From: Natrinema sp. SYSU A 869
GTDB lineage: Archaea; Halobacteriota; Halobacteria; Halobacteriales; Natrialbaceae
Length of the DNA stretch: 64,000 nucleotides
Reading direction: 5' to 3'
Assembly: GCF_019879105.1 (NCBI RefSeq)
Contig: NZ_CP082248.1
Coordinates: forward strand, 682,001-746,000
In this document: piece after piece, positions 1 through 64,000 of the stretch
Layout: every line of letters begins with the position of its first letter
Position numbering within the stretch: the stretch's first letter is position 1
Notes under the pieces: generated by a model
Databases searched by the model: none
The model's input: the letters and a program-made list of their open reading frames with translations, nothing else
What the model was told of the DNA's origin: nothing
Translations under genes and position numbers: made by a program

Positions 1-1
1 C

Positions 2-1861
2 GGCGACGTGCTCGTCGGCGAGAGCGCATCCGGAGACGCGAGCATCGAGGAACTCACCGGCGAGGAAACCCTCAGTAGGGTCGATGCAACCGTCGTCAGT
101 ACCGATCCGGACGCGGATCTCGGAGTCAGCGCGAGCGGTACGGCGATGAACTGGAACGTCTACGTCGACAGCGGCGTCGAGCAGCATGAGACGCTCTCGT
201 GGGAGGTCGAACTCGTCCCGAACGGGAACGACGAGGCGGCTCGAACCGTCGAGGTCGAGAGCCGTGTCATCCACCCCGCCGAGTTCGGTGCGGTCTCCCT
301 CGAGGACGACCTGACGTTCGACGAGCCGCGGAGCTCGACGTCGACGATCACGAAGACGGTCGACCTCGAGGTCGAGAACGCCGGCGACCTCAAACTCGAA
401 GTCGATCGAGTGACGGCGTCCGCCTCGACCCGTGGACTCGACGTGTCGGTCGCGGACCAACTCGATACGATTGACGGCCAGTCGACCGAGACGATCGAAT
501 TGGCGGTAACGGCGAACACCGGACTCAGCGAAGGGGAGTACGACGTCTCGGGGTCCATCAGCGCTGCGGACTACAGTATCAGTGACGCGAGCTACGACGG
601 GACCGTCGAAATCGAACACGGCACGCGACTAGATATCTCCAGTCGGATCGACATCGGTGATGTGCCGATCGGCGAGCCCGAACGACGGTCGACGACCGTC
701 GGCGAGGCGCTTGGCTACAACGACGTCAATTCCCTCGAGATAACGCGCGAAGAGGGACCGGAGAGCTGGCTGACGATCGAAGAGGCTCCGTCGGAACTCG
801 CAGCTGGCAGCTCGCAGGCAGTCGTCTTCCAGACGGCCTTCGACACCGACGCGGAGCTGGGAACCAGCTACGAGTGGACGTACACCGTCACCGGTGACGG
901 CGTCGAGGAACAGACCGTGACCGTCGTCGCGTCACCGGTGCCGCTCGATCTCGATCCGATTCGACGGGACGTCTCCGCGTACGACGGAACGGTCGCCGAC
1001 CAAACCGTCGCGATGATCGACACGATGGACGAACGGATGCGAAGCAATGACGTTTCCAGCGAGGACGTCACGGTCATCCTGTCCTACGGCAGCGCCTCGT
1101 CGCTATATCTCGAGTCGATGACGGCCGCACGCGAGCACCAATCGGCCGGCGAGTACGAGGCGGCCCAGACGGAAATCGTTCAGGCCGCGGCCGCCTACAA
1201 CACGATGACTCTCTACGGGGACGAACTCGAGGGCGAGGCCTTCCGGGACGACAGTTCGGAAGTAACGTCCGCTGCCGAGAGCGACCTGGCAGCCGTGATC
1301 AGCGACCAGCAAGCGCACTACGAGGAGCGCCTCGAGTCCGGTTCTATCTCGCTCGTGGCGGAAGCGACGGTTCAGCGACAGCTCGCTCGGATCGTCTCGC
1401 TTCAGGGCGACGACGAGCGGGCGGCAGCGCTCGAGTCGAACGCGAGCTCGGCGTTCGAGAACTACGCCGAGGCCGTCTCGGACGGGGAACGGGCCCGCCA
1501 GCGCGCTGAGGAGACGTGGACGGCGATGGAGTCCGAGCAGTTCGTCACGGTCGCCGGCCAGCCGCTACTCCTGAACCCGGCGGAGTACGACACGTACACC
1601 GAACGCGTCGATTTCATGAACGCCGCCTACGAGAACGCGACCGCGACGTTCGAGGAGGCCGGTGAAACGGGCCGCGCCGAAGCGGTCGCGACGAAGCACG
1701 AGGAACGGACGAGCGCGCTCCAGGTGACGCAGTGGTCGCTGTTCGGCGCGATCGCCGTGTACGCGATGCTCGTCATCGGTATCGTCCTCCGGACCGCACG
1801 CGGGATGTACTGGTATCTCCGGGACGCGCGTGAGTCGGTCAGCGGTGACTTCCTCGTGTGA
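2..1861 (+). CDS. Ig-like, helical, membrane-anchored surface protein (5' end outside window)
   Basis: The frame is open to the window edge, so the N-terminus is missing. The visible part is acidic and starts with beta-rich Ig/CARDB-like segments (roughly the first 310 residues, with ENAGDLKLEV-type strands). An alanine/glutamate-rich helical region follows (about residues 330-570). One hydrophobic segment (SLFGAIAVYAMLVIGIVL) sits about 40 residues from the C-terminus, before a short basic tail. This suggests a large extracellular part anchored by a C-terminal helix. It ends 70 bases before the convergent minus-strand cluster, which encodes another Ig-like protein. No family is recognised and the function is unknown. 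Confidence 0.7.
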   Translation, partial: GDVLVGESASGDASIEELTGEETLSRVDATVVSTDPDADLGVSASGTAMNWNVYVDSGVEQHETLSWEVELVPNGNDEAARTVEVESRVIHPAEFGAVSLEDDLTFDEPRSSTSTITKTVDLEVENAGDLKLEVDRVTASASTRGLDVSVADQLDTIDGQSTETIELAVTANTGLSEGEYDVSGSISAADYSISDASYDGTVEIEHGTRLDISSRIDIGDVPIGEPERRSTTVGEALGYNDVNSLEITREEGPESWLTIEEAPSELAAGSSQAVVFQTAFDTDAELGTSYEWTYTVTGDGVEEQTVTVVASPVPLDLDPIRRDVSAYDGTVADQTVAMIDTMDERMRSNDVSSEDVTVILSYGSASSLYLESMTAAREHQSAGEYEAAQTEIVQAAAAYNTMTLYGDELEGEAFRDDSSEVTSAAESDLAAVISDQQAHYEERLESGSISLVAEATVQRQLARIVSLQGDDERAAALESNASSAFENYAEAVSDGERARQRAEETWTAMESEQFVTVAGQPLLLNPAEYDTYTERVDFMNAAYENATATFEEAGETGRAEAVATKHEERTSALQVTQWSLFGAIAVYAMLVIGIVLRTARGMYWYLRDARESVSGDFLV

Positions 1862-1930
1862 GTCGGTTCCAAGGGCGGTTCTCTCCCCACGAGACGGAAC
1901 AGGTAGATAGGGGTCAGAAAAAACTACTTT

Positions 1931-4171
1931 TCACTCGAGCCGGAACGGCGTCGACAGCGACGACAGCACGTTCGGATCAGTGGACGCGTCCTCGACTCGT
2001 TCGACCGACCAGCGCTCGCGGTGCTGCTCGGTCCAGGCGGTCTCGTCCTCGGCCGACGGTCCGGCCGTGCGGACCGTGTATTCGCGGGCGGCGTCCTCGA
2101 GTGTGTACGCCACCGTCGCGTCGAACGACGGGTCCGTCACGTCGGGTTCGATGTCGACGAAGTGCTCGATCCGGTCGCCGACCGCGAGGCGTTCGCGGCG
2201 CGCCTCGGAATAGAATAGCTCGTTGATCGGTTCACCGCTGGCTGACACCGCGACATCCGACACCGGCCGGTCGCCCCCGTTCTCGAAGACGAGTACGACG
2301 GTCCCGTACTCGCCGGCGACCTGTGTTTCCGGACCGATCGCGATCTCGAACGGGTCGTCGCCGTCGTTCGAGTCAGCCGCGACTGACGAGACGGTCGCGA
2401 CGATATTGACCCGGCGTTCGCTCCCGTCCTCGTCCGCGACCACCAGTGATCCCTCGAGCGCGTCCGCATTCGGGTCGGTCCAGCGGTCGGGGCTGCCGGT
2501 CGCGGTCGCCGACTCGCCGGGGGCGAGCCGTGCATCGAGCGCCACCGTGTGTCCGGCGGCCTCGAGTCCGCGGATCCGATACGGCCGATCGTCGCAGTTC
2601 TCGAGTTCGGCGACGACGGACCCGTCATTCGGATCGACGGTCGCTCGAACGGCGACACCGTCGCCGCTGACAGCGATCGTGCGGCCGGAACAGTCCGCAC
2701 GGACCGCTCCGTCGGCCGTGACCGCTACCGGTGACAGGGTCGTTTCGCCGCCCGAGAGGACCGCCACGGTGCGCTCGAGAGTCGTTCGCTCCCCGGCCTC
2801 GAGCCGGCCAACGTCGACGGTTGACTCGCCGACGTCGACGGAGACGGCCACCGCCGACTGTCCCTCGTTCTCGAGGTCGATCCGATCGCGAACCGCGTGA
2901 CCGATCGGGGCCGTTTCGTCGGCGATTCGCCGCGTCGCGGCGATGCGTGGTTCGGCGGCGCTCCCGTCGCCGGCCGCGGGTTCGCGGGTACTCCTGTCGG
3001 AACTCGGGTGATCGTCAGCAATGTCGGTATCACCGACTGGCGGTTCGGTGGCAGTCTCAAATTCGCTGCCTGGCGGTTCGGTGGCGGATCCGAAATCGTC
3101 GACCGTGGACTCGGCAGTAGACCGGTCGTCGCTGACGGGAGTGCCAGTAGCCGACCGGTCGGCTGCGGCTATCGACTCGTCGGTCGACGGCCCGCTGTCA
3201 TCGTCAGCGGCGCCCGAATCAGCCGCGGACGCGGGTGACTCGGCGTTCGTTTCGGATCGAACGGACCGGTCCGCGTTCGTCGGCTCGAGCGAGTCGGTCC
3301 CGATCGACTCGCTGTCGTCGTGGACTCGGTCCGGCTCAGTTCGGTCGGGATCCGTTCGGGCCGAGTCGTCACGACTGGCTCCGGACGACCGTGTGTCTCC
3401 GATTCCCGACGATCGAGAGTGCGTCCCCGGTCCCGAACCGGAAAGTCGGACTCGCTCGTCGACGTCGATCGATTCGAACCCGATCCGGGCTGTTCCGTCG
3501 TCGAACTGCGGGACGACGAGAAGGAACTCGTCGCGCTCGAGCGTCACGTCGGTCCGGACGCGACCCGCACCCGGGAGTTCGATCACGAGCCGATCGGCGA
3601 CGGTCGCCGAGCCGTCGGTCTCGATGGTCGCTCGAACCGCGTCGCCGTCGGGTTCGACGTCGATCGTCGGCGCCGGCGGCAGCGTACACGTCGGCGCGTA
3701 CTCCCGACGACGGGCGCCGCGGGCGACCTCGAGCCCGACTGAGACCCGGCGATCGGGTTCGTACGGCCGCGTGACCGTCTCCGTCCACTCTTCGCCGGGC
3801 TCGAGGGCGTCCGTCCCGGAATCCGTCTCGAGGAGCCGAACGTCCTCGAGCGCCACGCCGCCGACGTTCTCGACCGTAACCGCGAGGGTGGCAACGCCGT
3901 GATCGATCGTCGCCGCTTCCAGATCGGTCTCGACAGCGATTCCGCCACTCGCGGCGTCATCAAGGTCGATCATCGCCTCCTCGACGGTCGCCCCGTCAAC
4001 GGAGAGTTCGACCGTCCGTTCCCCTTCGGATCGGACCGACTCGACCGGGAAATCGACGAGCACCGTCTCACTGGCCTTGACCGCCGTGGTTCGCTCGCTC
4101 GGTGAGAGCGTCGCCCCGTCGACGCTGGCGGCCAGCGAAACGCGGCGCTCTCGATCGGTCGCGTTTGTCAC
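1931..4171 (-). CDS. CARDB/Ig-like repeat protein with Ser/Asp-rich linker
   Basis: This is a 746-residue acidic protein with no visible signal peptide or membrane helix. The N-terminal quarter has Ig/CARDB-like strand patterns (VTVENVGGVALEDV). A low-complexity Ser/Thr/Asp/Glu-rich region spans about residues 255-420. Further Ig-like segments follow (VVLVFENGGDRPVSDVAV near the C-terminus). Its ATG overlaps the stop of the upstream propeller gene by 4 bases, so the two are probably translationally coupled. It is the last gene of the six-gene cluster. With no export signal it may act in the cytoplasm as a binding scaffold, which is inference. Confidence 0.75.
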   Translation of the reverse strand: MTNATDRERRVSLAASVDGATLSPSERTTAVKASETVLVDFPVESVRSEGERTVELSVDGATVEEAMIDLDDAASGGIAVETDLEAATIDHGVATLAVTVENVGGVALEDVRLLETDSGTDALEPGEEWTETVTRPYEPDRRVSVGLEVARGARRREYAPTCTLPPAPTIDVEPDGDAVRATIETDGSATVADRLVIELPGAGRVRTDVTLERDEFLLVVPQFDDGTARIGFESIDVDERVRLSGSGPGTHSRSSGIGDTRSSGASRDDSARTDPDRTEPDRVHDDSESIGTDSLEPTNADRSVRSETNAESPASAADSGAADDDSGPSTDESIAAADRSATGTPVSDDRSTAESTVDDFGSATEPPGSEFETATEPPVGDTDIADDHPSSDRSTREPAAGDGSAAEPRIAATRRIADETAPIGHAVRDRIDLENEGQSAVAVSVDVGESTVDVGRLEAGERTTLERTVAVLSGGETTLSPVAVTADGAVRADCSGRTIAVSGDGVAVRATVDPNDGSVVAELENCDDRPYRIRGLEAAGHTVALDARLAPGESATATGSPDRWTDPNADALEGSLVVADEDGSERRVNIVATVSSVAADSNDGDDPFEIAIGPETQVAGEYGTVVLVFENGGDRPVSDVAVSASGEPINELFYSEARRERLAVGDRIEHFVDIEPDVTDPSFDATVAYTLEDAAREYTVRTAGPSAEDETAWTEQHRERWSVERVEDASTDPNVLSSLSTPFRLE

Positions 4172-5034
4172 CTCGATGTCGATCGTCCCCCGACGCCGAC
4201 GGAATCGGTCGCGACGGCAAGACGGAGTTGCTCACGGCTATGCGCGTAGATCGAGACGGTCCCGTCCCGGATCGCACAGACGAGCGAGCCGTCGGCCGTC
4301 GCGTAGCCGTCGCCGCTCGAGAGCCCCGTGACCGACGCTGTCGTCCCCTCGGGATCGACCGCGCGGATGCCGTCGGCCGTGGTCACCAGCACCGACGAGC
4401 CGCCGACCGGGGCGACGTGTTCCACCGCGAGTTCCGTTTGCCAGCGCGACCTTCCGGTCTCGAGGTCGGCGGCGACGAGCCGATCGTTCTGTAACGCGGC
4501 GACGATCGAGTCGTCACACCGTCCCAGGTTTCGCACGACGGCCTCGAGGTTCCTGTCGAAACCGACCTCGCCGTCGGGATCGATCCGGGTCAGGAACGAC
4601 CACGTCGAGAGGACGAAGCCGGTCGGCGTCCCGAGCAGGCCGTCGTCGGCCGGTCCGCCCGGCCGTGTGCGCTCGACGTCGAACCGCTCGCGTCCGGTCG
4701 CGATATCGACGGCTCGGAGCCGGTCCGGGCCGAGCACGCCAACGAGCGCCGCCTCGGCGATGGTGGCGACCGCGTGGGCGTCCGCAGCGGGTTGCTGTCG
4801 GATCCGGTCGCCGCCCGGCGAGTAGACCGTCAGCGCATTCGCCGAGAGGACGATGACGTCATCGGCCAGTGCGATGTCGACGACCCGTTCGCCGTGATCG
4901 ATTTCGACTCGGTCGCCACCCGCTACCACGATGATGCGGTCGTCGACCCCGACGGCGATCGCACCGTCGCCGACGCCGACGGCGTCGACGCGGTCGCTCT
5001 CGAAGGAGCCGACCTGCCGATAGCCGTCACTCAT
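4168..5034 (-). CDS. Beta-propeller (PQQ/WD-like repeat) protein
   Basis: This 288-residue protein has repeated blades, including VDIATGRERFDVERT, VAADLETGRSRWQTEL and VRAVDPEG-type segments, typical of PQQ-like propellers. No signal peptide is present. I chose the ATG at 5034 because the frame upstream only mirrors the ATPase gene in another phase. That start overlaps the ATPase stop by 8 bases, while its own stop overlaps the next gene by 4. Propellers usually bind other proteins or ligands, and here it probably serves as an adaptor for the neighbouring AAA+ ATPase (inference). Confidence 0.8.
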   Translation of the reverse strand: MSDGYRQVGSFESDRVDAVGVGDGAIAVGVDDRIIVVAGGDRVEIDHGERVVDIALADDVIVLSANALTVYSPGGDRIRQQPAADAHAVATIAEAALVGVLGPDRLRAVDIATGRERFDVERTRPGGPADDGLLGTPTGFVLSTWSFLTRIDPDGEVGFDRNLEAVVRNLGRCDDSIVAALQNDRLVAADLETGRSRWQTELAVEHVAPVGGSSVLVTTADGIRAVDPEGTTASVTGLSSGDGYATADGSLVCAIRDGTVSIYAHSREQLRLAVATDSVGVGGRSTSR

Positions 5035-7324
5035 CGTCCGCACCTCCGCTCGAGTCGGCGTTCGGATCCGTTTCCGCCGAGTCCGTTTCCGTCTCATTCG
5101 TTTCCGCCGAATCCAAACCCGTTTCGTCACCGAGCAACCCCTCGAGCGACGGCGACTCCGTGCCGAGTCGCATCCCGAGCCGCTCGGTCTGCTCCTCGAC
5201 GTAGCGCTTGAGTTCGGGATACCCCTCGAGGTCGTCGATCTGGGTCCGCACGCTCGCGACGTACTGCCGGATCGTCTTCGGTTCGGTCTCATCGAGTCGC
5301 TCGAGGAAGTAGTCGGTGTCCGGTTCGATCGGCTCCCGGTCGGGGAGGTGGACGCTCTCGACGAGTTCCCGCTGGAGTTCGCTGCCGAGGACGCGATCGG
5401 CAATTTCGGCCGGTGTGTACCCCCGCGATTCCGCGCCGATACGCTCGTACTCGATCGCCGCGGTTCCGGTCATCGCCGAGAGGTGTTTCTGCCAGACTTC
5501 GGCCATGACTTCCTCGTCGGGTTGGGGGATGAACTGCTGGATCGGGAACCGACGGGTCGCCGCCGGATCGATCGTAAACGGCATGTTCGTCGCCCCGATC
5601 ACGAGCAGATTGTCCTCAATCTCGTTCATCTCCTGCAGGAAGGCGTTTGTCAGCGATCGCTCGTGGCGCTGCAGGGAGTCGTCGCCCCGATCCGGGATCA
5701 GGGTGTCAACCTCGTCGAAGAACAGCACGGCGAAGCCGTCCTGAGCGATCCCGTGGGCCTTCTCGAAGATCGCTTCGACGCGCTTCTCCGACTCGCCGGA
5801 GTACTTCGACAGCACGTCGCTCCCCTTGATCTCGAGGAACTTGACCTCGCCGTAGCTGTCCTCGATACTCGAGTTGAACTTCGCCTCGTAGGCGATCGCT
5901 TCCGAGATGAGGGTCTTCCCGCAGCCGGGCGGGCCGTACAGCAGCATGCTGTTGCCCCGGGAGGCGAACTCGTCGCCGTAGCGGTCGATAACTTCGTCGC
6001 GAACGTCGGGATCAAACAGCGCGAGCAGGTTCTCCGCGGTCCGCTTGACCTCCGGGAGTCCGGCGACGTCCTCCTCGAAACTCACCGTTGGCTGTTTGGG
6101 CTCGATCGACACCTCGATGGCTTCGTCGTCCGCGGGCTGCTGGTCGCCCCGCTCCGGCTCCACACCGATCGGTTCCCCGGGCCGAGCGTCCGCCGTCGCT
6201 TTTAACTCTCGGTACTCGCCGGTGTCGACGAACTCGATATCGGTATCGGCCGTCACCCGAACCGTACTGTATCCCGAGGGTTCCAGATCGACCGGTTCGA
6301 ACAGTTCAGTGTCGTCACCTCGCATGACGACCTCTTCGATCGGATGCAGCAGATAGTTCGTCTCGCGCAGGAATGTGTCGAGACTTTCGTCGTCCATCGC
6401 GGTGTGGATCGAGACCGACTCGCAGTCGGGGATCGCGGCCGGATTGACGTCGGGATCGGCGAGACAGTCGCGACCGCGATCGAAGCCGCCGAACAGTTCC
6501 TCGACGTTCTCGTGCAACCGGATGTCGGTGCCGATATCGTCCACGAGTCGATCGTCGACCGGCTTGACGTAGAAGTAGGCGCGCCGATTCGCGTGTTTGA
6601 CTTCGACGAGATCCGTCGATCCTCCGACCTTCGAGGCCCCGATCTTGACGTGGGATGTCGGCTGTCCCGACAGCGCGACCGGCTTGAGGTTAAGCATTTC
6701 TCCCCCTGCGACCGCAGTCGCGAGCCGTCCGGCTCCCTCGAGTAACTGGAACGAACCCTGGCGGACCGACCGACGAGTAAACTGGCCGATAACGAGCGCG
6801 TCGGCGATCGCGTCGGCGAGTGCCGCTAGCCGTTCCGCGACCGTCCAGAAGACCGTCTCGATCCGGTCTGGTGCGTCGATGGCCGCCCGCTCATGAACGC
6901 GACTAAACCCGTCGACGAGCGCCTCCAGACGATCGGTCAGGACGCCGGCGAGCACCCACCAGTTTCGCACGTCGGGCATCGACTCGCCGACCGGTACGAG
7001 CACATCGTCGGCGATCTCGTCGATCCGTCCCGCGTCGCGAGCGCGGTCGACCGTGTCCGTCGCGAGGTCCGCGTCGAACCCGCCGTCGAACCTGGCCCAG
7101 ACGATCTCCGTGATCGCGTCGTCGCCGGGAGTCCGCTCGAGTCCCGAGAGGGTGACCTGTGACAGCGCGACCGACGCTAACTCGCCGACGTCCTCGATGG
7201 CGGCGATCGCGTCGTCGGCGATCCGGACCGCGCGCCCGATCCGGGCGAACGTCTCAAGGTCGAGCGCTCGATCGAGCGTCGCGTCGATCCGACCGAGCGT
7301 CAGGATGAACGACGAGGCGTACAT
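5027..7324 (-). CDS. AAA+ ATPase with unusual long N-terminal region
   Basis: The 765-residue protein has a single AAA+ module in its second half. Walker A GPPGCGKT lies near residue 465, Walker B VLFFDEVD near 537, sensor-1 ATNMPF near 575, and an arginine-finger-like ATRRF follows. The core resembles Cdc48/PAN-type AAA proteins. The first 430 residues are not a Cdc48 N-domain: they are helical, then beta-rich, and unrecognised. The C-terminus is a very acidic tail (repeated ETDSAET). The gene lies 1 base after the coiled-coil gene and overlaps the propeller gene. It is probably the motor of the cluster, remodelling an unknown client. Confidence 0.88.
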   Translation of the reverse strand: MYASSFILTLGRIDATLDRALDLETFARIGRAVRIADDAIAAIEDVGELASVALSQVTLSGLERTPGDDAITEIVWARFDGGFDADLATDTVDRARDAGRIDEIADDVLVPVGESMPDVRNWWVLAGVLTDRLEALVDGFSRVHERAAIDAPDRIETVFWTVAERLAALADAIADALVIGQFTRRSVRQGSFQLLEGAGRLATAVAGGEMLNLKPVALSGQPTSHVKIGASKVGGSTDLVEVKHANRRAYFYVKPVDDRLVDDIGTDIRLHENVEELFGGFDRGRDCLADPDVNPAAIPDCESVSIHTAMDDESLDTFLRETNYLLHPIEEVVMRGDDTELFEPVDLEPSGYSTVRVTADTDIEFVDTGEYRELKATADARPGEPIGVEPERGDQQPADDEAIEVSIEPKQPTVSFEEDVAGLPEVKRTAENLLALFDPDVRDEVIDRYGDEFASRGNSMLLYGPPGCGKTLISEAIAYEAKFNSSIEDSYGEVKFLEIKGSDVLSKYSGESEKRVEAIFEKAHGIAQDGFAVLFFDEVDTLIPDRGDDSLQRHERSLTNAFLQEMNEIEDNLLVIGATNMPFTIDPAATRRFPIQQFIPQPDEEVMAEVWQKHLSAMTGTAAIEYERIGAESRGYTPAEIADRVLGSELQRELVESVHLPDREPIEPDTDYFLERLDETEPKTIRQYVASVRTQIDDLEGYPELKRYVEEQTERLGMRLGTESPSLEGLLGDETGLDSAETNETETDSAETDPNADSSGGADDE

Positions 7325-7325
7325 A

Positions 7326-8357
7326 TTAGATCTGAAGGTTCTCCTCGCCGGCCGCCTGCCCGGCGGTATCTGCGACGCTCGCGAGTTCGCTCGCCTCCTC
7401 CTGGACCGTCCCGCCGAGGTCCTCCTCGATCATCGACTCGAGATCGTCACTGTCGACGTCTTCTTCCTCGGGTTGGTCGACGCCAGCGAGATCGTTGATT
7501 AGAGTTCCAGCGTTGTCGACGAAATTGAGCGCCTTTTCAGGGAAGACAGTGTTCTTGGCCGCGGCGGTCCGGGTCTCGTTGCGGAACATTTCGTAGGCCT
7601 CTCGGGCGGCCTCGAGGCGCTCGATCGCCATCCCCATCTGGTCGAGTCCGAGACTGACGTTCTCGAAGAGATTCTCTTCCTTAGCCTTCTCGATGTTTCG
7701 CAGGTAGAGATAGTGACTCTTGAGCTGCTTGTACTGCGCTCGTTCCTCGTCGCTGAGCGTCTCGGGGTCCGGAATCCCCTGCCCGGGACCCAGGTTCTGG
7801 AGTCGCTGTGCCGTCTTCGAGAGTCGCTCGTTCGAGTCGGTGGTCTCGGTCTCTAAGTTGTCGACTGTCTCCTGAAAGCGCTCCTTCGCGTCTTCGACGC
7901 GCGCCAGGTGTTCGTCGATGCTCTCGATCACTGCGCCCATGAGCGCGGCCCAGTTCATCAGCGCCGGCCCACCGAGGGACTCCTCGTCGGGGTCGCGAAA
8001 CAGGATCAGTTCGTCACCTTCGAGCCCCACGATGTCCTCTTCGGCGAGATACTCGACGAGGACGTCGGCCTGCTGTTCGCTCGAGACGAGCGTCTCCCCG
8101 TCGGCCGTCGCGCCGGCCAGTGCCTCGACGGCCTCGCGCCGGGAGATACCTCCGTGGCCGTCGGCGATATCGATCTCGTCGATCGTCTCGGGCTGGACCA
8201 CCTGCTCGATCAGTTTCTCCCACTTTCCCTCGAAATCGTCGCTGTCGACCCAGTCGGCCCGAACGCGGATCGGTTCGGACTCCGGGCCCCGGGACTGCGC
8301 CACGACGAACTGTTGACCGTTAATAGATTTCGTTTCGAATGAATACTTGCGCGCCAT
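7326..8357 (-). CDS. Coiled-coil protein of the AAA+ cluster
   Basis: The product has 343 residues from the ATG at 8357 (MARKYSFETKS); a TTG two codons upstream is less likely. The N-terminal 130 residues look globular and acidic. A long helical stretch (about residues 140-285, VEDAKERFQETVDNLETE) suggests a coiled coil. The C-terminus is acidic (EEEDVDSDDLE). It is not recognised. It lies directly upstream of the AAA+ gene with 1 base between them, so they are co-transcribed. A 132-base gap separates it from the winged-helix gene, and this could hold an internal promoter. Confidence 0.7.
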   Translation of the reverse strand: MARKYSFETKSINGQQFVVAQSRGPESEPIRVRADWVDSDDFEGKWEKLIEQVVQPETIDEIDIADGHGGISRREAVEALAGATADGETLVSSEQQADVLVEYLAEEDIVGLEGDELILFRDPDEESLGGPALMNWAALMGAVIESIDEHLARVEDAKERFQETVDNLETETTDSNERLSKTAQRLQNLGPGQGIPDPETLSDEERAQYKQLKSHYLYLRNIEKAKEENLFENVSLGLDQMGMAIERLEAAREAYEMFRNETRTAAAKNTVFPEKALNFVDNAGTLINDLAGVDQPEEEDVDSDDLESMIEEDLGGTVQEEASELASVADTAGQAAGEENLQI

Positions 8358-8489
8358 GAACAATCGTTATCCAGATTTGATGTATCCGATCTATTTCAGT
8401 CCATCGGCTCCCTACTACGGCATCAGGATAGCGGTCGTCGTCAGCGATCACCGATCGGCTCTCGGCGATACAGTATTCCGCCAATCGTG

Positions 8490-9332
8490 TCAGAATTCTT
8501 TCTCATTGACGATCGCCTCGTATCGTTCCTCGACCGCGTTCCGGACGTACTCGTTGACCCGTTCGTCGCTCGCGACGTGGACCGCGTCGAAATCGTCTTC
8601 AGCCCGGTCGAGGAACTCCGACGGGGAGGCGAAGACGTCGTACTCAGCGCGGACGTTCTCGAGGATGCGCCGGGCCTGATTGTCAACGACGGCGTCGAAC
8701 GGCTCGGCCGCGACGACCATCTCCGGCCCCTGCTCGAGACCGAGCCGATCGAGGAGCGCAGTCTCGACTGACTCGAGGATCTCTGTTCGGACGCTTCTGG
8801 CCGACGAGAGCACGTCAAACCGGTTATCGATCGCGTTTTCGACGACCTGATCGAACTCCTCGCTCCGCAGGACGTGACTCGAGTCTGCGAACTCCTCCTC
8901 GACGGTATCCGCGACTCGGTCGGCCAGATAGCGCCCGTACTCGTCGATCGACTCCTCGACCAGATACTCCCCGTCGAGGTCGACGATGTATCCCTCGCGG
9001 TCCAGATACCGGATCACGTCCGACGTCGCTGCGACGTCGATTACGCTCTCGAGGTCGCTGTGGGCGATCTTTCCGTTCGACGCCTCGGCCTCCAGCCGAG
9101 CGTCCAGCCCCACGTCGTCGGCATGCTCTTTGAGCGCTGGTCCGATCGTGTAGTAGTCGCGCTTCCCTGCCGTGATCCGCCGGACGTAGTTCCGGTCGGC
9201 GAGTTCGTCGACGAAGAAGTCGATGTCGTCGATCGCCAGCGAGAATCGCGAGCGCAGCGTCTCGCCCGTCACGACCAGTCGCTGACCAAATAGGTTCGTC
9301 AGTTCGCGGGTGATGTTCATGTTGCCTTTCAC
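8490..9332 (-). CDS. Multi-winged-helix protein of the AAA+ cluster (weak UFL1-like pattern)
   Basis: This is a 280-residue protein. Residues 1-75 form a winged-helix-like unit (ELADRNYVRRIT, then GKRDYYTIGPAL). A second similar unit spans about 80-130 (IRYLDREGYIVDLDGEYLV), and a helical C-terminal half follows. A GTG at 9332 overlaps the upstream stop by 4 bases; an ATG at 9320 is the alternative start. The order of short helices and the pattern GKxYYT...DLxxVI loosely recall the N-terminus of UFL1, the UFM1 E3 ligase. That is only visual similarity and DNA binding is equally possible. Confidence 0.65.
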   Translation of the reverse strand: MKGNMNITRELTNLFGQRLVVTGETLRSRFSLAIDDIDFFVDELADRNYVRRITAGKRDYYTIGPALKEHADDVGLDARLEAEASNGKIAHSDLESVIDVAATSDVIRYLDREGYIVDLDGEYLVEESIDEYGRYLADRVADTVEEEFADSSHVLRSEEFDQVVENAIDNRFDVLSSARSVRTEILESVETALLDRLGLEQGPEMVVAAEPFDAVVDNQARRILENVRAEYDVFASPSEFLDRAEDDFDAVHVASDERVNEYVRNAVEERYEAIVNEKEF

Positions 9333-9589
9333 CCCGAAGGGGTCGACGTAGAAGACGCCATCTCGTAGTTTTCGAGGTCGAGAAACTCGTCTACTGCCAT
9401 CTCGGCGAGGGCCTTTCGCATGTCGCTCGCGGACAGCGATCGTGCGTTGAGCGTCCCGGTATCAGCGCCTTGATAGCCGGTTCGAATGTCGTTTTTGTGC
9501 TCGGAGACGTAGAGAAAGCCGTAGTTATCGTGAGCGATGTCTCGGCAGACGTCCTCAAGAACGTCTGTGTCAACCGGCAGGAGTGTCAT
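9329..9589 (-). CDS. Small acidic protein, first gene of the AAA+ cluster
   Basis: The product has 86 residues, beginning MTLLPVDTDVLEDV; a TTG three codons upstream is less likely. It has no membrane segment or cysteine cluster. A short mixed alpha/beta pattern (YGFLYVSEHKNDIRTGYQG) is followed by helices. Its stop overlaps the winged-helix gene start by 4 bases, which places it at the head of the cluster. The left inverted repeat of the recombinase element begins about 50 bases upstream, inside the space where its promoter should be. No family is recognised. Confidence 0.6.
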   Translation of the reverse strand: MTLLPVDTDVLEDVCRDIAHDNYGFLYVSEHKNDIRTGYQGADTGTLNARSLSASDMRKALAEMAVDEFLDLENYEMASSTSTPSG

Positions 9590-9641
9590 ACTGGACAACG
9601 TCCCGTGTGCATACTAAGCTTTGCGCCCGCGAGATGTATAC

Positions 9642-9670
9642 ACTGTCTGGGAAACCCTCCTTTCAGACAC
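9642..9670. repeat. Left inverted repeat of recombinase element
   Basis: The outer 18 bases match the right end exactly in inverted orientation, and the inner part matches with a one-base length difference. It lies between the first gene of the AAA+ cluster and the AbrB-like gene. Confidence 0.7.
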
Positions 9671-9680
9671 ACCCCTGATT

Positions 9681-9710
9681 AACGTTAGAACTAACAATCA
9701 AACTAACGTT
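9681..9710. promoter_or_regulatory. Inverted-repeat operator before the AbrB-like gene
   Basis: AACGTTAG at 9681-9688 and CTAACGTT at 9703-9710 form a perfect inverted pair, with a third half-site CTAAC at 9691-9695. The group ends 10 bases before the AbrB-like start codon. It is a plausible binding site for autoregulation by the AbrB-like protein, or a recombinase site. The arrangement is seen; the function is inferred. Confidence 0.5.
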
Positions 9711-9720
9711 GGTATGAGCG

Positions 9721-9882
9721 ATGCCGAAGCGAACGACAACACGGGTCTCTCAGAACAGTAACGGCCAGTACCAAGTGACGATCCCGAAGGCGATGGGCGA
9801 CGCCCTCGACCTTGCTGGCGAGGACGTCGAGTGGGATATCGTCTCGTCAACGAAACTCGCTCTCGAGAAAGCTGATGAGTAG
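9721..9882 (+). CDS. AbrB/SpoVT-like DNA-binding protein
   Basis: This 53-residue protein starts MPKRTTTRVSQNSNG and contains the swapped-hairpin signature QYQVTIPKAMGDAL found in AbrB/MazE-type domains. It is basic at the N-terminus, unlike most proteins here. Its last codons overlap the recombinase start by 8 bases, so the pair is translationally coupled. An inverted repeat lies just upstream. It probably represses its own operon and may control recombinase dosage, as an inference from position. Confidence 0.8.
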   Translation: MPKRTTTRVSQNSNGQYQVTIPKAMGDALDLAGEDVEWDIVSSTKLALEKADE

Positions 9883-10567
9883 AGCCGCCGCGTTCCTCCG
9901 CAAGTCGCAAGGGAGCGACGACGATGTCTCCCTTGAGTTGCAGCGCGACCGTGTCCCGGCGCTCGCAGAGCAGCTGGCCGACGAGGTCGACGTGATCGAC
10001 CTCGGCGTCCACACCGGGTTCAGCGTCCATATGAAGACCGCCAACGAGAAACGGATCGACGCGAACCCGGAGGTCAAGGCGTTACTCGAGGCACTCCGCG
10101 ACGGCGAATATGACTACCTCGTTGCGTGGGATGACACACGGCTGGCTCGTGACCAATTCTACTGGGAACTGAAACGGGCAGCTGTCCTCGGCGACTGTCT
10201 GTTCGAGTTTGTCGAGGACCCACCGCAGGACGAACTTACGTTCCGAGTCCAGAGAGCTGTCGAGAGCGACGTCAAACGCCGGGAGATAGAGAAATCCCAG
10301 GCCGCGATGGATGCCCGCGAACAGCGCGGGGACGACCACGGACGGCCGCCCTTCGGCCTCTGCTACGATGAGAACGGCAGACAGTGGGTCCCCGATCGCG
10401 AGAGCGGGGAGTTCGCGATTGCCCTCGAAGTGATCCGACTCCGAGAAGCTGGCCGTTCATGGAGGGACATTGCCGACGAAACGGGTGTGAACCGATCAAC
10501 CGCCCGCGGAATCTACGATCGGCGAGACCGCTATCTCGAGGAAGCCGAATCCGGAGTAGTAGCATAA
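9875..10567 (+). CDS. Serine recombinase (resolvase/invertase family)
   Basis: The 230-residue protein has the resolvase N-terminal pattern AAFLRKSQGSDDDVSLELQRD, with the candidate catalytic serine in LRKS. The conserved LVAWDDTRLARDQ corresponds to the family's DRLSR region. A C-terminal helix-turn-helix (RSWRDIADETGVNRSTARGIY) should bind DNA. The start at 9875 was chosen because it overlaps the AbrB-like gene and places the catalytic strand at the N-terminus; longer upstream reading is only the other phase of that gene. It likely acts at the flanking inverted repeats. Confidence 0.88.
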   Translation: MSRAAAFLRKSQGSDDDVSLELQRDRVPALAEQLADEVDVIDLGVHTGFSVHMKTANEKRIDANPEVKALLEALRDGEYDYLVAWDDTRLARDQFYWELKRAAVLGDCLFEFVEDPPQDELTFRVQRAVESDVKRREIEKSQAAMDAREQRGDDHGRPPFGLCYDENGRQWVPDRESGEFAIALEVIRLREAGRSWRDIADETGVNRSTARGIYDRRDRYLEEAESGVVA

Positions 10568-10816
10568 CCGGAGTTTCCAGACGATACCCATAGGTACAAA
10601 GATACACTCGAGATAAATTCCGGATTATAGGGGGTCGAATCTGTTAATAGTAGATATCGAACCTAACGTAGCACTTTATCATCTTCACCGGGAAGTTTAT
10701 AGAGGCTCTCTCTTTCCAGTCGGGTGGTAGAATGACAAATAGAAGCCTACCGCCAATGGTCAAAACAAGTGATTTTATCTATAATACTAACGGTCTCATC
10801 GTCCGAGGTGAGCGCA

Positions 10817-10960
10817 ATGAGTGACAGTACGTTACTGTGCGACCGCTGTAGTGGTCCCGCCCCGGTCGGCGAATCCGTTGAGTTCGATCAGCAAGATGAG
10901 CCAGCTTGGCTCTGTCAGGACTGTCTTGATGAGACGGGTGTTCCACTTAGCCACTACTGA
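10817..10960 (+). CDS. Small zinc-ribbon protein
   Basis: The product has 47 residues, MSDSTLLCDRCSGPAP..., with two CxxC knuckles (CDRC and CQDC) 26 residues apart, a treble-clef or ribbon-type zinc site. Such acidic zinc microproteins are common in haloarchaea. It lies inside the recombinase element. A serine-rich upstream extension to 10769 is possible but lacks protein-like composition. Its role is unknown. Confidence 0.7.
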   Translation: MSDSTLLCDRCSGPAPVGESVEFDQQDEPAWLCQDCLDETGVPLSHY

Positions 10961-11350
10961 TCTGTAGTGATTATAGGCGTTGGTTCTACCAACGTACAAG
11001 ATTTACGCGAAATCATCTCCAAACTCTTTTCTAATTAGGATACTCACCGCATCGTTCTGCCTCCTTCAATTCGTCTCGAATAACAGATATCGGAGTAATT
11101 CGGTTCGAGATGCTTGTGGCACTTATGGAGTTGCCGTTCGAGTTTTTCGTCAGCAGTCAAGACACGGCTGGGGATGGCAACTCTCACGACTGCCTACCTG
11201 TTACTCTGCATTATACCTAAATATCCATGATTATTTAACAGAATATCCAGAATTCATACCTTTTTGTCGGGCCATTCATCGAATATTATAACGATGCATG
11301 ATACGCGTCTCCAACGTTCGGAATACAGGTTCAAGTAAAGTTACTTAGTA
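10961..11350. other. AT-rich stretch without gene
   Basis: No supported gene is seen. The stretch is AT-richer than its surroundings and ends at the right inverted repeat. It may hold transcription terminators and decayed sequence. Confidence 0.5.
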
Positions 11351-11380
11351 GTGTCTGAGATAGAGGGTTTCCCAGACAGT
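11351..11380. repeat. Right inverted repeat of recombinase element
   Basis: This is the inverted partner of 9642-9670, with an exact 18-base outer core at 11363-11380. About 160 bases separate it from the PQQ-propeller gene. Confidence 0.7.
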
Positions 11381-11539
11381 CCCGTAGAAGACAACAGATC
11401 TCATAAATTCCGCGTGCCGTTGAGGTAAATAGGCCAGTAGGTACACATGCGAACTGAACAGTTTGAAACAATTGCATAGCTACGAACTGTCGTTAATTGA
11501 TGGATAGGAATAGAACTGGTATTCGTACGTCGTGTCGTT

Positions 11540-13279
11540 ATGTGGAAACGACGATCCGTGCTGGCGACTGGGGCAGCGCTGTCGATGGGGGCCGGACTCG
11601 CTTCGGTGGGGGCCGGAGCCGCCGAGGCTGACGTCGACGAGCTTCCGGATCCGAATCGCGATCCGGGACCGAACGAGGACTGGCCGTCGCACCGAGGCGA
11701 CCCCGGTCACGCCAGATACATCGCGGACGGTCACGAGTTCGACGGGGGAGCACTCGAGGCCGCGTGGTCCGTCGAGGGTGCGGGTACAGGTGCCGTCGCC
11801 GTCGCCGATGAGACGGTCTACACGCCGACCGACAACGGCGTCGTTGCCCTCGATGCGACGGACGGCACCGTCCGCTGGGAGAATACGGATATCGACGCGG
11901 GAACGCCGTCGGTCGCCGGCGAGACCGTCTATCTCAGTGGAAGCGAGGTCGTCGCGCTCGACCGGGCCAACGGGAGCGTTCGCTGGGAGAGCGAGTTCGA
12001 TCCCGAGGAGGAGATTGTCTGGCAGACGGTCGCCTACGGCGGCGTGTACGCCGTCGCCGACGGGACGCTATACGCACTCGAGGCCGACGACGGATCGGTT
12101 CGGTGGAAGAAAGAATCGGTCGGCAGCGACAACGATGACGAGTACGAGTTCTTTACGGCGCCCGCCGCGGCAAACGGCGTGATCTACAGCGTCACGGGCG
12201 CCGGTCTGATCGCTCTCGATCCCGAGACCGGTGCCGAAGTCTGGCAAAAGGGAACTATCGACTCCCAACCCGATACCGTCTACGCGACGTCGGAAGCGGT
12301 CGCTTACGCCGCCGATGGCTCCGCGGAGTGGCCGTTGCGTGATGCCCAGACAGGCGAATTTGTAGCCGTAGGTTACGGGTTCCGCGAAATAGCGTTCGGC
12401 GAGGAAATCTACGTCGGCGGCGGCAGCGACCACGGGTACGGCGGCAGTTCGATCCACGGTGATGAATACAGTTGGAGCCTCGACGTTCTGTACACCTACG
12501 GGCAAGCCGTCATCAGCGGAGAAACCGTGTTCGCGTATCTCACTCGGAACGGGGGCCCCCCAAATCCCGAGTGGCGGGACTACGATGAGCACCTCGTCGC
12601 CCTGAACAAGTACGACGGGTCCGTGAAGTGGGCGCTCTCGAAGGACAATGCGCCGGTCGGATCGGTCCGTGCGATCAGCGGCGAGACGATCTACGTCGAT
12701 CACGACGGCGATCTCGTGGCGCTTCGCGAAGAAACCGACACGGACGACCAGCCCGACGAGAGCGACGAGAACGCCGATACGGACGGAGAAAGCGACGAGG
12801 GAGACGGATCCGACGAGGGAGACGGATCCGACGAGGGAGACGACCAGCGGGACGGCGAGGACGACAGTGACACGGGGGAAGACGACAGCGACAACGATCC
12901 GACTGACAACGACGGCGGATCCGATAGCGACGACGGCGGATCCGGTAGCGACGACGGTGGATCCGATAGCGACGACGGCGGATCCGGTAGCGACGACGGC
13001 GGATCCGGTAGCGACGACGGCGGATCCGGTAGCGACGACGGCGGATCCGGTAGCGACAACGGAGAGTCTGTCGATGACGATGACGGCGATGTCGTGAACG
13101 GAACCGCCGGAAATGGGGACGCTGGAAACGAGACGGACGCCGAGAACGACACTGACGCCGACAATGTGCCCGGCTTCACGACCGGTACCGGACTTCTCGG
13201 CGGGGCGCTCGGCCTCGAGTGGCTGCGCCGGAAGGCCGGCGTCGACGAATCGACCAGCGCGGACGAACCGTCCGAGTAA
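11540..13279 (+). CDS. Secreted PQQ-propeller protein with acidic repeat stalk and PGF-CTERM-like tail
   Basis: The 579-residue protein opens with a Tat-type leader (WKRRSVLATG, then an alanine-rich hydrophobic core). PQQ-like blades span about residues 60-400 (VVALDATDGTVRWENT, VVALDRANGSVRWES). Next is a highly acidic low-complexity stalk of DEGDGS and SDDGGSG repeats to about 515. Near the end, PGFTTGTGLLGGALGLEW followed by RRK resembles a PGF-CTERM signal, processed by ArtA in haloarchaea, though it has an extra 15-residue tail. It is probably a surface-attached propeller. The substrate is unknown. Confidence 0.8.
   Translation: MWKRRSVLATGAALSMGAGLASVGAGAAEADVDELPDPNRDPGPNEDWPSHRGDPGHARYIADGHEFDGGALEAAWSVEGAGTGAVAVADETVYTPTDNGVVALDATDGTVRWENTDIDAGTPSVAGETVYLSGSEVVALDRANGSVRWESEFDPEEEIVWQTVAYGGVYAVADGTLYALEADDGSVRWKKESVGSDNDDEYEFFTAPAAANGVIYSVTGAGLIALDPETGAEVWQKGTIDSQPDTVYATSEAVAYAADGSAEWPLRDAQTGEFVAVGYGFREIAFGEEIYVGGGSDHGYGGSSIHGDEYSWSLDVLYTYGQAVISGETVFAYLTRNGGPPNPEWRDYDEHLVALNKYDGSVKWALSKDNAPVGSVRAISGETIYVDHDGDLVALREETDTDDQPDESDENADTDGESDEGDGSDEGDGSDEGDDQRDGEDDSDTGEDDSDNDPTDNDGGSDSDDGGSGSDDGGSDSDDGGSGSDDGGSGSDDGGSGSDDGGSGSDNGESVDDDDGDVVNGTAGNGDAGNETDAENDTDADNVPGFTTGTGLLGGALGLEWLRRKAGVDESTSADEPSE
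12911..13059 (+). repeat. 21-bp tandem repeats encoding SDDGGSG units
   Basis: About seven near-identical 21-base units built on GACGGCGGATCCGATAGC-like sequence encode the acidic stalk of the PQQ-propeller protein. Shorter 18-base repeats (GAGGGAGACGGATCCGAC) precede them near 12796-12840. Such arrays change length easily by slippage. Confidence 0.8.
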
Positions 13280-13805
13280 GGGGACCCCGGGTCGGATAAA
13301 GTAGGACGATATTACTGAACACCGCATCGGGATCCTCGCCTTGCCGATTACGTTTTCCCCGTGTCTGACGCACCCAGATAGTCTGTATTCTGTCGTTGGA
13401 AAATCCTTAGTAGATCACAATCTATTGCGTTACATCGGTTCCCTGTACTTACCGTTTCCTACACTACCAACTCGGCACTCAACGTGTGACTTAGATAACC
13501 AGGATTGTTCGGCAGGCTGTTCAGAAGATATACCTTCTCGACGGGCAGTTTGGGCCGAATAGGTAATCTCAAATCGTTCCAAAGGATGCCAGAGAATACT
13601 ACTGTATGAAGGAATAATCTTATCTTCGAAACTAGGTTTTCAGTCTAATTGCTAGTCGGTTGATAGTAGCTGATCGAACCTATAGAGATCGCAACCGATA
13701 TATTCATTTCCAATTATGTCAGGATAAAACCTGTGCGGTTAGGTCCGACGTCTCTCACTTATAAACCGATTTCCTCCCACGGCTCAAACCCGGCGTTTAT
13801 CGTGA
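13280..13805. other. Intergenic region without gene
   Basis: No convincing coding sequence. Short frames here lack the acidic composition and GC-rich third positions of the neighbours. The AT-rich part around 13600-13730 marks the left edge of the accessory region. Confidence 0.5.
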
Positions 13806-14675
13806 ATAAAGCCGAATCTAGCGCAGGCCAGTGGTATAAAGAGTATCCACCGCTTCCGCGTCTGGGCGAGCCAGGATATCGAGACGGTCACACTCCGTGG
13901 CTATCTCCAAACATTCCGCGTCTTCCTCGAGTTTTGCGCGGCGATCGACGCCGTCGAACCGGGGATGCGCGAGCGCGTCCAGATCCCGGAGGTCGAACCG
14001 GAAGACGAAGCGCGGAACGAACATCTCGAAGACGGTCGAGCAGAGCCAATCCTCGAACACCTCCAGCGGTTCGCGTACGCCAGCCGAGAGCACGTCGTTA
14101 CTGCTCTCCTTTGGCATACTGGGATCCGCCTCGGTACACTACGGTCGTTCGATGTTGGCGACTTCGACCAGGACGCCCAATGCCTCGATGTTCGTCATCG
14201 TCCGGAAACGGAAACGCCGCTCAAGAACAAGAAAGCGGCCGAGCGGTCGATCGCTGTCGGCTCCCATTACTGCGACGTGATCGAGGACTACATCGAGCAC
14301 AACCGGGAGGATGTTACTGACGACCACGGCCGCCATCCGTTGATCACCAGCTCACGAGGTCGGCTTAGCGAAGGTTCGATCCGCGAGACGATCTATCGAG
14401 TGACGCAGCCGTGCGAGATCGGTGACTGTCCGCACGATAAGGATCCAAAGACATGCGAGTACCGCCAACACAGCCAACGGGCTGGCTGTCCATCGTCGCG
14501 GTCCCCGCATGGGATTCGACGCGGAGCGATCACCCACCATTTGCGGACCGGGTCTCCACAAGAGGTCGTCTCCGATCGAGCAAACGTCTCCGGCGACATC
14601 CTCGACCAGCACTACGACGAACGGACCGAACGCGAGAAGATGGAAATTCGTCGCGAGTTCCTCGAGGGGGTGTAA
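13806..14675 (+). pseudogene. N-terminally truncated tyrosine integrase
   Basis: The frame reads integrase-like from a stop at 13803 (RFRVWASQDIETVTLRG...) and has no start codon until the ATG at 13965. Catalytic elements survive: TGIRLGTLRS (first Arg), SPHGIRRGAITHHL (His-x-x-Arg) and ILDQHYDERTE (Tyr). The SAM-like N-terminal domain is cut short compared with the 320-350 residues usual for haloarchaeal integrases. Translation from 13965 could still give a 236-residue catalytic domain. A second, much shorter copy of its tail lies at 32316. It probably marks an old integration event. Confidence 0.8.
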
Positions 14676-15009
14676 CCAATGATGGACTCCACTCCACGAC
14701 AATACGGTACGCGTTTTACCCGAGCCTCGGCAGGCATCCGTATCGATCAAGCCCCGGCGAGTCCACTACCATTTCTCTTCCATTTCCCGTGTTCTATACC
14801 GCAAGGTACGGAATTATCTCCTAGGATAGTATTTGGCTGCCCCCTCTGAGGTTGTGGCTGCGCGCGCAGCGACGTTCTCGTGAGCGGAGCGAACGAGAGC
14901 GGGGAAGACGAACGCAGTGAGTCTACCAAAGCGAGCACGGAGCGGAGGGTGGGGAGGAGGCGGTCTGGGTTGGACTGGCAGGAAGCAAAAAGAAGACCGC
15001 AGTACCCAA
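14676..15009. other. Noncoding linker of the repeated module
   Basis: No gene is seen. The segment holds imperfect hairpins such as TTCTCGTGAGCGGAGCGAACGAG near 14872-14894, lying between the integrase tail and the RPA-like gene. It may provide a terminator for both convergent genes. The same segment is present at 32445-32768. Confidence 0.5.
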
Positions 15010-15909
15010 CTACGCTTCCCACCAGCGATCGCGATTGGGGAAATGAATCGTGCTCCAGCCGGTTACGGCCAGTGAGACACGTCCCTCGTACCAGTTCCGG
15101 GCCGCCTTGTGAATGCGCACTTGCTCACCTTCTTTGATCCATAGTGCCTCCGACTTCTCCCAGATCGTTACACGCGTCTGGCCACTCTCGTCCGCGATGA
15201 GACCGACCTGAGCGATGCTCGGATGCGAGGGATCCCACAGCGTTTCGACATGCCCGTCGATGCTCACTTCGTTCCGATCGACCTCCTCGAGTTTCCCGAT
15301 GGGAATTACCTGCCCAGGTGCGGTCTGCAACTCCTCGAACACGTTGACGACCGCACTCGGCAGGTCTTTCCCACCGACGACAGCTTCACCCAGCCGCTGG
15401 CCGATCACCGCTCGAGACCAGCCATCCAACTGGTCAGCCAGCCGCATTGATTGTTTGTTCACTGCCGCCAACTGCTCTCGAGTGAGTTCTGCACGGGGAT
15501 CCACCCGATCTGGGTCCGCCATTGGATCCACACTCGCAGCCCGCTTCTGGAACGTCATACGCCGCTCTACGCTCCGTCTCGCGGTAATCTCTCGCGTCCG
15601 CTTCTCACGACCCTCCTGCGTTCCCAGCTCGGCCTGGGAACTGATCCGCTCGAGTTCTGCTTCTCGTGCCCTGATGCGCTCTTCCTGCTCGAGGGTGACA
15701 CCGTGAATCCGCTCGGTGCTCGTATTTGCGATCCCGTCTGGGTGGTTCGCATCCACCTTCGCCTGTATCTCCTGTTTGACCGTCGCCTCGAATACCGGCG
15801 TCTCGTCGACGACTGGGACGCTATCTTCATCGACCGTCTGCTCGCCTGCCTGTTCGAATGCCTGCTCATCCACCGTAACGACCTTGCTACTCGAGTTGTT
15901 ACTTGACAT
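15010..15909 (-). CDS. RPA-like OB-fold single-stranded-DNA-binding protein, copy 1
   Basis: The 299-residue protein starts MSSNNSSSKVVTVDE; the same start appears in all three copies. The first 200 residues are charged and helical (KVDANHPDGIA, RIHGVTLEQEERI). The C-terminal 100 residues form an OB fold (VETLWDP, QVGLIADESGQTRVTIW, EGEQVRIHKAARNWYEGR) like that of haloarchaeal RPA/RFA-type proteins. This family is common on haloarchaeal plasmids and probably binds ssDNA during replication or transfer. Upstream lies a conserved palindrome. A near-identical paralogue is at 32769 and a truncated one at 20584. Confidence 0.8.
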   Translation of the reverse strand: MSSNNSSSKVVTVDEQAFEQAGEQTVDEDSVPVVDETPVFEATVKQEIQAKVDANHPDGIANTSTERIHGVTLEQEERIRAREAELERISSQAELGTQEGREKRTREITARRSVERRMTFQKRAASVDPMADPDRVDPRAELTREQLAAVNKQSMRLADQLDGWSRAVIGQRLGEAVVGGKDLPSAVVNVFEELQTAPGQVIPIGKLEEVDRNEVSIDGHVETLWDPSHPSIAQVGLIADESGQTRVTIWEKSEALWIKEGEQVRIHKAARNWYEGRVSLAVTGWSTIHFPNRDRWWEA

Positions 15910-16001
15910 TGGTCTCACAAAGACCGAAGGCGCTCAGCGCCCGACACCGCGATGCTGGTACATCGCGGTTTTCTGACGACTACGACCGACAGACCCATCT
16001 A

Positions 16002-16055
16002 CGCGCTCTCGCTCGCGCCTTCGCGAGCGCCCTTCTGGGCGCGAGCGAGAGCGCG
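16002..16055. repeat. 18-bp perfect palindromic hairpin upstream of RPA-like gene (copy 1)
   Basis: CGCGCTCTCGCTCGCGCC at 16002-16019 pairs perfectly with 16038-16055 across an 18-base spacer. The same structure stands upstream of the other two copies of the gene. It could be a replication or recombination structure, or form in the 5' RNA leader. Conservation of both arms is visible; the function is not known. Confidence 0.75.
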
Positions 16056-16821
16056 CCTAAGTGGGGTGACCCAACCAGCACCGCGCGCCGTCCGCCCGGA
16101 GCGAGCGGCCAGCACACAAGCCGGTTTCGTGTCCATCGAGCGAGCGACGTCTGGAGCGAGGGAGACGCAACCGAAAGCGCGCTTGGTGCTGGCGTCGAGG
16201 GCACATCCATTTTAGCCCGGTAGCCCGCCCGCTACTGCAGGCAGGCAGCCCGGAATGGTCGGTCGCGAGCGAAGCGAGGCGTGACCGAAGGGAACGCCTC
16301 GAAGCGAACGGCGAAGCCGTGAGCGACGTGGAGGGCGGAATGCGGCGAGCGGGGCGGGCCGTAACGAACCACCCATCCAACCGAACCCGACGCTCGGGGA
16401 ACTAGCCGATGTCCTGGTGGACTCAGAAAGGGCGAGGCCGTCTCGGTCACCGGGAGAGCAAAGCTCTCCCGAGCACACGGCGCTTCGAGCCGTGAACGTC
16501 TTCCGACCCCGTAGCACCGCAAGGACGAGGAGCGCAGCGGGGCTCTCGTGAGCGTAGTGAACGAGAGCAAGCGAGACGTAGTCTCGCGTGATCACGGGAT
16601 GCCGAGCAGCCAAGGGCTCACAGGAGGTGATTCCTAAGTGACCTGGTCTAGTAACTCGCAATGGGATTCCTATCAGTAGATGATAGTACGGTTCCTTTAT
16701 TCAGAACTTTCCGTGAAAATCGAGGTAAGTATAAATGCATATCTAGCACGAGACTCTTTTTTCCTGTATCTCTGACATGACTTGCAGTTTCTATTTATAT
16801 CTGGGATTCAAAGATGAGAGT
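16056..16821. other. Conserved GC-rich noncoding block
   Basis: No gene is supported. About 160 bases after the palindrome are nearly identical in copies 1 and 3 and closely similar in copy 2. The rest is full of short complementary motifs of the AGCGAAGCGA type that would fold into stems (for example CTCTCGT and ACGAGAG near 16542-16565). It could encode a structured RNA. Confidence 0.5.
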
Positions 16822-16977
16822 ATGCCGCATGATCAAGACGTGGAAGACGATACCACAGAAATGACATCAGAATACGAGTGCCTTCAATGTGGGAAGATAG
16901 TTACGGCCGAGACGAACCCCGGTGAGTGTGAAGAGTGTGGCGGCGACTTCCAGAACCGAGCGAAATCGGTTGAATAG
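16822..16977 (+). CDS. Rubrerythrin-like zinc microprotein
   Basis: The product has 51 residues. CLQCGK and CEECGG knuckles with ETNPGECEECGGDFQN match the small haloarchaeal rubrerythrin-like domain, a zinc or iron ribbon. The ATG at 16822 (MPHDQDVED) gives the usual acidic N-terminus; an ATG at 16777 would add a hydrophobic, atypical extension. The function is unknown. Confidence 0.75.
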   Translation: MPHDQDVEDDTTEMTSEYECLQCGKIVTAETNPGECEECGGDFQNRAKSVE

Positions 16978-17250
16978 CATTCTACCAGCGGCCCATGAGT
17001 TATCGAACAGTTGACTCAGGAGAATTGTCCTCCAGAACTCTCCACCTATAGATCGTTCCACCGATACATACAATACCTGTAGTTGCTGAACTGGGTGTTT
17101 CAGTTCCTCACCTGGTTCTGAATAAAGAAACCGTACTACCAATTACTACTATTATATCGGCTCTACAATAGCTCCATTGAAATGTGTGTCTTGGTGGGGA
17201 ACAGGGATTCCCTAACTCGAGACCGCAGGAGATCACAACAGCACCAGTCA

Positions 17251-17523
17251 CTAGCCGAGGTACTGTGACTCCCACTCCTGTCGTTCTTTGAGCGTTTGCT
17301 CGCCATCCTCCGTAATCGCGTAATAGTTGGTTCTTCTGTCGAGTTGTCCCTTTTCCACGAGGTCCTTGTCGACAACAGTATCGAGATTTGGGTACAGCCG
17401 TCCATGATTAATCTCGTTACTGTAGTACTGCTCGATTTCTTCTTTAACATCTTGACCAGATGGGTGATCGGCACCAGCGATTACGTACAAGAGGTCTCGT
17501 TGAAACCCTGTGAGGTCGTCCAT
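17251..17523 (-). CDS. PadR-family transcriptional regulator, copy 1
   Basis: The 90-residue protein begins MDDLTGFQRDLLYVIAG, the standard start of haloarchaeal PadR proteins. The winged helix includes the HGRLYPNLDTVVDK recognition region and the RRTNYYAITEDG wing. It has a close neighbour (17879) and a third relative (35412). This copy is the most diverged, with asparagine replacing histidine in EINHGRL. The target is unknown; small PadR proteins usually repress and respond to ligands. Confidence 0.88.
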   Translation of the reverse strand: MDDLTGFQRDLLYVIAGADHPSGQDVKEEIEQYYSNEINHGRLYPNLDTVVDKDLVEKGQLDRRTNYYAITEDGEQTLKERQEWESQYLG

Positions 17524-17878
17524 ATTACAGGCATTCAATTGATATGATGTTTGTTATCCACCGTGAACAGCTCCGTACGCTGATGCAACTGGAAGTCTCT
17601 TTGTGATGCTATGTGACTTAACCAACAGAGCAATGGATATGTGGTGAACGTTGGGTAAAACACTCTACTCATAGATCTCACTCTCGAAGTCAAAGTTCAA
17701 AACGATCAAGCAAATCCGAGTGACTGCTCTGGTGACTTGGAGAGTATGATCCTCTCTATAGACTAGACGTGAGTATCACTGAGAGCGACGTACTGATATC
17801 TCGTCGATCCGAGCATCGGATCGGCTTCACGACTGGCACATATGACACTGAGTATCGATCAACCTGCTACCAGTCCCG
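17524..17878. other. Intergenic region between two PadR genes
   Basis: No gene is seen. It should contain the promoter of the 17251-17523 gene and the 3' end of the next one. Confidence 0.4.
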
Positions 17879-18172
17879 TTACTTCGAGTCCGAAAGCAAC
17901 TCGCCAACGTACTGCTCCTTCCACTCACGACGAGCTTCAAGTTCGCGGCGGCCACGAGCGGTGATCGTGTAGTAATTCGTTCGGCGGTCGAGTTCGCCTT
18001 TCTCCACGAGGCCCTTGTCGACGATTTCATCCAGGTTCGGGTAGAGCCGCCCGTGATGGATCTCTTTCTCGTAATAGTCCTCGAGTTCCTCTTTGATTGC
18101 GAGTCCGTGTGGCTCGTCCTGTCCGGCGATCGTATACAGCAGGTCACGCTGGAAGCCAGTCAGATCGTACAT
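17879..18172 (-). CDS. PadR-family transcriptional regulator, copy 2
   Basis: The 97-residue protein starts MYDLTGFQRDLLYTIAG; upstream codons in frame are not protein-like. HGRLYPNLDEIVDKGLVEKGELDRRTNYYTIT matches the PadR winged helix. It is very similar to the gene at 35412, which sits in the parallel block, and less similar to the neighbour at 17251. Confidence 0.9.
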   Translation of the reverse strand: MYDLTGFQRDLLYTIAGQDEPHGLAIKEELEDYYEKEIHHGRLYPNLDEIVDKGLVEKGELDRRTNYYTITARGRRELEARREWKEQYVGELLSDSK

Positions 18173-18794
18173 ATCGGAATGTTTGCGTATTGACGGATAA
18201 GCATTCCGAGAAGAGATGGAAGAAATGATATAGCGCATGGAAGACACGTTTGGTCATGCATACCCCCTGTCAGGATTCTCAAGAGAAGGAACAGTACATA
18301 CTGACATAGTCGTCAGAAAGGACATCACTAACGTTCTCAACGAGAACATAGTAACTACGCTCGATAATCTGCGTTGTGAGCCACATACTGCCGTTTCAAC
18401 TGTGTAATTCTCGTGAACCACGCCACGAACGAGCAACCCAACTGAACTGGTAAGCTCATACGCAGAAGTGAGTTGTCGAACTGTACCATCATCAGTTACA
18501 GCGTCTCTCCAGTTATATGGGCAGTCACGAATACTTCTGCTTCACCTAGGTTGAGTCAGTCACGTATCTTAGATACACTTGCGCAGTCACGGTCTTGTCG
18601 ATCATGATCTGACTAGCCTTGATGGCTTTGAGCGCATTCGTGAGGTACTCGTAGCCCTGTTGGAGGTCCGTTTTAGCGGCAGGAACGGTCGACAGACCAT
18701 CAAGTATCGACGTAAGCCACGTCAACAGAGTCAGTGCTTGCGAAGGTACTCAACGCTGTTGAGTTGAGAAAGACCGGCCGCGAAAACGACTCGC
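18173..18794. other. Intergenic region without clear gene
   Basis: About 620 bases with no convincing coding sequence. The composition is AT-richer and the frames are short, in keeping with decayed sequence next to the antitoxin remnant. Confidence 0.4.
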
Positions 18795-18943
18795 TCATTC
18801 GATGCCGAGTGCTGTATCGACTTCGTCTTCGAGATTCTCTATATTCCCTGGACCGAGGCAAACCTCGTCACCTGCCTCGGTGGAGGACTTCTTCCCTCTC
18901 TCAGCGAGTGACACCGGTTCGCTCTGTAGCCTTTCCAAGCGAG
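18795..18943 (-). pseudogene. UPF0175-family antitoxin remnant
   Basis: Reading the minus strand gives SLGKATERTGVTR, a stop, then EREEVL. After a frame change, DEVCLGPGNIENLEDEV follows. This matches the C-terminal pattern of UPF0175 antitoxins (SLGKAxELAGVS...WEF...GP..LEDLE) and a second remnant at 39359. The lesions show it is dead. UPF0175 proteins normally pair with PIN toxins, but none lies next to this copy. Confidence 0.5.
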
Positions 18944-19027
18944 ATTTTACTGAGAACGTAGGGTCCGATAGTGGTAGCGAGTGCTTCAGTTTCACTGCCC
19001 GAATCCTGTAGTCAGGTCACGAGTTAC

Positions 19028-19409
19028 TTGACCTCCTCCACGCCCTTCAGGGCGTGGAATCCGACCATCTGATTTCCGCCAGGTGTGGCGTTCGAGGTTC
19101 CAGCCCGCACTCAAGGGGAACCGGCAGCATACCGGGGGAACTCTCGTTTCCTCCCCTGTATAGGGCTGTGGCCCGGTCAAACAGGCCCCGTCGAATACCA
19201 TGTCATCGCCGTGCGAACCACCGCTGGTTCGCCATCCTTTGTGGTTCAGGAACGGCATCTCACGGTATTCGTCGCACTCTATGCTACGACACACCACACT
19301 AAACCAGTTTTGATGGAAATCCGTTCCGGCCATCTACGACAGTTGGTCGGATAGGCCTACCGCTCGACCCGCGCCTGAAGACGCGGGTATGCGCTATCGT
19401 TCTGTATCA
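19028..19409 (-). mobile_element. IS200/IS605-derived MITE (PATE-like), copy 1
   Basis: This 382-base element matches 36115-36496 over its full length with only a few differences. One end carries a hairpin (CCACGCCC/GGGCGTGG) next to CTTGAC. The other carries ACCCGCG/CGCGGGT. These are typical subterminal hairpins of haloarchaeal IS200/IS605 elements, and no target duplication is present, as expected for that family. It has no transposase. On the minus strand it resembles the tnpB 3'-end region, so it may retain an omega-RNA-like sequence (inference). Confidence 0.7.
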
Positions 19410-19647
19410 ATTCCGTGCGCACATCCTGCCGAGATATCGCCTGCTCATGCCAGCCGAGCCGTTCGTCGTAATGGTACTTCGTGAATGTCTGACCGGTCGT
19501 ATCGGCTGCAATGTACTGCGTTTGTTTGATACCCCAGACGTTCGAAGAGTGATACTCGGCGCCGACGTCTGCATGTGTGAGCTCAACAAGGACACACTCA
19601 ACGAATGGGACAAGTGACTCCCGACTCCGATCGTTCGGGACTCGCAA
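19410..19647 (-). pseudogene. Gene fragment interrupted by MITE copy 1
   Basis: A minus-strand frame (SLVPFVECVLVELTHADVGAEYHSSNVWGIKQTQYIAADTT shortened here to its key motif VWGIKQTQYIAADTTG) has protein-like composition. It runs straight into the MITE at 19409, where meaningful sequence ends. The remainder of the gene is not visible on the other side. The family is not recognised. Confidence 0.35.
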
Positions 19648-19897
19648 CTGGAGGTCAGACCAAGGTGGGAAAGAGGTCTGTCAATGAGTTGGTGTTCGAT
19701 CAATACCACGGTCTCGTGGGTGCTGTCGCTCAGAATTCAGACGCTCTATCAGGACAGTTCGACTGCCCGCACCTTTGTAAGGGGTGATAAATATGACATC
19801 ACGGTTGCGACGTTATTAGGAGATGTAGCACGATTTCTTCCTTCCAAGATACTCGCGGTAAGCATAGGTGAAGAAGTTACTAAAGAACCCGTATCCG

Positions 19898-20338
19898 TTA
19901 GTCCTCTCGCATAACTGCTAACCGGAACTTCCCAAACGATCGAATTACCTCAACAAATTCACCGGGGTCAACCGGTTTTTCGAGAACTGCATCTTCGTCT
20001 GCATCATGATCGAGGTCGCGGGATTTAGTCAGATCTTCATCCATCCCAGTCAGGATGATCACTGGGACGTGATCCAATTCAGGGTGGTGTTTGATTTCGT
20101 GTAGAACGTCTTCACCGTCCACTTTCGGCAGTTTCAGGTCGAGCAGTATGATGTCTGGTCGGGAAGCGTCCTCGTACTCTCCGCGTCGGTTGATGAAATC
20201 GAGGGCGGCTTGACCATCAGTAACGGTGTTGAGTGTGTTCGCAATATTGCCGTCTGAGAAGGCTTCTTCGATGAGACGAATATCGCCCGGGTTATCTTCT
20301 ACCAGCAATATTACTGCCTCTGATGATCCACTTTCCAT
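19898..20338 (-). CDS. Response regulator, single receiver domain
   Basis: The 146-residue protein has a complete CheY-like receiver. The acidic pair is in LLVEDNPGDIRL, the phospho-acceptor Asp in DIILLDLKLP, the Thr in VIILTGMDE, and the Lys in VLEKPVDP. There is no output domain. Stand-alone receivers of this Rcp1-like type are frequent in haloarchaea and pass phosphate from orphan histidine kinases. No kinase is nearby. Confidence 0.92.
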   Translation of the reverse strand: MESGSSEAVILLVEDNPGDIRLIEEAFSDGNIANTLNTVTDGQAALDFINRRGEYEDASRPDIILLDLKLPKVDGEDVLHEIKHHPELDHVPVIILTGMDEDLTKSRDLDHDADEDAVLEKPVDPGEFVEVIRSFGKFRLAVMRED

Positions 20339-20583
20339 TATCTAATGTTGTAGGTTAACAAGTATAAGGAGTTCGGAGAGGTGCTTTGGAGGTGGAATTT
20401 CAGAATTGACTGTTGCTGCAACCTTCGTTCAGTACGCTCACGTACTTACCGAACCGAAAACTTCAGCTTTATTACTTAGTCTGAATGAAGAAAATATTCT
20501 TACTAGCTACTGTTACTCGGAGCTATCTCCAAATAACCGCCCCCACAAAGAGGTTGTCCCTGAGCCGGTATCTGACTCAGACG

Positions 20584-21225
20584 TCATCCTAGCTTGCTCT
20601 TCTCGAGTTTCCCAATGGGAATCACCTGCCCGGGCGCTGTCTGCAACTCCTCGAACACGTTGACGACCGCACTCGGCAGGTCTTTCCCACCGACGACAGC
20701 TTCACCCAGCCGCTGGCCGATCACCGCTCGAGACCAGCCATCCAACTGGTCAGCCAGCCGCATTGATTGTTTGTTCACTGCCGCCAACTGCTCTCGAGTG
20801 AGTTCTGCACGGGGATCCACCCGATCTGGGTCCGCCATTGGATCCACACTCGCAGCCCGCTTCTGGAACGTCACACACCGCTCTACGCTCAGTCTCGCGG
20901 CAATCTCTCGCGTCCGCTTTTCACGTCCCTCTTGTGTTCCCAGCTCGGCCTGGGAACTAATCCGCTCGAGTTCTTCCTCGCGTGCCTTGATACGCTCTTC
21001 CTGCTCGAGGGTGACACCGTGAATTCGCTCAGTGTTCGTCTCTGCAATTCCGTCTGGATGGTTCGCATCCACCTTCGCCTGTATCTCCTGTTTGACTGTC
21101 GCCTCGAATACCGGCGTCTCGTCGACGACTGGGGCGCTATCTTCATCGACCATCTGCTTGCCTGCCTGTTCGAACGCCTGTTCATCCACCGTAACGACCT
21201 TGCTACTCGAGTTGTTACTTGACAT
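20584..21225 (-). pseudogene. RPA-like gene, truncated copy 3
   Basis: The frame starts MSSNNSSSKVVTVDE like the complete copies and follows them to VIPIGKLE, about residue 208. It then ends after five unrelated residues. The whole OB fold is missing, so ssDNA binding should be lost. The upstream palindrome and about 160 bases of noncoding sequence are retained. The break falls near 20600, where sequence similarity to the other copies stops. Confidence 0.85.
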
Positions 21226-21660
21226 TGGATCTCACTGATCCGAAGGCGCTCACGCGCCTGCCACCGCGATGCTGGTACATCGCGGTTTTCCGATCACAAC
21301 GACCGACAGAACCATCTGCGCGCTCTCGCTCGCGCCTTCGCGAGCGCCCTACCGGGCGCGAGCGAGAGCGCGCCTAAGTGGGGTGACCCAACCAGCACCG
21401 CGCGCCGTCCGCCCGGAGCGAGCGGCCAGCACACAAGCCGGTTTCGTGTCCATCGAGCGAGCGACGTCTGGAGCGAGGGAGACGCAACCGAAAGCGCGCT
21501 TGGTGCTGGCGTCGAGGGCACATCCATTTTAGCCCGGAACGGCGCTCGCGGTGCGGAGAGCGCCCGCATGCCCGGAATGGTCTGTCGCGAAACGGCGAAC
21601 GGAGTGAGCCGTATGCGACGCGGAGGGCGGCATGCGGCGAGCGGGGCAGGCCGATACCCA
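21226..21660. other. Conserved noncoding block, copy 3
   Basis: It holds the palindrome plus a segment nearly identical to 16056-16215, then a diverged GC-rich part. No gene is seen. Confidence 0.5.
21319..21372. repeat. Palindromic hairpin upstream of truncated RPA-like copy
   Basis: CGCGCTCTCGCTCGCGCC at 21319-21336 pairs with 21355-21372; one more outer base pair extends it to 19. The spacer differs from copy 1 at CCTACCGGG, yet both arms are intact. Confidence 0.75.
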
Positions 21661-21677
21661 AGAACGAGCAACCAATG

Positions 21678-22030
21678 TTACAGCATCCCGATCAATCCAC
21701 GTGGGTGATCCGTTCGCGAGTCAGCAGTTCGTTCGAGAATACGCTTACAGACCACGTCGACGGGCGCGTGCTCGGGATTGCCAGTTCCGCTCCTGCACGT
21801 TGGCGCGTAGATGATCATCATCGCTTCGGTCTCGCGAACATCAATCTCGGTCGCGGCCATCCGCTGGGTTGTCTTCCCCGCGAAATGGAGCCCCGAACTC
21901 CGTAACACAGCAATGAGTTTTCCAGCTCCGTATCAGTCCAAGAAGTAGTTGACGTCGTCATCAACCCCATAGAGTGCAAGCGCATGCAGGTCTGTTGGTG
22001 TGATCACGATCATCGTCGACCACATGTAGC
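21678..22030 (-). pseudogene. Remnant of a DUF7437-like regulator
   Basis: The segment LHFAGKTTQRMAATEIDVRETEAMMII closely matches the gene at 40050 (GKTTQRMVASDIDVRDTEAMMII). Further matching sequence at 21930-22030 continues in other frames. The N-terminal winged helix is absent. It is a decayed paralogue in the position equivalent to 40050 in the parallel block. Confidence 0.65.
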
Positions 22031-22081
22031 GAGAACAGAGAGTGAGGAGATCGGTTTTCGGATATCCAAGAACAAGATCTT

Positions 22082-22485
22082 TCAGGGTGCCGCTGAACCG
22101 ACACTCCCGTTCGATCCTGCAAACGGGATGTCGATTTCAAGACCATCGTAGGCCAGTTTCGGTTTCTTTGCCTGACCAGATCTGCTCTTTTAAACTCAAT
22201 GACGCCGATGTCTTCGAGCTCGGAAAGGTTCCGATGAACCTGCTTGTAATCTCGCTCCACCAGGTCAGCGGCTTCGCGGATGCTCTCGGGCTGGTGTTTG
22301 GAGATTGTTTCCAACAGTTCTAGGTTCTTCGGGCTAAGCAGGCGACTAAGTTCTGCATACGATCCGAAGTTCAACACCGGCTGGGAATCGTCAAGATCTT
22401 CACCCTCCTGGGCGGCCTTGATTCGGCTACGCGTGCGCTGGTTGAGGCGATCACGTTCACCGACGGTGACTTTGAGCGTGCGCAT
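22082..22485 (-). pseudogene. Winged-helix antitoxin-type regulator (HVO_A0114-like), frameshifted
   Basis: The ATG at 22485 opens MRTLKVTVGERDRLNQRT, followed by LLSPKNLELLETI and a helix-turn-helix (SIREAADLVERDYKQVHRNLSELE), as in HVO_A0114-type proteins. After GVIEFKRA the expected C-terminus (GQAKKPKLAYDGLEIDIPFAG) lies in another frame and ends at 22082. The uncorrected frame runs on to 21961 with non-haloarchaeal composition. So one base is gained or lost near 22190. It follows the TumE-like gene by 23 bases, forming a toxin-antitoxin-like pair. Confidence 0.7.
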
Positions 22486-22508
22486 GGTGTCTACCTCCTG
22501 GAGACGTC

Positions 22509-22754
22509 CTACTCCGACCAGTTCCATGAGACAGGCGACATCTCCTCGGTTTCGTGTTTGAAGCGATCGTAGAGCGTCAACATCCCGGGGAATTCGATGA
22601 TTTCAACACCGTTTCGGGTGTGGCGCTCGTGGCCTTTCGTCCGTTCATGGGCGTTGTCGTATCGAAGGATTGTGTCGCCGCCGACTTCCACGTGGTGTAG
22701 GCTGTAGTCCCATCCGAATGGGTACTTCTTATCCTCCGTCTGTCGAATAATCAC
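22509..22754 (-). CDS. TumE-like (DUF6516) putative toxin, possibly 5'-truncated
   Basis: The 81-residue frame from a GTG contains DTILRYDNAHERTKGHERHTRNG, characteristic of the DUF6516/TumE family encoded before HVO_A0114-like antitoxins. Family members usually have about 20-30 more N-terminal residues. Here an in-frame stop lies 13 codons upstream of the GTG and no ATG precedes it, so the start may be lost. Its partner gene is frameshifted, suggesting the pair is decaying. Confidence 0.65.
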   Translation of the reverse strand: MIIRQTEDKKYPFGWDYSLHHVEVGGDTILRYDNAHERTKGHERHTRNGVEIIEFPGMLTLYDRFKHETEEMSPVSWNWSE

Positions 22755-23040
22755 ATCGATGATGTATCCGTCTTCGATCGTTACTCTGTTTCTTTATTCT
22801 GAAAAGCTTACGAAACTCGTGACAAGTACAGGTGAAATACACATCGCCTAGGACAGTAGTTGCACCTGCCGTTGTGGATTTAGAACTCGCCTATTTCTTA
22901 TACCAATAATTCTCCGGCCAACTTCCGCATCTTGTGAGATACAGTATGTGGTAGTAGTGACAAGCATGTTCTCTCGATTCCCATCCGGCAGGAACGGCCC
23001 TCTCCACTATCTATGAGAGGTTTATACACTAACATGTATT

Positions 23041-24837
23041 ATGAACGAGCGTAGCGAGGTGCTTGGAACAGGTGTCTCACGCCGTAAACTTCTCTTGGCA
23101 ACCAGTGCGACAAGTATCTCGGCTATCGCAGGCTGTTCAGCACCGAGCTCAAAGAAGGAACCAATACCAACTACTGTATCAGAGCATTCGTCGCCAGACC
23201 TTGAAAAATGGGTCGACGAAGTTCCATGCCCAGGAGTTATAGAGCCAACTGGGACGAAAAACGGACAACCTTATTACGAAATTGGGATGCGTGAGGTTGA
23301 ACAGAAACTCCACAACGACCTTCCCTTGACGACAGTCTGGGGATACGACGGCCAGTATCCGGGGCCGACTATCGAAGCCCAACAGGGCGAACCAATCTAT
23401 GTGCGGTGGCAAAACGAATTACCAGACGATCACCTCTTACCCGAAGATACGACGATCCATAGCGATCTTATACCGTACGATACGCCAGGCGTACGCGTCG
23501 TAACGCACCTTCATGGTGGGAACGTCGAATCCGAGAGCGATGGTCATGCTCAGGCGTGGTTCACTCGGGACTTTCAGGAGACGGGACCGAAATTCGAGAA
23601 AAATGACTATTACTATGTGAACGATCAGCCTCCAACGACTCTGTGGTACCACGACCACTCTCTCGGCATCACACGATTAAACGTGTATGCCGGTCTGGCG
23701 GGCTTCTATCTCCTTCGAAACGAACACGAACAGGAACTCGGGCTACCAGAGGGCGAGTACGAGATCCCACTCGTTCTTCAGGATCGAAGCTTCAATGATG
23801 ACGGATCGTTGTTCTATCCGACAGCCGTCTCGGATGATCAGATACGTGGAGATGATCCACAACCGGAGCCAAGCATCGTTCCACAGTTCTACGGAGATAC
23901 GTCAATCGTTAACGGGAAAGCCTGGCCTCGACTGTCTGTCAACCCCAGAAAATATCGGTTGCGGCTTCTCAACGGGGCAAATAGTCGATACTACAATCTT
24001 ACACTCCTCGAGTACGACGAAACCTCCGGCGAGACCGGTGCCGATGGACCCTCATTCATCCAGATCGGGAACGATGGTGGTCTCCTCTCAGAACCGGTCG
24101 AGATCACTGACCGCCTCGAACTTGGATCGAGCCAACGTGCCGACGTCGTCGTTGACTTTTCCGACTACGCTGGCCAAACGCTGCTCCTCCACAACAATGC
24201 ACCATCCCTGTACCGAGGCACGCTAGAGAGAAGCGAGGAGACGAAGCCACTTCCGGAGGTTATGCTCATCGACGTTGACGACGCAGGAAACGGTCAAGAT
24301 CCAAGCCAGGTCCCGAACGAACTAACGACAGTTCCGAAACTCCCTGCTGACACGGCTGACAGACACAGAAAACTCTGGCTCTCTACGCAAACCGATGACT
24401 ATGGACGGATGCTCCACCTACTCGGGACACAGGATCAGATACGAGGGTACAAACTGACTGATTCTGTCACCGAGAATCCAATGCTTGGTGATACCGAGAT
24501 CTGGAGTATCGCTAATAACACCGGTATGTCGCATCCAATACATATCCACCTTATCCACTTTCAGGTATTGGGCCGACAGTCGCTGGCCGACTACGACGCA
24601 ACCGCGGAGACCATCGATACGGACACATTCGAGTCACCAAGACCCTTCGAATTGGGCTGGAAAGACGTAGTGACTGTTGATCCTGGTGAGATGGTTCACG
24701 TGATTGCACATTTTGGGGAGTACAAAGGGTTGTTCAACGACCAGACTGGCGAATACATGTGGCACTGTCACATGATTGAACACGAGGATCACGACATGAT
24801 GCGTCCCCTCAGAGTAGGGACGGATTCTGATGACTAA
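23041..24837 (+). CDS. Multicopper oxidase (laccase-like Tat lipoprotein)
   Basis: The 598-residue protein has a Tat leader with lipobox (RRKLLLATSATSISAIAGC), so it should be lipid-anchored outside the cell. Three cupredoxin domains carry all copper motifs: HLHGG (about 155), WYHDHS (about 201), HPIHIHLIHF (about 497) and WHCHMIEHEDHDMM (about 573). The last two supply the type-1 Cys and His, with a possible Met axial ligand. It resembles haloarchaeal LccA and bacterial CotA. It likely oxidises phenolics, Cu(I) or Mn(II) with O2. It stands alone; no copper transporter is adjacent. Confidence 0.93.
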   Translation: MNERSEVLGTGVSRRKLLLATSATSISAIAGCSAPSSKKEPIPTTVSEHSSPDLEKWVDEVPCPGVIEPTGTKNGQPYYEIGMREVEQKLHNDLPLTTVWGYDGQYPGPTIEAQQGEPIYVRWQNELPDDHLLPEDTTIHSDLIPYDTPGVRVVTHLHGGNVESESDGHAQAWFTRDFQETGPKFEKNDYYYVNDQPPTTLWYHDHSLGITRLNVYAGLAGFYLLRNEHEQELGLPEGEYEIPLVLQDRSFNDDGSLFYPTAVSDDQIRGDDPQPEPSIVPQFYGDTSIVNGKAWPRLSVNPRKYRLRLLNGANSRYYNLTLLEYDETSGETGADGPSFIQIGNDGGLLSEPVEITDRLELGSSQRADVVVDFSDYAGQTLLLHNNAPSLYRGTLERSEETKPLPEVMLIDVDDAGNGQDPSQVPNELTTVPKLPADTADRHRKLWLSTQTDDYGRMLHLLGTQDQIRGYKLTDSVTENPMLGDTEIWSIANNTGMSHPIHIHLIHFQVLGRQSLADYDATAETIDTDTFESPRPFELGWKDVVTVDPGEMVHVIAHFGEYKGLFNDQTGEYMWHCHMIEHEDHDMMRPLRVGTDSDD

Positions 24838-24875
24838 CTGGGCTTAAACTGCTGTCATTCAGTTCGCAGACTTAC

Positions 24876-24995
24876 TTACTGAAAGTGATCGTATCGGACT
24901 TCACACTTGTCGGAACAGAACCGTCCGGCGTATCCTGCTTGATTACGGGCGAGTCTCGTACAGGTCGGCAGTCGACACTCATTGCGGTCAGTCAT
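24876..24995 (-). CDS. 39-residue zinc-finger microprotein
   Basis: Reading the minus strand from the ATG at 24995 gives MTDRNECRLPTC, followed by GRFCSDKCEVRYDHFQ and a stop. Four cysteines (positions 7, 12, 27, 31) form a plausible zinc site, and third codon positions are GC-rich, as in real haloarchaeal genes. It lies between the multicopper oxidase and the SWIM gene. The function is unknown. Confidence 0.55.
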   Translation of the reverse strand: MTDRNECRLPTCTRLARNQAGYAGRFCSDKCEVRYDHFQ

Positions 24996-25153
24996 CTGGC
25001 GATACCTCGATTCAGAAACCGAGTCGTCTCACTGTCTGGCGACGCTGGTACTCCATCAGCTATATTCATGGATTGCTGCGATGGCTCTGTTCGAGCCCCC
25101 GCACTCCTTCTGGGGCGACAAACTGCCTTGAGCAACGACTCAATCACTCATCG

Positions 25154-25717
25154 TCAGCGGCTGAATGTCCCATCTGGGGCAGGAACCAGTCCCGTACGGA
25201 TCTCGAGATCGAGACGCCGAAGATGCTTGCAGCCATCGTCTAGCTGACGTTGCTCGAAGTCCGGACAGGTACATGTCCCTTTCTCGATGTCGACTTCGTA
25301 GGTATTTCCACTCTCACTCACAACCTCGTAGAGAGCGCCCGCTGTGGCAAAGCGGACGTCCATGTCCTCACTCAATGCACGGCGAGTTCGTGGGTCGTCG
25401 ATCGAGTAACTACCTGCCTCGAGTGGGGTCGATGGTGCCGGTGTTTCACACTGGTCTCTGAACTCGTCGCGACGATTGCGTTCTTGGCCACAGTTCCGAC
25501 AGCGCCAGTAGCGTGTGCGGTACTCGTAGCCATCGGTGAGATCGATATCGTATGGTGTTGGTTCCCTGCCTGGGAGCCACTCGTCGATCGCGATGAGTTC
25601 ATGCCCGTTTAGTCGAGCAACGTCTCCGGAATACCTCTGCTCTCGGTCAGTGGTGTCGCCGCGATCGTGATGGTGCTCCTGCTGCTGCTCGTGATGGATT
25701 GGTCGATCTGTACTCAT
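25154..25717 (-). CDS. SWIM zinc-finger protein
   Basis: The 187-residue protein has a SWIM motif near residues 150-170 (CTCPDF then CKHLRRL; CxCx(n)CxH) after a short beta strand pair (YEVDIEKG). An upstream CRNCG...QC knuckle around residues 75-90 may bind a second zinc. The N-terminus is histidine-rich (HHEQQQEHHH). SWIM domains bind DNA or proteins, and haloarchaea carry many such genes on plasmids near transposons and repair genes. The partner is unknown. Confidence 0.85.
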   Translation of the reverse strand: MSTDRPIHHEQQQEHHHDRGDTTDREQRYSGDVARLNGHELIAIDEWLPGREPTPYDIDLTDGYEYRTRYWRCRNCGQERNRRDEFRDQCETPAPSTPLEAGSYSIDDPRTRRALSEDMDVRFATAGALYEVVSESGNTYEVDIEKGTCTCPDFEQRQLDDGCKHLRRLDLEIRTGLVPAPDGTFSR

Positions 25718-25947
25718 GGGTACTCTCGAGGCACACGTCGTCGCGCCTCACCCGTCAGGCGCGAAAAAACAATTCAGATTTTAGGTCAGGTAATCGGTGG
25801 TGGAGAGACAAATCTGAATGGGAATCTCAGTCCCAGTTTGCTCGAATGAGCACTCCGAGACCGTCTGGTACCTCCCAGAGTCTGGCCTATACCCGCTGAG
25901 GGTATTCTTAAGCGAGTCGATAGCAAAGAGTGGAGTACGAAGTCGAG

Positions 25948-26211
25948 ATGAACGATCTCTCTGATCCACGGCCACCGCTACCGGAGTGGATATTGGACAC
26001 GTACGATGTCCTTTGTACTCACAGCCTCAACTCGGCTGAGCAGGAAGACGCCCAGTCGATCCCTCGAGAGCAAGCGCTCGAAGTTCTCCACAGTACCGAT
26101 GAACTGGCCCTCGAACCCGAGGACGCGACCCATGCACTCACCCGATTGATTGAGCGAGGCTACTTTTACAAGGTTGACGGCGAACTTCGGGTGACGACGC
26201 CAGAAGACTAA
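25948..26211 (+). CDS. Small winged-helix-like protein
   Basis: This 87-residue acidic protein starts MNDLSDPRPPLPEWIL. The pattern ALTRLIERGYFYKVDGELRVT looks like the last helix and wing of a winged helix-turn-helix. The ATG at 25948 was preferred to an upstream GTG because it yields the usual acidic start. No family is recognised with certainty. Confidence 0.6.
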   Translation: MNDLSDPRPPLPEWILDTYDVLCTHSLNSAEQEDAQSIPREQALEVLHSTDELALEPEDATHALTRLIERGYFYKVDGELRVTTPED

Positions 26212-26391
26212 CTCGTGGATGCGGTTCGAAGCGCAATACTGGATTTGGAACGTAATCGACTATCAGTTTCTGTGATCGCTCCTTCACTGATCTCCACTGG
26301 ATCAATAGAACATGCTCCTCTTCGCGTTGATCACGCCGATCCAAATATGTGGCATCGGTGGTCTCAATCGGCGTCGATGATTGAGTATTCC

Positions 26392-26544
26392 TCAGAGGTC
26401 AGGCGACGCGACTCGACAGCCACACGGCGCCGCGACATGCTCCATCGGACCGCGTGTGTGTACCAGAATTACCGCTTTCCCACAGTGCGGACACGATGGC
26501 AGCGACCAGTCTTCCTCCTCTCCTGACTGTCTCTTCTCGCTCAT
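26392..26544 (-). CDS. 50-residue zinc-finger microprotein
   Basis: The minus strand encodes MSEKRQSGEEEDWSLP, then CPHCGKAVILV and CGCRVASPDL. One CPxCG knuckle plus a C-terminal CGC could bind zinc. CPxCG microproteins are a recognised haloarchaeal class. The codon pattern is GC-rich at third positions, and the acidic start fits. The function is unknown. Confidence 0.6.
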   Translation of the reverse strand: MSEKRQSGEEEDWSLPSCPHCGKAVILVHTRGPMEHVAAPCGCRVASPDL

Positions 26545-26660
26545 AGCCACCTCGAGCGGCGACTATCTGGATTGACGGTTACTCGAGTACGATACGACTC
26601 TCGTGCGGGACGTTTATATCCCGTTAGAAGTAAGCGAAACATGGCTTTCAAATCCCGGGT

Positions 26661-26756
26661 ATGGGATTGGAAGCCACGTCTCGGGTGTGCCAGCACCCGG
26701 GGCATTTCAACGCATGCCCCCGCGACGAGGTGGAGCGCGGCTTCCATCTTGATTAA
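26661..26756 (+). CDS. Possible 31-residue Cys/His microprotein (alternatively a structured RNA)
   Basis: ATG at 26661 opens MGLEATSRVCQHPGHFNACPRDE, with a C-H-H-C set that could bind zinc and GC-rich third positions. A TATA-like TTTATAT lies at 26611-26617. However, the DNA can also fold: GGAAGCC (26669-26675) pairs with GGCTTCC, and it encloses further stems such as GGGTG/CACCC. An overlapping frame from 26641 encodes 41 other residues. Which product is real cannot be settled by eye. Confidence 0.35.
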   Translation: MGLEATSRVCQHPGHFNACPRDEVERGFHLD

Positions 26757-26892
26757 TGATACCTAGTCACTTATAGCATTGGGATTGAAACTCGAGAGAA
26801 ATAGTTTGATACCCATCTTGCTCGGTGACTCTTTGCCGGTATTCTGACCCTCATGCTCTGATTTATATACGATCAGGAGGCTACTGCCGGCG

Positions 26893-27087
26893 ATGTCTGA
26901 ATACGAATACAGAGATAACCTTCTCATCGCTGTCGCACTAACTGAGTTCAGCGTCCAGTACGAGCAAGCTGATCCCGAACTAGCTGAGCATGCCTGGCAA
27001 CTGGCTGCCACCCGTCTCGTCGATCACGATATTCGGCCCGCTAGGGCTGTCGACGAACTCGAGATTGGAGCGCCAAGTAGAGAGTGA
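26893..27087 (+). CDS. Small helical hypothetical protein
   Basis: This 64-residue acidic protein (MSEYEYRDNLLIAVALTEF) appears all-helical. A TATA-like TTTATATA lies about 30 bases upstream and a GGAGG about 13 bases before the ATG. Neither family nor function is recognised. Confidence 0.6.
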   Translation: MSEYEYRDNLLIAVALTEFSVQYEQADPELAEHAWQLAATRLVDHDIRPARAVDELEIGAPSRE

Positions 27088-27212
27088 GACTAATCAGAGA
27101 AACCAATCTTAATTGTCAGAGAATAGCTTACAGAATACTATTCTGATGAGAGCTACCGTTCAGTACAGGTGGATTAGGTATCGAATTCGTTCCTCATAGC
27201 GGATACTCTCGG

Positions 27213-28034
27213 TCACGTTTCAAACGGAAGGGTTCCCAGAAAATCGTCACTCTGGTAATCGAGGTGATCCAGTCGAGGGCCGAGCAGTTCACGGACGAGG
27301 ACCACCAAGGGATTGGTCTTTCCGTCACCGATCATCGCGATCTCCGTTTTCGTCCCATCCGCGTCTTCGTCCCAGAGACCGACGACGACTGTCTCTCGAT
27401 CGGCGACGATGAGTCGACTCACTTTGGGGTGACTCGACTGTTCATACATCCAGTCCATCTGTGGGTCCCAGATCGTCGCGTCGGGAAGCCGATCCCGAAA
27501 GAACTCTCGGGCCTCTCGGCTTTTCGTTCCGGCGTGTAACGCGACTCCTCGATCGATGGCATTCTCCGCATGTGGGAGACACTCCTCGTCGAGTAACTCG
27601 TCGGAGGCATAGATCAGAAACAGTTCATCCGTAGCTCTATCGGCCAATTCCCGACAGTAGTCGTACACGGCTTCACGACCCTCAAGTCGTCCCACAGTGT
27701 TCTCGTCTGCTTTCCGTCCCGTTCTAAACTGTGAGAGCAGTTCGTCGAGTACGTCGACGTTCATCCATTCGGCGTCGGCCTCCGAGTAGCCCCCCTCGGT
27801 GACGACGTTTTCGTCGCGATCATACTCGATCAATCCTACTTCGTCGAGTCGGGGAAGATAGTTGTGATGTAGCGAGATGACCGTCTGGTCGACTTCCCCC
27901 TCATCCTCCGAAACGAATCGTTCGGAAAGTTCGGTCACGGAGAGCCCGTGAGGAGTGTTATTAAGAGCGGTTAAAATCGCTCGATTAGTGGTATCCGTAA
28001 GTAGCCGAATGAGTCCTTCCTCCTGCAAATCCAT
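27213..28034 (-). CDS. Winged-helix regulator with TrmB-like C-terminal sensor
   Basis: The 273-residue protein begins with a winged helix (NRAILTALNNTPHGLSVTELSERF, then YLPRLDEVGLIEYDRDENVV). The C-terminal 170 residues (EGREAVYDYCRELADRATDELFLIYASDELL) resemble the phospholipase-D-like sensor region of TrmB-type haloarchaeal regulators. It probably responds to a small molecule or stress signal. It is transcribed alone and its target is unknown. Confidence 0.8.
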   Translation of the reverse strand: MDLQEEGLIRLLTDTTNRAILTALNNTPHGLSVTELSERFVSEDEGEVDQTVISLHHNYLPRLDEVGLIEYDRDENVVTEGGYSEADAEWMNVDVLDELLSQFRTGRKADENTVGRLEGREAVYDYCRELADRATDELFLIYASDELLDEECLPHAENAIDRGVALHAGTKSREAREFFRDRLPDATIWDPQMDWMYEQSSHPKVSRLIVADRETVVVGLWDEDADGTKTEIAMIGDGKTNPLVVLVRELLGPRLDHLDYQSDDFLGTLPFET

Positions 28035-28237
28035 TACCGGTAACTATCTCCGAGGAATAATAAATAGAAGGTATCAGTACATACGAATTGTCCCAGAATT
28101 GTAATCTATCACCTTCCGTTGAAGGTCAATTCTTCCCAACGTTCAATACGCACACGTACCTACTGGTATATTCTTCCCAATCTGGGATGATCTTTAGGGA
28201 GTGAACAAACGAGTCGAGGATACCCTAGCTGGTTCTC

Positions 28238-28453
28238 CTACTCCGAACCCGCAAGGACCTGCACATTGGACTGCGTCACGCAGAGACGGAACTCACCAAC
28301 CGAGAATCTGACCTCAAGATCAGCGCCTGCTGAGTCAACGAGTTGCTCGAGCGCTTCGATATCGATCACCCGTTGCAATTGGTACTCGTCATGACCGAGT
28401 CCCTGCTCTTCGAGTGCAGTGACAATCTCGAGGAAGAGATTTCGCTCACTCAT
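28238..28453 (-). CDS. HalOD1-domain protein
   Basis: The 71 residues match the HalOD1 output domain: YQLQRVIDIEALEQLVDSAG and VRFSVGEFRLCVTQSNVQVL. This domain otherwise follows receiver or PAS modules in haloarchaeal signalling proteins; here it stands alone. Its start overlaps the stop of the ArdC-like gene by 8 bases, so it is coupled to that gene. Confidence 0.75.
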   Translation of the reverse strand: MSERNLFLEIVTALEEQGLGHDEYQLQRVIDIEALEQLVDSAGADLEVRFSVGEFRLCVTQSNVQVLAGSE

Positions 28454-29384
28454 CCCCCATCACCTCGTCGACGACAGCGATGATCTCTGCCGCTGTCGAA
28501 CTGATCCATTCGAGTCGGTCGAAGATTGCCTCTGGTTCGTCGCCCTCCCACGCGGCCAGATAGAACGCCGACCCGCTCGTATCCAGCTCGAAGTACCGCC
28601 CGACGATATAGCCGACTGCTTCAGCCTCGAGTTCGCGTTTCGAGCGGTCAGTCTCACCGGTGACGTCACCATGTAAGCGTGCGTGGGCGTATTCGTGGAC
28701 GAGCGTCACAGCGAGAGCTGCGCTGTTCTCACGATTTCGGACCTCGACCAATGATCGTTCTGCAGGAGAGCGATACTGACAGATGCCTTTGGCGTCGCCG
28801 TGAGTCCACTCCGTTGGGGAGACGATCTCGACATCTACGTCGAGTGATGAGGCCACCTCGAGAAGCACTGGGAGCAGTCCGTCGGCATCTCCAGTTGCTT
28901 CGGTCTCGAGTTCGGGGAGTGGCTCTCCCTCAGTTTGGGAAATATCGAAGACGGGCGCTGGCCGGAAGCCCACGAGCCCTTTTGACCACTCGTCAGGTGC
29001 TGTCTCGTCATATTCGCAGTCGCTTTGATCGTGGTACGATGGCGAGTTCTCACACTCGGGGCACTGCTTTGCGATGATCGGTGCCCAGATCCAGATTGCA
29101 CTCTCGCCTTCTTTCACATGACGGTCGAATTCGGTTTGCCACGTCCGATAACCGGCGACACGAGTCGCGTTCGGACACTGGCGAGTGATTAGTAACGTGT
29201 TTCGGTAGGAGTAGTCGTGAAAGCAACTCTGAACATCGAGCCATTCCTGGAACTGCTCACTCGAGACTGCGTCGTCAACTTCCTCGACGAGGTCGTCGAC
29301 CCAGGCTTCCATCGTACTGTGCATCTCGTCACGTCTGGTGTCCGAATTATCGAAGGACACCTGCGAACAGTCGTTCGGAGTCAT
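28446..29384 (-). CDS. ArdC-like antirestriction/ssDNA-binding protein with zinc peptidase motif
   Basis: The 312-residue protein starts MTPNDCSQV at 29384. The N-terminal half (QFQEWLDVQSCFHDYSYRN, ARVAGYRTWQ-like) matches the ArdC ssDNA-binding region. The C-terminal half has an HEYAH metallopeptidase motif with a downstream glutamate (ELEAEAVGYIV). A CPEC...C cluster lies in between. ArdC proteins protect incoming plasmid DNA from restriction during conjugation, which fits the transfer genes at 43-55 kb. It is followed by the HalOD1 gene. Confidence 0.82.
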   Translation of the reverse strand: MTPNDCSQVSFDNSDTRRDEMHSTMEAWVDDLVEEVDDAVSSEQFQEWLDVQSCFHDYSYRNTLLITRQCPNATRVAGYRTWQTEFDRHVKEGESAIWIWAPIIAKQCPECENSPSYHDQSDCEYDETAPDEWSKGLVGFRPAPVFDISQTEGEPLPELETEATGDADGLLPVLLEVASSLDVDVEIVSPTEWTHGDAKGICQYRSPAERSLVEVRNRENSAALAVTLVHEYAHARLHGDVTGETDRSKRELEAEAVGYIVGRYFELDTSGSAFYLAAWEGDEPEAIFDRLEWISSTAAEIIAVVDEVMGDE

Positions 29385-29507
29385 TGTTCTCGATGACGGA
29401 CGCACCATTCCGGAACGCCCCTCACCACTCAGGGGGAGAAAAATACACTCGAGGGAGCGTTCGAGCGGATCCGCTACAAGCACCTCATCTGGTTCTCTGC
29501 TACCAGC

Positions 29508-30431
29508 TTAGGCTTCGATCTCGAGTAACTCATCTCGACGGCTTCGAAGTGTGTTTGGTGATGTTCCTGCAATGTCGGCAATCCGATGCTGAGACAGACA
29601 GTACCCGGCTTGCTCAGCAGCGAGATAGAGACACCCCGCTGCGACGCCACTCGGCCGGCAGCCGATCGTGAGCCCAGTATCTCTCGCTCTTTGTGCGAAC
29701 TCGAGTGCTTGTCGACGAACTTGGGCTGGTACCTCGAGTTCCGTTGCAAGCCTCGGAATGCGATCTGCTGCCGAAGTCGGCTGTGTCGGTAACTCGAGTT
29801 CGACGTTCATTGCGTCGTAGGCGGTAGTGAGTCTCTCTTGGTCACAGCGTGCACTGGCTGCGACTTCTGCCCGTGATCGCCCGAGTCCGTTACATCGAGA
29901 CGTTGCGTAGACGCTAGCTGCGGCCACCGCCTCAAGCGATCGCCCGTGACAGAGTTGTTCGGACTGTGCAGTTCGGAAGAGCGCACACGCCTGATCACGG
30001 ATACTGTCTGCGAGACCGAGACGAGCCACGATCCGCCGTACTTCACTGAGTCCATAGGCGAGGTTCCGGTCTGCTTTCGATTGCCACTGTGCACGAGACT
30101 GTTCGCGACGCAGTCGATTCAGTTGTCGTCGCTTTGTGCTCGAGAGGGTGTTTCCATTTCCGTCCTGCTTGTATCCAATCTCGGTGGAGAGGCCCCGATC
30201 GTGGCGTGTCGGTGTCAGTGGTGCGCCGGTCCGTTTCTGGGTTTCTCCGTCGTCATTTCGTCCCCAGTTAGGCCCTCGGTCCAAGTGATTGTTTTCGAGA
30301 ATAAGTCCACAACCCTCACAGATAGTCTCGCAGTCAGTCGTTCGAACATTGCCACCACAGTCCGGACAGTCAGTTGCAGTCGTCTGGACGTCTTCGTCGA
30401 ACGCAGTCGTGTAGATGTCTCTCGTTGTCAT
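29508..30431 (-). CDS. tfb: Transcription initiation factor TFB
   Basis: The 307-residue protein has an N-terminal zinc ribbon (CPDCGG...CEGCGLIL), a linker with the B-finger region, and two cyclin folds (about residues 125-205 and 215-300; GRSLEAVAAASVYATSR and GCRPSGVAAGCLYLA). This is a full-length archaeal TFIIB homologue. Haloarchaea have many TFB paralogues, often on plasmids, for alternative promoter use. This one is diverged (Cys- and Arg-rich in the core), and may serve accessory-region promoters. Confidence 0.93.
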   Translation of the reverse strand: MTTRDIYTTAFDEDVQTTATDCPDCGGNVRTTDCETICEGCGLILENNHLDRGPNWGRNDDGETQKRTGAPLTPTRHDRGLSTEIGYKQDGNGNTLSSTKRRQLNRLRREQSRAQWQSKADRNLAYGLSEVRRIVARLGLADSIRDQACALFRTAQSEQLCHGRSLEAVAAASVYATSRCNGLGRSRAEVAASARCDQERLTTAYDAMNVELELPTQPTSAADRIPRLATELEVPAQVRRQALEFAQRARDTGLTIGCRPSGVAAGCLYLAAEQAGYCLSQHRIADIAGTSPNTLRSRRDELLEIEA

Positions 30432-30539
30432 TGTTGACTCTGAAGGGGCGATCGGAACAGCCCCTTCACCCCTTTTGAGGCGATAAACAGCGCCAGTCGA
30501 TTCGATGGGACCCTCCGTCAGAGAAGTTAGAGTGGCTTG

Positions 30540-30787
30540 CTCGAGGAGTCACTAACAGTAGATCCACCATCAGATAACGGTTTGCAATCTGATCCTAACA
30601 AAGATGGAGAGAAGTACCCATACTTCATTGGCGAAGTAAGGGTGGTGACGAGCGGGATATACGCCACGAGGTATCGGATGACGTCTCGAAAACAGATGTT
30701 CGAGAATTCGCACGACAATATGCATACAAGAACCTAGAGGATGTAGCTGATTTCATGCGCGACGAAGGATTTGGCGTGCTCGATTGA
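30540..30787 (+). pseudogene. Frameshifted remnant of an acidic protein
   Basis: The first frame gives SDPNKDGEKYPYFIGEV. After a shift near 30645, a second frame gives DERDIRHEVSDDVSKTD and ends EFARQYAYKNLEDVADFM...GVLD with a stop at 30787. Both stretches have haloarchaeal composition. The family is not recognised. It directly precedes the CRISPR leader. Confidence 0.35.
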
Positions 30788-30904
30788 CAGAGTAACAGTC
30801 ACCAACTTCGTCGACCCCGGGGGGTACAACCAGAATTAGAGGTCGACGAAATTCACACTCACAAACCAAGGTTATTAGACGCTGTATTACCCATCTATAG
30901 CATG
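30788..30904 (+). promoter_or_regulatory. Probable CRISPR leader
   Basis: The segment is AT-rich next to the first repeat. It contains an inverted pair TTCGTCGACC (30807-30816) and GGTCGACGAA (30841-30850) around a CCCCGGGGGG core. The repeat orientation (GTTTCAG at the 5' side, GAAGC at the 3' side) is the standard one for haloarchaeal type I-B arrays, which places the leader and promoter here. Confidence 0.6.
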
Positions 30905-32179
30905 GTTTCAGCAGTACCTTTGTAGGGTTGAAGCGTGTCCGCGCAGGCGTGCGTGACAAACAGTCGCTGTTTCAGCAGTACCTTTGTAGGGTTGAAGCTC
31001 GAGCCCGCGCGATCTCAATCGCCAGCTCATGCCGTTTCAGCAGTACCTTTGTAGGGTTGAAGCGGCCTGGTCGAGCAGACCGACGAAGGGGAGTATCGGG
31101 TTTCAGCAGTACCTTTGTAGGGTTGAAGCGACCTCCAGCTACGACAGACGGGCACGCAGAACGACGTTTCAGCAGTACCTTTGTAGGGTTGAAGCGCCGT
31201 TCCAGGATATCGCGGTCAGTCAACCGGGAGAGTTTCAGCAGTACCTTTGTAGGGTTGAAGCAATCCGGACGAACAGGCGACGTTTGACGTAACTGGCGTT
31301 TCAGCAGTACCTTTGTAGGGTTGAAGCGCCGTTCCAGGATATCGCGGTCAGTCAACCGGGAGAGTTTCAGCAGTACCTTTGTAGGGTTGAAGCAATCCGG
31401 ACGAACAGGCGACGTTTGACGTAACTGGCGTTTCAGCAGTACCTTTGTAGGGTTGAAGCATCAAAGCAGCCCATCACTATCTCACTCAACAGGAGTTTCA
31501 GCAGTACCTTTGTAGGGTTGAAGCTTGAAGACGCCGAAGGACTGAACGAAGCTGTAATCGTTTCAGCAGTACCTTTGTAGGGTTGAAGCGCTGCGGAAGA
31601 GACCGGGAGTGTGATGGCCCATATGTTTCAGCAGTACCTTTGTAGGGTTGAAGCGCCGGATTGCTGTGGAGACCGCGATGGAAGCCGTTGTTTCAGCAGT
31701 ACCTTTGTAGGGTTGAAGCACATGTCCAGAGTGTGAATCTGATGATGTTGAGAGAGTTTCAGCAGTACCTTTGTAGGGTTGAAGCCGCCCTGTTGCGGTT
31801 GCCATGGTGATTCGACGTTTGGTTTCAGCAGTACCTTTGTAGGGTTGAAGCGACGACTGCGGCGATCCGGTCGCACACTTCTGCGAGTTTCAGCAGTACC
31901 TTTGTAGGGTTGAAGCGATGGTGAAGTTGGTGGTAATGTCGATCTTGATAATGGTTTCAGCAGTACCTTTGTAGGGTTGAAGCTCCGCTGGCCCCTCGAG
32001 TGCGACGCCAATCGCCGAGTTTCAGCAGTACCTTTGTAGGGTTGAAGCGACGAGGGAGATCGCCTTTCAGGAGTGGCACAGGGAGTTTCAGCAGTACCTT
32101 TGTAGGGTTGAAGCGGGACTGAGTCTGCTATCAGGGACGCAACGGAACTGTTTCAGCAGTACCTTTGTAGGGTTGAAGC
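30905..32179 (+). CRISPR. CRISPR array, 20 repeats, 19 spacers, haloarchaeal type I-B-like
   Basis: Twenty copies of a 30-base repeat (begins GTTTCAGCAGTACC, ends GGGTTGAAGC) appear identical from first to last. Spacers are 34-37 bases. Spacers 5 and 7 (31196-31231 and 31328-31363) are identical, as are 6 and 8 (31262-31297 and 31394-31429), so a two-spacer unit has been duplicated in tandem. No cas gene is in the window. The perfect last repeat suggests an array that has not decayed. It should be transcribed rightward from the leader at 30788-30904. Confidence 0.98.
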
Positions 32180-32315
32180 GATAGCTACAATAGGCGTTTC
32201 GGCATTGTCTAGTTCTGGATTGTCTCAGTTGGCGTCTTTTCGTTGAGATCTTGATGCGTTCTCTGGCGGTTCTCGGAGTTCTTCGAGCGACATAGACACT
32301 TGCGACAAGAACTCC

Positions 32316-32444
32316 TCAGGATCACCGCAGGAGGTCGTCTCTAGTCGAGCAAATATCTCGGATGACATCCTCAATAAACACTACGACGAACGGACTGAAC
32401 GCGAGAAGATGGAGTTCCGCCGCGACTTTACCGAGGGGATATAG
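32316..32444 (+). pseudogene. Integrase C-terminal remnant
   Basis: The 42 codons [15 protein letters not shown]...[15 protein letters not shown] end in TAG and match the last 42 residues of the integrase at 14553-14675. The catalytic Tyr (KHYDE) is kept, but everything upstream is absent. The CRISPR array ends 137 bases before it. It marks the left edge of repeated-module copy 2. Confidence 0.8.
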
Positions 32445-32768
32445 TCCAATGATGGACTCCACTCCACGCAGAAACAGTATCCGTTTTACCCTAGCCTCGG
32501 CAGGCCACCGTATTGCACAAGCCCCGGCGAGTCTACTACCATTTCCAGGGTTCTACACCGCAAGATACGGAATGATATCCCAGGATAGCAGTTAGCTGAC
32601 CTCTCTGAGGCTGTGGCTGCGCACGCAGCGACGTTCTCGTGAGCGGAGTGAACAAGAGCTGGGAAGACGAACGCAGTGAGTCTTCCAGAGCGAGCACAGA
32701 GCGGAGGGTGGGGAGGAGGTGGTCTGGGTTGGACTGGCACGAAGCAAAAAGAAGACCGCAGTACCCAA

Positions 32769-33668
32769 CTACGCTTCCCACCAGCGACCGCGATTGGGGA
32801 AATGGATCGTGCTCCAGCCGGTCACAGCCAGTGAGACACGTCCCTCGTACCAGTTCCGGGCTGCCTTATGAATGCGCACTTGCTCGCCTTCTTCGATCCA
32901 CGGTGCCGCGGACTTCTCCCAGATCGTCACACGCGTCTGTCCACTTTCGTCTGCGATAAGACCGACCTGCGCGATGCTTGGATGCGAGGGATCCCACAGT
33001 GTTTCGACACGCCCGTCGATGCTCACCTCGTTTCGATCGACCTCCTCGAGTTTCCCGATGGGAATCACCTGCCCAGGCGCTGTCTGCAACTCCTCGAACA
33101 CATTGACGACCGCACTTGTCAGGTCTTTTCCATCGACGACGGCTTCCCCCAGCCGCCGGCCGATCGCCGCTCGAGACCAGCCATCCAACTTCTCGGCCAG
33201 CCGCATCGATTGCTTGTTCACTGCCGCTAACTCCTCCTGAGTGAGTTCTGCACGGGGATCCGCCCGATCTGGATCCGCCATCGGATCCACACTTGCAGCC
33301 CGCTTCTGAAACGTCGCACGCCGCTCTACGCTCCGTCTCGCGGCAATCTCTCGCGTCCGCTTCTCACGTCCCTCCTGCGTTCCCAGTTCGGCCTGGGAAC
33401 TAATCCGCTCGAGTTCTGCTTCTCGTGCCTTGATACGCTCTTCCTGCTCGAGGGTGACACCGTGAATTCGCTCGGTGTTCGTCTCTGCAATTCCGTCTGG
33501 ATGGTTCGCATCCACCTTCGCCTGTATCTCCTGTTTGACTGTCGCCTCGAATACCGGCGTCTCGTCGACGACTGGGACGCTATCTTCATCGACCGTCTGC
33601 TCGCCTGCCTGTTCGAATGCCTGCTCATCCACCGTAACGACCTTGCTACTCGAGTTGTTACTTGACAT
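32769..33668 (-). CDS. RPA-like OB-fold single-stranded-DNA-binding protein, copy 2
   Basis: This 299-residue paralogue of the 15010 gene has the same start (MSSNNSSSK) and length. Differences are scattered substitutions (EKLDGWSRAAIGRR, KDLTSAVVN, SAAPWIEEGEQ). The OB fold is intact (VETLWDP, TRVTIWEKS, WYEGRVSLAV). An upstream frame is open for another 150 codons through the palindrome, but that translation is arginine-rich and absent from the other copies. It is expected to bind ssDNA. Confidence 0.82.
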   Translation of the reverse strand: MSSNNSSSKVVTVDEQAFEQAGEQTVDEDSVPVVDETPVFEATVKQEIQAKVDANHPDGIAETNTERIHGVTLEQEERIKAREAELERISSQAELGTQEGREKRTREIAARRSVERRATFQKRAASVDPMADPDRADPRAELTQEELAAVNKQSMRLAEKLDGWSRAAIGRRLGEAVVDGKDLTSAVVNVFEELQTAPGQVIPIGKLEEVDRNEVSIDGRVETLWDPSHPSIAQVGLIADESGQTRVTIWEKSAAPWIEEGEQVRIHKAARNWYEGRVSLAVTGWSTIHFPNRGRWWEA

Positions 33669-33762
33669 TGGTCTCACCAAAGACCGAAGGCGCTCAGCGC
33701 CCGACACCGCGATGCTGGTACATCGCGGTTTTCCGACGATAACGACCGACAGACCCATCTGT

Positions 33763-33814
33763 GCGCTCTCGCTCGCGCCTTCGCGAGCGCCCTTCTGGGC
33801 GCGAGCGAGAGCGC
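33763..33814. repeat. 17-bp palindromic hairpin upstream of RPA-like copy 2
   Basis: GCGCTCTCGCTCGCGCC at 33763-33779 pairs exactly with 33798-33814 around the same loop as copy 1. It is the third instance of this structure. Confidence 0.75.
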
Positions 33815-34511
33815 GTCTGAAGCTGACGACTATCCAGCACCGCGCGTCGTCCGCCCGGAGCGAGCGGCCAGCACACAAGCCGGTTTCGCGTCCGTCGAGC
33901 GAGCGACGTCTGGAGCGAGGGAGACGCAACCGAAAGCGCGCTTGGTGCTGGCGTCGAGGGCACATCCATTTTAGCCCGGTAGCCCGCCCGCTACTGCAGG
34001 CAGGCAGCCCGGAATGGTCGGTCGCGAGCGAAGCGAGGCGTGACCGAAGGGAACGCCTCGAAGCGAACGGCGAAGCCGTGAGCGACGCGGAGGGCGGCAG
34101 CGGCGAGCGGGGCGGGCCGTTGAGAAACACCGTCTATCCGGACCGACGCTCGGAGACACAACCGATGATTAGCGGACTCAGAAAGGGAGAGATCTGCTCT
34201 CCCGACCTCTCGGCGCAAAACTCAGTGAACACCCCCACCCTCGTAAGCACTGTAGGCACGACGAGCACAGCGGTGGTCGTGGGATGCCGAGCGGTTGAGG
34301 CTTTCAGGAGACGTGCTTCACTCGTCTTGCTGCGCGTTCAGCTCCCAAGGAACTTGTCCGCCGTCGTCCCGATACGAATTCTGTTGATGTTGCACATCTC
34401 GAGGTCGATATCGATCCGCCGCCAGTCTCCTATCGTCAAGATGGCAACTGGCTCTAACGGGAGATGATCCCTTTAAATCGACTTAGGAAGTACTCACAGG
34501 TTCCGATCGAG
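33815..34511. other. GC-rich noncoding block and possible gene remnant
   Basis: Most of it matches the noncoding block after the palindrome in copies 1 and 3. Near the end, 34371-34457 reads DTNSVDVAHLEVDIDPPPVSY and stops, which looks like the tail of a haloarchaeal gene whose front is lost. No complete gene is seen. Confidence 0.4.
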
Positions 34512-34748
34512 TCAGTCCAAGAATCGCTGGAAGTCCTTCATCCCTGCCTGTTCACCAATCTCTCTTAGTGTCCCTGTTGCAACTTCGTCATGACGTGGAA
34601 CGGGAACTGTTCGAGCATCGGAATCGTGATCTGCAGGAGGTTCCCAGCGGAGAATAAAGTGGTCGCCGTTGACGCGATCGACGTAGAATGGGCCGTGATT
34701 CACTAACACTTTCATTACGTCGTCGCCAGAATATGTCCGTCGAGCCAT
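34512..34748 (-). CDS. hicA: HicA-type toxin
   Basis: The 78-residue protein has the HicA pattern: an N-terminal SGDDVMKVLVNHGPFYVDRVNGDHFIL with the catalytic-type His in GDHF, then VPVPRHDEVATGTLREIGEQAG. HicA proteins are small dsRBD-like mRNA interferases. Its partner lies 15 bases upstream. The antitoxin-first order is seen in several archaeal pairs. Confidence 0.85.
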   Translation of the reverse strand: MARRTYSGDDVMKVLVNHGPFYVDRVNGDHFILRWEPPADHDSDARTVPVPRHDEVATGTLREIGEQAGMKDFQRFLD

Positions 34749-34763
34749 TTCAAGAAACGAACT

Positions 34764-35033
34764 CTACTGAAATTCGTCGGGGAGCGACTCTCCGGAGACG
34801 TTGTTCTCGGGATCAATGCCGATCTCTCGGAGTTCTTCCTCGCTGGGCTCTCTTCCCTCTCCCTTATAGCCAGCGACAGCCTCATCGAGGTTCTCGAGCG
34901 CTTCGATCCGGGTCGTACCCTGACTGGACACGCCTGTTTCCTCGTCTTTTGCGACCCACCACTCACCTTCGTTGGTGAGCGTGATCGTAGTCCGGACCTC
35001 ATGGTTACCGTTCCGATCGGTCTCGGTACTCAT
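34764..35033 (-). CDS. hicB: HicB-type antitoxin
   Basis: The 89-residue protein has the partial RNase-H-like HicB fold (TITLTNEGEWWVAKDEETGVSSQGTTRIEALENLDEAV). The C-terminal tail (EELREIGIDPE) is short and lacks a clear DNA-binding domain. It neutralises HicA, encoded 15 bases downstream. Its ATG overlaps the stop of the upstream 35030 gene by 4 bases. Confidence 0.82.
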   Translation of the reverse strand: MSTETDRNGNHEVRTTITLTNEGEWWVAKDEETGVSSQGTTRIEALENLDEAVAGYKGEGREPSEEELREIGIDPENNVSGESLPDEFQ

Positions 35034-35350
35034 TGGTCGTGTGTACGGGTGGTGGATGGATAAGCATTCGGTCCTCTAAGGTCTTTGTAGACTGTTGCTG
35101 GCAGCTCGATCTCTTTCGATTCGACCTTCTCGTCGATCACCCAATGGCGCCGGTCGCGCGTCGGACCCATGTACTCAACGAGGTCGCTACAGTGGCCATG
35201 TTCAACATGATAATCCGGGTAGCGGCCATTGGTATCTTTCCACATCTCAGAACCGAGGCCACCAGCGTAGCCGTCCTGGGATGGCGCGTCGCCGATAGTA
35301 GCGGCCACAACCCGTGGCTTGAATCTGCCCGATTCGATCTGGCGCTGCAT
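35030..35350 (-). CDS. Unrecognised protein coupled to HicBA
   Basis: The 106-residue frame (MQRQIESGRFKPRVVAATIG) has a histidine-rich centre (YPDYHVEHGHCSDLVEYMG). The frame continues upstream without a better start, so the N-terminus may be truncated. It overlaps hicB by 4 bases, suggesting a three-gene unit. It is not an obvious nuclease and no family is recognised. Confidence 0.5.
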   Translation of the reverse strand: MQRQIESGRFKPRVVAATIGDAPSQDGYAGGLGSEMWKDTNGRYPDYHVEHGHCSDLVEYMGPTRDRRHWVIDEKVESKEIELPATVYKDLRGPNAYPSTTRTHDQ

Positions 35351-35411
35351 CCGAGGAAACGGCGTATTCGAACGATAGAGAGGCCCGTTCTCCGATGACC
35401 GATCGAACTAG

Positions 35412-35705
35412 CTACTCGTCGCTCGAGCTGAATCCATCGACGTACTGGTCTTCCCACTCGCGCCGGGCTTCAAGTTCACGCTGGCCGCGGGCAGTGATCG
35501 TGTAGTAGTTCGTTCGCTTGTCGAGTTTGCCTTTCTCGACGAGGCCCTTGTCGACAACCTCGTCGAGGTTGGGATACAGCCGGCCGTGATGGATCTCCGT
35601 CTCGTAGTAGTTCTCGAGTTCGTCTTTGATCGCAAGACCATGGGGTTCGTCTTGGCCGGCGATCGCATACAAGACATCACGCTGAAAGCCAGTCAAATCG
35701 TACAT
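35412..35705 (-). CDS. PadR-family transcriptional regulator, copy 3
   Basis: The 97-residue protein (MYDLTGFQRDVLYAIAG) is a close relative of the 17879 gene, sharing HGRLYPNLDEVVDKGLVEKG and KRTNYYTITARG. A TATA-like region lies upstream of 35705. It occupies the equivalent position in block 2. Confidence 0.9.
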   Translation of the reverse strand: MYDLTGFQRDVLYAIAGQDEPHGLAIKDELENYYETEIHHGRLYPNLDEVVDKGLVEKGKLDKRTNYYTITARGQRELEARREWEDQYVDGFSSSDE

Positions 35706-35765
35706 ATCGAAATTATTGTGTATAGGGCTATAAGCGTTCTGAGAACTGGTGAAAGAAAATGCGCT

Positions 35766-36114
35766 TCAGAGACAGCATGTGCGTGAGAAACGAGTCTCAG
35801 GATTTTTGCTCCTGAAAGGCCGCCTGGGGACCTCGTTCGTCTCGAACTCGCTATCAGTCTCGTCTTTGCTGTCCGCATGGTCGTAGCGAATAACGTCGTG
35901 CCCGATGGCCTCCCGTCAGATGGCCCTTCCAGCGGCGACGATCAGCTTGCAGAGGCCTACATCGAAGCGGTTGCGCCATGTGTATGAGAGAGTCTGTTGA
36001 GTCGGTGTATCGTCGAGGTCGAAGCGGAGTTCGAGGTACTGCCACAAGTCGACGCGGTCAGCGAGTTCGCTATCGCTGTAGTCCCCCGCGTACTTGTAGA
36101 GGAACAGGCGAACC
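35766..36114 (-). pseudogene. Transposase N-terminal remnant interrupted by MITE copy 2
   Basis: The minus strand reads VKVRLFLYKYAGDYSDSELA, WQYLELRFDLDDTPTQQT and NRFDVGLCKLIVAAGRAI, a stop at 35916-35918, then REAIGHDVIRYDHADS in the same frame. This resembles the N-terminal part of ISH-type DDE transposases (PTQQTLSYTWR). The MITE cuts the upstream end and no catalytic domain follows. Confidence 0.6.
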
Positions 36115-36496
36115 TTGACCTCCTCCACGCCCTGAAGGGCGTGGAATCCGACCATCTGATTTCCGCCGGGTGTGGCGTTCGAGGTTCCAGCCCGCACTCA
36201 AGGGGAACCGGCAGCATACCGGGGGAACTCTCGTTTCCTCCCCTGTATAGGGCTGTGGCCCGGTCAAACAGGCCCCGTCGAATACCATGTCATCGCCGTG
36301 CGAACCACCGCTGGTTCGCCATCCTTTGTGGTTCAGGAACGGCATCTCACGGTATTCGTCGCGCTCTATGCTACGACGCACCACACTAAAACAGTTTTGA
36401 TGGAAATCCGTTCCGGCCATCTACGATAGTTGGTCGGATAGGCCTACCGCTCGACCCGCGCCTGAAGACGCGGGTATGCGCTATCGTTCTGTATCA
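36115..36496 (-). mobile_element. IS200/IS605-derived MITE (PATE-like), copy 2
   Basis: It has the same 382-base length and the same end hairpins as copy 1, with only scattered differences (for example GCCCTGAAGGGC here against GCCCTTCAGGGC). It is inserted in a transposase remnant after CTTGAC-like sequence. Flanks are unlike those of copy 1, so the shared unit is well defined. No protein is encoded. Movement would need an IS200-type TnpA from elsewhere. Confidence 0.75.
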
Positions 36497-36548
36497 GTAC
36501 TGGTTACACTTATTCAGAAAAGGTTACGAGCAAATTCCAACGTAGTGG

Positions 36549-37439
36549 CTAATTGCTCGGCCTGTGTGCCCGGATAGTCGCAGAAATGAGTACCTCGTCT
36601 AAGTCGCGGTCGTCACCCCACTCGCGGATGAAGTCTTGGGTTTCGTCCTGAGGTTCGATTTGGACGTCTTGGAATCCCGCGTCTTCGAGAAGACCCTCTA
36701 ATTTCTTAATTCGTGTTGCACCGCCAACGCACTCTGCGATTGAGTCGAGGTCTGCACGCAACTCGTCAGGGAGTTCAGCGGTCAAAACGACATCCGAGAT
36801 AGCCAGTCTACCGCCGGGTCGGAGCACTCGATAGGCCTCTTCAAACACGTGGCGCTTGTCGGGTGAGAGATTGATTACGCAGTTCGAGATGATGACGTCG
36901 ATGGTATCGTCACTAATAGGGAGATGTTCTATTTCACCGAGTCGGAACTCAACGTTCTCAGTGTCGTTTTCTTCACTATTTGCACGGGCTTTTTCGATCA
37001 TCTCGGGCGTCATATCGACTCCGATGACGTGTCCATCCGTGCCGACCTCGTTTGCAGCGAGGAAACAGTCGAATCCTCCGCCGGAGCCGAGGTCTAGAAC
37101 CGTCTGCCCTTGGGTCAGGTTTGCGATAGCGGTCGGATTACCACACCCAAGTCCGAGGTTCGCATCAGTCGGAACCGACTCGATTTCTTCAGAACTATAC
37201 CCAACTTGTTCCGCCCATGTTGTTGATGTTTCATCGTTTGTACAGCACCCGGTTAGCGTCTCTGTGTCGGTATCGTCACTTGTTGGTGACTCCGTGCCAC
37301 TACCGCAGTCAGCGTTCGAACTCGATTCGCAACAGCCCGTGTCATCAGATGCCACCTCCGCGTATCGGTCGCGGACTGTCTCGTGCTGTTCATCGTCAGT
37401 GAAAGTCGATTCTTCTTGAGAGGTTGTATTTTCAGTCAT
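36549..37439 (-). CDS. arsM: Arsenite S-adenosylmethionine methyltransferase
   Basis: The 296-residue protein from 37439 (MTENTTSQEE) has the SAM-binding motif VLDLGSGGGFDCFLAA and the ArsM cysteines LGCGNP, ISNCVINLSP and AECVGGA, which bind As(III). The N-terminal 75 residues are Cys-rich (GCCESSSNADC, GCCTND) and may bind additional arsenite. It methylates arsenite to volatile or more easily exported forms in the cytoplasm. It is downstream of the ars permease and regulator genes on the same strand. Confidence 0.92.
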   Translation of the reverse strand: MTENTTSQEESTFTDDEQHETVRDRYAEVASDDTGCCESSSNADCGSGTESPTSDDTDTETLTGCCTNDETSTTWAEQVGYSSEEIESVPTDANLGLGCGNPTAIANLTQGQTVLDLGSGGGFDCFLAANEVGTDGHVIGVDMTPEMIEKARANSEENDTENVEFRLGEIEHLPISDDTIDVIISNCVINLSPDKRHVFEEAYRVLRPGGRLAISDVVLTAELPDELRADLDSIAECVGGATRIKKLEGLLEDAGFQDVQIEPQDETQDFIREWGDDRDLDEVLISATIRAHRPSN

Positions 37440-37593
37440 TGTTGTTTGTCGGATAAGTGTCAGCTTTTTTGGAGTCCGCTGCGACGAGGATTGTGTCGAC
37501 TGGTGGTTTGATCGGCCAGGACCCAGTTTGGAATTCAACAGGCTTGCTACCTTCACTAAGGGGGTCTGAGTGTTGCTCTCTCATATTTGGAAA

Positions 37594-38550
37594 TCAGACG
37601 ATGAAGAGATTGAACACGATGCCAACGGTAATACCGATTGTGACGACGGTTCCAGCGTAGACGAGCAATAGCCGGCGTTTGAACAGTTTGTTTAGGAGAA
37701 TTAGATTCGGGATGCTCACGCCTGCGCCACCGATAACGAACGCAAGAACGGTCCCGATCTCAATCCCGTGTTCGCTGAGCGAGGCGGCGATGGGGAGCAT
37801 GCCGCTGAGGCTAATGTAGACCGGGGCACCGGCCAACGCCGCTAACGGCACGGCGAGCGGGTTCTCCGAACCAAGGACGGTATGAAGCATATCAACCGGA
37901 ACGGCGCCGTGAATTAGCGCACCGATCGTCATTCCGAGTATAAGATACGGAAGTGTATCGACGAAGAACGACCACGCTTCACGCGCGGCTGATTCGAAAT
38001 GCTGTCGGTGCGTCTGCTCTACATTCGCTGTCCCTCCGGCACAGCAATCAACTGTCCCGCCGTCCGCTACGGCCTGACTCGTACTATCCGTAATGCGGAC
38101 CTCTTTGACGTGGTCGGCTAATCCGAGCCGTCCGATGATGATGCCACCGACGACAGCGGCAACGAAGGTGATTGTGACGTAGTAGATAGTCACCTCGATC
38201 CCGAAAAGTCCTATGAGTAGCAGTACGGCAATCTCGTTCACGAGTGGCGATGCGAGTAGGAACGAGAACGCGAGTCCAAGCGGCGCGCCTGCTTGCAGCA
38301 AACCGGCGAGAACAGGGACAGTCGAACACGAACAAAACGGTGTTACCGCACCCAAGCCAGCTGCAGCAGCGTTGCCAGTCCCTTCGTCATGACCACGGAG
38401 CTTGCGTTCGACTTTCTTTGGGGGGAGATACTCCTGTGCGAGACCCACGAGGAAGGAGGCCCCGATGAACAGCGGTACGAGAATGACGGCGAGGTGCAGG
38501 AAGTAATCCCACGAGTCGAGGAGCGCATTGGGAAGGCCTGGTGGAAGCAT
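37594..38550 (-). CDS. ArsP/SO_0444-type permease
   Basis: The 318-residue integral membrane protein has about eight hydrophobic helices. The hallmark [23 protein letters not shown] has a CxC pair in the first core helices, and the matching [13 protein letters not shown] is near the C-terminus. A cytoplasmic DCCAGG loop lies near residue 195. The family exports arsenicals, possibly methylated trivalent species made by ArsM. The start at 38550 lies 1 base after the arsR stop, so the two are co-transcribed. Confidence 0.88.
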
Positions 38551-38551
38551 C

Positions 38552-38935
38552 TCACGCGCTCTCCTGAATAGCGTGGGCGAGATCAAGCAGTTCGAAGACC
38601 GCGGTATCAGCGATGCGATAGTAGCTCCACTTGCCCTTCTTCCGGGATTTGACCAGTCCTGCCTCTTTCAGCTTCCGGAGGTGGGTGGCGACCGTCGATT
38701 GGGGGGCGTCGAGCACGATCTGTAACTCACAACCACAACACTCGGATTCGCGGAGTGCACTCAGAACTCGGAGGCGGTCCTCATTCCCGAGGGCCTTGAA
38801 GACGGTCTCCTGACCGGCGACATCTTGTTCAGATGGCCGGATATCCTGTAAGGTGGCGATTCGTTCTTCTGGATCGTCGTACAGCCGTTCGAGTGCGCTG
38901 TAGGCTTCGTCGGGTGGCGAATCTGGCTTAGACAT
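38552..38935 (-). CDS. arsR: ArsR-family arsenic repressor
   Basis: The 127-residue protein has a winged helix ([41 protein letters not shown]). Three cysteines in ECCGCEL at the start of the recognition region form a plausible As(III) site. The wing is KGKWSYYRI. It should repress the arsRP-arsM unit and release DNA on arsenite binding. Confidence 0.9.
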
Positions 38936-38956
38936 ATTTGTATTTCTCGGTTCGAA

Positions 38957-39100
38957 TTATTCGCAGCAGCTTTCGGACTCGGTTTCTGTCGAATTAGATT
39001 GGACTTCTTCGATAGCGGCTCCACAACATTCGGACTCCTCATCCTGCCCGTAGCGGTTTGCGAGGCGATTCCAGATTCGATTGAGGGTACTCTGAGTCAT
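38957..39100 (-). CDS. Cys-rich small protein of the ars cluster
   Basis: The product has 47 residues (MTQSTLNRIWNRLANRYG), ending in two Cys pairs (ECCGAAI and SESCCE). An alternative ATG lies two codons upstream. It precedes arsR by 21 bases on the same strand, so it belongs to the ars operon. It may bind or carry arsenite; that is inference from cysteine content and context. Confidence 0.6.
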   Translation of the reverse strand: MTQSTLNRIWNRLANRYGQDEESECCGAAIEEVQSNSTETESESCCE

Positions 39101-39358
39101 CAGCATCGTATCGTACTTTCTCGATTCATATGAAGGTTGTGGTGGCACAGGTTTAGCCTCACAGTTGAGAAGAGAATTCGCGTAGTCACGCTTCAGCACA
39201 TACAAAATAGTCTCTCTACTCCCTACTGGAGTAAATAGCGATCAGGTTTGTGGTACACCGGACTGCTTCCCATTGGATTATTTAAATATCTAATTCCCTG
39301 TGTTAGAAATATAATAATCTGTAGCTACTCACCTTTCGAACCTCTGCTGTCTCGGTTT

Positions 39359-39480
39359 CTACCTCGAGGTTGTCATGGACTGTGGGCCAAGACGAACCTC
39401 ACCATCGACCTCAGTGAGAATATCTATCATCTCCCAACAGGTGACGCCAGCACGCTCCATAGCCTTTCCAAGAGATGCTC
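39359..39480 (-). pseudogene. UPF0175-family antitoxin remnant, second copy
   Basis: The minus strand reads ASLGKAMERAGVTCWEMIDIL, then DGEVRLGPQSM and a stop. It matches the end of UPF0175 antitoxins and the remnant at 18795. An in-frame stop precedes it and no start exists. It lies just downstream of the PIN gene, which may be its former toxin partner. Confidence 0.5.
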
Positions 39481-39509
39481 AATTGGTACGCGAACCACAT
39501 GAGTGCCAC

Positions 39510-40040
39510 CTAAATCAACTGCATCGAATCACCGGAGTCGTCTCCGATGATGTCTGCCAATCCATATACCGTGATCGTATCCGTGTAGCCCTGTGCTCTG
39601 ACTGCGTTCTCGATACCCTTCCGAGCCGGCTTATCGTCAGTGAGCACAATGATGCCTCCCGATGAGCGGTCTCTGACATACTGAATGGCCAATCCGGCAA
39701 GAATCGCATCGGTCTTTTCGACCTCGTGTTCGGCCTGGCCAGTTTCATTCGCAATGGTCCGCTTGGCAATATCGCTCGCAGCGACAGCATCCCCATCAGT
39801 CGGTGACGGGGCATCAATGATCTCGGCCCACCCTTGGTCGAGTGCTGTTCGAACACGGTCCGTCTCTGGTCCACCAAGTTCGCCGATCACACGTCGGGGA
39901 AGGTTGCAAACGACCCCAGCATTCTGGACTGCACTTCGAAACCGACGGTATTGTGGATTTGTGGGGCGTCCGATCGCATAGAAAATGTTCGCATCGACGA
40001 GGACATCTTGATCTGCTGCTAATAGCGGATTTCGACTCAT
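39510..40040 (-). CDS. PIN-domain protein (VapC-like)
   Basis: The 176-residue protein shows the PIN acidic set: DANIFYAIG (first Asp), VIGELGG (Glu), EKTDAILAGLA (Asp) and LTDDKPA (Asp). PIN domains are metal-dependent RNases, and this one is likely a toxin or RNA-processing nuclease. It follows the DUF7437-like regulator gene by 9 bases, which may be its antitoxin or repressor. A UPF0175 remnant is just downstream. Confidence 0.8.
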   Translation of the reverse strand: MSRNPLLAADQDVLVDANIFYAIGRPTNPQYRRFRSAVQNAGVVCNLPRRVIGELGGPETDRVRTALDQGWAEIIDAPSPTDGDAVAASDIAKRTIANETGQAEHEVEKTDAILAGLAIQYVRDRSSGGIIVLTDDKPARKGIENAVRAQGYTDTITVYGLADIIGDDSGDSMQLI

Positions 40041-40049
40041 CCACCGGAG

Positions 40050-40757
40050 TCACCCGTCAATATCCGGCGTGCTCGAGGGGGCACCAGCTTGCTCGTCAGT
40101 ATCGGGGAGTTCCATCTCGTCAGACACGTCCGGAAAGAGGTGCTCAAAGAACGGATCGTGTTCCCGGCCGACGGCTAGCGCGGGCTTGAGCGCAGAGATG
40201 ATCATCATCGCTTCGGTGTCGCGAACGTCGATGTCGGACGCGACCATTCGCTGGGTCGTCTTCCCCGCGAAGTGCAGCCCGGCACCGCGCAACGCGGCAA
40301 TCAGTTTGCCGATACCGTACCGGTCAAGGAAGTACTCGACATCCTCGTCGACCGCTTGGAGCGCAAGCGCGTGGAGGACGGTCGGCGTAATGACGATTGG
40401 GACGTATTGTTCGACGATGATGATCGGATCAGCGGTCAGTTTCTGGGGCCGCGTCGAATCGTCGCAGTCGACCAGCCCAAGGTCAACCAGCGTCTCGACG
40501 TACTCGTACGTGGTCGATTTCGAAAGCTCGAGGGTGTCTATGATCTCCGGCGGGGCAACTGGCCCCCAATAGCAGACGTACACGTAGACGCGAGCCAGCG
40601 CTGGCCGATTAAGCAGTTGTACGACTATTTCCAGTCGAGGTGCGTTCTGCGCCAGCGTCCCTGGCTCGAGCGTTTCTTCGTCCATCACATCCATCGGTGG
40701 AGGATCCAGCGCATCAATCCCTCCGTCCGGACGAATACGATCGTGATCGGGGGTCAT
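40050..40757 (-). CDS. DUF7437-like winged-helix regulator
   Basis: The 235-residue protein (start MTPDHDRIRPDGG; an ATG 7 codons upstream is possible) has a winged helix (IIDTLELSKSTTYEYVETLVDLGLVDCDD). It continues with the DUF7437-type region YFLDRYGIGKLIAALRGAG and IDVRDTEAMMIISAL. It directly precedes the PIN gene, suggesting a regulatory or antitoxin role. A decayed paralogue is at 21678. Confidence 0.7.
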   Translation of the reverse strand: MTPDHDRIRPDGGIDALDPPPMDVMDEETLEPGTLAQNAPRLEIVVQLLNRPALARVYVYVCYWGPVAPPEIIDTLELSKSTTYEYVETLVDLGLVDCDDSTRPQKLTADPIIIVEQYVPIVITPTVLHALALQAVDEDVEYFLDRYGIGKLIAALRGAGLHFAGKTTQRMVASDIDVRDTEAMMIISALKPALAVGREHDPFFEHLFPDVSDEMELPDTDEQAGAPSSTPDIDG

Positions 40758-40945
40758 AGTCACTAGTTCGAAGTTCATGTACTTCAGACTTCTGCCGCTC
40801 CAATTGAGGAACTGCTCGTTCATTCGAGAATGAAAGGGGAATACTGACAGAGCAGCACGGGTTGCCTCTTGGTCGCATCGCTGAGTTCGTTTAGTCTTGT
40901 AGTTCCATAGGCCAACTGACTGTCCACTACACCAATTTATATTTT

Positions 40946-41101
40946 CTAACCAATTAGTATTCCTGATGCACCGCATTTCGAGCAGCCGATCGGTGATCCA
41001 ATAGAACCAAGCGCCGCTGGAATCGAATCATACCGACACTCCTCGAGTGGTTCGTCTACCCACACAATGCGTTGGTCATCTGTCTGGTTGGTTACAGTCA
41101 T
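40946..41101 (-). CDS. 51-residue protein with single CxxC knuckle
   Basis: The ATG at 41101 gives MTVTNQTDDQRIVWVDEPLEE, with CRYDS and a C-terminal GCSKCGASGILIG. The acidic start and the knuckle resemble haloarchaeal zinc microproteins. A longer open frame upstream is arginine-rich and belongs to another phase of the primase gene. Confidence 0.55.
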   Translation of the reverse strand: MTVTNQTDDQRIVWVDEPLEECRYDSIPAALGSIGSPIGCSKCGASGILIG

Positions 41102-41162
41102 CGTTGAACTCCTCACCCTCCGGGGAGTCGATAAACCCGTCAGAGTACTTTGGAACGGGGAC

Positions 41163-42419
41163 TCAATTGTTATCACCAACGAACCGCCGTGCACGGCCCC
41201 AGATCGAGTCACCGTCGTCAGCACCCGTCTCATCTTTCTCAGGGGACGAAGCCTGCTCACGACTCTCGAGTGCCTCCTGACAGTCACTGAGTGCCTCCCG
41301 AAGCGTTTTGTTGGTTGCCTCGAGGTCCGCAATACGTTCGTCTTTCTCCTCGAGTGTTACCTCGAGGTCGTCGACGCGGTCAGTCAACAGTCGATTCTTC
41401 TCGACTAGATACGCATGATTTTGCACTGGTTCGTCACGACTGCCGGCGATCGACGACTCGCTCTGTCTGGAACTCGCTTCACTCGAGTCATCTCGAGCGT
41501 CCGGATCGTAGAAGTCGGAGGTGTTCGTAATCGCTCGTTCGATGGTCTTCTCGCCGTACGTCGATCCGTCGGCGTAGTGGACGTCGCCCCACTTCTCCCG
41601 GAGCAATCCAGACTGCCGGAAGAGTCGATCCACTCGAGTGTGGTCGCCGCCGGTCCAGAACGCCAGCAGACAGCACAGCGCCATATCAGCTTCTGACTGA
41701 CTCTCGTACCCAGCAGTCGAGCCACGCCATAACCGCTCGAATTTCCCACCGTTCGATGCATTTCGAGCCTTTTCGAGCAACTCCTCGTCCTCGAGATTAA
41801 CGCCGATATCGACTACCTCGTCCGTCGGCACCTGTTCGTCAGTTGTGCCTCGATACCCGGATTCGGGTTTTGCGTTAGTATCGGTATCTTGGACGTACTC
41901 CTGGTGGATCGCCTCGAGTGCATCCTGCCGACGAGCAACGCGACTGGGCATCTCCTCGAGGGTGTCACCAGTCACGGTGAAAAACCGGGCGGTGTCGTAC
42001 AGTTCAATACTTCCACGTCGATTCCGTCCGTCCGGGAGTTCACCCTCGATGAGCACATGGAAGCCAGTTCCTGACGGAGAAATCTCTGTATAGGAATCAA
42101 GCCGCTCGATAATGTCCTGTGCTGCGTCGTCGACGGTCTCAGTCTCTGGGTCTCGGCAGTCATCGAGATCCACACCAACGATAGGATCATCGTCGGTAAA
42201 CACGAACCCGACGCCATCTGCATCCCCCGAATCGGCGTACTCGAGCGCGGGTTCGACCGACACCCATGTCTCTGGATCCGTCGAGGAGGCGAACTCACCA
42301 CTCCCAGGTGTCACCGGGATCTTAGTCGGCTTCCCGTCTCGAGGTTCTTCTCGCCAGCAGACCCACTGGTCACGCTCACGTAACTGCTCAGGGAGCACCG
42401 AAACCGTCCGTTCAGTCAT
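41163..42419 (-). CDS. Plasmid/phage-type primase-polymerase (NrS-1-like)
   Basis: The 418-residue protein starts MTERTVSVLPEQLRERDQW. The N-terminal prim-pol core has VGVDLDDCRD (metal-binding acidic residues) and SPSGTGFHVLIEG (family SGxGxH motif). A middle region GGKFERLWRGST...SEADMALCCLLAFW matches the helix-bundle domain of NrS-1-type polymerases. The C-terminus is a coiled coil (about 340-390). No helicase domain is fused. It should prime replication of this element. The iteron-like repeats lie 144-257 bases upstream. Confidence 0.82.
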   Translation of the reverse strand: MTERTVSVLPEQLRERDQWVCWREEPRDGKPTKIPVTPGSGEFASSTDPETWVSVEPALEYADSGDADGVGFVFTDDDPIVGVDLDDCRDPETETVDDAAQDIIERLDSYTEISPSGTGFHVLIEGELPDGRNRRGSIELYDTARFFTVTGDTLEEMPSRVARRQDALEAIHQEYVQDTDTNAKPESGYRGTTDEQVPTDEVVDIGVNLEDEELLEKARNASNGGKFERLWRGSTAGYESQSEADMALCCLLAFWTGGDHTRVDRLFRQSGLLREKWGDVHYADGSTYGEKTIERAITNTSDFYDPDARDDSSEASSRQSESSIAGSRDEPVQNHAYLVEKNRLLTDRVDDLEVTLEEKDERIADLEATNKTLREALSDCQEALESREQASSPEKDETGADDGDSIWGRARRFVGDNN

Positions 42420-42562
42420 CGCCGATCCGCCTCGTACTGCACGTCCATCTGGTCGCATACCACCCATCAGTATGCTGATAAACATGCCATAGGCTGGTAG
42501 ACTGTCCGTGACCCTGTCCAACGGGTGCAACCCGTTCTATACTAGTTGGTTTTGAGCGTGAA

Positions 42563-42676
42563 TTTGCCCTGAACATCGCCTCAGTACTGCGATTTTGCCC
42601 TGAACAGTTACCAATTCCGTGACCTGAACGGGAAATTTGCCCTGAACGGGAAATTTGTCCTGAACAAATTTGTCGA
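42563..42676. repeat. Iteron-like 18-bp direct repeats, candidate origin
   Basis: The motif TTTGCCCTGAAC occurs at 42563, 42594 and 42636, with TTTGTCCTGAAC at 42654. Units CCTGAACGGGAAATTTGC (42623) and CCTGAACGGGAAATTTGT (42641) are tandem with an 18-base period, and a third begins at 42659. The tract is AT-rich, ends in inverted AAATTTG sequences, and stands between the primase and the transfer operon. Such iterons are typical of plasmid origins or operators. The origin role is inference. Confidence 0.65.
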
Positions 42677-42794
42677 TACGGCGGATAATGGCAAATATAC
42701 CGGTTAGTACTCGGATTTCTGAATTTGGTCTGTGGGGGCGAGATCTTCAGTGGTCCAAGTGGGTGAATTATATTCATCGTTCTGATAGTATCTC

Positions 42795-43511
42795 TCACTC
42801 AAGGAACTCTGATCCATCACTGGTCAGATCGATACCGGTGTAGACAGTCACGAGATCGCCACCATCTCTGACTCGGGTATCCTCATAGTCAACGACGTTC
42901 GCAAGCTTTCGACCGAACCAGCTCGCGTTTGTCCCATCAATGTCGTGCTGGTCGGTCCATCTCGAGTAGGCCTGAAACAGTGCTGCCTTTGGAATTTGTG
43001 CTCCAGAAGCCTCCCTGATGTACATCGCTGCGAACGCCTCAATGCCGTCGCCGTCTGGGTCAACCTCAACTGGCTCCGATATTGATGAACCTGACTCTAC
43101 TGATGAGGACGACTCCGTTGCTCGAGAGTGATTCCCTGAAGGGATGTCTGGCCAGAGTTCCTCATCGCTTGGCGAGTCGGACAAGTCGTATGTCTCGCCT
43201 TGCTGGAAGAGTACAGGACTCCCATCTGTGGGGTGTATTAGGATCAGGTAGCTATCATGCGAATAATCCGGATCTGGCAGGTCGACGGCAGGATAGAACG
43301 GCCGTTTGATCGGCATCCACTCCTCCTCAAAGTCGTCTCTCGAGTTGTAGACATGGGTCTCTCCACTCTCGTAGACCGTATACTGGCCGGTTTCTTGATC
43401 ATAGCTATAGTAGGCTGGCACACTGTCTTTCGAGAGGGTGCCCGCATCTGGAACGCGGGCAAACTCTGTTTCACCGTCTGAAAGAACGATATCACCGTCC
43501 CTCGTGTCCAA
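42795..43511 (-). CDS. C-terminal part of coupling protein, in a shifted frame (or separate gene)
   Basis: The 238-residue frame begins at a TTG (DTRDGDIVLSDGETEF). It continues the sense of the VirD4-like gene, whose own frame becomes arginine-rich nonsense at the same point. The last 70 residues (AAMYIREASGAQIPKAALFQAYSRW, then WFGRKLANVVDYEDTRV) look like the winged-helix tail of plasmid primases. One missing base in a G run near 43505 would explain the split. A true TTG start is the alternative. Confidence 0.65.
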   Translation of the reverse strand: MDTRDGDIVLSDGETEFARVPDAGTLSKDSVPAYYSYDQETGQYTVYESGETHVYNSRDDFEEEWMPIKRPFYPAVDLPDPDYSHDSYLILIHPTDGSPVLFQQGETYDLSDSPSDEELWPDIPSGNHSRATESSSSVESGSSISEPVEVDPDGDGIEAFAAMYIREASGAQIPKAALFQAYSRWTDQHDIDGTNASWFGRKLANVVDYEDTRVRDGGDLVTVYTGIDLTSDGSEFLE

Positions 43512-45808
43512 ACAGTTCGGTTCGTCTCAGATGTCTTGGGCCGAACGGCAGTGACGCCACCGTGAGCAGTCGCACCACCACCGAAGGTCACGACCTCGTC
43601 GCAGTTGTAGAATTGTTCAGTGCCATCGGCTCGCTCTTGCAGCGGTGGCGAGAGGATATTCTCGACTCGAGTCGCCCACTCTGTCTCGGAGTCACCAGGT
43701 CGAACGACGAAGATCGGAATTCGATCCGCTTCGTGGGCTCGCTTGAGATTCTGCAAGACCTTGACGGGTCGCTCTGGCGTCGTTGTCTCAGCCTCGATGT
43801 TGAACACGACGTCGTGATCTGGATGCGTCGCGATGGCGTCCGGTTGCTCGCTTCCGTCCTGCTCGAGGATTTCGACACTGAATCCACGTTCGGTGAGTGC
43901 TGTTTCCGTCTCGAGGAGGAGTGCATCGTGACTCGACCCACCGGCAGATCTGACAGTGCCCGTCTCGGGTTCGACCACTGTTTCTCCGTCGTCAGTGAGC
44001 CGAACCACGATGTCGTCGTTCTGCAGCGTAACCTCAAGCAACCGGGATTCCTCACGAACGTCAGGCAAGTCTTCGGGTGCAACGTCGATCTCAGGCTCAG
44101 TATTCTCGAGACGGGCCGCGAGTTCCTCGTCGACAATAGTGACATCGACCCAGCCGTTTTCTGCTCGCACGCTTTCTCGAATCTGGACTGCACGAACGGC
44201 TTCCGCCATCGTTTCCTCGAGAATCTGCTTGGGGTTCGCCGCCTCGTTCGAATCGCTATAGATGAGATCCTGTAGAATCTCAGCGTCCGTCAGCGGATCA
44301 GTCCCATACCGCTCGAGGCTCGCTTCGACAATCACGTCAACAGCCTCGGCAGATCGAAGCGGTGGGTACGGCGGGAACATATTGAGGAGCAGCGGCTCCG
44401 AGTAGCGTCCACCATCGAGCGGTAATTTCGTCCAGGCTTTGTACTGATCTGTCGAAATCAGGTCCTCTGCGGTGTAGTCTTGGAACCGTTTCATCAGGAG
44501 CCGAGCGTCGTCGACGTCGTTGACCGAGAAGGCGAGGAGGTTGTCACAATTGTTCTGCATTGCCTTCAGCGTGTCCTCGTCGAGTTGGGAGGGATACTGC
44601 GAAGCCAAAGTCACCGACAGTCGCATTGACCGAGCACGGGCCAGCATCGACTCGATATCGAGATTGTCACTGGCGATGTCGTCAAACTCGTCACAAAGGA
44701 CGAAATAAGGATCTGGATCGGAATCGCGTTCGTACGACCGATGCTGAATGGCACTCCAGAGATTCCGCATCACGCCGAGGGTGACCATCTTCTTGATGTC
44801 CGTATTCTCGACGGGCGTTCGAACGATGACGATGCGGTCGTTGTCGATGATATCTCGGAAGTCGATGGTGCTCTCGCGATGGGCGATGATTCGGCGAATT
44901 ACCGAGTTCTCGACCCACGACTTGATCCGTTTCAGAAGTGGCCGGATCGTCTCTTCTTCCATATTCGCGATCTCGAGACAGAACTCCCTGATATAGGGAT
45001 CCTCGACATCGAGTGCGAAGTCCTCCCGTCGCTCGGCGTTGAGCAACGTGAAATACATATCGATAATGGAGAACGGTTTCTCCGATTTCATCATCGCTCG
45101 GGCCATCGACTCGGTAATCGCCTCCATATTGATACCCCAGTAGTCGGACGTGTCAAAGACCGCCTTCAGGTTCTCGACCCGGTTTTCGATCTCGTTCTCG
45201 AGTTCCTCGGTTGTCTCACATTCGGGCACCTCAAGGAAATTCATCCCGACCGTCTTCTCGTGGGTGGTCGACCCAGGCTCGATCCAGACCACGTCCTCGA
45301 GACGGTGTTCGGGAAGCTTCCGAAGCAGTTCACGGGAGTCTCGGCCTTTCGGATCGAAGTACACGAAGCCGTGGCCAGCGTACGCCCACTGAACCATCAT
45401 ATTCAGGAGTGCTGTGGTTTTCCCATAGCCGGTGGTGCCCGTAATCCAGATATGACGGAAGAGCGAGTCAAAGCGAAGTGGTGCTTCACGGAAGCCAGTC
45501 TGGGGATCTTTATCGTAGCCGATCCAGAGCGGTGCAGACGAGGTATCGACACCTGCCTCGAACATCTCGCGGATAAACGGTCCTGCGACAGTCCCCTCAC
45601 GAGCCGTCTCAGTGACAGCTTGCTTCCCTCCGACGGAGCTAGTCTTCTGCTCAGCGATATCGTACGTCTCGCCGAGTCGGGACTGGGGAGCTGGTGGTGA
45701 ATCAGCCCCTGAGCCACTGTCACCAGTGGCTTGTGTCGCTGGCTTGGTCTCCGTCTCTTCCGTTGCTTCTCCGGACTTGTCGCGGTCAAAGAATCGATCA
45801 AACACCAT
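43244..45808 (-). CDS. VirD4/TraG-like conjugation coupling ATPase (3' end frameshifted)
   Basis: The 854-codon frame starts MVFDRFFDRDKSG. A P-loop (GTTGYGKTTALL, about residue 125) and Walker B (FVLCDEFDDIA, about 365) fit VirD4/TraG or HerA-related ATPases. RHIWITGTTG and SLASQYPSQLD-type segments (VTLASQYPSQL) are typical of coupling proteins. The region after residue 500 is acidic and beta-rich. From about residue 767 the frame is nonsense, and the natural continuation lies in 42795-43505. It probably drives DNA into the transfer channel. It overlaps the upstream gene by 11 bases. Confidence 0.85.
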   Translation of the reverse strand: MVFDRFFDRDKSGEATEETETKPATQATGDSGSGADSPPAPQSRLGETYDIAEQKTSSVGGKQAVTETAREGTVAGPFIREMFEAGVDTSSAPLWIGYDKDPQTGFREAPLRFDSLFRHIWITGTTGYGKTTALLNMMVQWAYAGHGFVYFDPKGRDSRELLRKLPEHRLEDVVWIEPGSTTHEKTVGMNFLEVPECETTEELENEIENRVENLKAVFDTSDYWGINMEAITESMARAMMKSEKPFSIIDMYFTLLNAERREDFALDVEDPYIREFCLEIANMEEETIRPLLKRIKSWVENSVIRRIIAHRESTIDFRDIIDNDRIVIVRTPVENTDIKKMVTLGVMRNLWSAIQHRSYERDSDPDPYFVLCDEFDDIASDNLDIESMLARARSMRLSVTLASQYPSQLDEDTLKAMQNNCDNLLAFSVNDVDDARLLMKRFQDYTAEDLISTDQYKAWTKLPLDGGRYSEPLLLNMFPPYPPLRSAEAVDVIVEASLERYGTDPLTDAEILQDLIYSDSNEAANPKQILEETMAEAVRAVQIRESVRAENGWVDVTIVDEELAARLENTEPEIDVAPEDLPDVREESRLLEVTLQNDDIVVRLTDDGETVVEPETGTVRSAGGSSHDALLLETETALTERGFSVEILEQDGSEQPDAIATHPDHDVVFNIEAETTTPERPVKVLQNLKRAHEADRIPIFVVRPGDSETEWATRVENILSPPLQERADGTEQFYNCDEVVTFGGGATAHGGVTAVRPKTSETNRTVWTRGTVISFFQTVKQSLPAFQMRAPSRKTVCQPTIAMIKKPASIRSTRVERPMSTTRETTLRRSGCRSNGRSILPSTCQIRIIRMIAT

Positions 45809-46946
45809 TGTGTCCTCTGTTGTTGACGTTGTGTTCAGTGGAAGCGCTGCTATCGGCGGATTGTTCGTATTGGCCAAGATCGGCGGGAACGCGGTCGCCA
45901 CGTTGCGTATATCGCCAGTCGATCTTTGGCGTCTCAATCTCTGTATTGGGGATGTGCGCGACGCCGGCGAGTTCGTCGACGGTCATGATCATGTGCCGAT
46001 CGACCCACTCGCGGTCACTCATCCGCTGGACGAATCGCCGGAGCCGCTTCGCTCGCTTCCGCTCCCTGCGATGCCAGACCGGGGTATCGCTGAGCCCTTG
46101 CTCGGTGATCGCGTTGTAGTACTTCCTGAACATCCCCGCGACACCGTGGGCTCGAGATTCGGCTTCGTCCTGTTCTACCGAGGCAGCGAGAACGCGGATA
46201 TTGACGTGGAACGCCTGTTCACCACGTTGCTGTTCGATCGTCTTCGCGGCCTGCTTATCCTTGGCGCTCGGTGGTCTCGTTTGCGGGTTGATCCAGCCGA
46301 CGGATGTCCCTTGGCGAAGTGCGTGGGCGAGTTCGTCGACGCTATTGTGCTTGAACCGGTCACCGTCGGTCCACGACTGTTTCGCAGGCCGGAAGATGAC
46401 CTGTGTGACGACCGTACTCTCGTCGAGCGACAACATCTCGCTCGTGATCTCACCGTAGGGGTCTGTCTCGAACCCTTCGCTGTTGTGATGGCGAATCGGG
46501 TAGTAGGGTATCTTCTCCATCTCGAGCCACGCGCCAGCGACATACTCGTCAGAGCCGATGATAGGAAACGCAGGAGCCTCCTCTACTTGGAATACCTCAC
46601 TGTTGGCATAGTTGTTCCCGACACGCCGTCTGAATTTGTCGGCGGCCGCCTCGCTGGCAGCGTGCATGTAGAATCTGATCTTCCCCTCGTCGAACCAGAC
46701 CTCGAACGAGTGGTGATCGCTCGTATTCTTCCCGCGGAAATTGGTTGTCACATCGTGGACCGACTGGAGGACTCCTGCACCATCTACCACTCCCTCGTTT
46801 TCTTTGTAGGGACGAATCCGCAGTAGCGTTCCTGGCGTGTCGGCTTGCTGTTGGACGAACGAGTCGTGCTCTCCGTAGTCGAGTTGCGTCGCCTTGTACC
46901 GTGGCGACGAACTCAGGATCTTCCTGATTTGCTTGAGCCTAGTCAT
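45798..46946 (-). CDS. Conjugation-operon protein between the VirB4-like and VirD4-like ATPases
   Basis: The 382-residue protein starts MTRLKQIRKILSSSP; the longer frame upstream is only another phase of the VirB4 gene. RIRPYKENEGVVDGAGVLQSVHDV and FEVWFDEGKIRFYMHAASE look like the soluble N-terminal domain that other archaeal and candidate-phylum transfer ATPases carry fused (DUF8128-like pattern, seen by eye). It contains no P-loop. It overlaps both ATPase genes by 8 and 11 bases, so it probably forms a complex with one or both. Confidence 0.7.
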   Translation of the reverse strand: MTRLKQIRKILSSSPRYKATQLDYGEHDSFVQQQADTPGTLLRIRPYKENEGVVDGAGVLQSVHDVTTNFRGKNTSDHHSFEVWFDEGKIRFYMHAASEAAADKFRRRVGNNYANSEVFQVEEAPAFPIIGSDEYVAGAWLEMEKIPYYPIRHHNSEGFETDPYGEITSEMLSLDESTVVTQVIFRPAKQSWTDGDRFKHNSVDELAHALRQGTSVGWINPQTRPPSAKDKQAAKTIEQQRGEQAFHVNIRVLAASVEQDEAESRAHGVAGMFRKYYNAITEQGLSDTPVWHRRERKRAKRLRRFVQRMSDREWVDRHMIMTVDELAGVAHIPNTEIETPKIDWRYTQRGDRVPADLGQYEQSADSSASTEHNVNNRGHNGV

Positions 46947-49900
46947 GGTCTTGGATGTCACACTCCGTTTCAGTTGTGTCTCCTTTGGTCGGTGATTCCC
47001 CACCGTCAGTCCGGACATGTGCCTCGTCAGCGTCCGTCTCGAGGGCATGGTCAACGACCGCATCGAGGACTTCTTCTTTCGTGAGATCCTCCTCGAGAAG
47101 ACGACTCGCTGTGTCTGCAGTGAGATCGAGATGCGTCGCAAGCGCGTTGCGCTGTGCTTCGTTTTCGACGAACTCTTCGAAGGCGAGCAACTCTGCTGAG
47201 TCGTCGCTAATCGCTTGCTGGATGAAGGCCTGGTCGTCAGGTTCGTAGTCGATGACCCGTTTCTCGAAGTCATCAGCAACAACGTGCAGCGGGTACGTCC
47301 CGTGTTCCTCGACACGGACAAGCGACTGGCTATAGCCGAGATCCTCTTTCCCGGCGTCAGCACCTCTGACGTATCGGCGCTGCTCTTCCGTCAAGCCGAT
47401 TTTGTCGGCTGTCCCGTCGTCCAGATCGGGGAGCTTGTGGAAGACCTTGATCGGACACATGCCGATGATCTTCTCTGCCTGTTCGGTTTCGTAGAACTCC
47501 TGAGCAGTCTGCGAGAGTAACACCATTCGAAGCCCAGCGTGGCGCTGATGACGGAACGCCGTCTCGAGGAAATCAAGGTTCGCCTGGTCCTCGAAGAGGT
47601 AGTGCGCTTCGTCGATCGCGAGCTCGACGTTCCGTTGGGTGTTCTTCGCCTGCTGATAGATCGTCGAGAGCAGGAGCTGCATCAGGAACGTCTGGCGGTC
47701 GATCCCCGATGCACTACCCTCGATCTGACCGAGATCGATGTAGACGACCTTGTTGTCGCCCTCGAGGATATTGATCTCCGAGCGGTGTGAGAGATTTTCG
47801 TAGGAACCGCCCTCTCGGAAGGGCTGAAACGCGATTGCGAGTTCGTCTGCATATTGTGCGGCACGCTCGCGAGCAGATTCGGATGCCGCAATATTGTGCT
47901 CATCCGGGTTCTCAGCGATATCACAGAGAATCCGATGGACGTCCTGCATCGTCGGTGAGTTCGCCGACGTGTGCGTCGAGACGTCGTCCTCAACGATCCC
48001 TGCTTGTCGGTAGGACTCATCAATAACGTACGAGAGGACACCAGTTTCGGCTCCGAGTTCGATATCACGAGCGTCGAGGAAGTTCTCGAGAACGGCGTAG
48101 ACCTCGTCTTTCTTCGCCGAGAGGGGAGAGATGCCATCGCTGGACTCGAGGACGTGCTGTGGCGTCTCTCGGATCTCGAGTGGGTTGAGCTTCGTGTCGC
48201 CGCCGACGGTGATCGTTTTTGCGTTCAGGGCATCCGCGATGCCACGGAAGCCGCCGACTGGATCGACGAGGACGAGCATCGTGTCGTTGCGTCGTTTCAT
48301 CATCCGAAGGTGGCGCATGATGTCGCCGAACGTCTTCCCAGCACCCGGCATCCCGACGACGAGTTCGCTGTGTCCCGTCTCGAGTTCCCACGGATTGATT
48401 CGGACTGGTGACCCGTTGTGACCGTGATAGCCGTATTCGATACCGTCGTCCATCATGAGGTAGTTCGACGAGAACGGGAACATCGCGCCGATCGCCTGAT
48501 TCGTCAGTGTGGACATCCGATCGCGGCCGAGTTCGTTTGCTCCAAGCGGTGACACCGTTGCGAGGCCACGTTCCTGCCAGCGGCTCGCAACTTTGAGCGT
48601 ACAGTTCGCCGGCGCATCCTTGATGATCGAGCGTAATCGAGTCGTCTGATTCTCGAGTTCTTGCTGACTTTCGGCAGCGAGGCGAATGAACACACCACCC
48701 CGGTAGAACGATGCTTTGTTCGCCCGAACGAGCGACCGCATGTACTTCGCCTGGTCGATATCGTCCTGCAGATCTTCGGCTTTGAGACTGTTCGAGTCGT
48801 GCTGGTTGATCTTCAAGTCCGAAATCCAGTCGGCCATCATGTCCTGGGCCGACTGACTATCGAACGGATCGAGGTGGATGCTGAGATCCGTCTGCAGATC
48901 GGTCTCGAGTAAGAGTCGCTCGAGGAGTCCATCCGACGGCTCTTCAGGGAATTGTTCGATCCAGAACGTACGGACGTATGTCTCGTCGTTGATCACGGCG
49001 TAGGTCGTTTCCCAGTCGATCGTCGAGGGAGCGATAACCGACTGGTGCATCGTCGACGTGTCTGGTAGCCGGTCATCGGAAGGAACCGGCGGATCATCGT
49101 CAGCGTCCTCGTCACTGTTCTCTTCGGCATGGTTGCTCGAGTTCGTGTCCGACAGATCGTCGTGTTCGTCCATTGCATCGAGGACGTCATCCGGGTCGGG
49201 CGTCGCTGGGACACCGTCGCTAATCCCGTGCGAGACGACCGGGAACGTACCGAGCGCGGTCGTGATATCAGCGTACTCTTCCGCTTGGCACGTCCAGTAC
49301 TCCTTCGTGATCCGAGCGAGGTCGTATGCGTCGACAGGGCTAACTGAACACCGGTAGAGCGACGAGCCGCCACGGCGGAGCTGTGTGAGTCGAGACTCGA
49401 GTTGTTCTTCTTTGAGTCGCTCACGCTCGGAGTCGGTCAGATCATCGGTCTGGAACCGGTCGAAGAATCGGCCTAATGCGGGCATCTCTGCAAGATAGGC
49501 GAGGACACTATCGTCAGTTTCGTCGAAGTGCTCAATATCCGCATCGTTCACTGCAGTAATAAGGTAGTACTCGCGGATCGTGGTCGTCTCAGAGTCGATC
49601 TCCCTGTTTTCGGTCGTGTTCGCCGAAACGTATTCCTCGAGAAGCCGTTTCAAGACTGGACGCGAGCGAACGTCGACATCACCAAGTCGATCCTGGTGTG
49701 CACGGACAATCTCATCCTCATCGACCTCTCGACTGGTGACGTAGATCTTCACTGGAAAGTCGACAGTCGAGTTGGCAAACTCCGAGAGTGATTGAACGGC
49801 CTTCGCCCACGCATTGTCGTCCTCGAGAGCCATATTCGCTGGCTCGACTTTCATCGCTCCGACGAGTGCTCCGTCCGTTCGTTCGACAGCGTGGGGATAC

Positions 49901-50256
49901 ACCCGCTGTAAGCGGGTCAGGTAGCGAACCTCGCTGTTGTCCGCATCGCCGTGGGTATACTCCTTGTTCTTGATCGCCCAGCCGAAACGGGCAGCGAGCC
50001 ACTCCGTGAGCCAGAGGTATCTGGGCTTGACCTTGTGGAGCAAGAACAGCAGCGTCGTGAGCATGATCCCGAAGCCCAGTACGGGAATCGTCAGTGCCGC
50101 CGGGACGAACGTCGCTGCAACAACGGTGACGAACGCCACTGCAAGGAACAGCATGAGTTCGCCGATCGTATAACCCCGGAAGAATGCCGTTGTGCCACCC
50201 AGTGACTGGTGGATCTTTCGCGCGTTATACTCATGGTCTGCTGTGTTCGTACTCAT
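46939..50256 (-). CDS. VirB4/TraE-like conjugation ATPase
   Basis: The 1105-residue protein starts MSTNTADHEYNARK. Two membrane helices lie near residues 25-70 (GELMLFLAVAFVTVVAATFV), suggesting a fused VirB3/PrgI-like anchor. Walker A GMPGAGKTFGD is near residue 635, Walker B VELAIDEAHYLF near 878, and LSQTAQEFYE is a VirB4-type motif. An acidic, non-conserved insert (EENSDEDADDDPP) precedes the P-loop half. It should power pilus or channel assembly at the membrane. It starts 5 bases after the VirB6-like gene. Confidence 0.9.
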   Translation of the reverse strand: MSTNTADHEYNARKIHQSLGGTTAFFRGYTIGELMLFLAVAFVTVVAATFVPAALTIPVLGFGIMLTTLLFLLHKVKPRYLWLTEWLAARFGWAIKNKEYTHGDADNSEVRYLTRLQRVYPHAVERTDGALVGAMKVEPANMALEDDNAWAKAVQSLSEFANSTVDFPVKIYVTSREVDEDEIVRAHQDRLGDVDVRSRPVLKRLLEEYVSANTTENREIDSETTTIREYYLITAVNDADIEHFDETDDSVLAYLAEMPALGRFFDRFQTDDLTDSERERLKEEQLESRLTQLRRGGSSLYRCSVSPVDAYDLARITKEYWTCQAEEYADITTALGTFPVVSHGISDGVPATPDPDDVLDAMDEHDDLSDTNSSNHAEENSDEDADDDPPVPSDDRLPDTSTMHQSVIAPSTIDWETTYAVINDETYVRTFWIEQFPEEPSDGLLERLLLETDLQTDLSIHLDPFDSQSAQDMMADWISDLKINQHDSNSLKAEDLQDDIDQAKYMRSLVRANKASFYRGGVFIRLAAESQQELENQTTRLRSIIKDAPANCTLKVASRWQERGLATVSPLGANELGRDRMSTLTNQAIGAMFPFSSNYLMMDDGIEYGYHGHNGSPVRINPWELETGHSELVVGMPGAGKTFGDIMRHLRMMKRRNDTMLVLVDPVGGFRGIADALNAKTITVGGDTKLNPLEIRETPQHVLESSDGISPLSAKKDEVYAVLENFLDARDIELGAETGVLSYVIDESYRQAGIVEDDVSTHTSANSPTMQDVHRILCDIAENPDEHNIAASESARERAAQYADELAIAFQPFREGGSYENLSHRSEINILEGDNKVVYIDLGQIEGSASGIDRQTFLMQLLLSTIYQQAKNTQRNVELAIDEAHYLFEDQANLDFLETAFRHQRHAGLRMVLLSQTAQEFYETEQAEKIIGMCPIKVFHKLPDLDDGTADKIGLTEEQRRYVRGADAGKEDLGYSQSLVRVEEHGTYPLHVVADDFEKRVIDYEPDDQAFIQQAISDDSAELLAFEEFVENEAQRNALATHLDLTADTASRLLEEDLTKEEVLDAVVDHALETDADEAHVRTDGGESPTKGDTTETECDIQDHD

Positions 50257-50261
50257 CGAAA

Positions 50262-51470
50262 TCACCACCTCGAGACCTTCTCTTTCGTGTTTTTGAATCC
50301 ACGCTTCGCTCGAGTCGATGTCTTCTGTGTCGCCTTGCGGGCATCATCTGCGGCTTTGTCACGCATGCGACCCGTCTTCGACTTCCGCAGGTTGTTGTAT
50401 CGGCCGGCGTGAGTCTTCGTTGAGCGAGCCGAGGAGCCGAGTTTGTACGCTTTCGAGTTACCGCTCTCGAGTGTCGTCTGGCCGCTCTTCGTTACAGCAC
50501 CAACCTGGTTGTCTGCGTATCCACGATGGACGTTTCGAGCACCACGGACAGCCTTTCCAGAGGTGCGCTTTGCCTTCGCAGCCCCAGATTTGGCTGCTGC
50601 AGGATTCGTTGCGGTAACACCTTTCTGGGCGATGGTCCGCATTGCCGGGCTACTCCAGTAGACCGTCATGACCATCGCAATAATCGCTGTAGGGATCAGT
50701 GCTAGTCCGATGAATAACGAAAAGAGACCCTTAACCGAGGTCTCGAGCCCGCCCACCTCCCATCCAATTCGGAAGAGGATCGCTGGCGGAATCCCAGCAA
50801 GCACTAATCCCGGGTAGACACCTGCAGCTTGACGTGCCATGTTCGCCGCTGGACTAAACGGCCAGGCTTCCATTGACCAGAGAACGCCCAGCAACGGCAT
50901 TATTGGCGTTAATACGCAAAGAGCGATCCAGCGGAGAGCAACAACGAATCCTGCGATGACCAAGAAGAAGTTCGATATGACGACCATCGCAAGAATGGCA
51001 AACGTGCCTCCAAGAGAGGATTGGATAAGACCACCGAGCCCTGCTGACATCTCGTCAGTCGGGGCTATCGTCATTCCGACTGCGTCGATGAACTGCAGCG
51101 GAATCGATACCAGTGGAAACCAAACGAAGGTACTCATGAATACAAGTCCAAGTCGTCGCAGGAGCTGCTTTCTCCGATACTCGCTCATCGAACCCGCTCG
51201 GAGACCAACAAACGCAAAGCCGATGACTGTCATCATGATCGCTAACGGCATGATATACGAGAGGTACACGTCTTGATACAGACTCTCCCATGGCGTGTTG
51301 TCTGGAACTCCAACAACCATATATCCCGAATCCGATTTTGGGGTTGGAACTCCGACGATAGGTCCTAAAACCGCTTCATAGATATTATTGACAAGACCGA
51401 GAAGGGCATCGGTGAAATCTTCGATGACGTTCTCGATTGCGTTCTCAACCTCTTCTTGCAGCCATGCCAT
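50262..51470 (-). CDS. VirB6/TrbL-like polytopic membrane protein
   Basis: The 402-residue protein begins with an amphipathic helix (MAWLQEEVENAIENVIEDF). Six or more hydrophobic segments follow between residues 70 and 280 (IMPLAIMMTVIGFAFVGL, FAILAMVVISNFFLVIAGFVV, LFSLFIGLALIPTAIIAMVM). The C-terminal 120 residues are strongly basic (KAKRTSGKAVRGARNVHRG), unusual in a haloarchaeon and suited to DNA or an acidic partner. Position and topology suggest the inner-membrane channel subunit. Confidence 0.75.
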   Translation of the reverse strand: MAWLQEEVENAIENVIEDFTDALLGLVNNIYEAVLGPIVGVPTPKSDSGYMVVGVPDNTPWESLYQDVYLSYIMPLAIMMTVIGFAFVGLRAGSMSEYRRKQLLRRLGLVFMSTFVWFPLVSIPLQFIDAVGMTIAPTDEMSAGLGGLIQSSLGGTFAILAMVVISNFFLVIAGFVVALRWIALCVLTPIMPLLGVLWSMEAWPFSPAANMARQAAGVYPGLVLAGIPPAILFRIGWEVGGLETSVKGLFSLFIGLALIPTAIIAMVMTVYWSSPAMRTIAQKGVTATNPAAAKSGAAKAKRTSGKAVRGARNVHRGYADNQVGAVTKSGQTTLESGNSKAYKLGSSARSTKTHAGRYNNLRKSKTGRMRDKAADDARKATQKTSTRAKRGFKNTKEKVSRW

Positions 51471-52325
51471 TCAATTCTCACCCTCACTAGGTGTGGATTC
51501 AGTAGAGCTGCCATCGCCGATGGTGATTTCACATGACTGGTCGCCTCCGTACTTGATTTGCTGAGTGTATGATGGGTCTGATCCGACCTGAACAACAGCC
51601 GTGACAGTCATCGGTTCTGTCTCAAGTTCGCTACAGTCTAGCGAGTGAACTGCACCGTCTGTCGCATAGACTGATCTCTTAGAATAGACTGTAGTCTCTC
51701 CCGGCGGCAAGCGCGTTTCATGGTAGTACGACTGCGATTCCTTGGACTGTAGTCGGGCGACTGGTGCCCCTGCCCATTCGAGTTCGGTGAGCAACGATGG
51801 AATTGTTCCTTTATTCTTGATTACGACAGCTGCATACTCATCCCAGACAGGCGAATTCTTGTCCCAGTCCATGTCGGGGTTCTCTGCCGCCCACAACACG
51901 TCCGTGATCGTACAATCTGCCTTGAGCGTGATCGTTGTCGTACCGAGCTGTTGGTCTCCATCGAGGGCAATTAACTCATATTCTCCGGCAGGAGTCTCAT
52001 CTGATTCTCCGAAAATTTCGAACGACGTCTTGGTTTCGCCAGTCTCGAGACGCTGTTGATCGTGGAGTTCACCATCCGGATCGACGAGGTTGATGAACTC
52101 GACCGAAGCATCATCGGTTACTTCGATCTCGAGACTCTCTTCGACGATCTTGACGGAATTGAATACGTCGCTCCCGTCGGCACTAATTCCATTCCCGTCT
52201 GTACTATTGTTCGGGGAATCGGACTCCGACGTACAGCCAGCAAGAGCGGCTGTACTCACGCCGAGGCCAGCGAGGACTGATCGACGAGCGATACGACTCT
52301 CGTCCGTATGAGTGTCTTCTGTCAT
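51471..52325 (-). CDS. Tat lipoprotein of the conjugation operon
   Basis: The 284-residue protein has a Tat leader and lipobox (IARRSVLAGLGVSTAALAGC), then an acidic mature part with beta-sandwich-like strands (ETKTSFEIFGESDETPAGEYELIALDG). It should be anchored outside the membrane. It abuts the VirB6-like gene without a gap and overlaps the next by 4 bases. It is likely an external component of the transfer apparatus. No close family is recognised. Confidence 0.75.
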   Translation of the reverse strand: MTEDTHTDESRIARRSVLAGLGVSTAALAGCTSESDSPNNSTDGNGISADGSDVFNSVKIVEESLEIEVTDDASVEFINLVDPDGELHDQQRLETGETKTSFEIFGESDETPAGEYELIALDGDQQLGTTTITLKADCTITDVLWAAENPDMDWDKNSPVWDEYAAVVIKNKGTIPSLLTELEWAGAPVARLQSKESQSYYHETRLPPGETTVYSKRSVYATDGAVHSLDCSELETEPMTVTAVVQVGSDPSYTQQIKYGGDQSCEITIGDGSSTESTPSEGEN

Positions 52326-54076
52326 TGTTGAGTTGTAAGTCCGAGAAACGTGCCTCCAGACAGGTAGTCAAAGCCGTAAACGGCTAGCGCGACCGGCAGG
52401 AACCAGAGGAGCGTTACGAGGACTAACTGAACGAGTTTCTGGAAGGCAGGATACTTCGGGGGAACCTTCGCACGGTCCTCCGCTGTGCCGTACAGGTGGT
52501 CTGCACGCCACCACTCCGCTGGGACGTACTGACCATCAACGAGCAAGGACGGCCGCCCCTCAAGTTCGAGAACGGCCATTCCACTGGCGTTCACAGCGGC
52601 CGACTGATTACCGACTTCGACTCGCCCAGTCGTAATCGGATCGCTGGTCGCGTTCTCTGTCACCGTTGCCTGAACGAGGACTCCTGTCGAGTTCGCTTCG
52701 AGGACCGTCAACTCGAGGTTCGTTTCGCGAACGGTTCCGTTATCATCGATCGAGACTGTCCGTGACTGGCCGCGAACGATGCCGTGAACGGCCACTTCAT
52801 CGACGGTTGCTACTGGAAGCGTTCGCGATTGGACAGCGATCGATGTCGTGTTCACATAGCGATCGGCAGTCGCAATATCGATCCTGTTCGGGAGTGATGG
52901 CCCCTCTTGTTCGCTTCCCCACGTCTCTTCGATCGCTACTGGTGGCTCAGCATTATCCGTCGCCGTGCTCGAGATATCCGGTTGTTTTTGCGTGGGTATG
53001 GCATGGACCTGTGCTGGGCGAACGGTCGAATCCGTGCGGGTGGTGTCCGTCTCTGTCCGGGACACCATCGTCTGCCAGCCGTCGACTCCGGCGGAGTAGA
53101 ACCGCCAGTTTCCTCGAAGACGAGTCTCACTGTCGATATCGATTGCTGACCACGTGGTACCTGGATGGACGACGACACCGGTGCGGTTCTCGTCGCTCTC
53201 GAACGTCACTCGTGTTCCGCTACTCTCGTCGAATTGAGTAACGACTGTCTGGCGAGAGTCGGCTGCTGTTACCTGCTCAGTGGGATATTCGGTTTCAATC
53301 TCCCACTCTCCGCCACAGGACTCTGTAGTACTGTTGTACTCCTCGCACGTTCGCATTTCGTGACGAAGGCGAACAGAAACGTCAACCTCGATGGAGAGGT
53401 TCTGCGTCCCTGACAGCCCACTGTACTCGAGTGTGGATCGATGGTTATTGTCGGAGTCAAGGACCCGATCGTCCACCTGTAGTTCGACACTGTCGATATC
53501 AGTCTCGGCAATCGACCATCGGTCGCGGACCGATCCATTGGGATCGTCGTCCGGAACACGGACTCGATAATCGGTAATCGCGAGGATCTCTCCGTCTGGA
53601 GCGATGTATCGGGTGGAGTTATTCCCCGAATGCAACACCGTCGACGGCTGGACTGCAACGATGCTCGCATACGCATCCCTGATGTAGAGCCCGTTCTCGA
53701 GTTGTGCACCCTCGGGATGAATCGACGTTTCCTCGTCGCCGGGAGCAAAGTCCTGAATATCACCGCTGTTCCAGGTCTCGACGTCTCCCATCGGTTGTTC
53801 GAACGGAACGTCTGTCGAGCCAGCAAGTCGGGTGGAAAACTCCGCAGCGGAGGACACGTTGGCCTCGAATTCGTCACTCGAGCGGTTCCTCTGCTCGAGG
53901 TCTTCCGACCACAACAGTGGGAACCGCGTCTCGCTCACACCATACGCAGGTCCGTCATCGGGGATCACCGTACTCGAGTTTGGCTCAGCTGCAGAGGCTC
54001 CTGCAGTCAGGCAAACAATGCCCCCGCTCGCAGCGAGGAGCGTAAGGGCGATGACGATCGGACGTGGCGTGGTCAT
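52322..54076 (-). CDS. Large surface protein of the conjugation operon
   Basis: The 584-residue protein has a Sec signal peptide (IVIALTLLAASGGIVCLTAGASA), a long beta-rich exterior with many NxS/T sites (NRSSDE, NNSTRY, NTTSIA), and one membrane helix near the end (LVQLVLVTLLWFLPVALAVYGF). Two cysteines near 255-268 (CEEYNSTTESC) may bond. This is a type I surface glycoprotein that might contact recipient cells or the pilus (inference). It precedes the lipoprotein gene with a 4-base overlap. Confidence 0.75.
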   Translation of the reverse strand: MTTPRPIVIALTLLAASGGIVCLTAGASAAEPNSSTVIPDDGPAYGVSETRFPLLWSEDLEQRNRSSDEFEANVSSAAEFSTRLAGSTDVPFEQPMGDVETWNSGDIQDFAPGDEETSIHPEGAQLENGLYIRDAYASIVAVQPSTVLHSGNNSTRYIAPDGEILAITDYRVRVPDDDPNGSVRDRWSIAETDIDSVELQVDDRVLDSDNNHRSTLEYSGLSGTQNLSIEVDVSVRLRHEMRTCEEYNSTTESCGGEWEIETEYPTEQVTAADSRQTVVTQFDESSGTRVTFESDENRTGVVVHPGTTWSAIDIDSETRLRGNWRFYSAGVDGWQTMVSRTETDTTRTDSTVRPAQVHAIPTQKQPDISSTATDNAEPPVAIEETWGSEQEGPSLPNRIDIATADRYVNTTSIAVQSRTLPVATVDEVAVHGIVRGQSRTVSIDDNGTVRETNLELTVLEANSTGVLVQATVTENATSDPITTGRVEVGNQSAAVNASGMAVLELEGRPSLLVDGQYVPAEWWRADHLYGTAEDRAKVPPKYPAFQKLVQLVLVTLLWFLPVALAVYGFDYLSGGTFLGLTTQQ

Positions 54077-54106
54077 TGGCTTCAGTCAAATGCGCCGTTT
54101 AGTGGG

Positions 54107-54574
54107 TTAGAACGGCCGCACACAGTCTGAAAAGCCAAATCCCATCTGACTGCCGACCTTGTCGATGAGTTCTGGTGAGATCAGGGCAAGGACGATGATC
54201 CCGAACCCGATACCCGACATTACGAGCCTCTCCTTGGCTTGGTTCTTCTTCTCTGGATTCCCACCAGCACGCATGTATGAAAGACCAGACCGACCAACGT
54301 AGAATCCGGTTGCAGGAAGTCCGAGACCGGCAACGGCGCCAAAGACGATCCCGATTCCAGTCTCGACACCGGTCCCACAGTAGACGTCTCCGACCTCCGA
54401 CTGCGCAGCTACTGACCCAGAGATGACGATCAAAAACACGAGCCACACTGCCAGTGGCTGGATTGTTGACCTAATCTGGCCGAACAACCGGCGAGTCCGG
54501 GTCGAGAAACTGAATACCGAATGAGGGCATTTGGTGACCGATTCGGATGACTCACGAGGTGAAGTATCACTCAT
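54107..54574 (-). CDS. VirB2/pilin-like small membrane protein
   Basis: The 155-residue protein starts MSDTSPRESSES. A signal-like helix (PLAVWLVFLIVISGSVAAQSE) is followed by two more hydrophobic segments (GTGVETGIGIVFGAVAGLGLPATGFYV and VMSGIGFGIIVLALISPELI). Three short helices with a cleavable-looking AAQ site recall VirB2/TrbC pilins. It lies upstream of the surface protein gene with a 30-base gap. Pilin identity rests on topology and context. Confidence 0.6.
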   Translation of the reverse strand: MSDTSPRESSESVTKCPHSVFSFSTRTRRLFGQIRSTIQPLAVWLVFLIVISGSVAAQSEVGDVYCGTGVETGIGIVFGAVAGLGLPATGFYVGRSGLSYMRAGGNPEKKNQAKERLVMSGIGFGIIVLALISPELIDKVGSQMGFGFSDCVRPF

Positions 54575-54842
54575 AATGGTGGATATTTGGACGTCGTGTT
54601 CCCAGCAGCGTCTCGAGATCAACGATCTCAGTCGCTGATTCGGACAGCTCATCCCACATGGAGTTGCTCCCACGACGGGTGATATTGCAATGGGCTATCA
54701 GCCCAGTCACTGCTTTGTAAGCCAGTCCAGACGTACTGGGGCTGGTCGTCTGTCTGAGAAACCACGCGTCGGCAGTCTGGCCTCCAGCTATCGTATTGAG
54801 TATGTTACGTAGTATTCCACTTGATTCCATACCTAACATCAT
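54567..54842 (-). CDS. First small protein of the conjugation operon
   Basis: The product has 91 residues (MMLGMESSGILRNILNTIAGG) and is mostly polar, with DELSESATEIVDLETLLG at the C-terminus. The ATG at 54842 lies 20-28 bases after a TATA-like element, as expected for leaderless haloarchaeal mRNAs; ATGs at 54839 and 54830 are alternatives. It overlaps the pilin-like gene by 8 bases. The function is unknown. Confidence 0.6.
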   Translation of the reverse strand: MMLGMESSGILRNILNTIAGGQTADAWFLRQTTSPSTSGLAYKAVTGLIAHCNITRRGSNSMWDELSESATEIVDLETLLGTRRPNIHHYE

Positions 54843-54861
54843 CTCTTTAGTAGTTGGAATA

Positions 54862-54870
54862 AATAAATAT
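54862..54870 (-). promoter_or_regulatory. TATA box of the conjugation operon
   Basis: ATATTTATT on the minus strand is centred about 24 bases before the ATG at 54842. It fits a haloarchaeal TATA element giving a leaderless transcript. No other TATA-like element is seen before the downstream genes, which overlap or nearly touch. Confidence 0.5.
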
Positions 54871-54940
54871 TTCCATAGCCTATCACCGATATGAGTCCCC
54901 ATCGTACCATCCGAAGGTGGAGGTTCTGGTGAATAAGTCG

Positions 54941-55576
54941 ATGAACGACAACGAGGCATGGGCCGATCGTCACGAGGTGACCGAGCAGATCAAGGAGACG
55001 CTGTTGAACGCGCTGTACTGGGAAGACATCTCGCTTGGTCCCGACGGCAGCAGCGTCTACGTCGCGGACGACCACTTCGACGCGGTCGCTCGAGACGAGC
55101 CGGGCGAACTGTACGAAGACCCGCCGCCGCGCCTCGAGGCGAAGACAGACCACCTGTTGATGACGACGCTGCGAGATATGGGCGAGATCGCTCGCGACGT
55201 GTCCGAGACAGTTGTGACTGAGGCGGTGCGACCGTCGACGATCTCGCCGACCAGCTGGGAAGCATCCCGCGACGATCTATCGAGCGATCGACGACCTCGG
55301 CGAGATGCTCGAGTTAAACTAGGGCGGCGTATCGTTCCAGGCCCGGAAGTACCGCGAGGAACTGCGAGCGCTCGTCGAGCCCGCCGAGTACGCGATCGAG
55401 AGCTACGCCGATCGGATGCAGCACATCATGGGCTTGGCCGATCACGTCGCCGAGTCTTCTCCCTTCTAGAGTGGCTCGCGAAGAACGGGGCCGACCTCGA
55501 GTTCGATAATCAGGGCGAGCCCCGACGGATGCGGATCGATACTCTCCTGACTGAAGGCCGATATAGTAACAGTTAG
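54941..55576 (+). pseudogene. Decayed winged-helix protein gene
   Basis: It starts MNDNEAWADRHEVTEQIK and reads well to about 55250. It then shifts frame into PATIYRAIDDLGEMLELN with a stop, continues VSFQARKYREELRALVEPAEYA to another stop near 55468, and finishes EWLAKNGADLEFDNQGEPRR in the first frame. The middle suggests a winged helix followed by a helical region. At least one frameshift and two stops make it nonfunctional. The family is not named with confidence. Confidence 0.7.
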
Positions 55577-55608
55577 AACTTTCTACTCAGAGACTGTTGC
55601 CAAACGCA

Positions 55609-56605
55609 GTGGATCATCTCGACGAGATCTCTGTCGAGGAATTGCAAGATGCTCTCGACAACGTGGAGGGAAAGAAGCCGACACAACGTCTCTTAGCAGC
55701 AATAGTACAAAAACGGCGTTACGCAGACTGAACTAGCCGAGTGGTACGACGTTCAGCGACGGACGATCTATAGCTGGCTCAAGCGACTCGTCGGTGCCGA
55801 GTCGCTTGAGCAGGCCGTTACTGATGCTCACTGATCTGGGAGAAACCGAAAACTCTCAGAAAACGAGCAACAAGAATTTGAAGAAACTATCCACGAATCT
55901 CCTAGGGAAGTTGGGGTTGACGCACCGGCGTGGACGCCAGCGCTCGTCCAGCAGTATCTCGACGAAATGTACGATGACGAATACTCAATCCCGAGTTGCC
56001 GGCGGTTACTCAAAGAAGCGGGATTGAGCTATCAAAAACCACGCCGTACAGCTGCCGAGTCAGAGGCTAACGAGCAAGAAACATTCCGCGAGGAACTCAA
56101 AAAAGCGGCGGGAAATGGACGCCACAGTAGTTTGTCTCGATCAAACCAAGAAATCCGTCCAAATTGAGCCGCGTGCCGCGTGGTTTCCGCGCGGCACGCG
56201 GCCATCTGTCGAATTATCTGGGTAACGTGATTGGACGTGTTTGTTGGGCGCGATCACCGAAGACGGTGATCGCTTTTTTGCTCGATTCGAAGAGTACGTG
56301 ACTAGCGACCATGCAAAACATTTCACTCTCGCGTTATACAAAGAGTTTGAAGATGACTTGATCGTCGTACTAGATGGAGCACTGTACTTTCAGGCGTCGG
56401 CCGTCACGGACCTGGCGGCCCGTGACGACCTCGCCTTCGTCACGTTACCGGCGTATTCTACCGGACTAAATCCAGTCGAAGAGTGTTGAGACAATTGCAA
56501 ACGGCTCTCAGTAACCGATTCTTTGAGTCACTTACCGAGCTTACAACAGCGATCGACAACGCCCTCAACCAACTCTCGGCCCCAAAGATGAGTGATTATT
56601 TCTAA
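55609..56605 (+). pseudogene. IS630-family transposase, degenerate
   Basis: The pieces read in order: DHLDEISVEELQDALDNVEG, a helix-turn-helix TELAEWYDVQRRTIYSWL, SPREVGVDAPAWTPALVQ, then VVCLDQTKKSVQIEP, and LGAITEDGDRFFARFEEYV. The DDE end is VVLDGALYFQ and LPAYSTGLNPVEE. Frameshifts occur near 55715, 55830 and 56115, an in-frame TAA at about 56222, and a lost base near 56488. Terminal repeats were not located. It can no longer make a transposase. Confidence 0.8.
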
Positions 56606-56891
56606 TGTCTACTATAGACACTACCAGTGAGACTCGCCTCGAGAGCGCGATGACTATCACCGATGGCAGACATTCACCGTGAAAGATAAGGAATGCGGCC
56701 GTCAAGGCGGGAATCTTATTATCCAACCATCCTGAATGGTGGATGACTAATAGTATCATATGGTTATTACTAATAATAACGTAATATCTCGTCGATGAGA
56801 GAATGTTATACGTCCCGGCGTAAAGAGATCGATCTCGAGACCGATTAATTACATTCATACACTTGTAAAACAAGTGCCCTGGGACTGTCGC
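56606..56891. other. AT-rich region without gene
   Basis: No gene is seen. It lies between the dead transposase and the truncated SMC-related gene and may contain the missing end of the insertion sequence. Confidence 0.4.
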
Positions 56892-57125
56892 ATGTGTGTC
56901 CAGTTTCGTTACCATTCAACATTGTTGAACAAGCCGAACCGCTTTACGCATTTTGGAGAGCGGGAACTTGAGGAGGAGAAACGACGATTCCAGTCGAAAA
57001 TGTCAGAAATGGAAGCGGAACTCGAGAAATTAGACGCTGAAGTCGAGGAAACGCGAGAGGAGAAGGAAAAGTACGAAGAGAAGATAGAAGAGCTGCAATC
57101 GAAACAACGGAATTCCAGAACGTGA
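56892..57125 (+). pseudogene. Front fragment of truncated SMC-related gene
   Basis: From about 56950 the frame encodes coiled coil (ELEEEKRRFQSKMSEMEAELEKLDAEVEE) and ends at 57125. The natural continuation (ETTEFQNVKRRIE) lies in the next frame from about 57100. The ATP-binding Walker A head that should precede the coil is absent. The first 20 residues do not look native. It is part of the same broken gene as 57122-58330. Confidence 0.65.
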
Positions 57126-58330
57126 AGCGTCGGATTGAATCCGAATGCGAGAGCCTCGAGAACCTCGAGGACGAGCTTGAAGAGCTGATGGACGACCTGC
57201 CCAGTCGAGACGAGATCTCCGACGAACGTATTTCGCAAATCGAACAGGAGATTCAGCGCCTCCGCGGACAGGTGCAGCGGATCGATTTGACGGCCGGCGA
57301 TCTCCAGTCAGTCATCCAGTTCAACGAGCAATTCTTGGAGGAGGGACAGCCGGACTTCCTTGAGGGGTTCGAGGACGATCGGTCACCCAGTGGCGAAATC
57401 ACTGATAAACTCGTCGATGATACTGAAGAGGTCGTCTGCTGGACGTGTGGAAGCAAGGTCGAGCGATCTCAAATCGAGGAGACGCTCGACCGGTTGCGGA
57501 CCATCCGAAACAACACGATAAGCGATAGGCAGCCCCTCAAAAGCCAGATTGACGAATTAAAGGACGAAAAGTCGACGCTAGAGAGCGAACAGCGGAAAGC
57601 CGAACAAATACGACAGAAGATCACGGACGTCGAGGCCGAGATCCACCGCCGCGAGGAGACGTTAGAGACCCTCCGAGAGCGCAAAGCGGAGCCCTCAGAG
57701 ACGATCGACGGACTCGGTGCGGAAGTAGACGAGTTCGAAGGCACTGATCAGAACGAGATACTCGAGGTACAGAGGGAAACGAGTCGGCTCAAAGTTGAAC
57801 TGAGTCACCTCGAGGGAGAACTCGCTGGCATCGAAGATGAGATCACGACCGAACTAGTTGACCTTCGAACACATGTCGAAGATTTACAACAGCAGGCCAT
57901 CGAGGAGTTTGACAACCACATGGCTGCCGTTCTCGAGCAACTCGACTACGATAATCTCGAGCGCATTTGGATCGAACAGACGGAAACCGAAGTCCGAGAA
58001 AGGCGCCGAAAGGTGGTGAAGGATCGGTTCGACCTTCACATCGTTCGCAGTACCGGTTCGGGAACCGTCTACGAGGACACGGTCGATCACCTGAGCGAGA
58101 GTGAACGGGAGGTGACCGGGCTCGTATTCGCTCTTGCCGGGTACCTTGTCCACGACGTCTACGATCACGTTCCGTTCATGCTACTGGACTCCATCGAAGC
58201 CATCGACTCGAACCGAATCGCACGACTCGTCGACTACCTAGCGGGATATGCGGGCTATCTGGTGGTTGCACTGCTCGAGGAAGACGCGGCTGTGCTGGAC
58301 GACAGCTATCCTCGAATCGAAATGATCTAA
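57122..58330 (+). CDS. Archaeal SMC-related protein, C-terminal part only
   Basis: The 402-residue frame from a GTG has long coiled coils and a zinc-hook-like VVCWTCGSKVE near residue 105. At the C-terminus a head half follows: a signature-like LSESEREVTGLVFALAGYL and a Walker-B-like VPFMLLDSIEAIDSNRI. Complete haloarchaeal SMC-related proteins have about 600-700 residues including an N-terminal Walker A, lacking here. A one-base frame change separates it from the 56892 fragment. It is probably nonfunctional as an ATPase. Confidence 0.75.
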   Translation: MKRRIESECESLENLEDELEELMDDLPSRDEISDERISQIEQEIQRLRGQVQRIDLTAGDLQSVIQFNEQFLEEGQPDFLEGFEDDRSPSGEITDKLVDDTEEVVCWTCGSKVERSQIEETLDRLRTIRNNTISDRQPLKSQIDELKDEKSTLESEQRKAEQIRQKITDVEAEIHRREETLETLRERKAEPSETIDGLGAEVDEFEGTDQNEILEVQRETSRLKVELSHLEGELAGIEDEITTELVDLRTHVEDLQQQAIEEFDNHMAAVLEQLDYDNLERIWIEQTETEVRERRRKVVKDRFDLHIVRSTGSGTVYEDTVDHLSESEREVTGLVFALAGYLVHDVYDHVPFMLLDSIEAIDSNRIARLVDYLAGYAGYLVVALLEEDAAVLDDSYPRIEMI

Positions 58331-58969
58331 CCGTCCCTGTCCCGTTTTTCGACTCTGCGTGTCACGTTCCCCGGTCAGAAACGCGCGAGCGCCGTTTTCG
58401 GTTCGGCTTCACGTTCGGTCCGATCGCGTGTCCGTCCGACCGAACCGATACCGATCACCGAGGGCGACCTCCGCTCGGGTCTCCCGCGTACACTGTTGAC
58501 TCTGACGTGGATCCGTGTCCCACCGGTCCGTATCCGTCGAGACAGGCTGTTACTAATATGAAATAGACACACATAGTTATTTATTCCAATAATGTCCATT
58601 TTAATGCAGTGCATAGAGAACAGTCTCGATGTTTCCTCAAATTATCCCCTCTCCCATTCACACTTCAACTTTTTATGCTGTCAGCGAGTTACACTGTGGG
58701 TAACTCACACGGTGGCGCGTATACGGCGGTAATATAGCGTGTTGTGCCGATCGACAGCGATAGTGACGAGTAGATCGGGATTGTACAATTGAAGACGAGC
58801 AGGGAGAATTTTCAGTCTCTCATCCGAATCGAATGGGAGAGTCGCGAGGATGGAGGTCGCTCTCACCGAGGGAACGAGAGCGAGAACCGATACAATTGGG
58901 GACAAACGATGGTGCTCTCACGATTTTCGCGTCAGGTAGGTATCGAGTGTCGTTGCCGGCTTCCGGCTC
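58331..58969. other. Intergenic region at the right edge of the accessory region
   Basis: About 640 bases without a supported gene. The composition changes here from AT-rich (58540-58720) to mixed. It may include the boundary between accessory and chromosomal DNA. No tRNA gene or direct-repeat att site was recognised. Confidence 0.4.
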
Positions 58970-59752
58970 TCAGGAATGAGTGAGATTCAGTTCGATCTCG
59001 TTGACCAAGCTCCTCATCGTCTCGATAACCTCCTTGGTTTTCTTTTGCTTCCGTAATCTGTGTACTGGACCGGAAACGGCGCACGCACCGATGACGTCCT
59101 GATCCGGCGTACTGACGGGAACCGCGATAGAGTAGAGCCCCTTCGTGCTTTCCTGATTGTTGATGGCGTACCCCTTACTACGGATTTCTTCTAACTCTTC
59201 GTAAAGCGACTCTTTGCTAGTAATCGTGTTTTCCGTGGCAGCGAAAAGTCCGTATTGATCGATGATCTCCTCCACCTCGGACTTCGGCATGGACGCGAGC
59301 ATCGTTTTTCCCGATGCGACCTGATGAATCGGGTATCGGTATCCGATACGTGCACGGGTTAAGACGCCTTGATGCCCCGACTCTCTGTATATGATCACGG
59401 TGTGCCCTCCTTCGCGGACCATGTACTGAACTATCTCACCCGTCTTCTCTGCGGCCTCGACCATTCTCGGTTTGATAATTCTCGTCCCATCGATCTGATC
59501 GCGGACGAATCCCCCGAAGTCCAGATACCGTAGACTGAGTCGATACTTGTTTTCCTCTCTCATAACGAACCCGTGCTTCTGGAGCGTCTGTAGATGTTTA
59601 TAAACATTTGCCCTCGAATTGTCTGTCGCGTCAGCTAATTCGCTGACTTTTGGCGACTCGAACTCCATTAACGATTCGAGTATCGTTATCGACGTTTCCA
59701 CGGATTTTATCGTCCTCGTTCCGGAACCGGGGTCTGAGTTCGAATCGGTCAT
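58970..59752 (-). CDS. IclR-family transcriptional regulator
   Basis: The 260-residue protein from 59752 (MTDSNSDPGSGTRTIKSVETS) has the IclR winged helix (SKVSELADATDNSRANVYKHLQTLQKHGFV-like). The effector-binding domain follows (YPIHQVASGKTMLASMP, GYAINNQESTKGLYSIAVPV, VIGACAVSGPVHRL). Haloarchaeal IclR proteins control sugar and sugar-acid catabolism, and it is divergent from the TAXI gene, its likely target together with the dehydratases. Confidence 0.92.
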   Translation of the reverse strand: MTDSNSDPGSGTRTIKSVETSITILESLMEFESPKVSELADATDNSRANVYKHLQTLQKHGFVMREENKYRLSLRYLDFGGFVRDQIDGTRIIKPRMVEAAEKTGEIVQYMVREGGHTVIIYRESGHQGVLTRARIGYRYPIHQVASGKTMLASMPKSEVEEIIDQYGLFAATENTITSKESLYEELEEIRSKGYAINNQESTKGLYSIAVPVSTPDQDVIGACAVSGPVHRLRKQKKTKEVIETMRSLVNEIELNLTHS

Positions 59753-60175
59753 GCCTACCACTATCAAACATGCTTCACCCACTTATTGTTTCCTGTGAGT
59801 AACAATAATTGGCGTCCAGTTCACGATGTGATATCACCAGTAGTCGGATTCCACGCCCCGTTGCCCTCGCGATCTCTCTTCATCGGGACGGAGCCTCGTC
59901 GCTTCTCATCTCGTAGCCGTTCTTTGGATACCGAGACCAGTCTCGTAGCGAGACGACGGGTTACTCCCGAGCGTGCCACACGATTATTTAGCGCTCGTCC
60001 GTACCATCTCTCCGTCAGCTGGAAGCGTGCCTCGGTCCCCGCTCAGCGAGCTGCACCGCTCTCGACTTCTCTGCTGGTCCTGCCAGTGGACGATACAGCG
60101 TTGTCCCGCCCGAGATGCATATAGTGTAAATAATTGAACAGTATTTTTAAATAGCAAGGCATGGCAACAAGCTCC
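59753..60175. promoter_or_regulatory. Divergent intergenic region, IclR / TAXI promoters
   Basis: No gene is seen. A TATA-like TTTTTAAATA at 60144-60153 lies about 27 bases before the ATG at 60176, which supports that start and a leaderless TAXI transcript. The IclR gene is transcribed from the other side, so its operator may lie here. Confidence 0.5.
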
Positions 60176-61234
60176 ATGGGGTTTGATAGCGATCGACGCG
60201 ACGTAGTGAAAGGTATCGCAGGGATCGGACTGGCCGGTATAGCAGGCTGTATGGGCGGCAGTGGCGGGGGTTCGAACGGCATCGCTATCGGTCACACTGG
60301 TGAGGGATCGATTGCCGGCGGCGTCGCACTTTCGATCCAGCGCGTGATGAACGAGCATTCCGACGAAATCGATGTTGCACCGGAAGGGACCGGTGGCGAT
60401 CCGTCATCGGTCCGTCTCCTCGAACAGAGTGAACTCGAAGGCGCCGTTATGGGTCCCTACAGCATCCTCTTCGCCGAGGAGGGAACGACGCCGTTCGCCG
60501 AACAACAGCCTGATCCGGAGCAGTTACCGCTTCAGTGCTTCTCCGGCGCACTAATCAACGGAATGTGGCTGGCGAGAGAGGATACGGACCTCGAAACGAC
60601 CGACGACCTTATCGACAGCGATGCCCAGATCTGGGCCCTCGATCCGGAGTGGGGATTTTACTCCCTCGTCCGGCAGATTCTCAACCAAGTCGAGCTCGAT
60701 AGTGGTGAGACGTTCTGGGAGAATATCGAGGACCGGCTGGTCAACGTGTCCAGTTCCGACGCTGCAGGTGCGATCGAGGAAGGGAGGATCGACGCGGCGA
60801 TGACGCTCGGTTCGAGTTACAGGGGACTCCCCTCGTACGCCGCCGAAAAAGATGCGCGCGCTGATTTGAAAGCGCTCAAGCAGTCCGAGAGCATCTACGA
60901 GACCGTCGATTCACACCCCGCGATGACAGCCGAATACGTCTCCCCGGACGTCTGGGGCTGGGAGCAGGACCTCGGAGTAGACGAGATGCTGTCCTGGTCG
61001 ACGCCCCACACGCTGTGGCTCTCTGAGGACGTCGAAGCCGACGTCGCGTACGATATCATGTCGACGGTTCACGAGAACGGCGAAATGTACACGAACACGG
61101 CGGAGACGAACCTCGACCTGACTGCCATCGAAGACATGGGGTACGTCTATGGGGACTTCCCGTTCCACCCCGGAGCGCGCGATTTCCTCCAGGAGAACGA
61201 CCTCTGGGAGGATAGCTACGAAGTGGGCCGTTGA
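60176..61234 (+). CDS. TAXI-family TRAP solute-binding lipoprotein
   Basis: The 352-residue protein has a Tat lipoprotein leader (DRRDVVKGIAGIGLAGIAGC). IAIGHTGEGSIAGGVALSIQRVMNEHS and TGGDPSSVRLLEQSELEGAVMG match the TAXI start, and the C-terminus has FPFHPGARDFLQEN as in the family. It captures an organic acid outside the cell for a TRAP permease, but no TRAP membrane gene follows in the window. An ATG at 60161 is an alternative start. Confidence 0.88.
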   Translation: MGFDSDRRDVVKGIAGIGLAGIAGCMGGSGGGSNGIAIGHTGEGSIAGGVALSIQRVMNEHSDEIDVAPEGTGGDPSSVRLLEQSELEGAVMGPYSILFAEEGTTPFAEQQPDPEQLPLQCFSGALINGMWLAREDTDLETTDDLIDSDAQIWALDPEWGFYSLVRQILNQVELDSGETFWENIEDRLVNVSSSDAAGAIEEGRIDAAMTLGSSYRGLPSYAAEKDARADLKALKQSESIYETVDSHPAMTAEYVSPDVWGWEQDLGVDEMLSWSTPHTLWLSEDVEADVAYDIMSTVHENGEMYTNTAETNLDLTAIEDMGYVYGDFPFHPGARDFLQENDLWEDSYEVGR

Positions 61235-61562
61235 AGACGAGATGCAGTTCCCTTCTTCGCTGGAATCGAACCGCTATCTGTCTCGCTGACGGTTCGTTGT
61301 TCTGTCCGTCCGGGGTCGATACACCGTCACGGGCGGACAACCCGATCCGATAGATAACTCGGTTGCGGTTGCCGTCGAATCCAGGAATAGCTACGAGCTG
61401 TGCACAGTCGCTCGAGCATACGTGGCCGAGTACGATGGCGAACACCGGACCGGGAATTCGAAGAGAGATGCGGAGCATCCCGTTTCCGTCCCGGCTCCAA
61501 CCCGAGTGCACCAGTCGATGCCGGATGGGGGGACGCGTTTTCCGCGCCGGTGTCTACCGTGC
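61235..61562. other. Convergent intergenic region
   Basis: No supported gene lies between the TAXI gene and the convergent dehydratase gene. Terminators for both are expected; none stands out as a clear T-tract hairpin. Confidence 0.4.
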
Positions 61563-62747
61563 TTACTCGTACGATCGCTTCCGCGTGCTCTTATCGGAAA
61601 TATACTCCCAGTCGTACGTGACGCCGAGGCCCGGTCCGTTCGGGACGGTGACATACCCGTGGTCGTCAACGGCGTCTATCCCGTCCCCGTATTCGCCCTT
61701 GTAGACGGGCGGGTCGTGAGTGACCGAGTGATTCGGGTGGGCGAGGCCGAGTTCGTAGTAGTTCGTGTTTCGGACGGCGGCGATACAGTGGCGTTGGGCG
61801 GGACCACAGATGTGGTACTCGACGTCGAGACCGAGCCCCTCGGCGACCCGCGATATCTTCATTGCGCCCGTAATCCCGGCGTCGTACTCTGGATCCGTTC
61901 GGAGAAAGGTCGTCGCCTCGTTGACCGCGAAGTCGGTGTGGGGCTCGAGTCCCCGAACGTGCTCCGTCTGGAGAAGCGGCGTTTCGATTTGGTTCTTCAG
62001 CGTTTTGCTCCCGTGCTGGGAGGTGCCGAAATCGCGACCGGGATCTTCGAGCCAGAGGAACCCCTGTTCGTCGCAGGCCTTCCCGACTTTGAGAACGTCA
62101 CCAAAGGTTTCCAGTTGGCCGACCGGATCGTACATGAGGTCCATCTCGTCGCCCACGCGGTCGCCCACCGCGTGGATCAGGTCGACTTCGCGTTCCACGT
62201 CAAGGCTCGACGCCTTCGCTCGCCATCCGTGGAGTTTGAACGCGGGAAAGCCGGCGTCGAGACACTCTTCGGCGAAGTCCGCGTACGCTGCTGGCGAATC
62301 GAGACCGCCGTTATCGTCCCCGAACGCCGTCGACGCATACGTCGGGATTTCGGTCCGGTACGTTCCGAGTAGTTGGTGTATCGGAGCGTCGTGAAACTTC
62401 CCGGCGATGTCCCAGAGGGCGATGTCGATCGGTCCGATTCCCATCCGATCGTACTTCCGCAGGATCAGCCTGAACTGGTTCCAGTGTTTCTCTCGTTCGA
62501 GCGGATTCTTCCCGACGAGATACGGCGCGATCGAATCGATCTGTGCGAGTGCCGGTCCCGGTGGAGAGTTCAACGAGACGAACGTGCCGTCGATATCGGC
62601 GTCTGTCTGGATTCGAACCGCCAATACCGTCCGCTCATACGAGCTGTCCGGGCTGTATCCCGGATAAAACGAATCCAACGGCTTCTCCATATTCTCTATC
62701 GGATAGGTGAACTCGATACACTCGATGCCCGTTACTGTCGGTGACAT
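61563..62747 (-). CDS. Enolase-superfamily sugar-acid dehydratase (MR/MLE type)
   Basis: The 394-residue protein has the capping domain (VRIQTDADIDGTF, LVGKNPLEREKHWNQF, GPIDIALWDIAGK) and a TIM barrel with KLHGW, metal ligands MYDPVG (Asp), WLEDPG (Glu) and QTEHVRG (Glu), and a late YHICGPAQ with His. It likely dehydrates a sugar acid in the cytoplasm. It is divergent from the second family member, sharing the 62748-62938 promoter region. The exact substrate cannot be told from motifs. Confidence 0.85.
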   Translation of the reverse strand: MSPTVTGIECIEFTYPIENMEKPLDSFYPGYSPDSSYERTVLAVRIQTDADIDGTFVSLNSPPGPALAQIDSIAPYLVGKNPLEREKHWNQFRLILRKYDRMGIGPIDIALWDIAGKFHDAPIHQLLGTYRTEIPTYASTAFGDDNGGLDSPAAYADFAEECLDAGFPAFKLHGWRAKASSLDVEREVDLIHAVGDRVGDEMDLMYDPVGQLETFGDVLKVGKACDEQGFLWLEDPGRDFGTSQHGSKTLKNQIETPLLQTEHVRGLEPHTDFAVNEATTFLRTDPEYDAGITGAMKISRVAEGLGLDVEYHICGPAQRHCIAAVRNTNYYELGLAHPNHSVTHDPPVYKGEYGDGIDAVDDHGYVTVPNGPGLGVTYDWEYISDKSTRKRSYE

Positions 62748-62938
62748 ACCACACGGGTTTCACACCTGACTATAATATTTGATCGGCGGTGGTCTGATCG
62801 CGCGTTCTACGGCGAGACTATACGGACGGAATACGGCTACCGGCCAGGAGACCGTCTACGTAAACACTCGAGGGCCCGTTCAGGTGGGAGAACGTCCCGT
62901 CTACGGGCTAGGTAAATTATTTGGTGGTTCATCTGGCA
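62748..62938. promoter_or_regulatory. Divergent promoter region of two dehydratase genes
   Basis: The 191 bases hold AT-rich TATA-like tracts near each gene (TATAATATTTG at about 62770 and TAAATTATTTGG at about 62912). It is a likely operator for the nearby IclR protein, by context only. Confidence 0.45.
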
Positions 62939-64000
62939 ATGAGTAGCATGGGTATCAAACGCACCCTCTCAGGAGACCGGTTAGCGTTGACAGCCGACCG
63001 CTCTCCCGAGACGCGAGATGTGGAGATAACGGACATACAGACGGCAGTGGTCGGAGAGAGCGGGGAGTACGGGAGTTTCCTCTGGACGTTCGTCCGCGTT
63101 TACACCGACGCAGGTATCGTCGGAACCGGCGAAGCGTTCCCGGCCGGCGGGGTACCTCGTGACGTCGAGCGGATGAAACCGTTGCTCGTCGGCGAGAACC
63201 CGATGGATATTGATCGGCTGTGCGAGCAACTGTACGAACGGATGACCCTCGAGGGATCGATCGGCGGAACGATCGTGTCGGCGATCTCAGGGATCGAAAT
63301 CGCGCTCCACGATATCGCTGGGAAATCCTGAACGTTCCGGCGTACCAGCTGCTGGGCGGGAAATATCGCGACGAGATCCGATGCTACTGCGACTGTGAAC
63401 ACGAGCGCGGATGGGATCCCGCCGATTTCGCTGACGAAGCCGAGCGAACCATCGACGAGCACGGATTCGACGCGGTCAAGTTCAACTTCGATCTCCACAG
63501 CGGCATCGAGAAGGATTACGCGAACCGACACCTCCGACCGCCAGAGATCGATCACCGCCGGGCCATCGCGGAGGCGGTCACCGAGCGCGTCAGTGACCGC
63601 GCCGACGTCGCCTTCGACTGCCACTGGGGATTCACTGTCGAGTCGGCCAAGCGGCTCGCGAAGGCGATCGAACCGTACGATGTCTGGTGGTTAGAAGATC
63701 CCGTTCCGCCCGAGAATACCGAGGTGCAGACCGACGTGACCGATGCGACGTCCACGACGATTGCGACTGGTGAAAATCACTCTCGGAAGGAGGGGGTCCA
63801 GCCGCTGGTGACCTCGGGGGCGGCCGATGTCCTCCACATCGACGTTCCGAAGGTCGGTGGAATGCGGGAGACGCAGAAAATTGCGAGCATGGCCGACACC
63901 TACGCGATGCCGATGGCGATGCACAACCTGAGTTCACCCGTCGGAACGATGGCAAGTGCGCACGTCGCGGCAGCGATCCCGAACTTCCTGGCGCTGGAGT
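62939..64000 (+). pseudogene. Enolase-superfamily dehydratase, galactonate-dehydratase-like, frameshifted, 3' end outside window
   Basis: The first frame (ATG at 62939, alternative 62948) covers the capping domain (TDIQTAVVGESGEY, PAGGVPRDVERMKPLLVGENP) to IALHDIAGKS and stops at 63331. The next frame continues at once with LNVPAYQLLGGKYRDEI. Catalytic elements follow: VKFNFDLHSG, FDCHWGF, WWLEDPVPPEN, ATGENHS and MHNLSSPVG. One missing A in GGGAAATCC (expected AAAA) near 63325 restores the frame. It is either a real mutation or a sequencing error. The gene runs past the window end. Confidence 0.8.

Follow-up and report, generated by a model that had tools for sequence, protein, structure and literature searches.

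The TraB protein of Streptomyces reads repeated 8-bp motifs with its C-terminal winged helix, using helix alpha-3 of that domain (PMC3583192; PMC12857230). It is an FtsK-like, ring-type DNA motor that moves double-stranded DNA without a type IV secretion system (T4SS) and needs no relaxase, and the TraB/clt systems are characterized by plasmid-specific short repeats (TRS repeats) located in or near the motor gene. A winged helix adjoining iterons, with a primase-polymerase nearby, is also found in the alpha protein of phage P4 (Pox_D5/RFX-type), where it acts in replication as part of a primase-helicase fusion. In archaea, reviews report no relaxase on conjugative plasmids. The plasmids of Sulfolobus and Thermococcus (pNOB8, pT33-3), whose hosts lie outside the haloarchaea compared here, encode VirB4- and VirD4-like proteins; no relaxase has been found on them, and the descriptions consulted mention no recognition array.

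The locus analyzed here is located in a 64,000-nucleotide stretch of the genome of Natrinema sp. SYSU A 869 (positions 682,001 to 746,000 of NZ_CP082248.1, referred to as the window). Its leftward gene order on the minus strand is: T4SS-pilin-like protein, TrbL/VirB6-like protein, VirB4-like ATPase, coupling protein, repeat array and primase-polymerase (primpol). The features are as follows.

41163..42419, minus strand: primase-polymerase of 418 aa, downstream of the iterons (Pfam NrS1-1_pol-like_HBD, E 3e-30)
42520..42536, no strand assigned: palindrome AACGGG-TGCAA-CCCGTT adjoining the core, present in most, not all, word classes
42537..42549, minus strand: invariant core CCAACTAGTATAG, conserved across word classes
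42563..42574, minus strand: iteron copy with the word GTTCAGGGCAAA on this strand (exact match), ~26 bp upstream of the core; this register of -26 is kept in several word classes
42584..42593, minus strand: box A ATCGCAGTAC, located between two iterons and conserved also where the word differs
42594..42605, minus strand: iteron copy, register about -57
42618..42629, minus strand: variant iteron copy GTTCAGGTCACG, register about -81
42636..42647, minus strand: iteron copy, register about -99
42654..42665, minus strand: fifth iteron copy GTTCAGGACAAA, extra in the window, register about -117
42795..45808, minus strand: type IV coupling protein gene (Pfam TrwB_AAD_bind / T4SS-DNA_transf / TraG-D_C)
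42798..43052, minus strand: C-terminal winged-helix (wH) domain, RFX / P4 origin-binding-like, the proposed iteron reader (AlphaFold and covariation)
43634..43954, minus strand: block within the coupling protein that resembles restriction endonucleases (PD...ExE), placed by alignment with a paralogue
46939..50268, minus strand: VirB4/TraC-like transfer ATPase (NCBIfam VirB4-like models to 1.2e-51, below curated cut-offs)
50262..51470, minus strand: TrbL/VirB6-like membrane protein (Pfam TrbL_3, 1.7e-13)
54107..54673, minus strand: type IV secretion pilin-like protein (Pfam T4SS_pilin, 3.4e-9)

The likeness to TraB/clt lies in a predicted ring-type motor with a C-terminal winged helix, no apparent need for a relaxase, and short repeats that differ between plasmids and adjoin the motor gene, here of 14 word classes at the same site. 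However, the motor is TrwB/HerA-like and is encoded together with VirB4, TrbL and pilin homologues in one operon, and a primpol gene and an invariant core flank the array. Since VirB4 is encoded in the upstream flank of 55 of 64 modules (the array with its flanking coupling protein and primpol genes) and a TrbL-like protein in 48, the module may work like TraB/clt by analogy, without being a member of that family. The P4 alpha protein shares the winged-helix fold, the adjoining iterons and the nearby primase-polymerase, but in the haloarchaeal locus the domain is fused to a coupling-type ATPase. With the coupling proteins TrwB, TraD and VirD4 the protein shares the ATPase core, by Pfam and by fold; unlike them, it has an additional winged helix, a nuclease-like domain and a C-terminal wH that would switch specificity.

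Exact copies of TTTGYCCTGAAC start at positions 42563, 42594, 42636 and 42654 of the window, and a variant copy, CGTGACCTGAAC, occupies 42618-42629, identical variants being present at the same place in relatives. Together these five copies form the whole array (42563-42665). Clusters of repeated 12-mers within 115 bp were absent from 30 pair-shuffled copies of the window, which confirmed the repeats of the original prediction. Its description of the region as AT-rich is fair for this genome (45% GC in 42550-42794 vs. 58% in the primpol gene). As for the proposed 18-bp iterons, the last three copies are indeed 18 bp apart (start-to-start distances across the array of 31, 24, 18 and 18 bp), and Tandem Repeats Finder detected an 18-bp array at 42623-42665 with 96% matches, but comparison with relatives identified the conserved unit as an 11-12 bp word in a fixed and unequal register, of which the 18-bp tandem spacing is only a part. 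In the whole 5.67-Mb genome the word TTTGYCCTGAAC has nine exact occurrences: four in the window, three at C1:534798-534882 in a paralogous module on another replicon, one at C2:481700, adjoining a primpol remnant, and one on C3.

Of the 392 genomes of the order, 232 encode homologues of the primpol. Many of these genes are preceded by an array of equal architecture built from a different word, and the repeats are thus conserved in exactly the position where their absence had been named as evidence against the original prediction. The 70 loci examined fall into 14 words, including TTCAGGGCA, TTCCACCCA, TTACGGCA, TCCACGCA and TCCAGGCA; these classes represent our own pattern list, in which some pairs are near variants (e.g., TCCACGCA and TCCATGCA). 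Each module uses one word in all of its copies, with some mismatches. In one group the registers relative to the core are about -26, -57, -82 and -100, while in the TTCCACCCA group they are -15, -65, -94, -112 and -182, with some copies inverted. Each array match in the 392 genomes adjoined a primpol match, and at the sensitivity used no iteron arrays were found away from modules, as would be carried by mobilisable satellites. None of the plasmid array matches overlapped an annotated gene. We found no prior report of this array in open-access papers, the literature to which our claim of its novelty applies.

While the word switches, several neighbouring elements remain unchanged. The invariant core, CAACTAGTATAGA, to which the array keeps a fixed register across haloarchaea, is rare (CAACTAGTATA has only five occurrences in the genome) and could be a BRE/TATA-like element or a processing site. 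The palindrome (in most classes) and box A are similarly constant; box A was detected in 59 of 68 loci, compared to 4.9 expected from shuffles.

The ATPase domain of the window coupling protein scored 31-32 bits against Pfam cut-offs of ~20, 22 of 27 homologues matched TrwB_AAD_bind with E <= 0.01, and the best fold matches of the protein include TrwB, Cag-beta and the Legionella pneumophila coupling complex. By these matches the motor is a coupling ATPase of the TrwB/HerA type. Its C-terminal wH was modelled by AlphaFold with a pLDDT of about 93, and the model matched the RFX DNA-binding domain (RFX-DBD) with a Z of 12.1 and the origin-binding domain of phage P4 with a Z of 9.5. At the sequence level, Pox_D5 (PF03288) was above the Pfam cut-off for 3 of 5 words, with the wH of the window itself below it (E 0.045).

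A separate winged-helix initiator gene at 42795-43511 was considered and rejected, since the paralogue (L001) and relatives encode the domain as part of the coupling protein. Its ORF is split off in the window by a one-base frameshift near position 43505, as seen by comparison with the intact paralogue, and the window copy of the coupling protein may therefore be inactive, unless the frameshift is a sequence error. The paralogous module, at L001 9254-14116 (G000:C1:533253-538115) of the same genome, is 85% identical; its coupling protein is intact, its primpol end is broken, and the adjoining VirB4 and TrbL genes have been lost. An ORF just downstream of the paralogue primpol (L001 8931-9317) appears ribbon-helix-helix-like by eye and is not intact at the window copy.

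Between the ATPase and the C-terminal wH lies a segment with the signature PD657...E672-x-E674, whose PD...ExE residues are invariant in 27 coupling-protein homologues. From near residue 619 the model of this segment matched PaqCI (Z 8.2) and the FokI catalytic domain (Z 8.1), and a further winged-helix-like segment comprises residues 517-615. The full-length model has a mean pLDDT of 61, and only its better domains were used; neither Pfam nor PDB sequences provided sequence-profile support for the nuclease-like block, which at a Z of about 8 is only a lead. If real, this domain could provide the cutting step performed elsewhere by relaxases, and it may possibly be a stand-in for the missing archaeal relaxase.

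The distribution of the words was compared with the phylogeny of the module proteins. The word varies together with the C-terminal ~100 residues of the coupling protein. Across 47 representatives, word and wH showed a partial correlation of 0.65 when the ATPase was controlled for (reached in 0 of 2000 permutations), and word and ATPase one of -0.11 when the wH was controlled for. The word was shared with the nearest wH relative in 37 of 38 cases, compared to 19 of 38 when the nearest relative was chosen by ATPase or by primpol. By parsimony, the wH tree required 13 changes of word, the ATPase tree 22 and the primpol tree 24; 13 is the minimum for 14 words, each of which arises once on the wH tree.

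In four pairs of modules with a common backbone, the sequences in and around the module diverge only within one tract of ~620 bp, which comprises exactly the wH domain and the iterons. In the pair L077/L080, the sequences are 94% identical upstream and 97% identical downstream of the replaced tract, and the exchange borders in L094/L106, L073/L081 and L108/L115 are nearly equal to those of L077/L080. The main caveat is that physical linkage alone accounts for part of the covariation, because the wH and the iterons are adjacent and one recombination tract moves both. However, the iterons are ~93% identical where the spacers between them fall to 37-57% identity, which argues against pure linkage. 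These results strongly support the proposed recognition of the iterons by the wH domain, and the winged helix encoded at 42795-43000, suggested earlier as a possible initiator, is very probably the repeat reader.

The primpol contains an NrS-1-type helix-bundle domain. By PLSDB, most of the plasmids examined are typed as "MPF_T, non-mobilizable", i.e., genes for a transfer pore are present but no relaxase is recognised. A second, different T4SS lineage was observed on the plasmid NZ_CP095399 (L136 24392-30629), which already carries a module; there, two overlapping genes, for a "DNA primase" and a "primase-associated protein", come after that for a coupling-type ATPase, and the intergenic array is absent. 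Within the window, the GC content falls from 61-70% (1-9000) to about 48-62% (9001-64000), which is consistent with location of the transfer region in acquired DNA. The window also contains a CRISPR-like array (31033-32181; 30-bp repeat GTTTCAGCAGTACCTTTGTAGGGTTGAAGC, ~35-bp spacers) and three diverged copies of a ~510-bp sequence (15608-16113, 20924-21430 and 33367-33872), also present on replicon C1, which are probably insertion sequences.

The original prediction interpreted the repeats as a candidate iteron origin using an initiator other than Orc1/Cdc6. The array is indeed iteron-like and placed upstream of a primpol gene, in relatively AT-rich DNA, and an oriV at which the wH acts as initiator and the primpol primes vegetative replication would agree with the match of the wH fold to the P4 origin-binding domain: P4-type winged helices bind replication origins, and primpols also serve replication. 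A precedent is Streptomyces pWTY27, in which a predicted primase/polymerase accompanies an iteron origin (PMC3583192). The proposed initiator, however, proved to be a domain of a coupling-type ATPase encoded within a T4SS operon, and Orc1/Cdc6 genes are present on each of the 11 complete module plasmids tested (81-169 kb). The module is therefore not their sole replication system, which still leaves room for a replication role, and such genes are probably carried by most haloarchaeal plasmids of this size. On pCBA1232-02, two annotated Orc1/Cdc6 genes (97.6-100.7 kb) lie ~36 kb from the module (about 61.5 kb). The GC-skew check proposed earlier was run on this plasmid and did not place the module at a skew extreme; the 64-kb window was uninformative for such an analysis. 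A conventional haloarchaeal Orc1/Cdc6 origin is not supported at the locus either, since the window region (C2:682-746 kb) yielded no Cdc6_C match. Among the 60 plasmid matches listed, none was smaller than 81 kb. In addition, a single genome may harbour more than one module of a given word (two in G000, two in G229; Haloferax prahovense, Halogranum rubrum), which would be disfavoured by iteron incompatibility. We consider a vegetative origin quite unlikely. The presence of Orc1/Cdc6, the association with VirB4 and the coexistence of same-word modules favour transfer over vegetative replication, and on the best reading the array would be a transfer-start (clt/oriT-like) site.

The last iteron abuts the BRE/TATA-like core, or lies 10-15 bp from it, at a constant place upstream of primpol, as might be expected of an operator array through which the coupling protein or another cassette-encoded factor regulates primpol from the CCAACTAGTATAG promoter. 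A coupling ATPase would be unusual as a dedicated transcription factor, the words were found only at modules and not at other operon or genome promoters, and the presence of box A and the palindrome hints at a function beyond that of a promoter. Regulation as the principal function therefore seems unlikely to us, and autoregulation could coexist with a transfer role. In oriT and dso layouts, variable iterons lie beside an invariant core and a palindrome. The plasmid-variable iterons of the modules are arranged in this way, as they would be in a classical oriT with the core or palindrome nicked by a relaxase and the iterons serving as accessory sites. However, 133 of the 135 plasmids with primpol homologues were classified as non-mobilizable by MOB-suite, i.e., no relaxase was recognised by this program, in line with the reviews cited above. 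Such an oriT, for which a relaxase of a novel type might be invoked, is very improbable.

Our preferred reading, which we regard as somewhat probable, is that a haloarchaeal conjugation-like system uses the array as its plasmid-specific recognition site, read by the wH of the coupling protein. The C-terminal wH of this TrwB/HerA-type protein would bind the 11-12 bp iterons adjoining its own gene, thereby marking the iteron-bearing DNA as the molecule to be transferred and setting the motor at a fixed distance from the invariant core. DNA processing would then be started by the motor, perhaps aided by the nuclease-like domain that it contains, and the motor would feed the DNA into the VirB4/TrbL/pilin apparatus, and the downstream primpol would probably prime the complementary strand. 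In a bolder version, which we hold to be doubtful, one coupling protein would replace the entire relaxosome: the wH would read the iterons, the nuclease-like domain would cut at or near the core, the ATPase would export the DNA, and swappable wH-iteron cassettes would choose the plasmid.

The arrays form a family of short DNA "address labels" beside the DNA-transfer genes of many haloarchaea. Their sequence varies with that of the wH of the adjoining motor, which suggests how archaeal plasmids may choose the DNA that is sent between cells. The locus provides a concrete candidate for such a choice: a coupling protein whose swappable winged helix would read the repeats specific to each plasmid, and which is perhaps equipped with its own nuclease domain. 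Specific protein-DNA pairs can be predicted from these data, and the words may offer a sequence key to transfer specificity across haloarchaeal megaplasmids.
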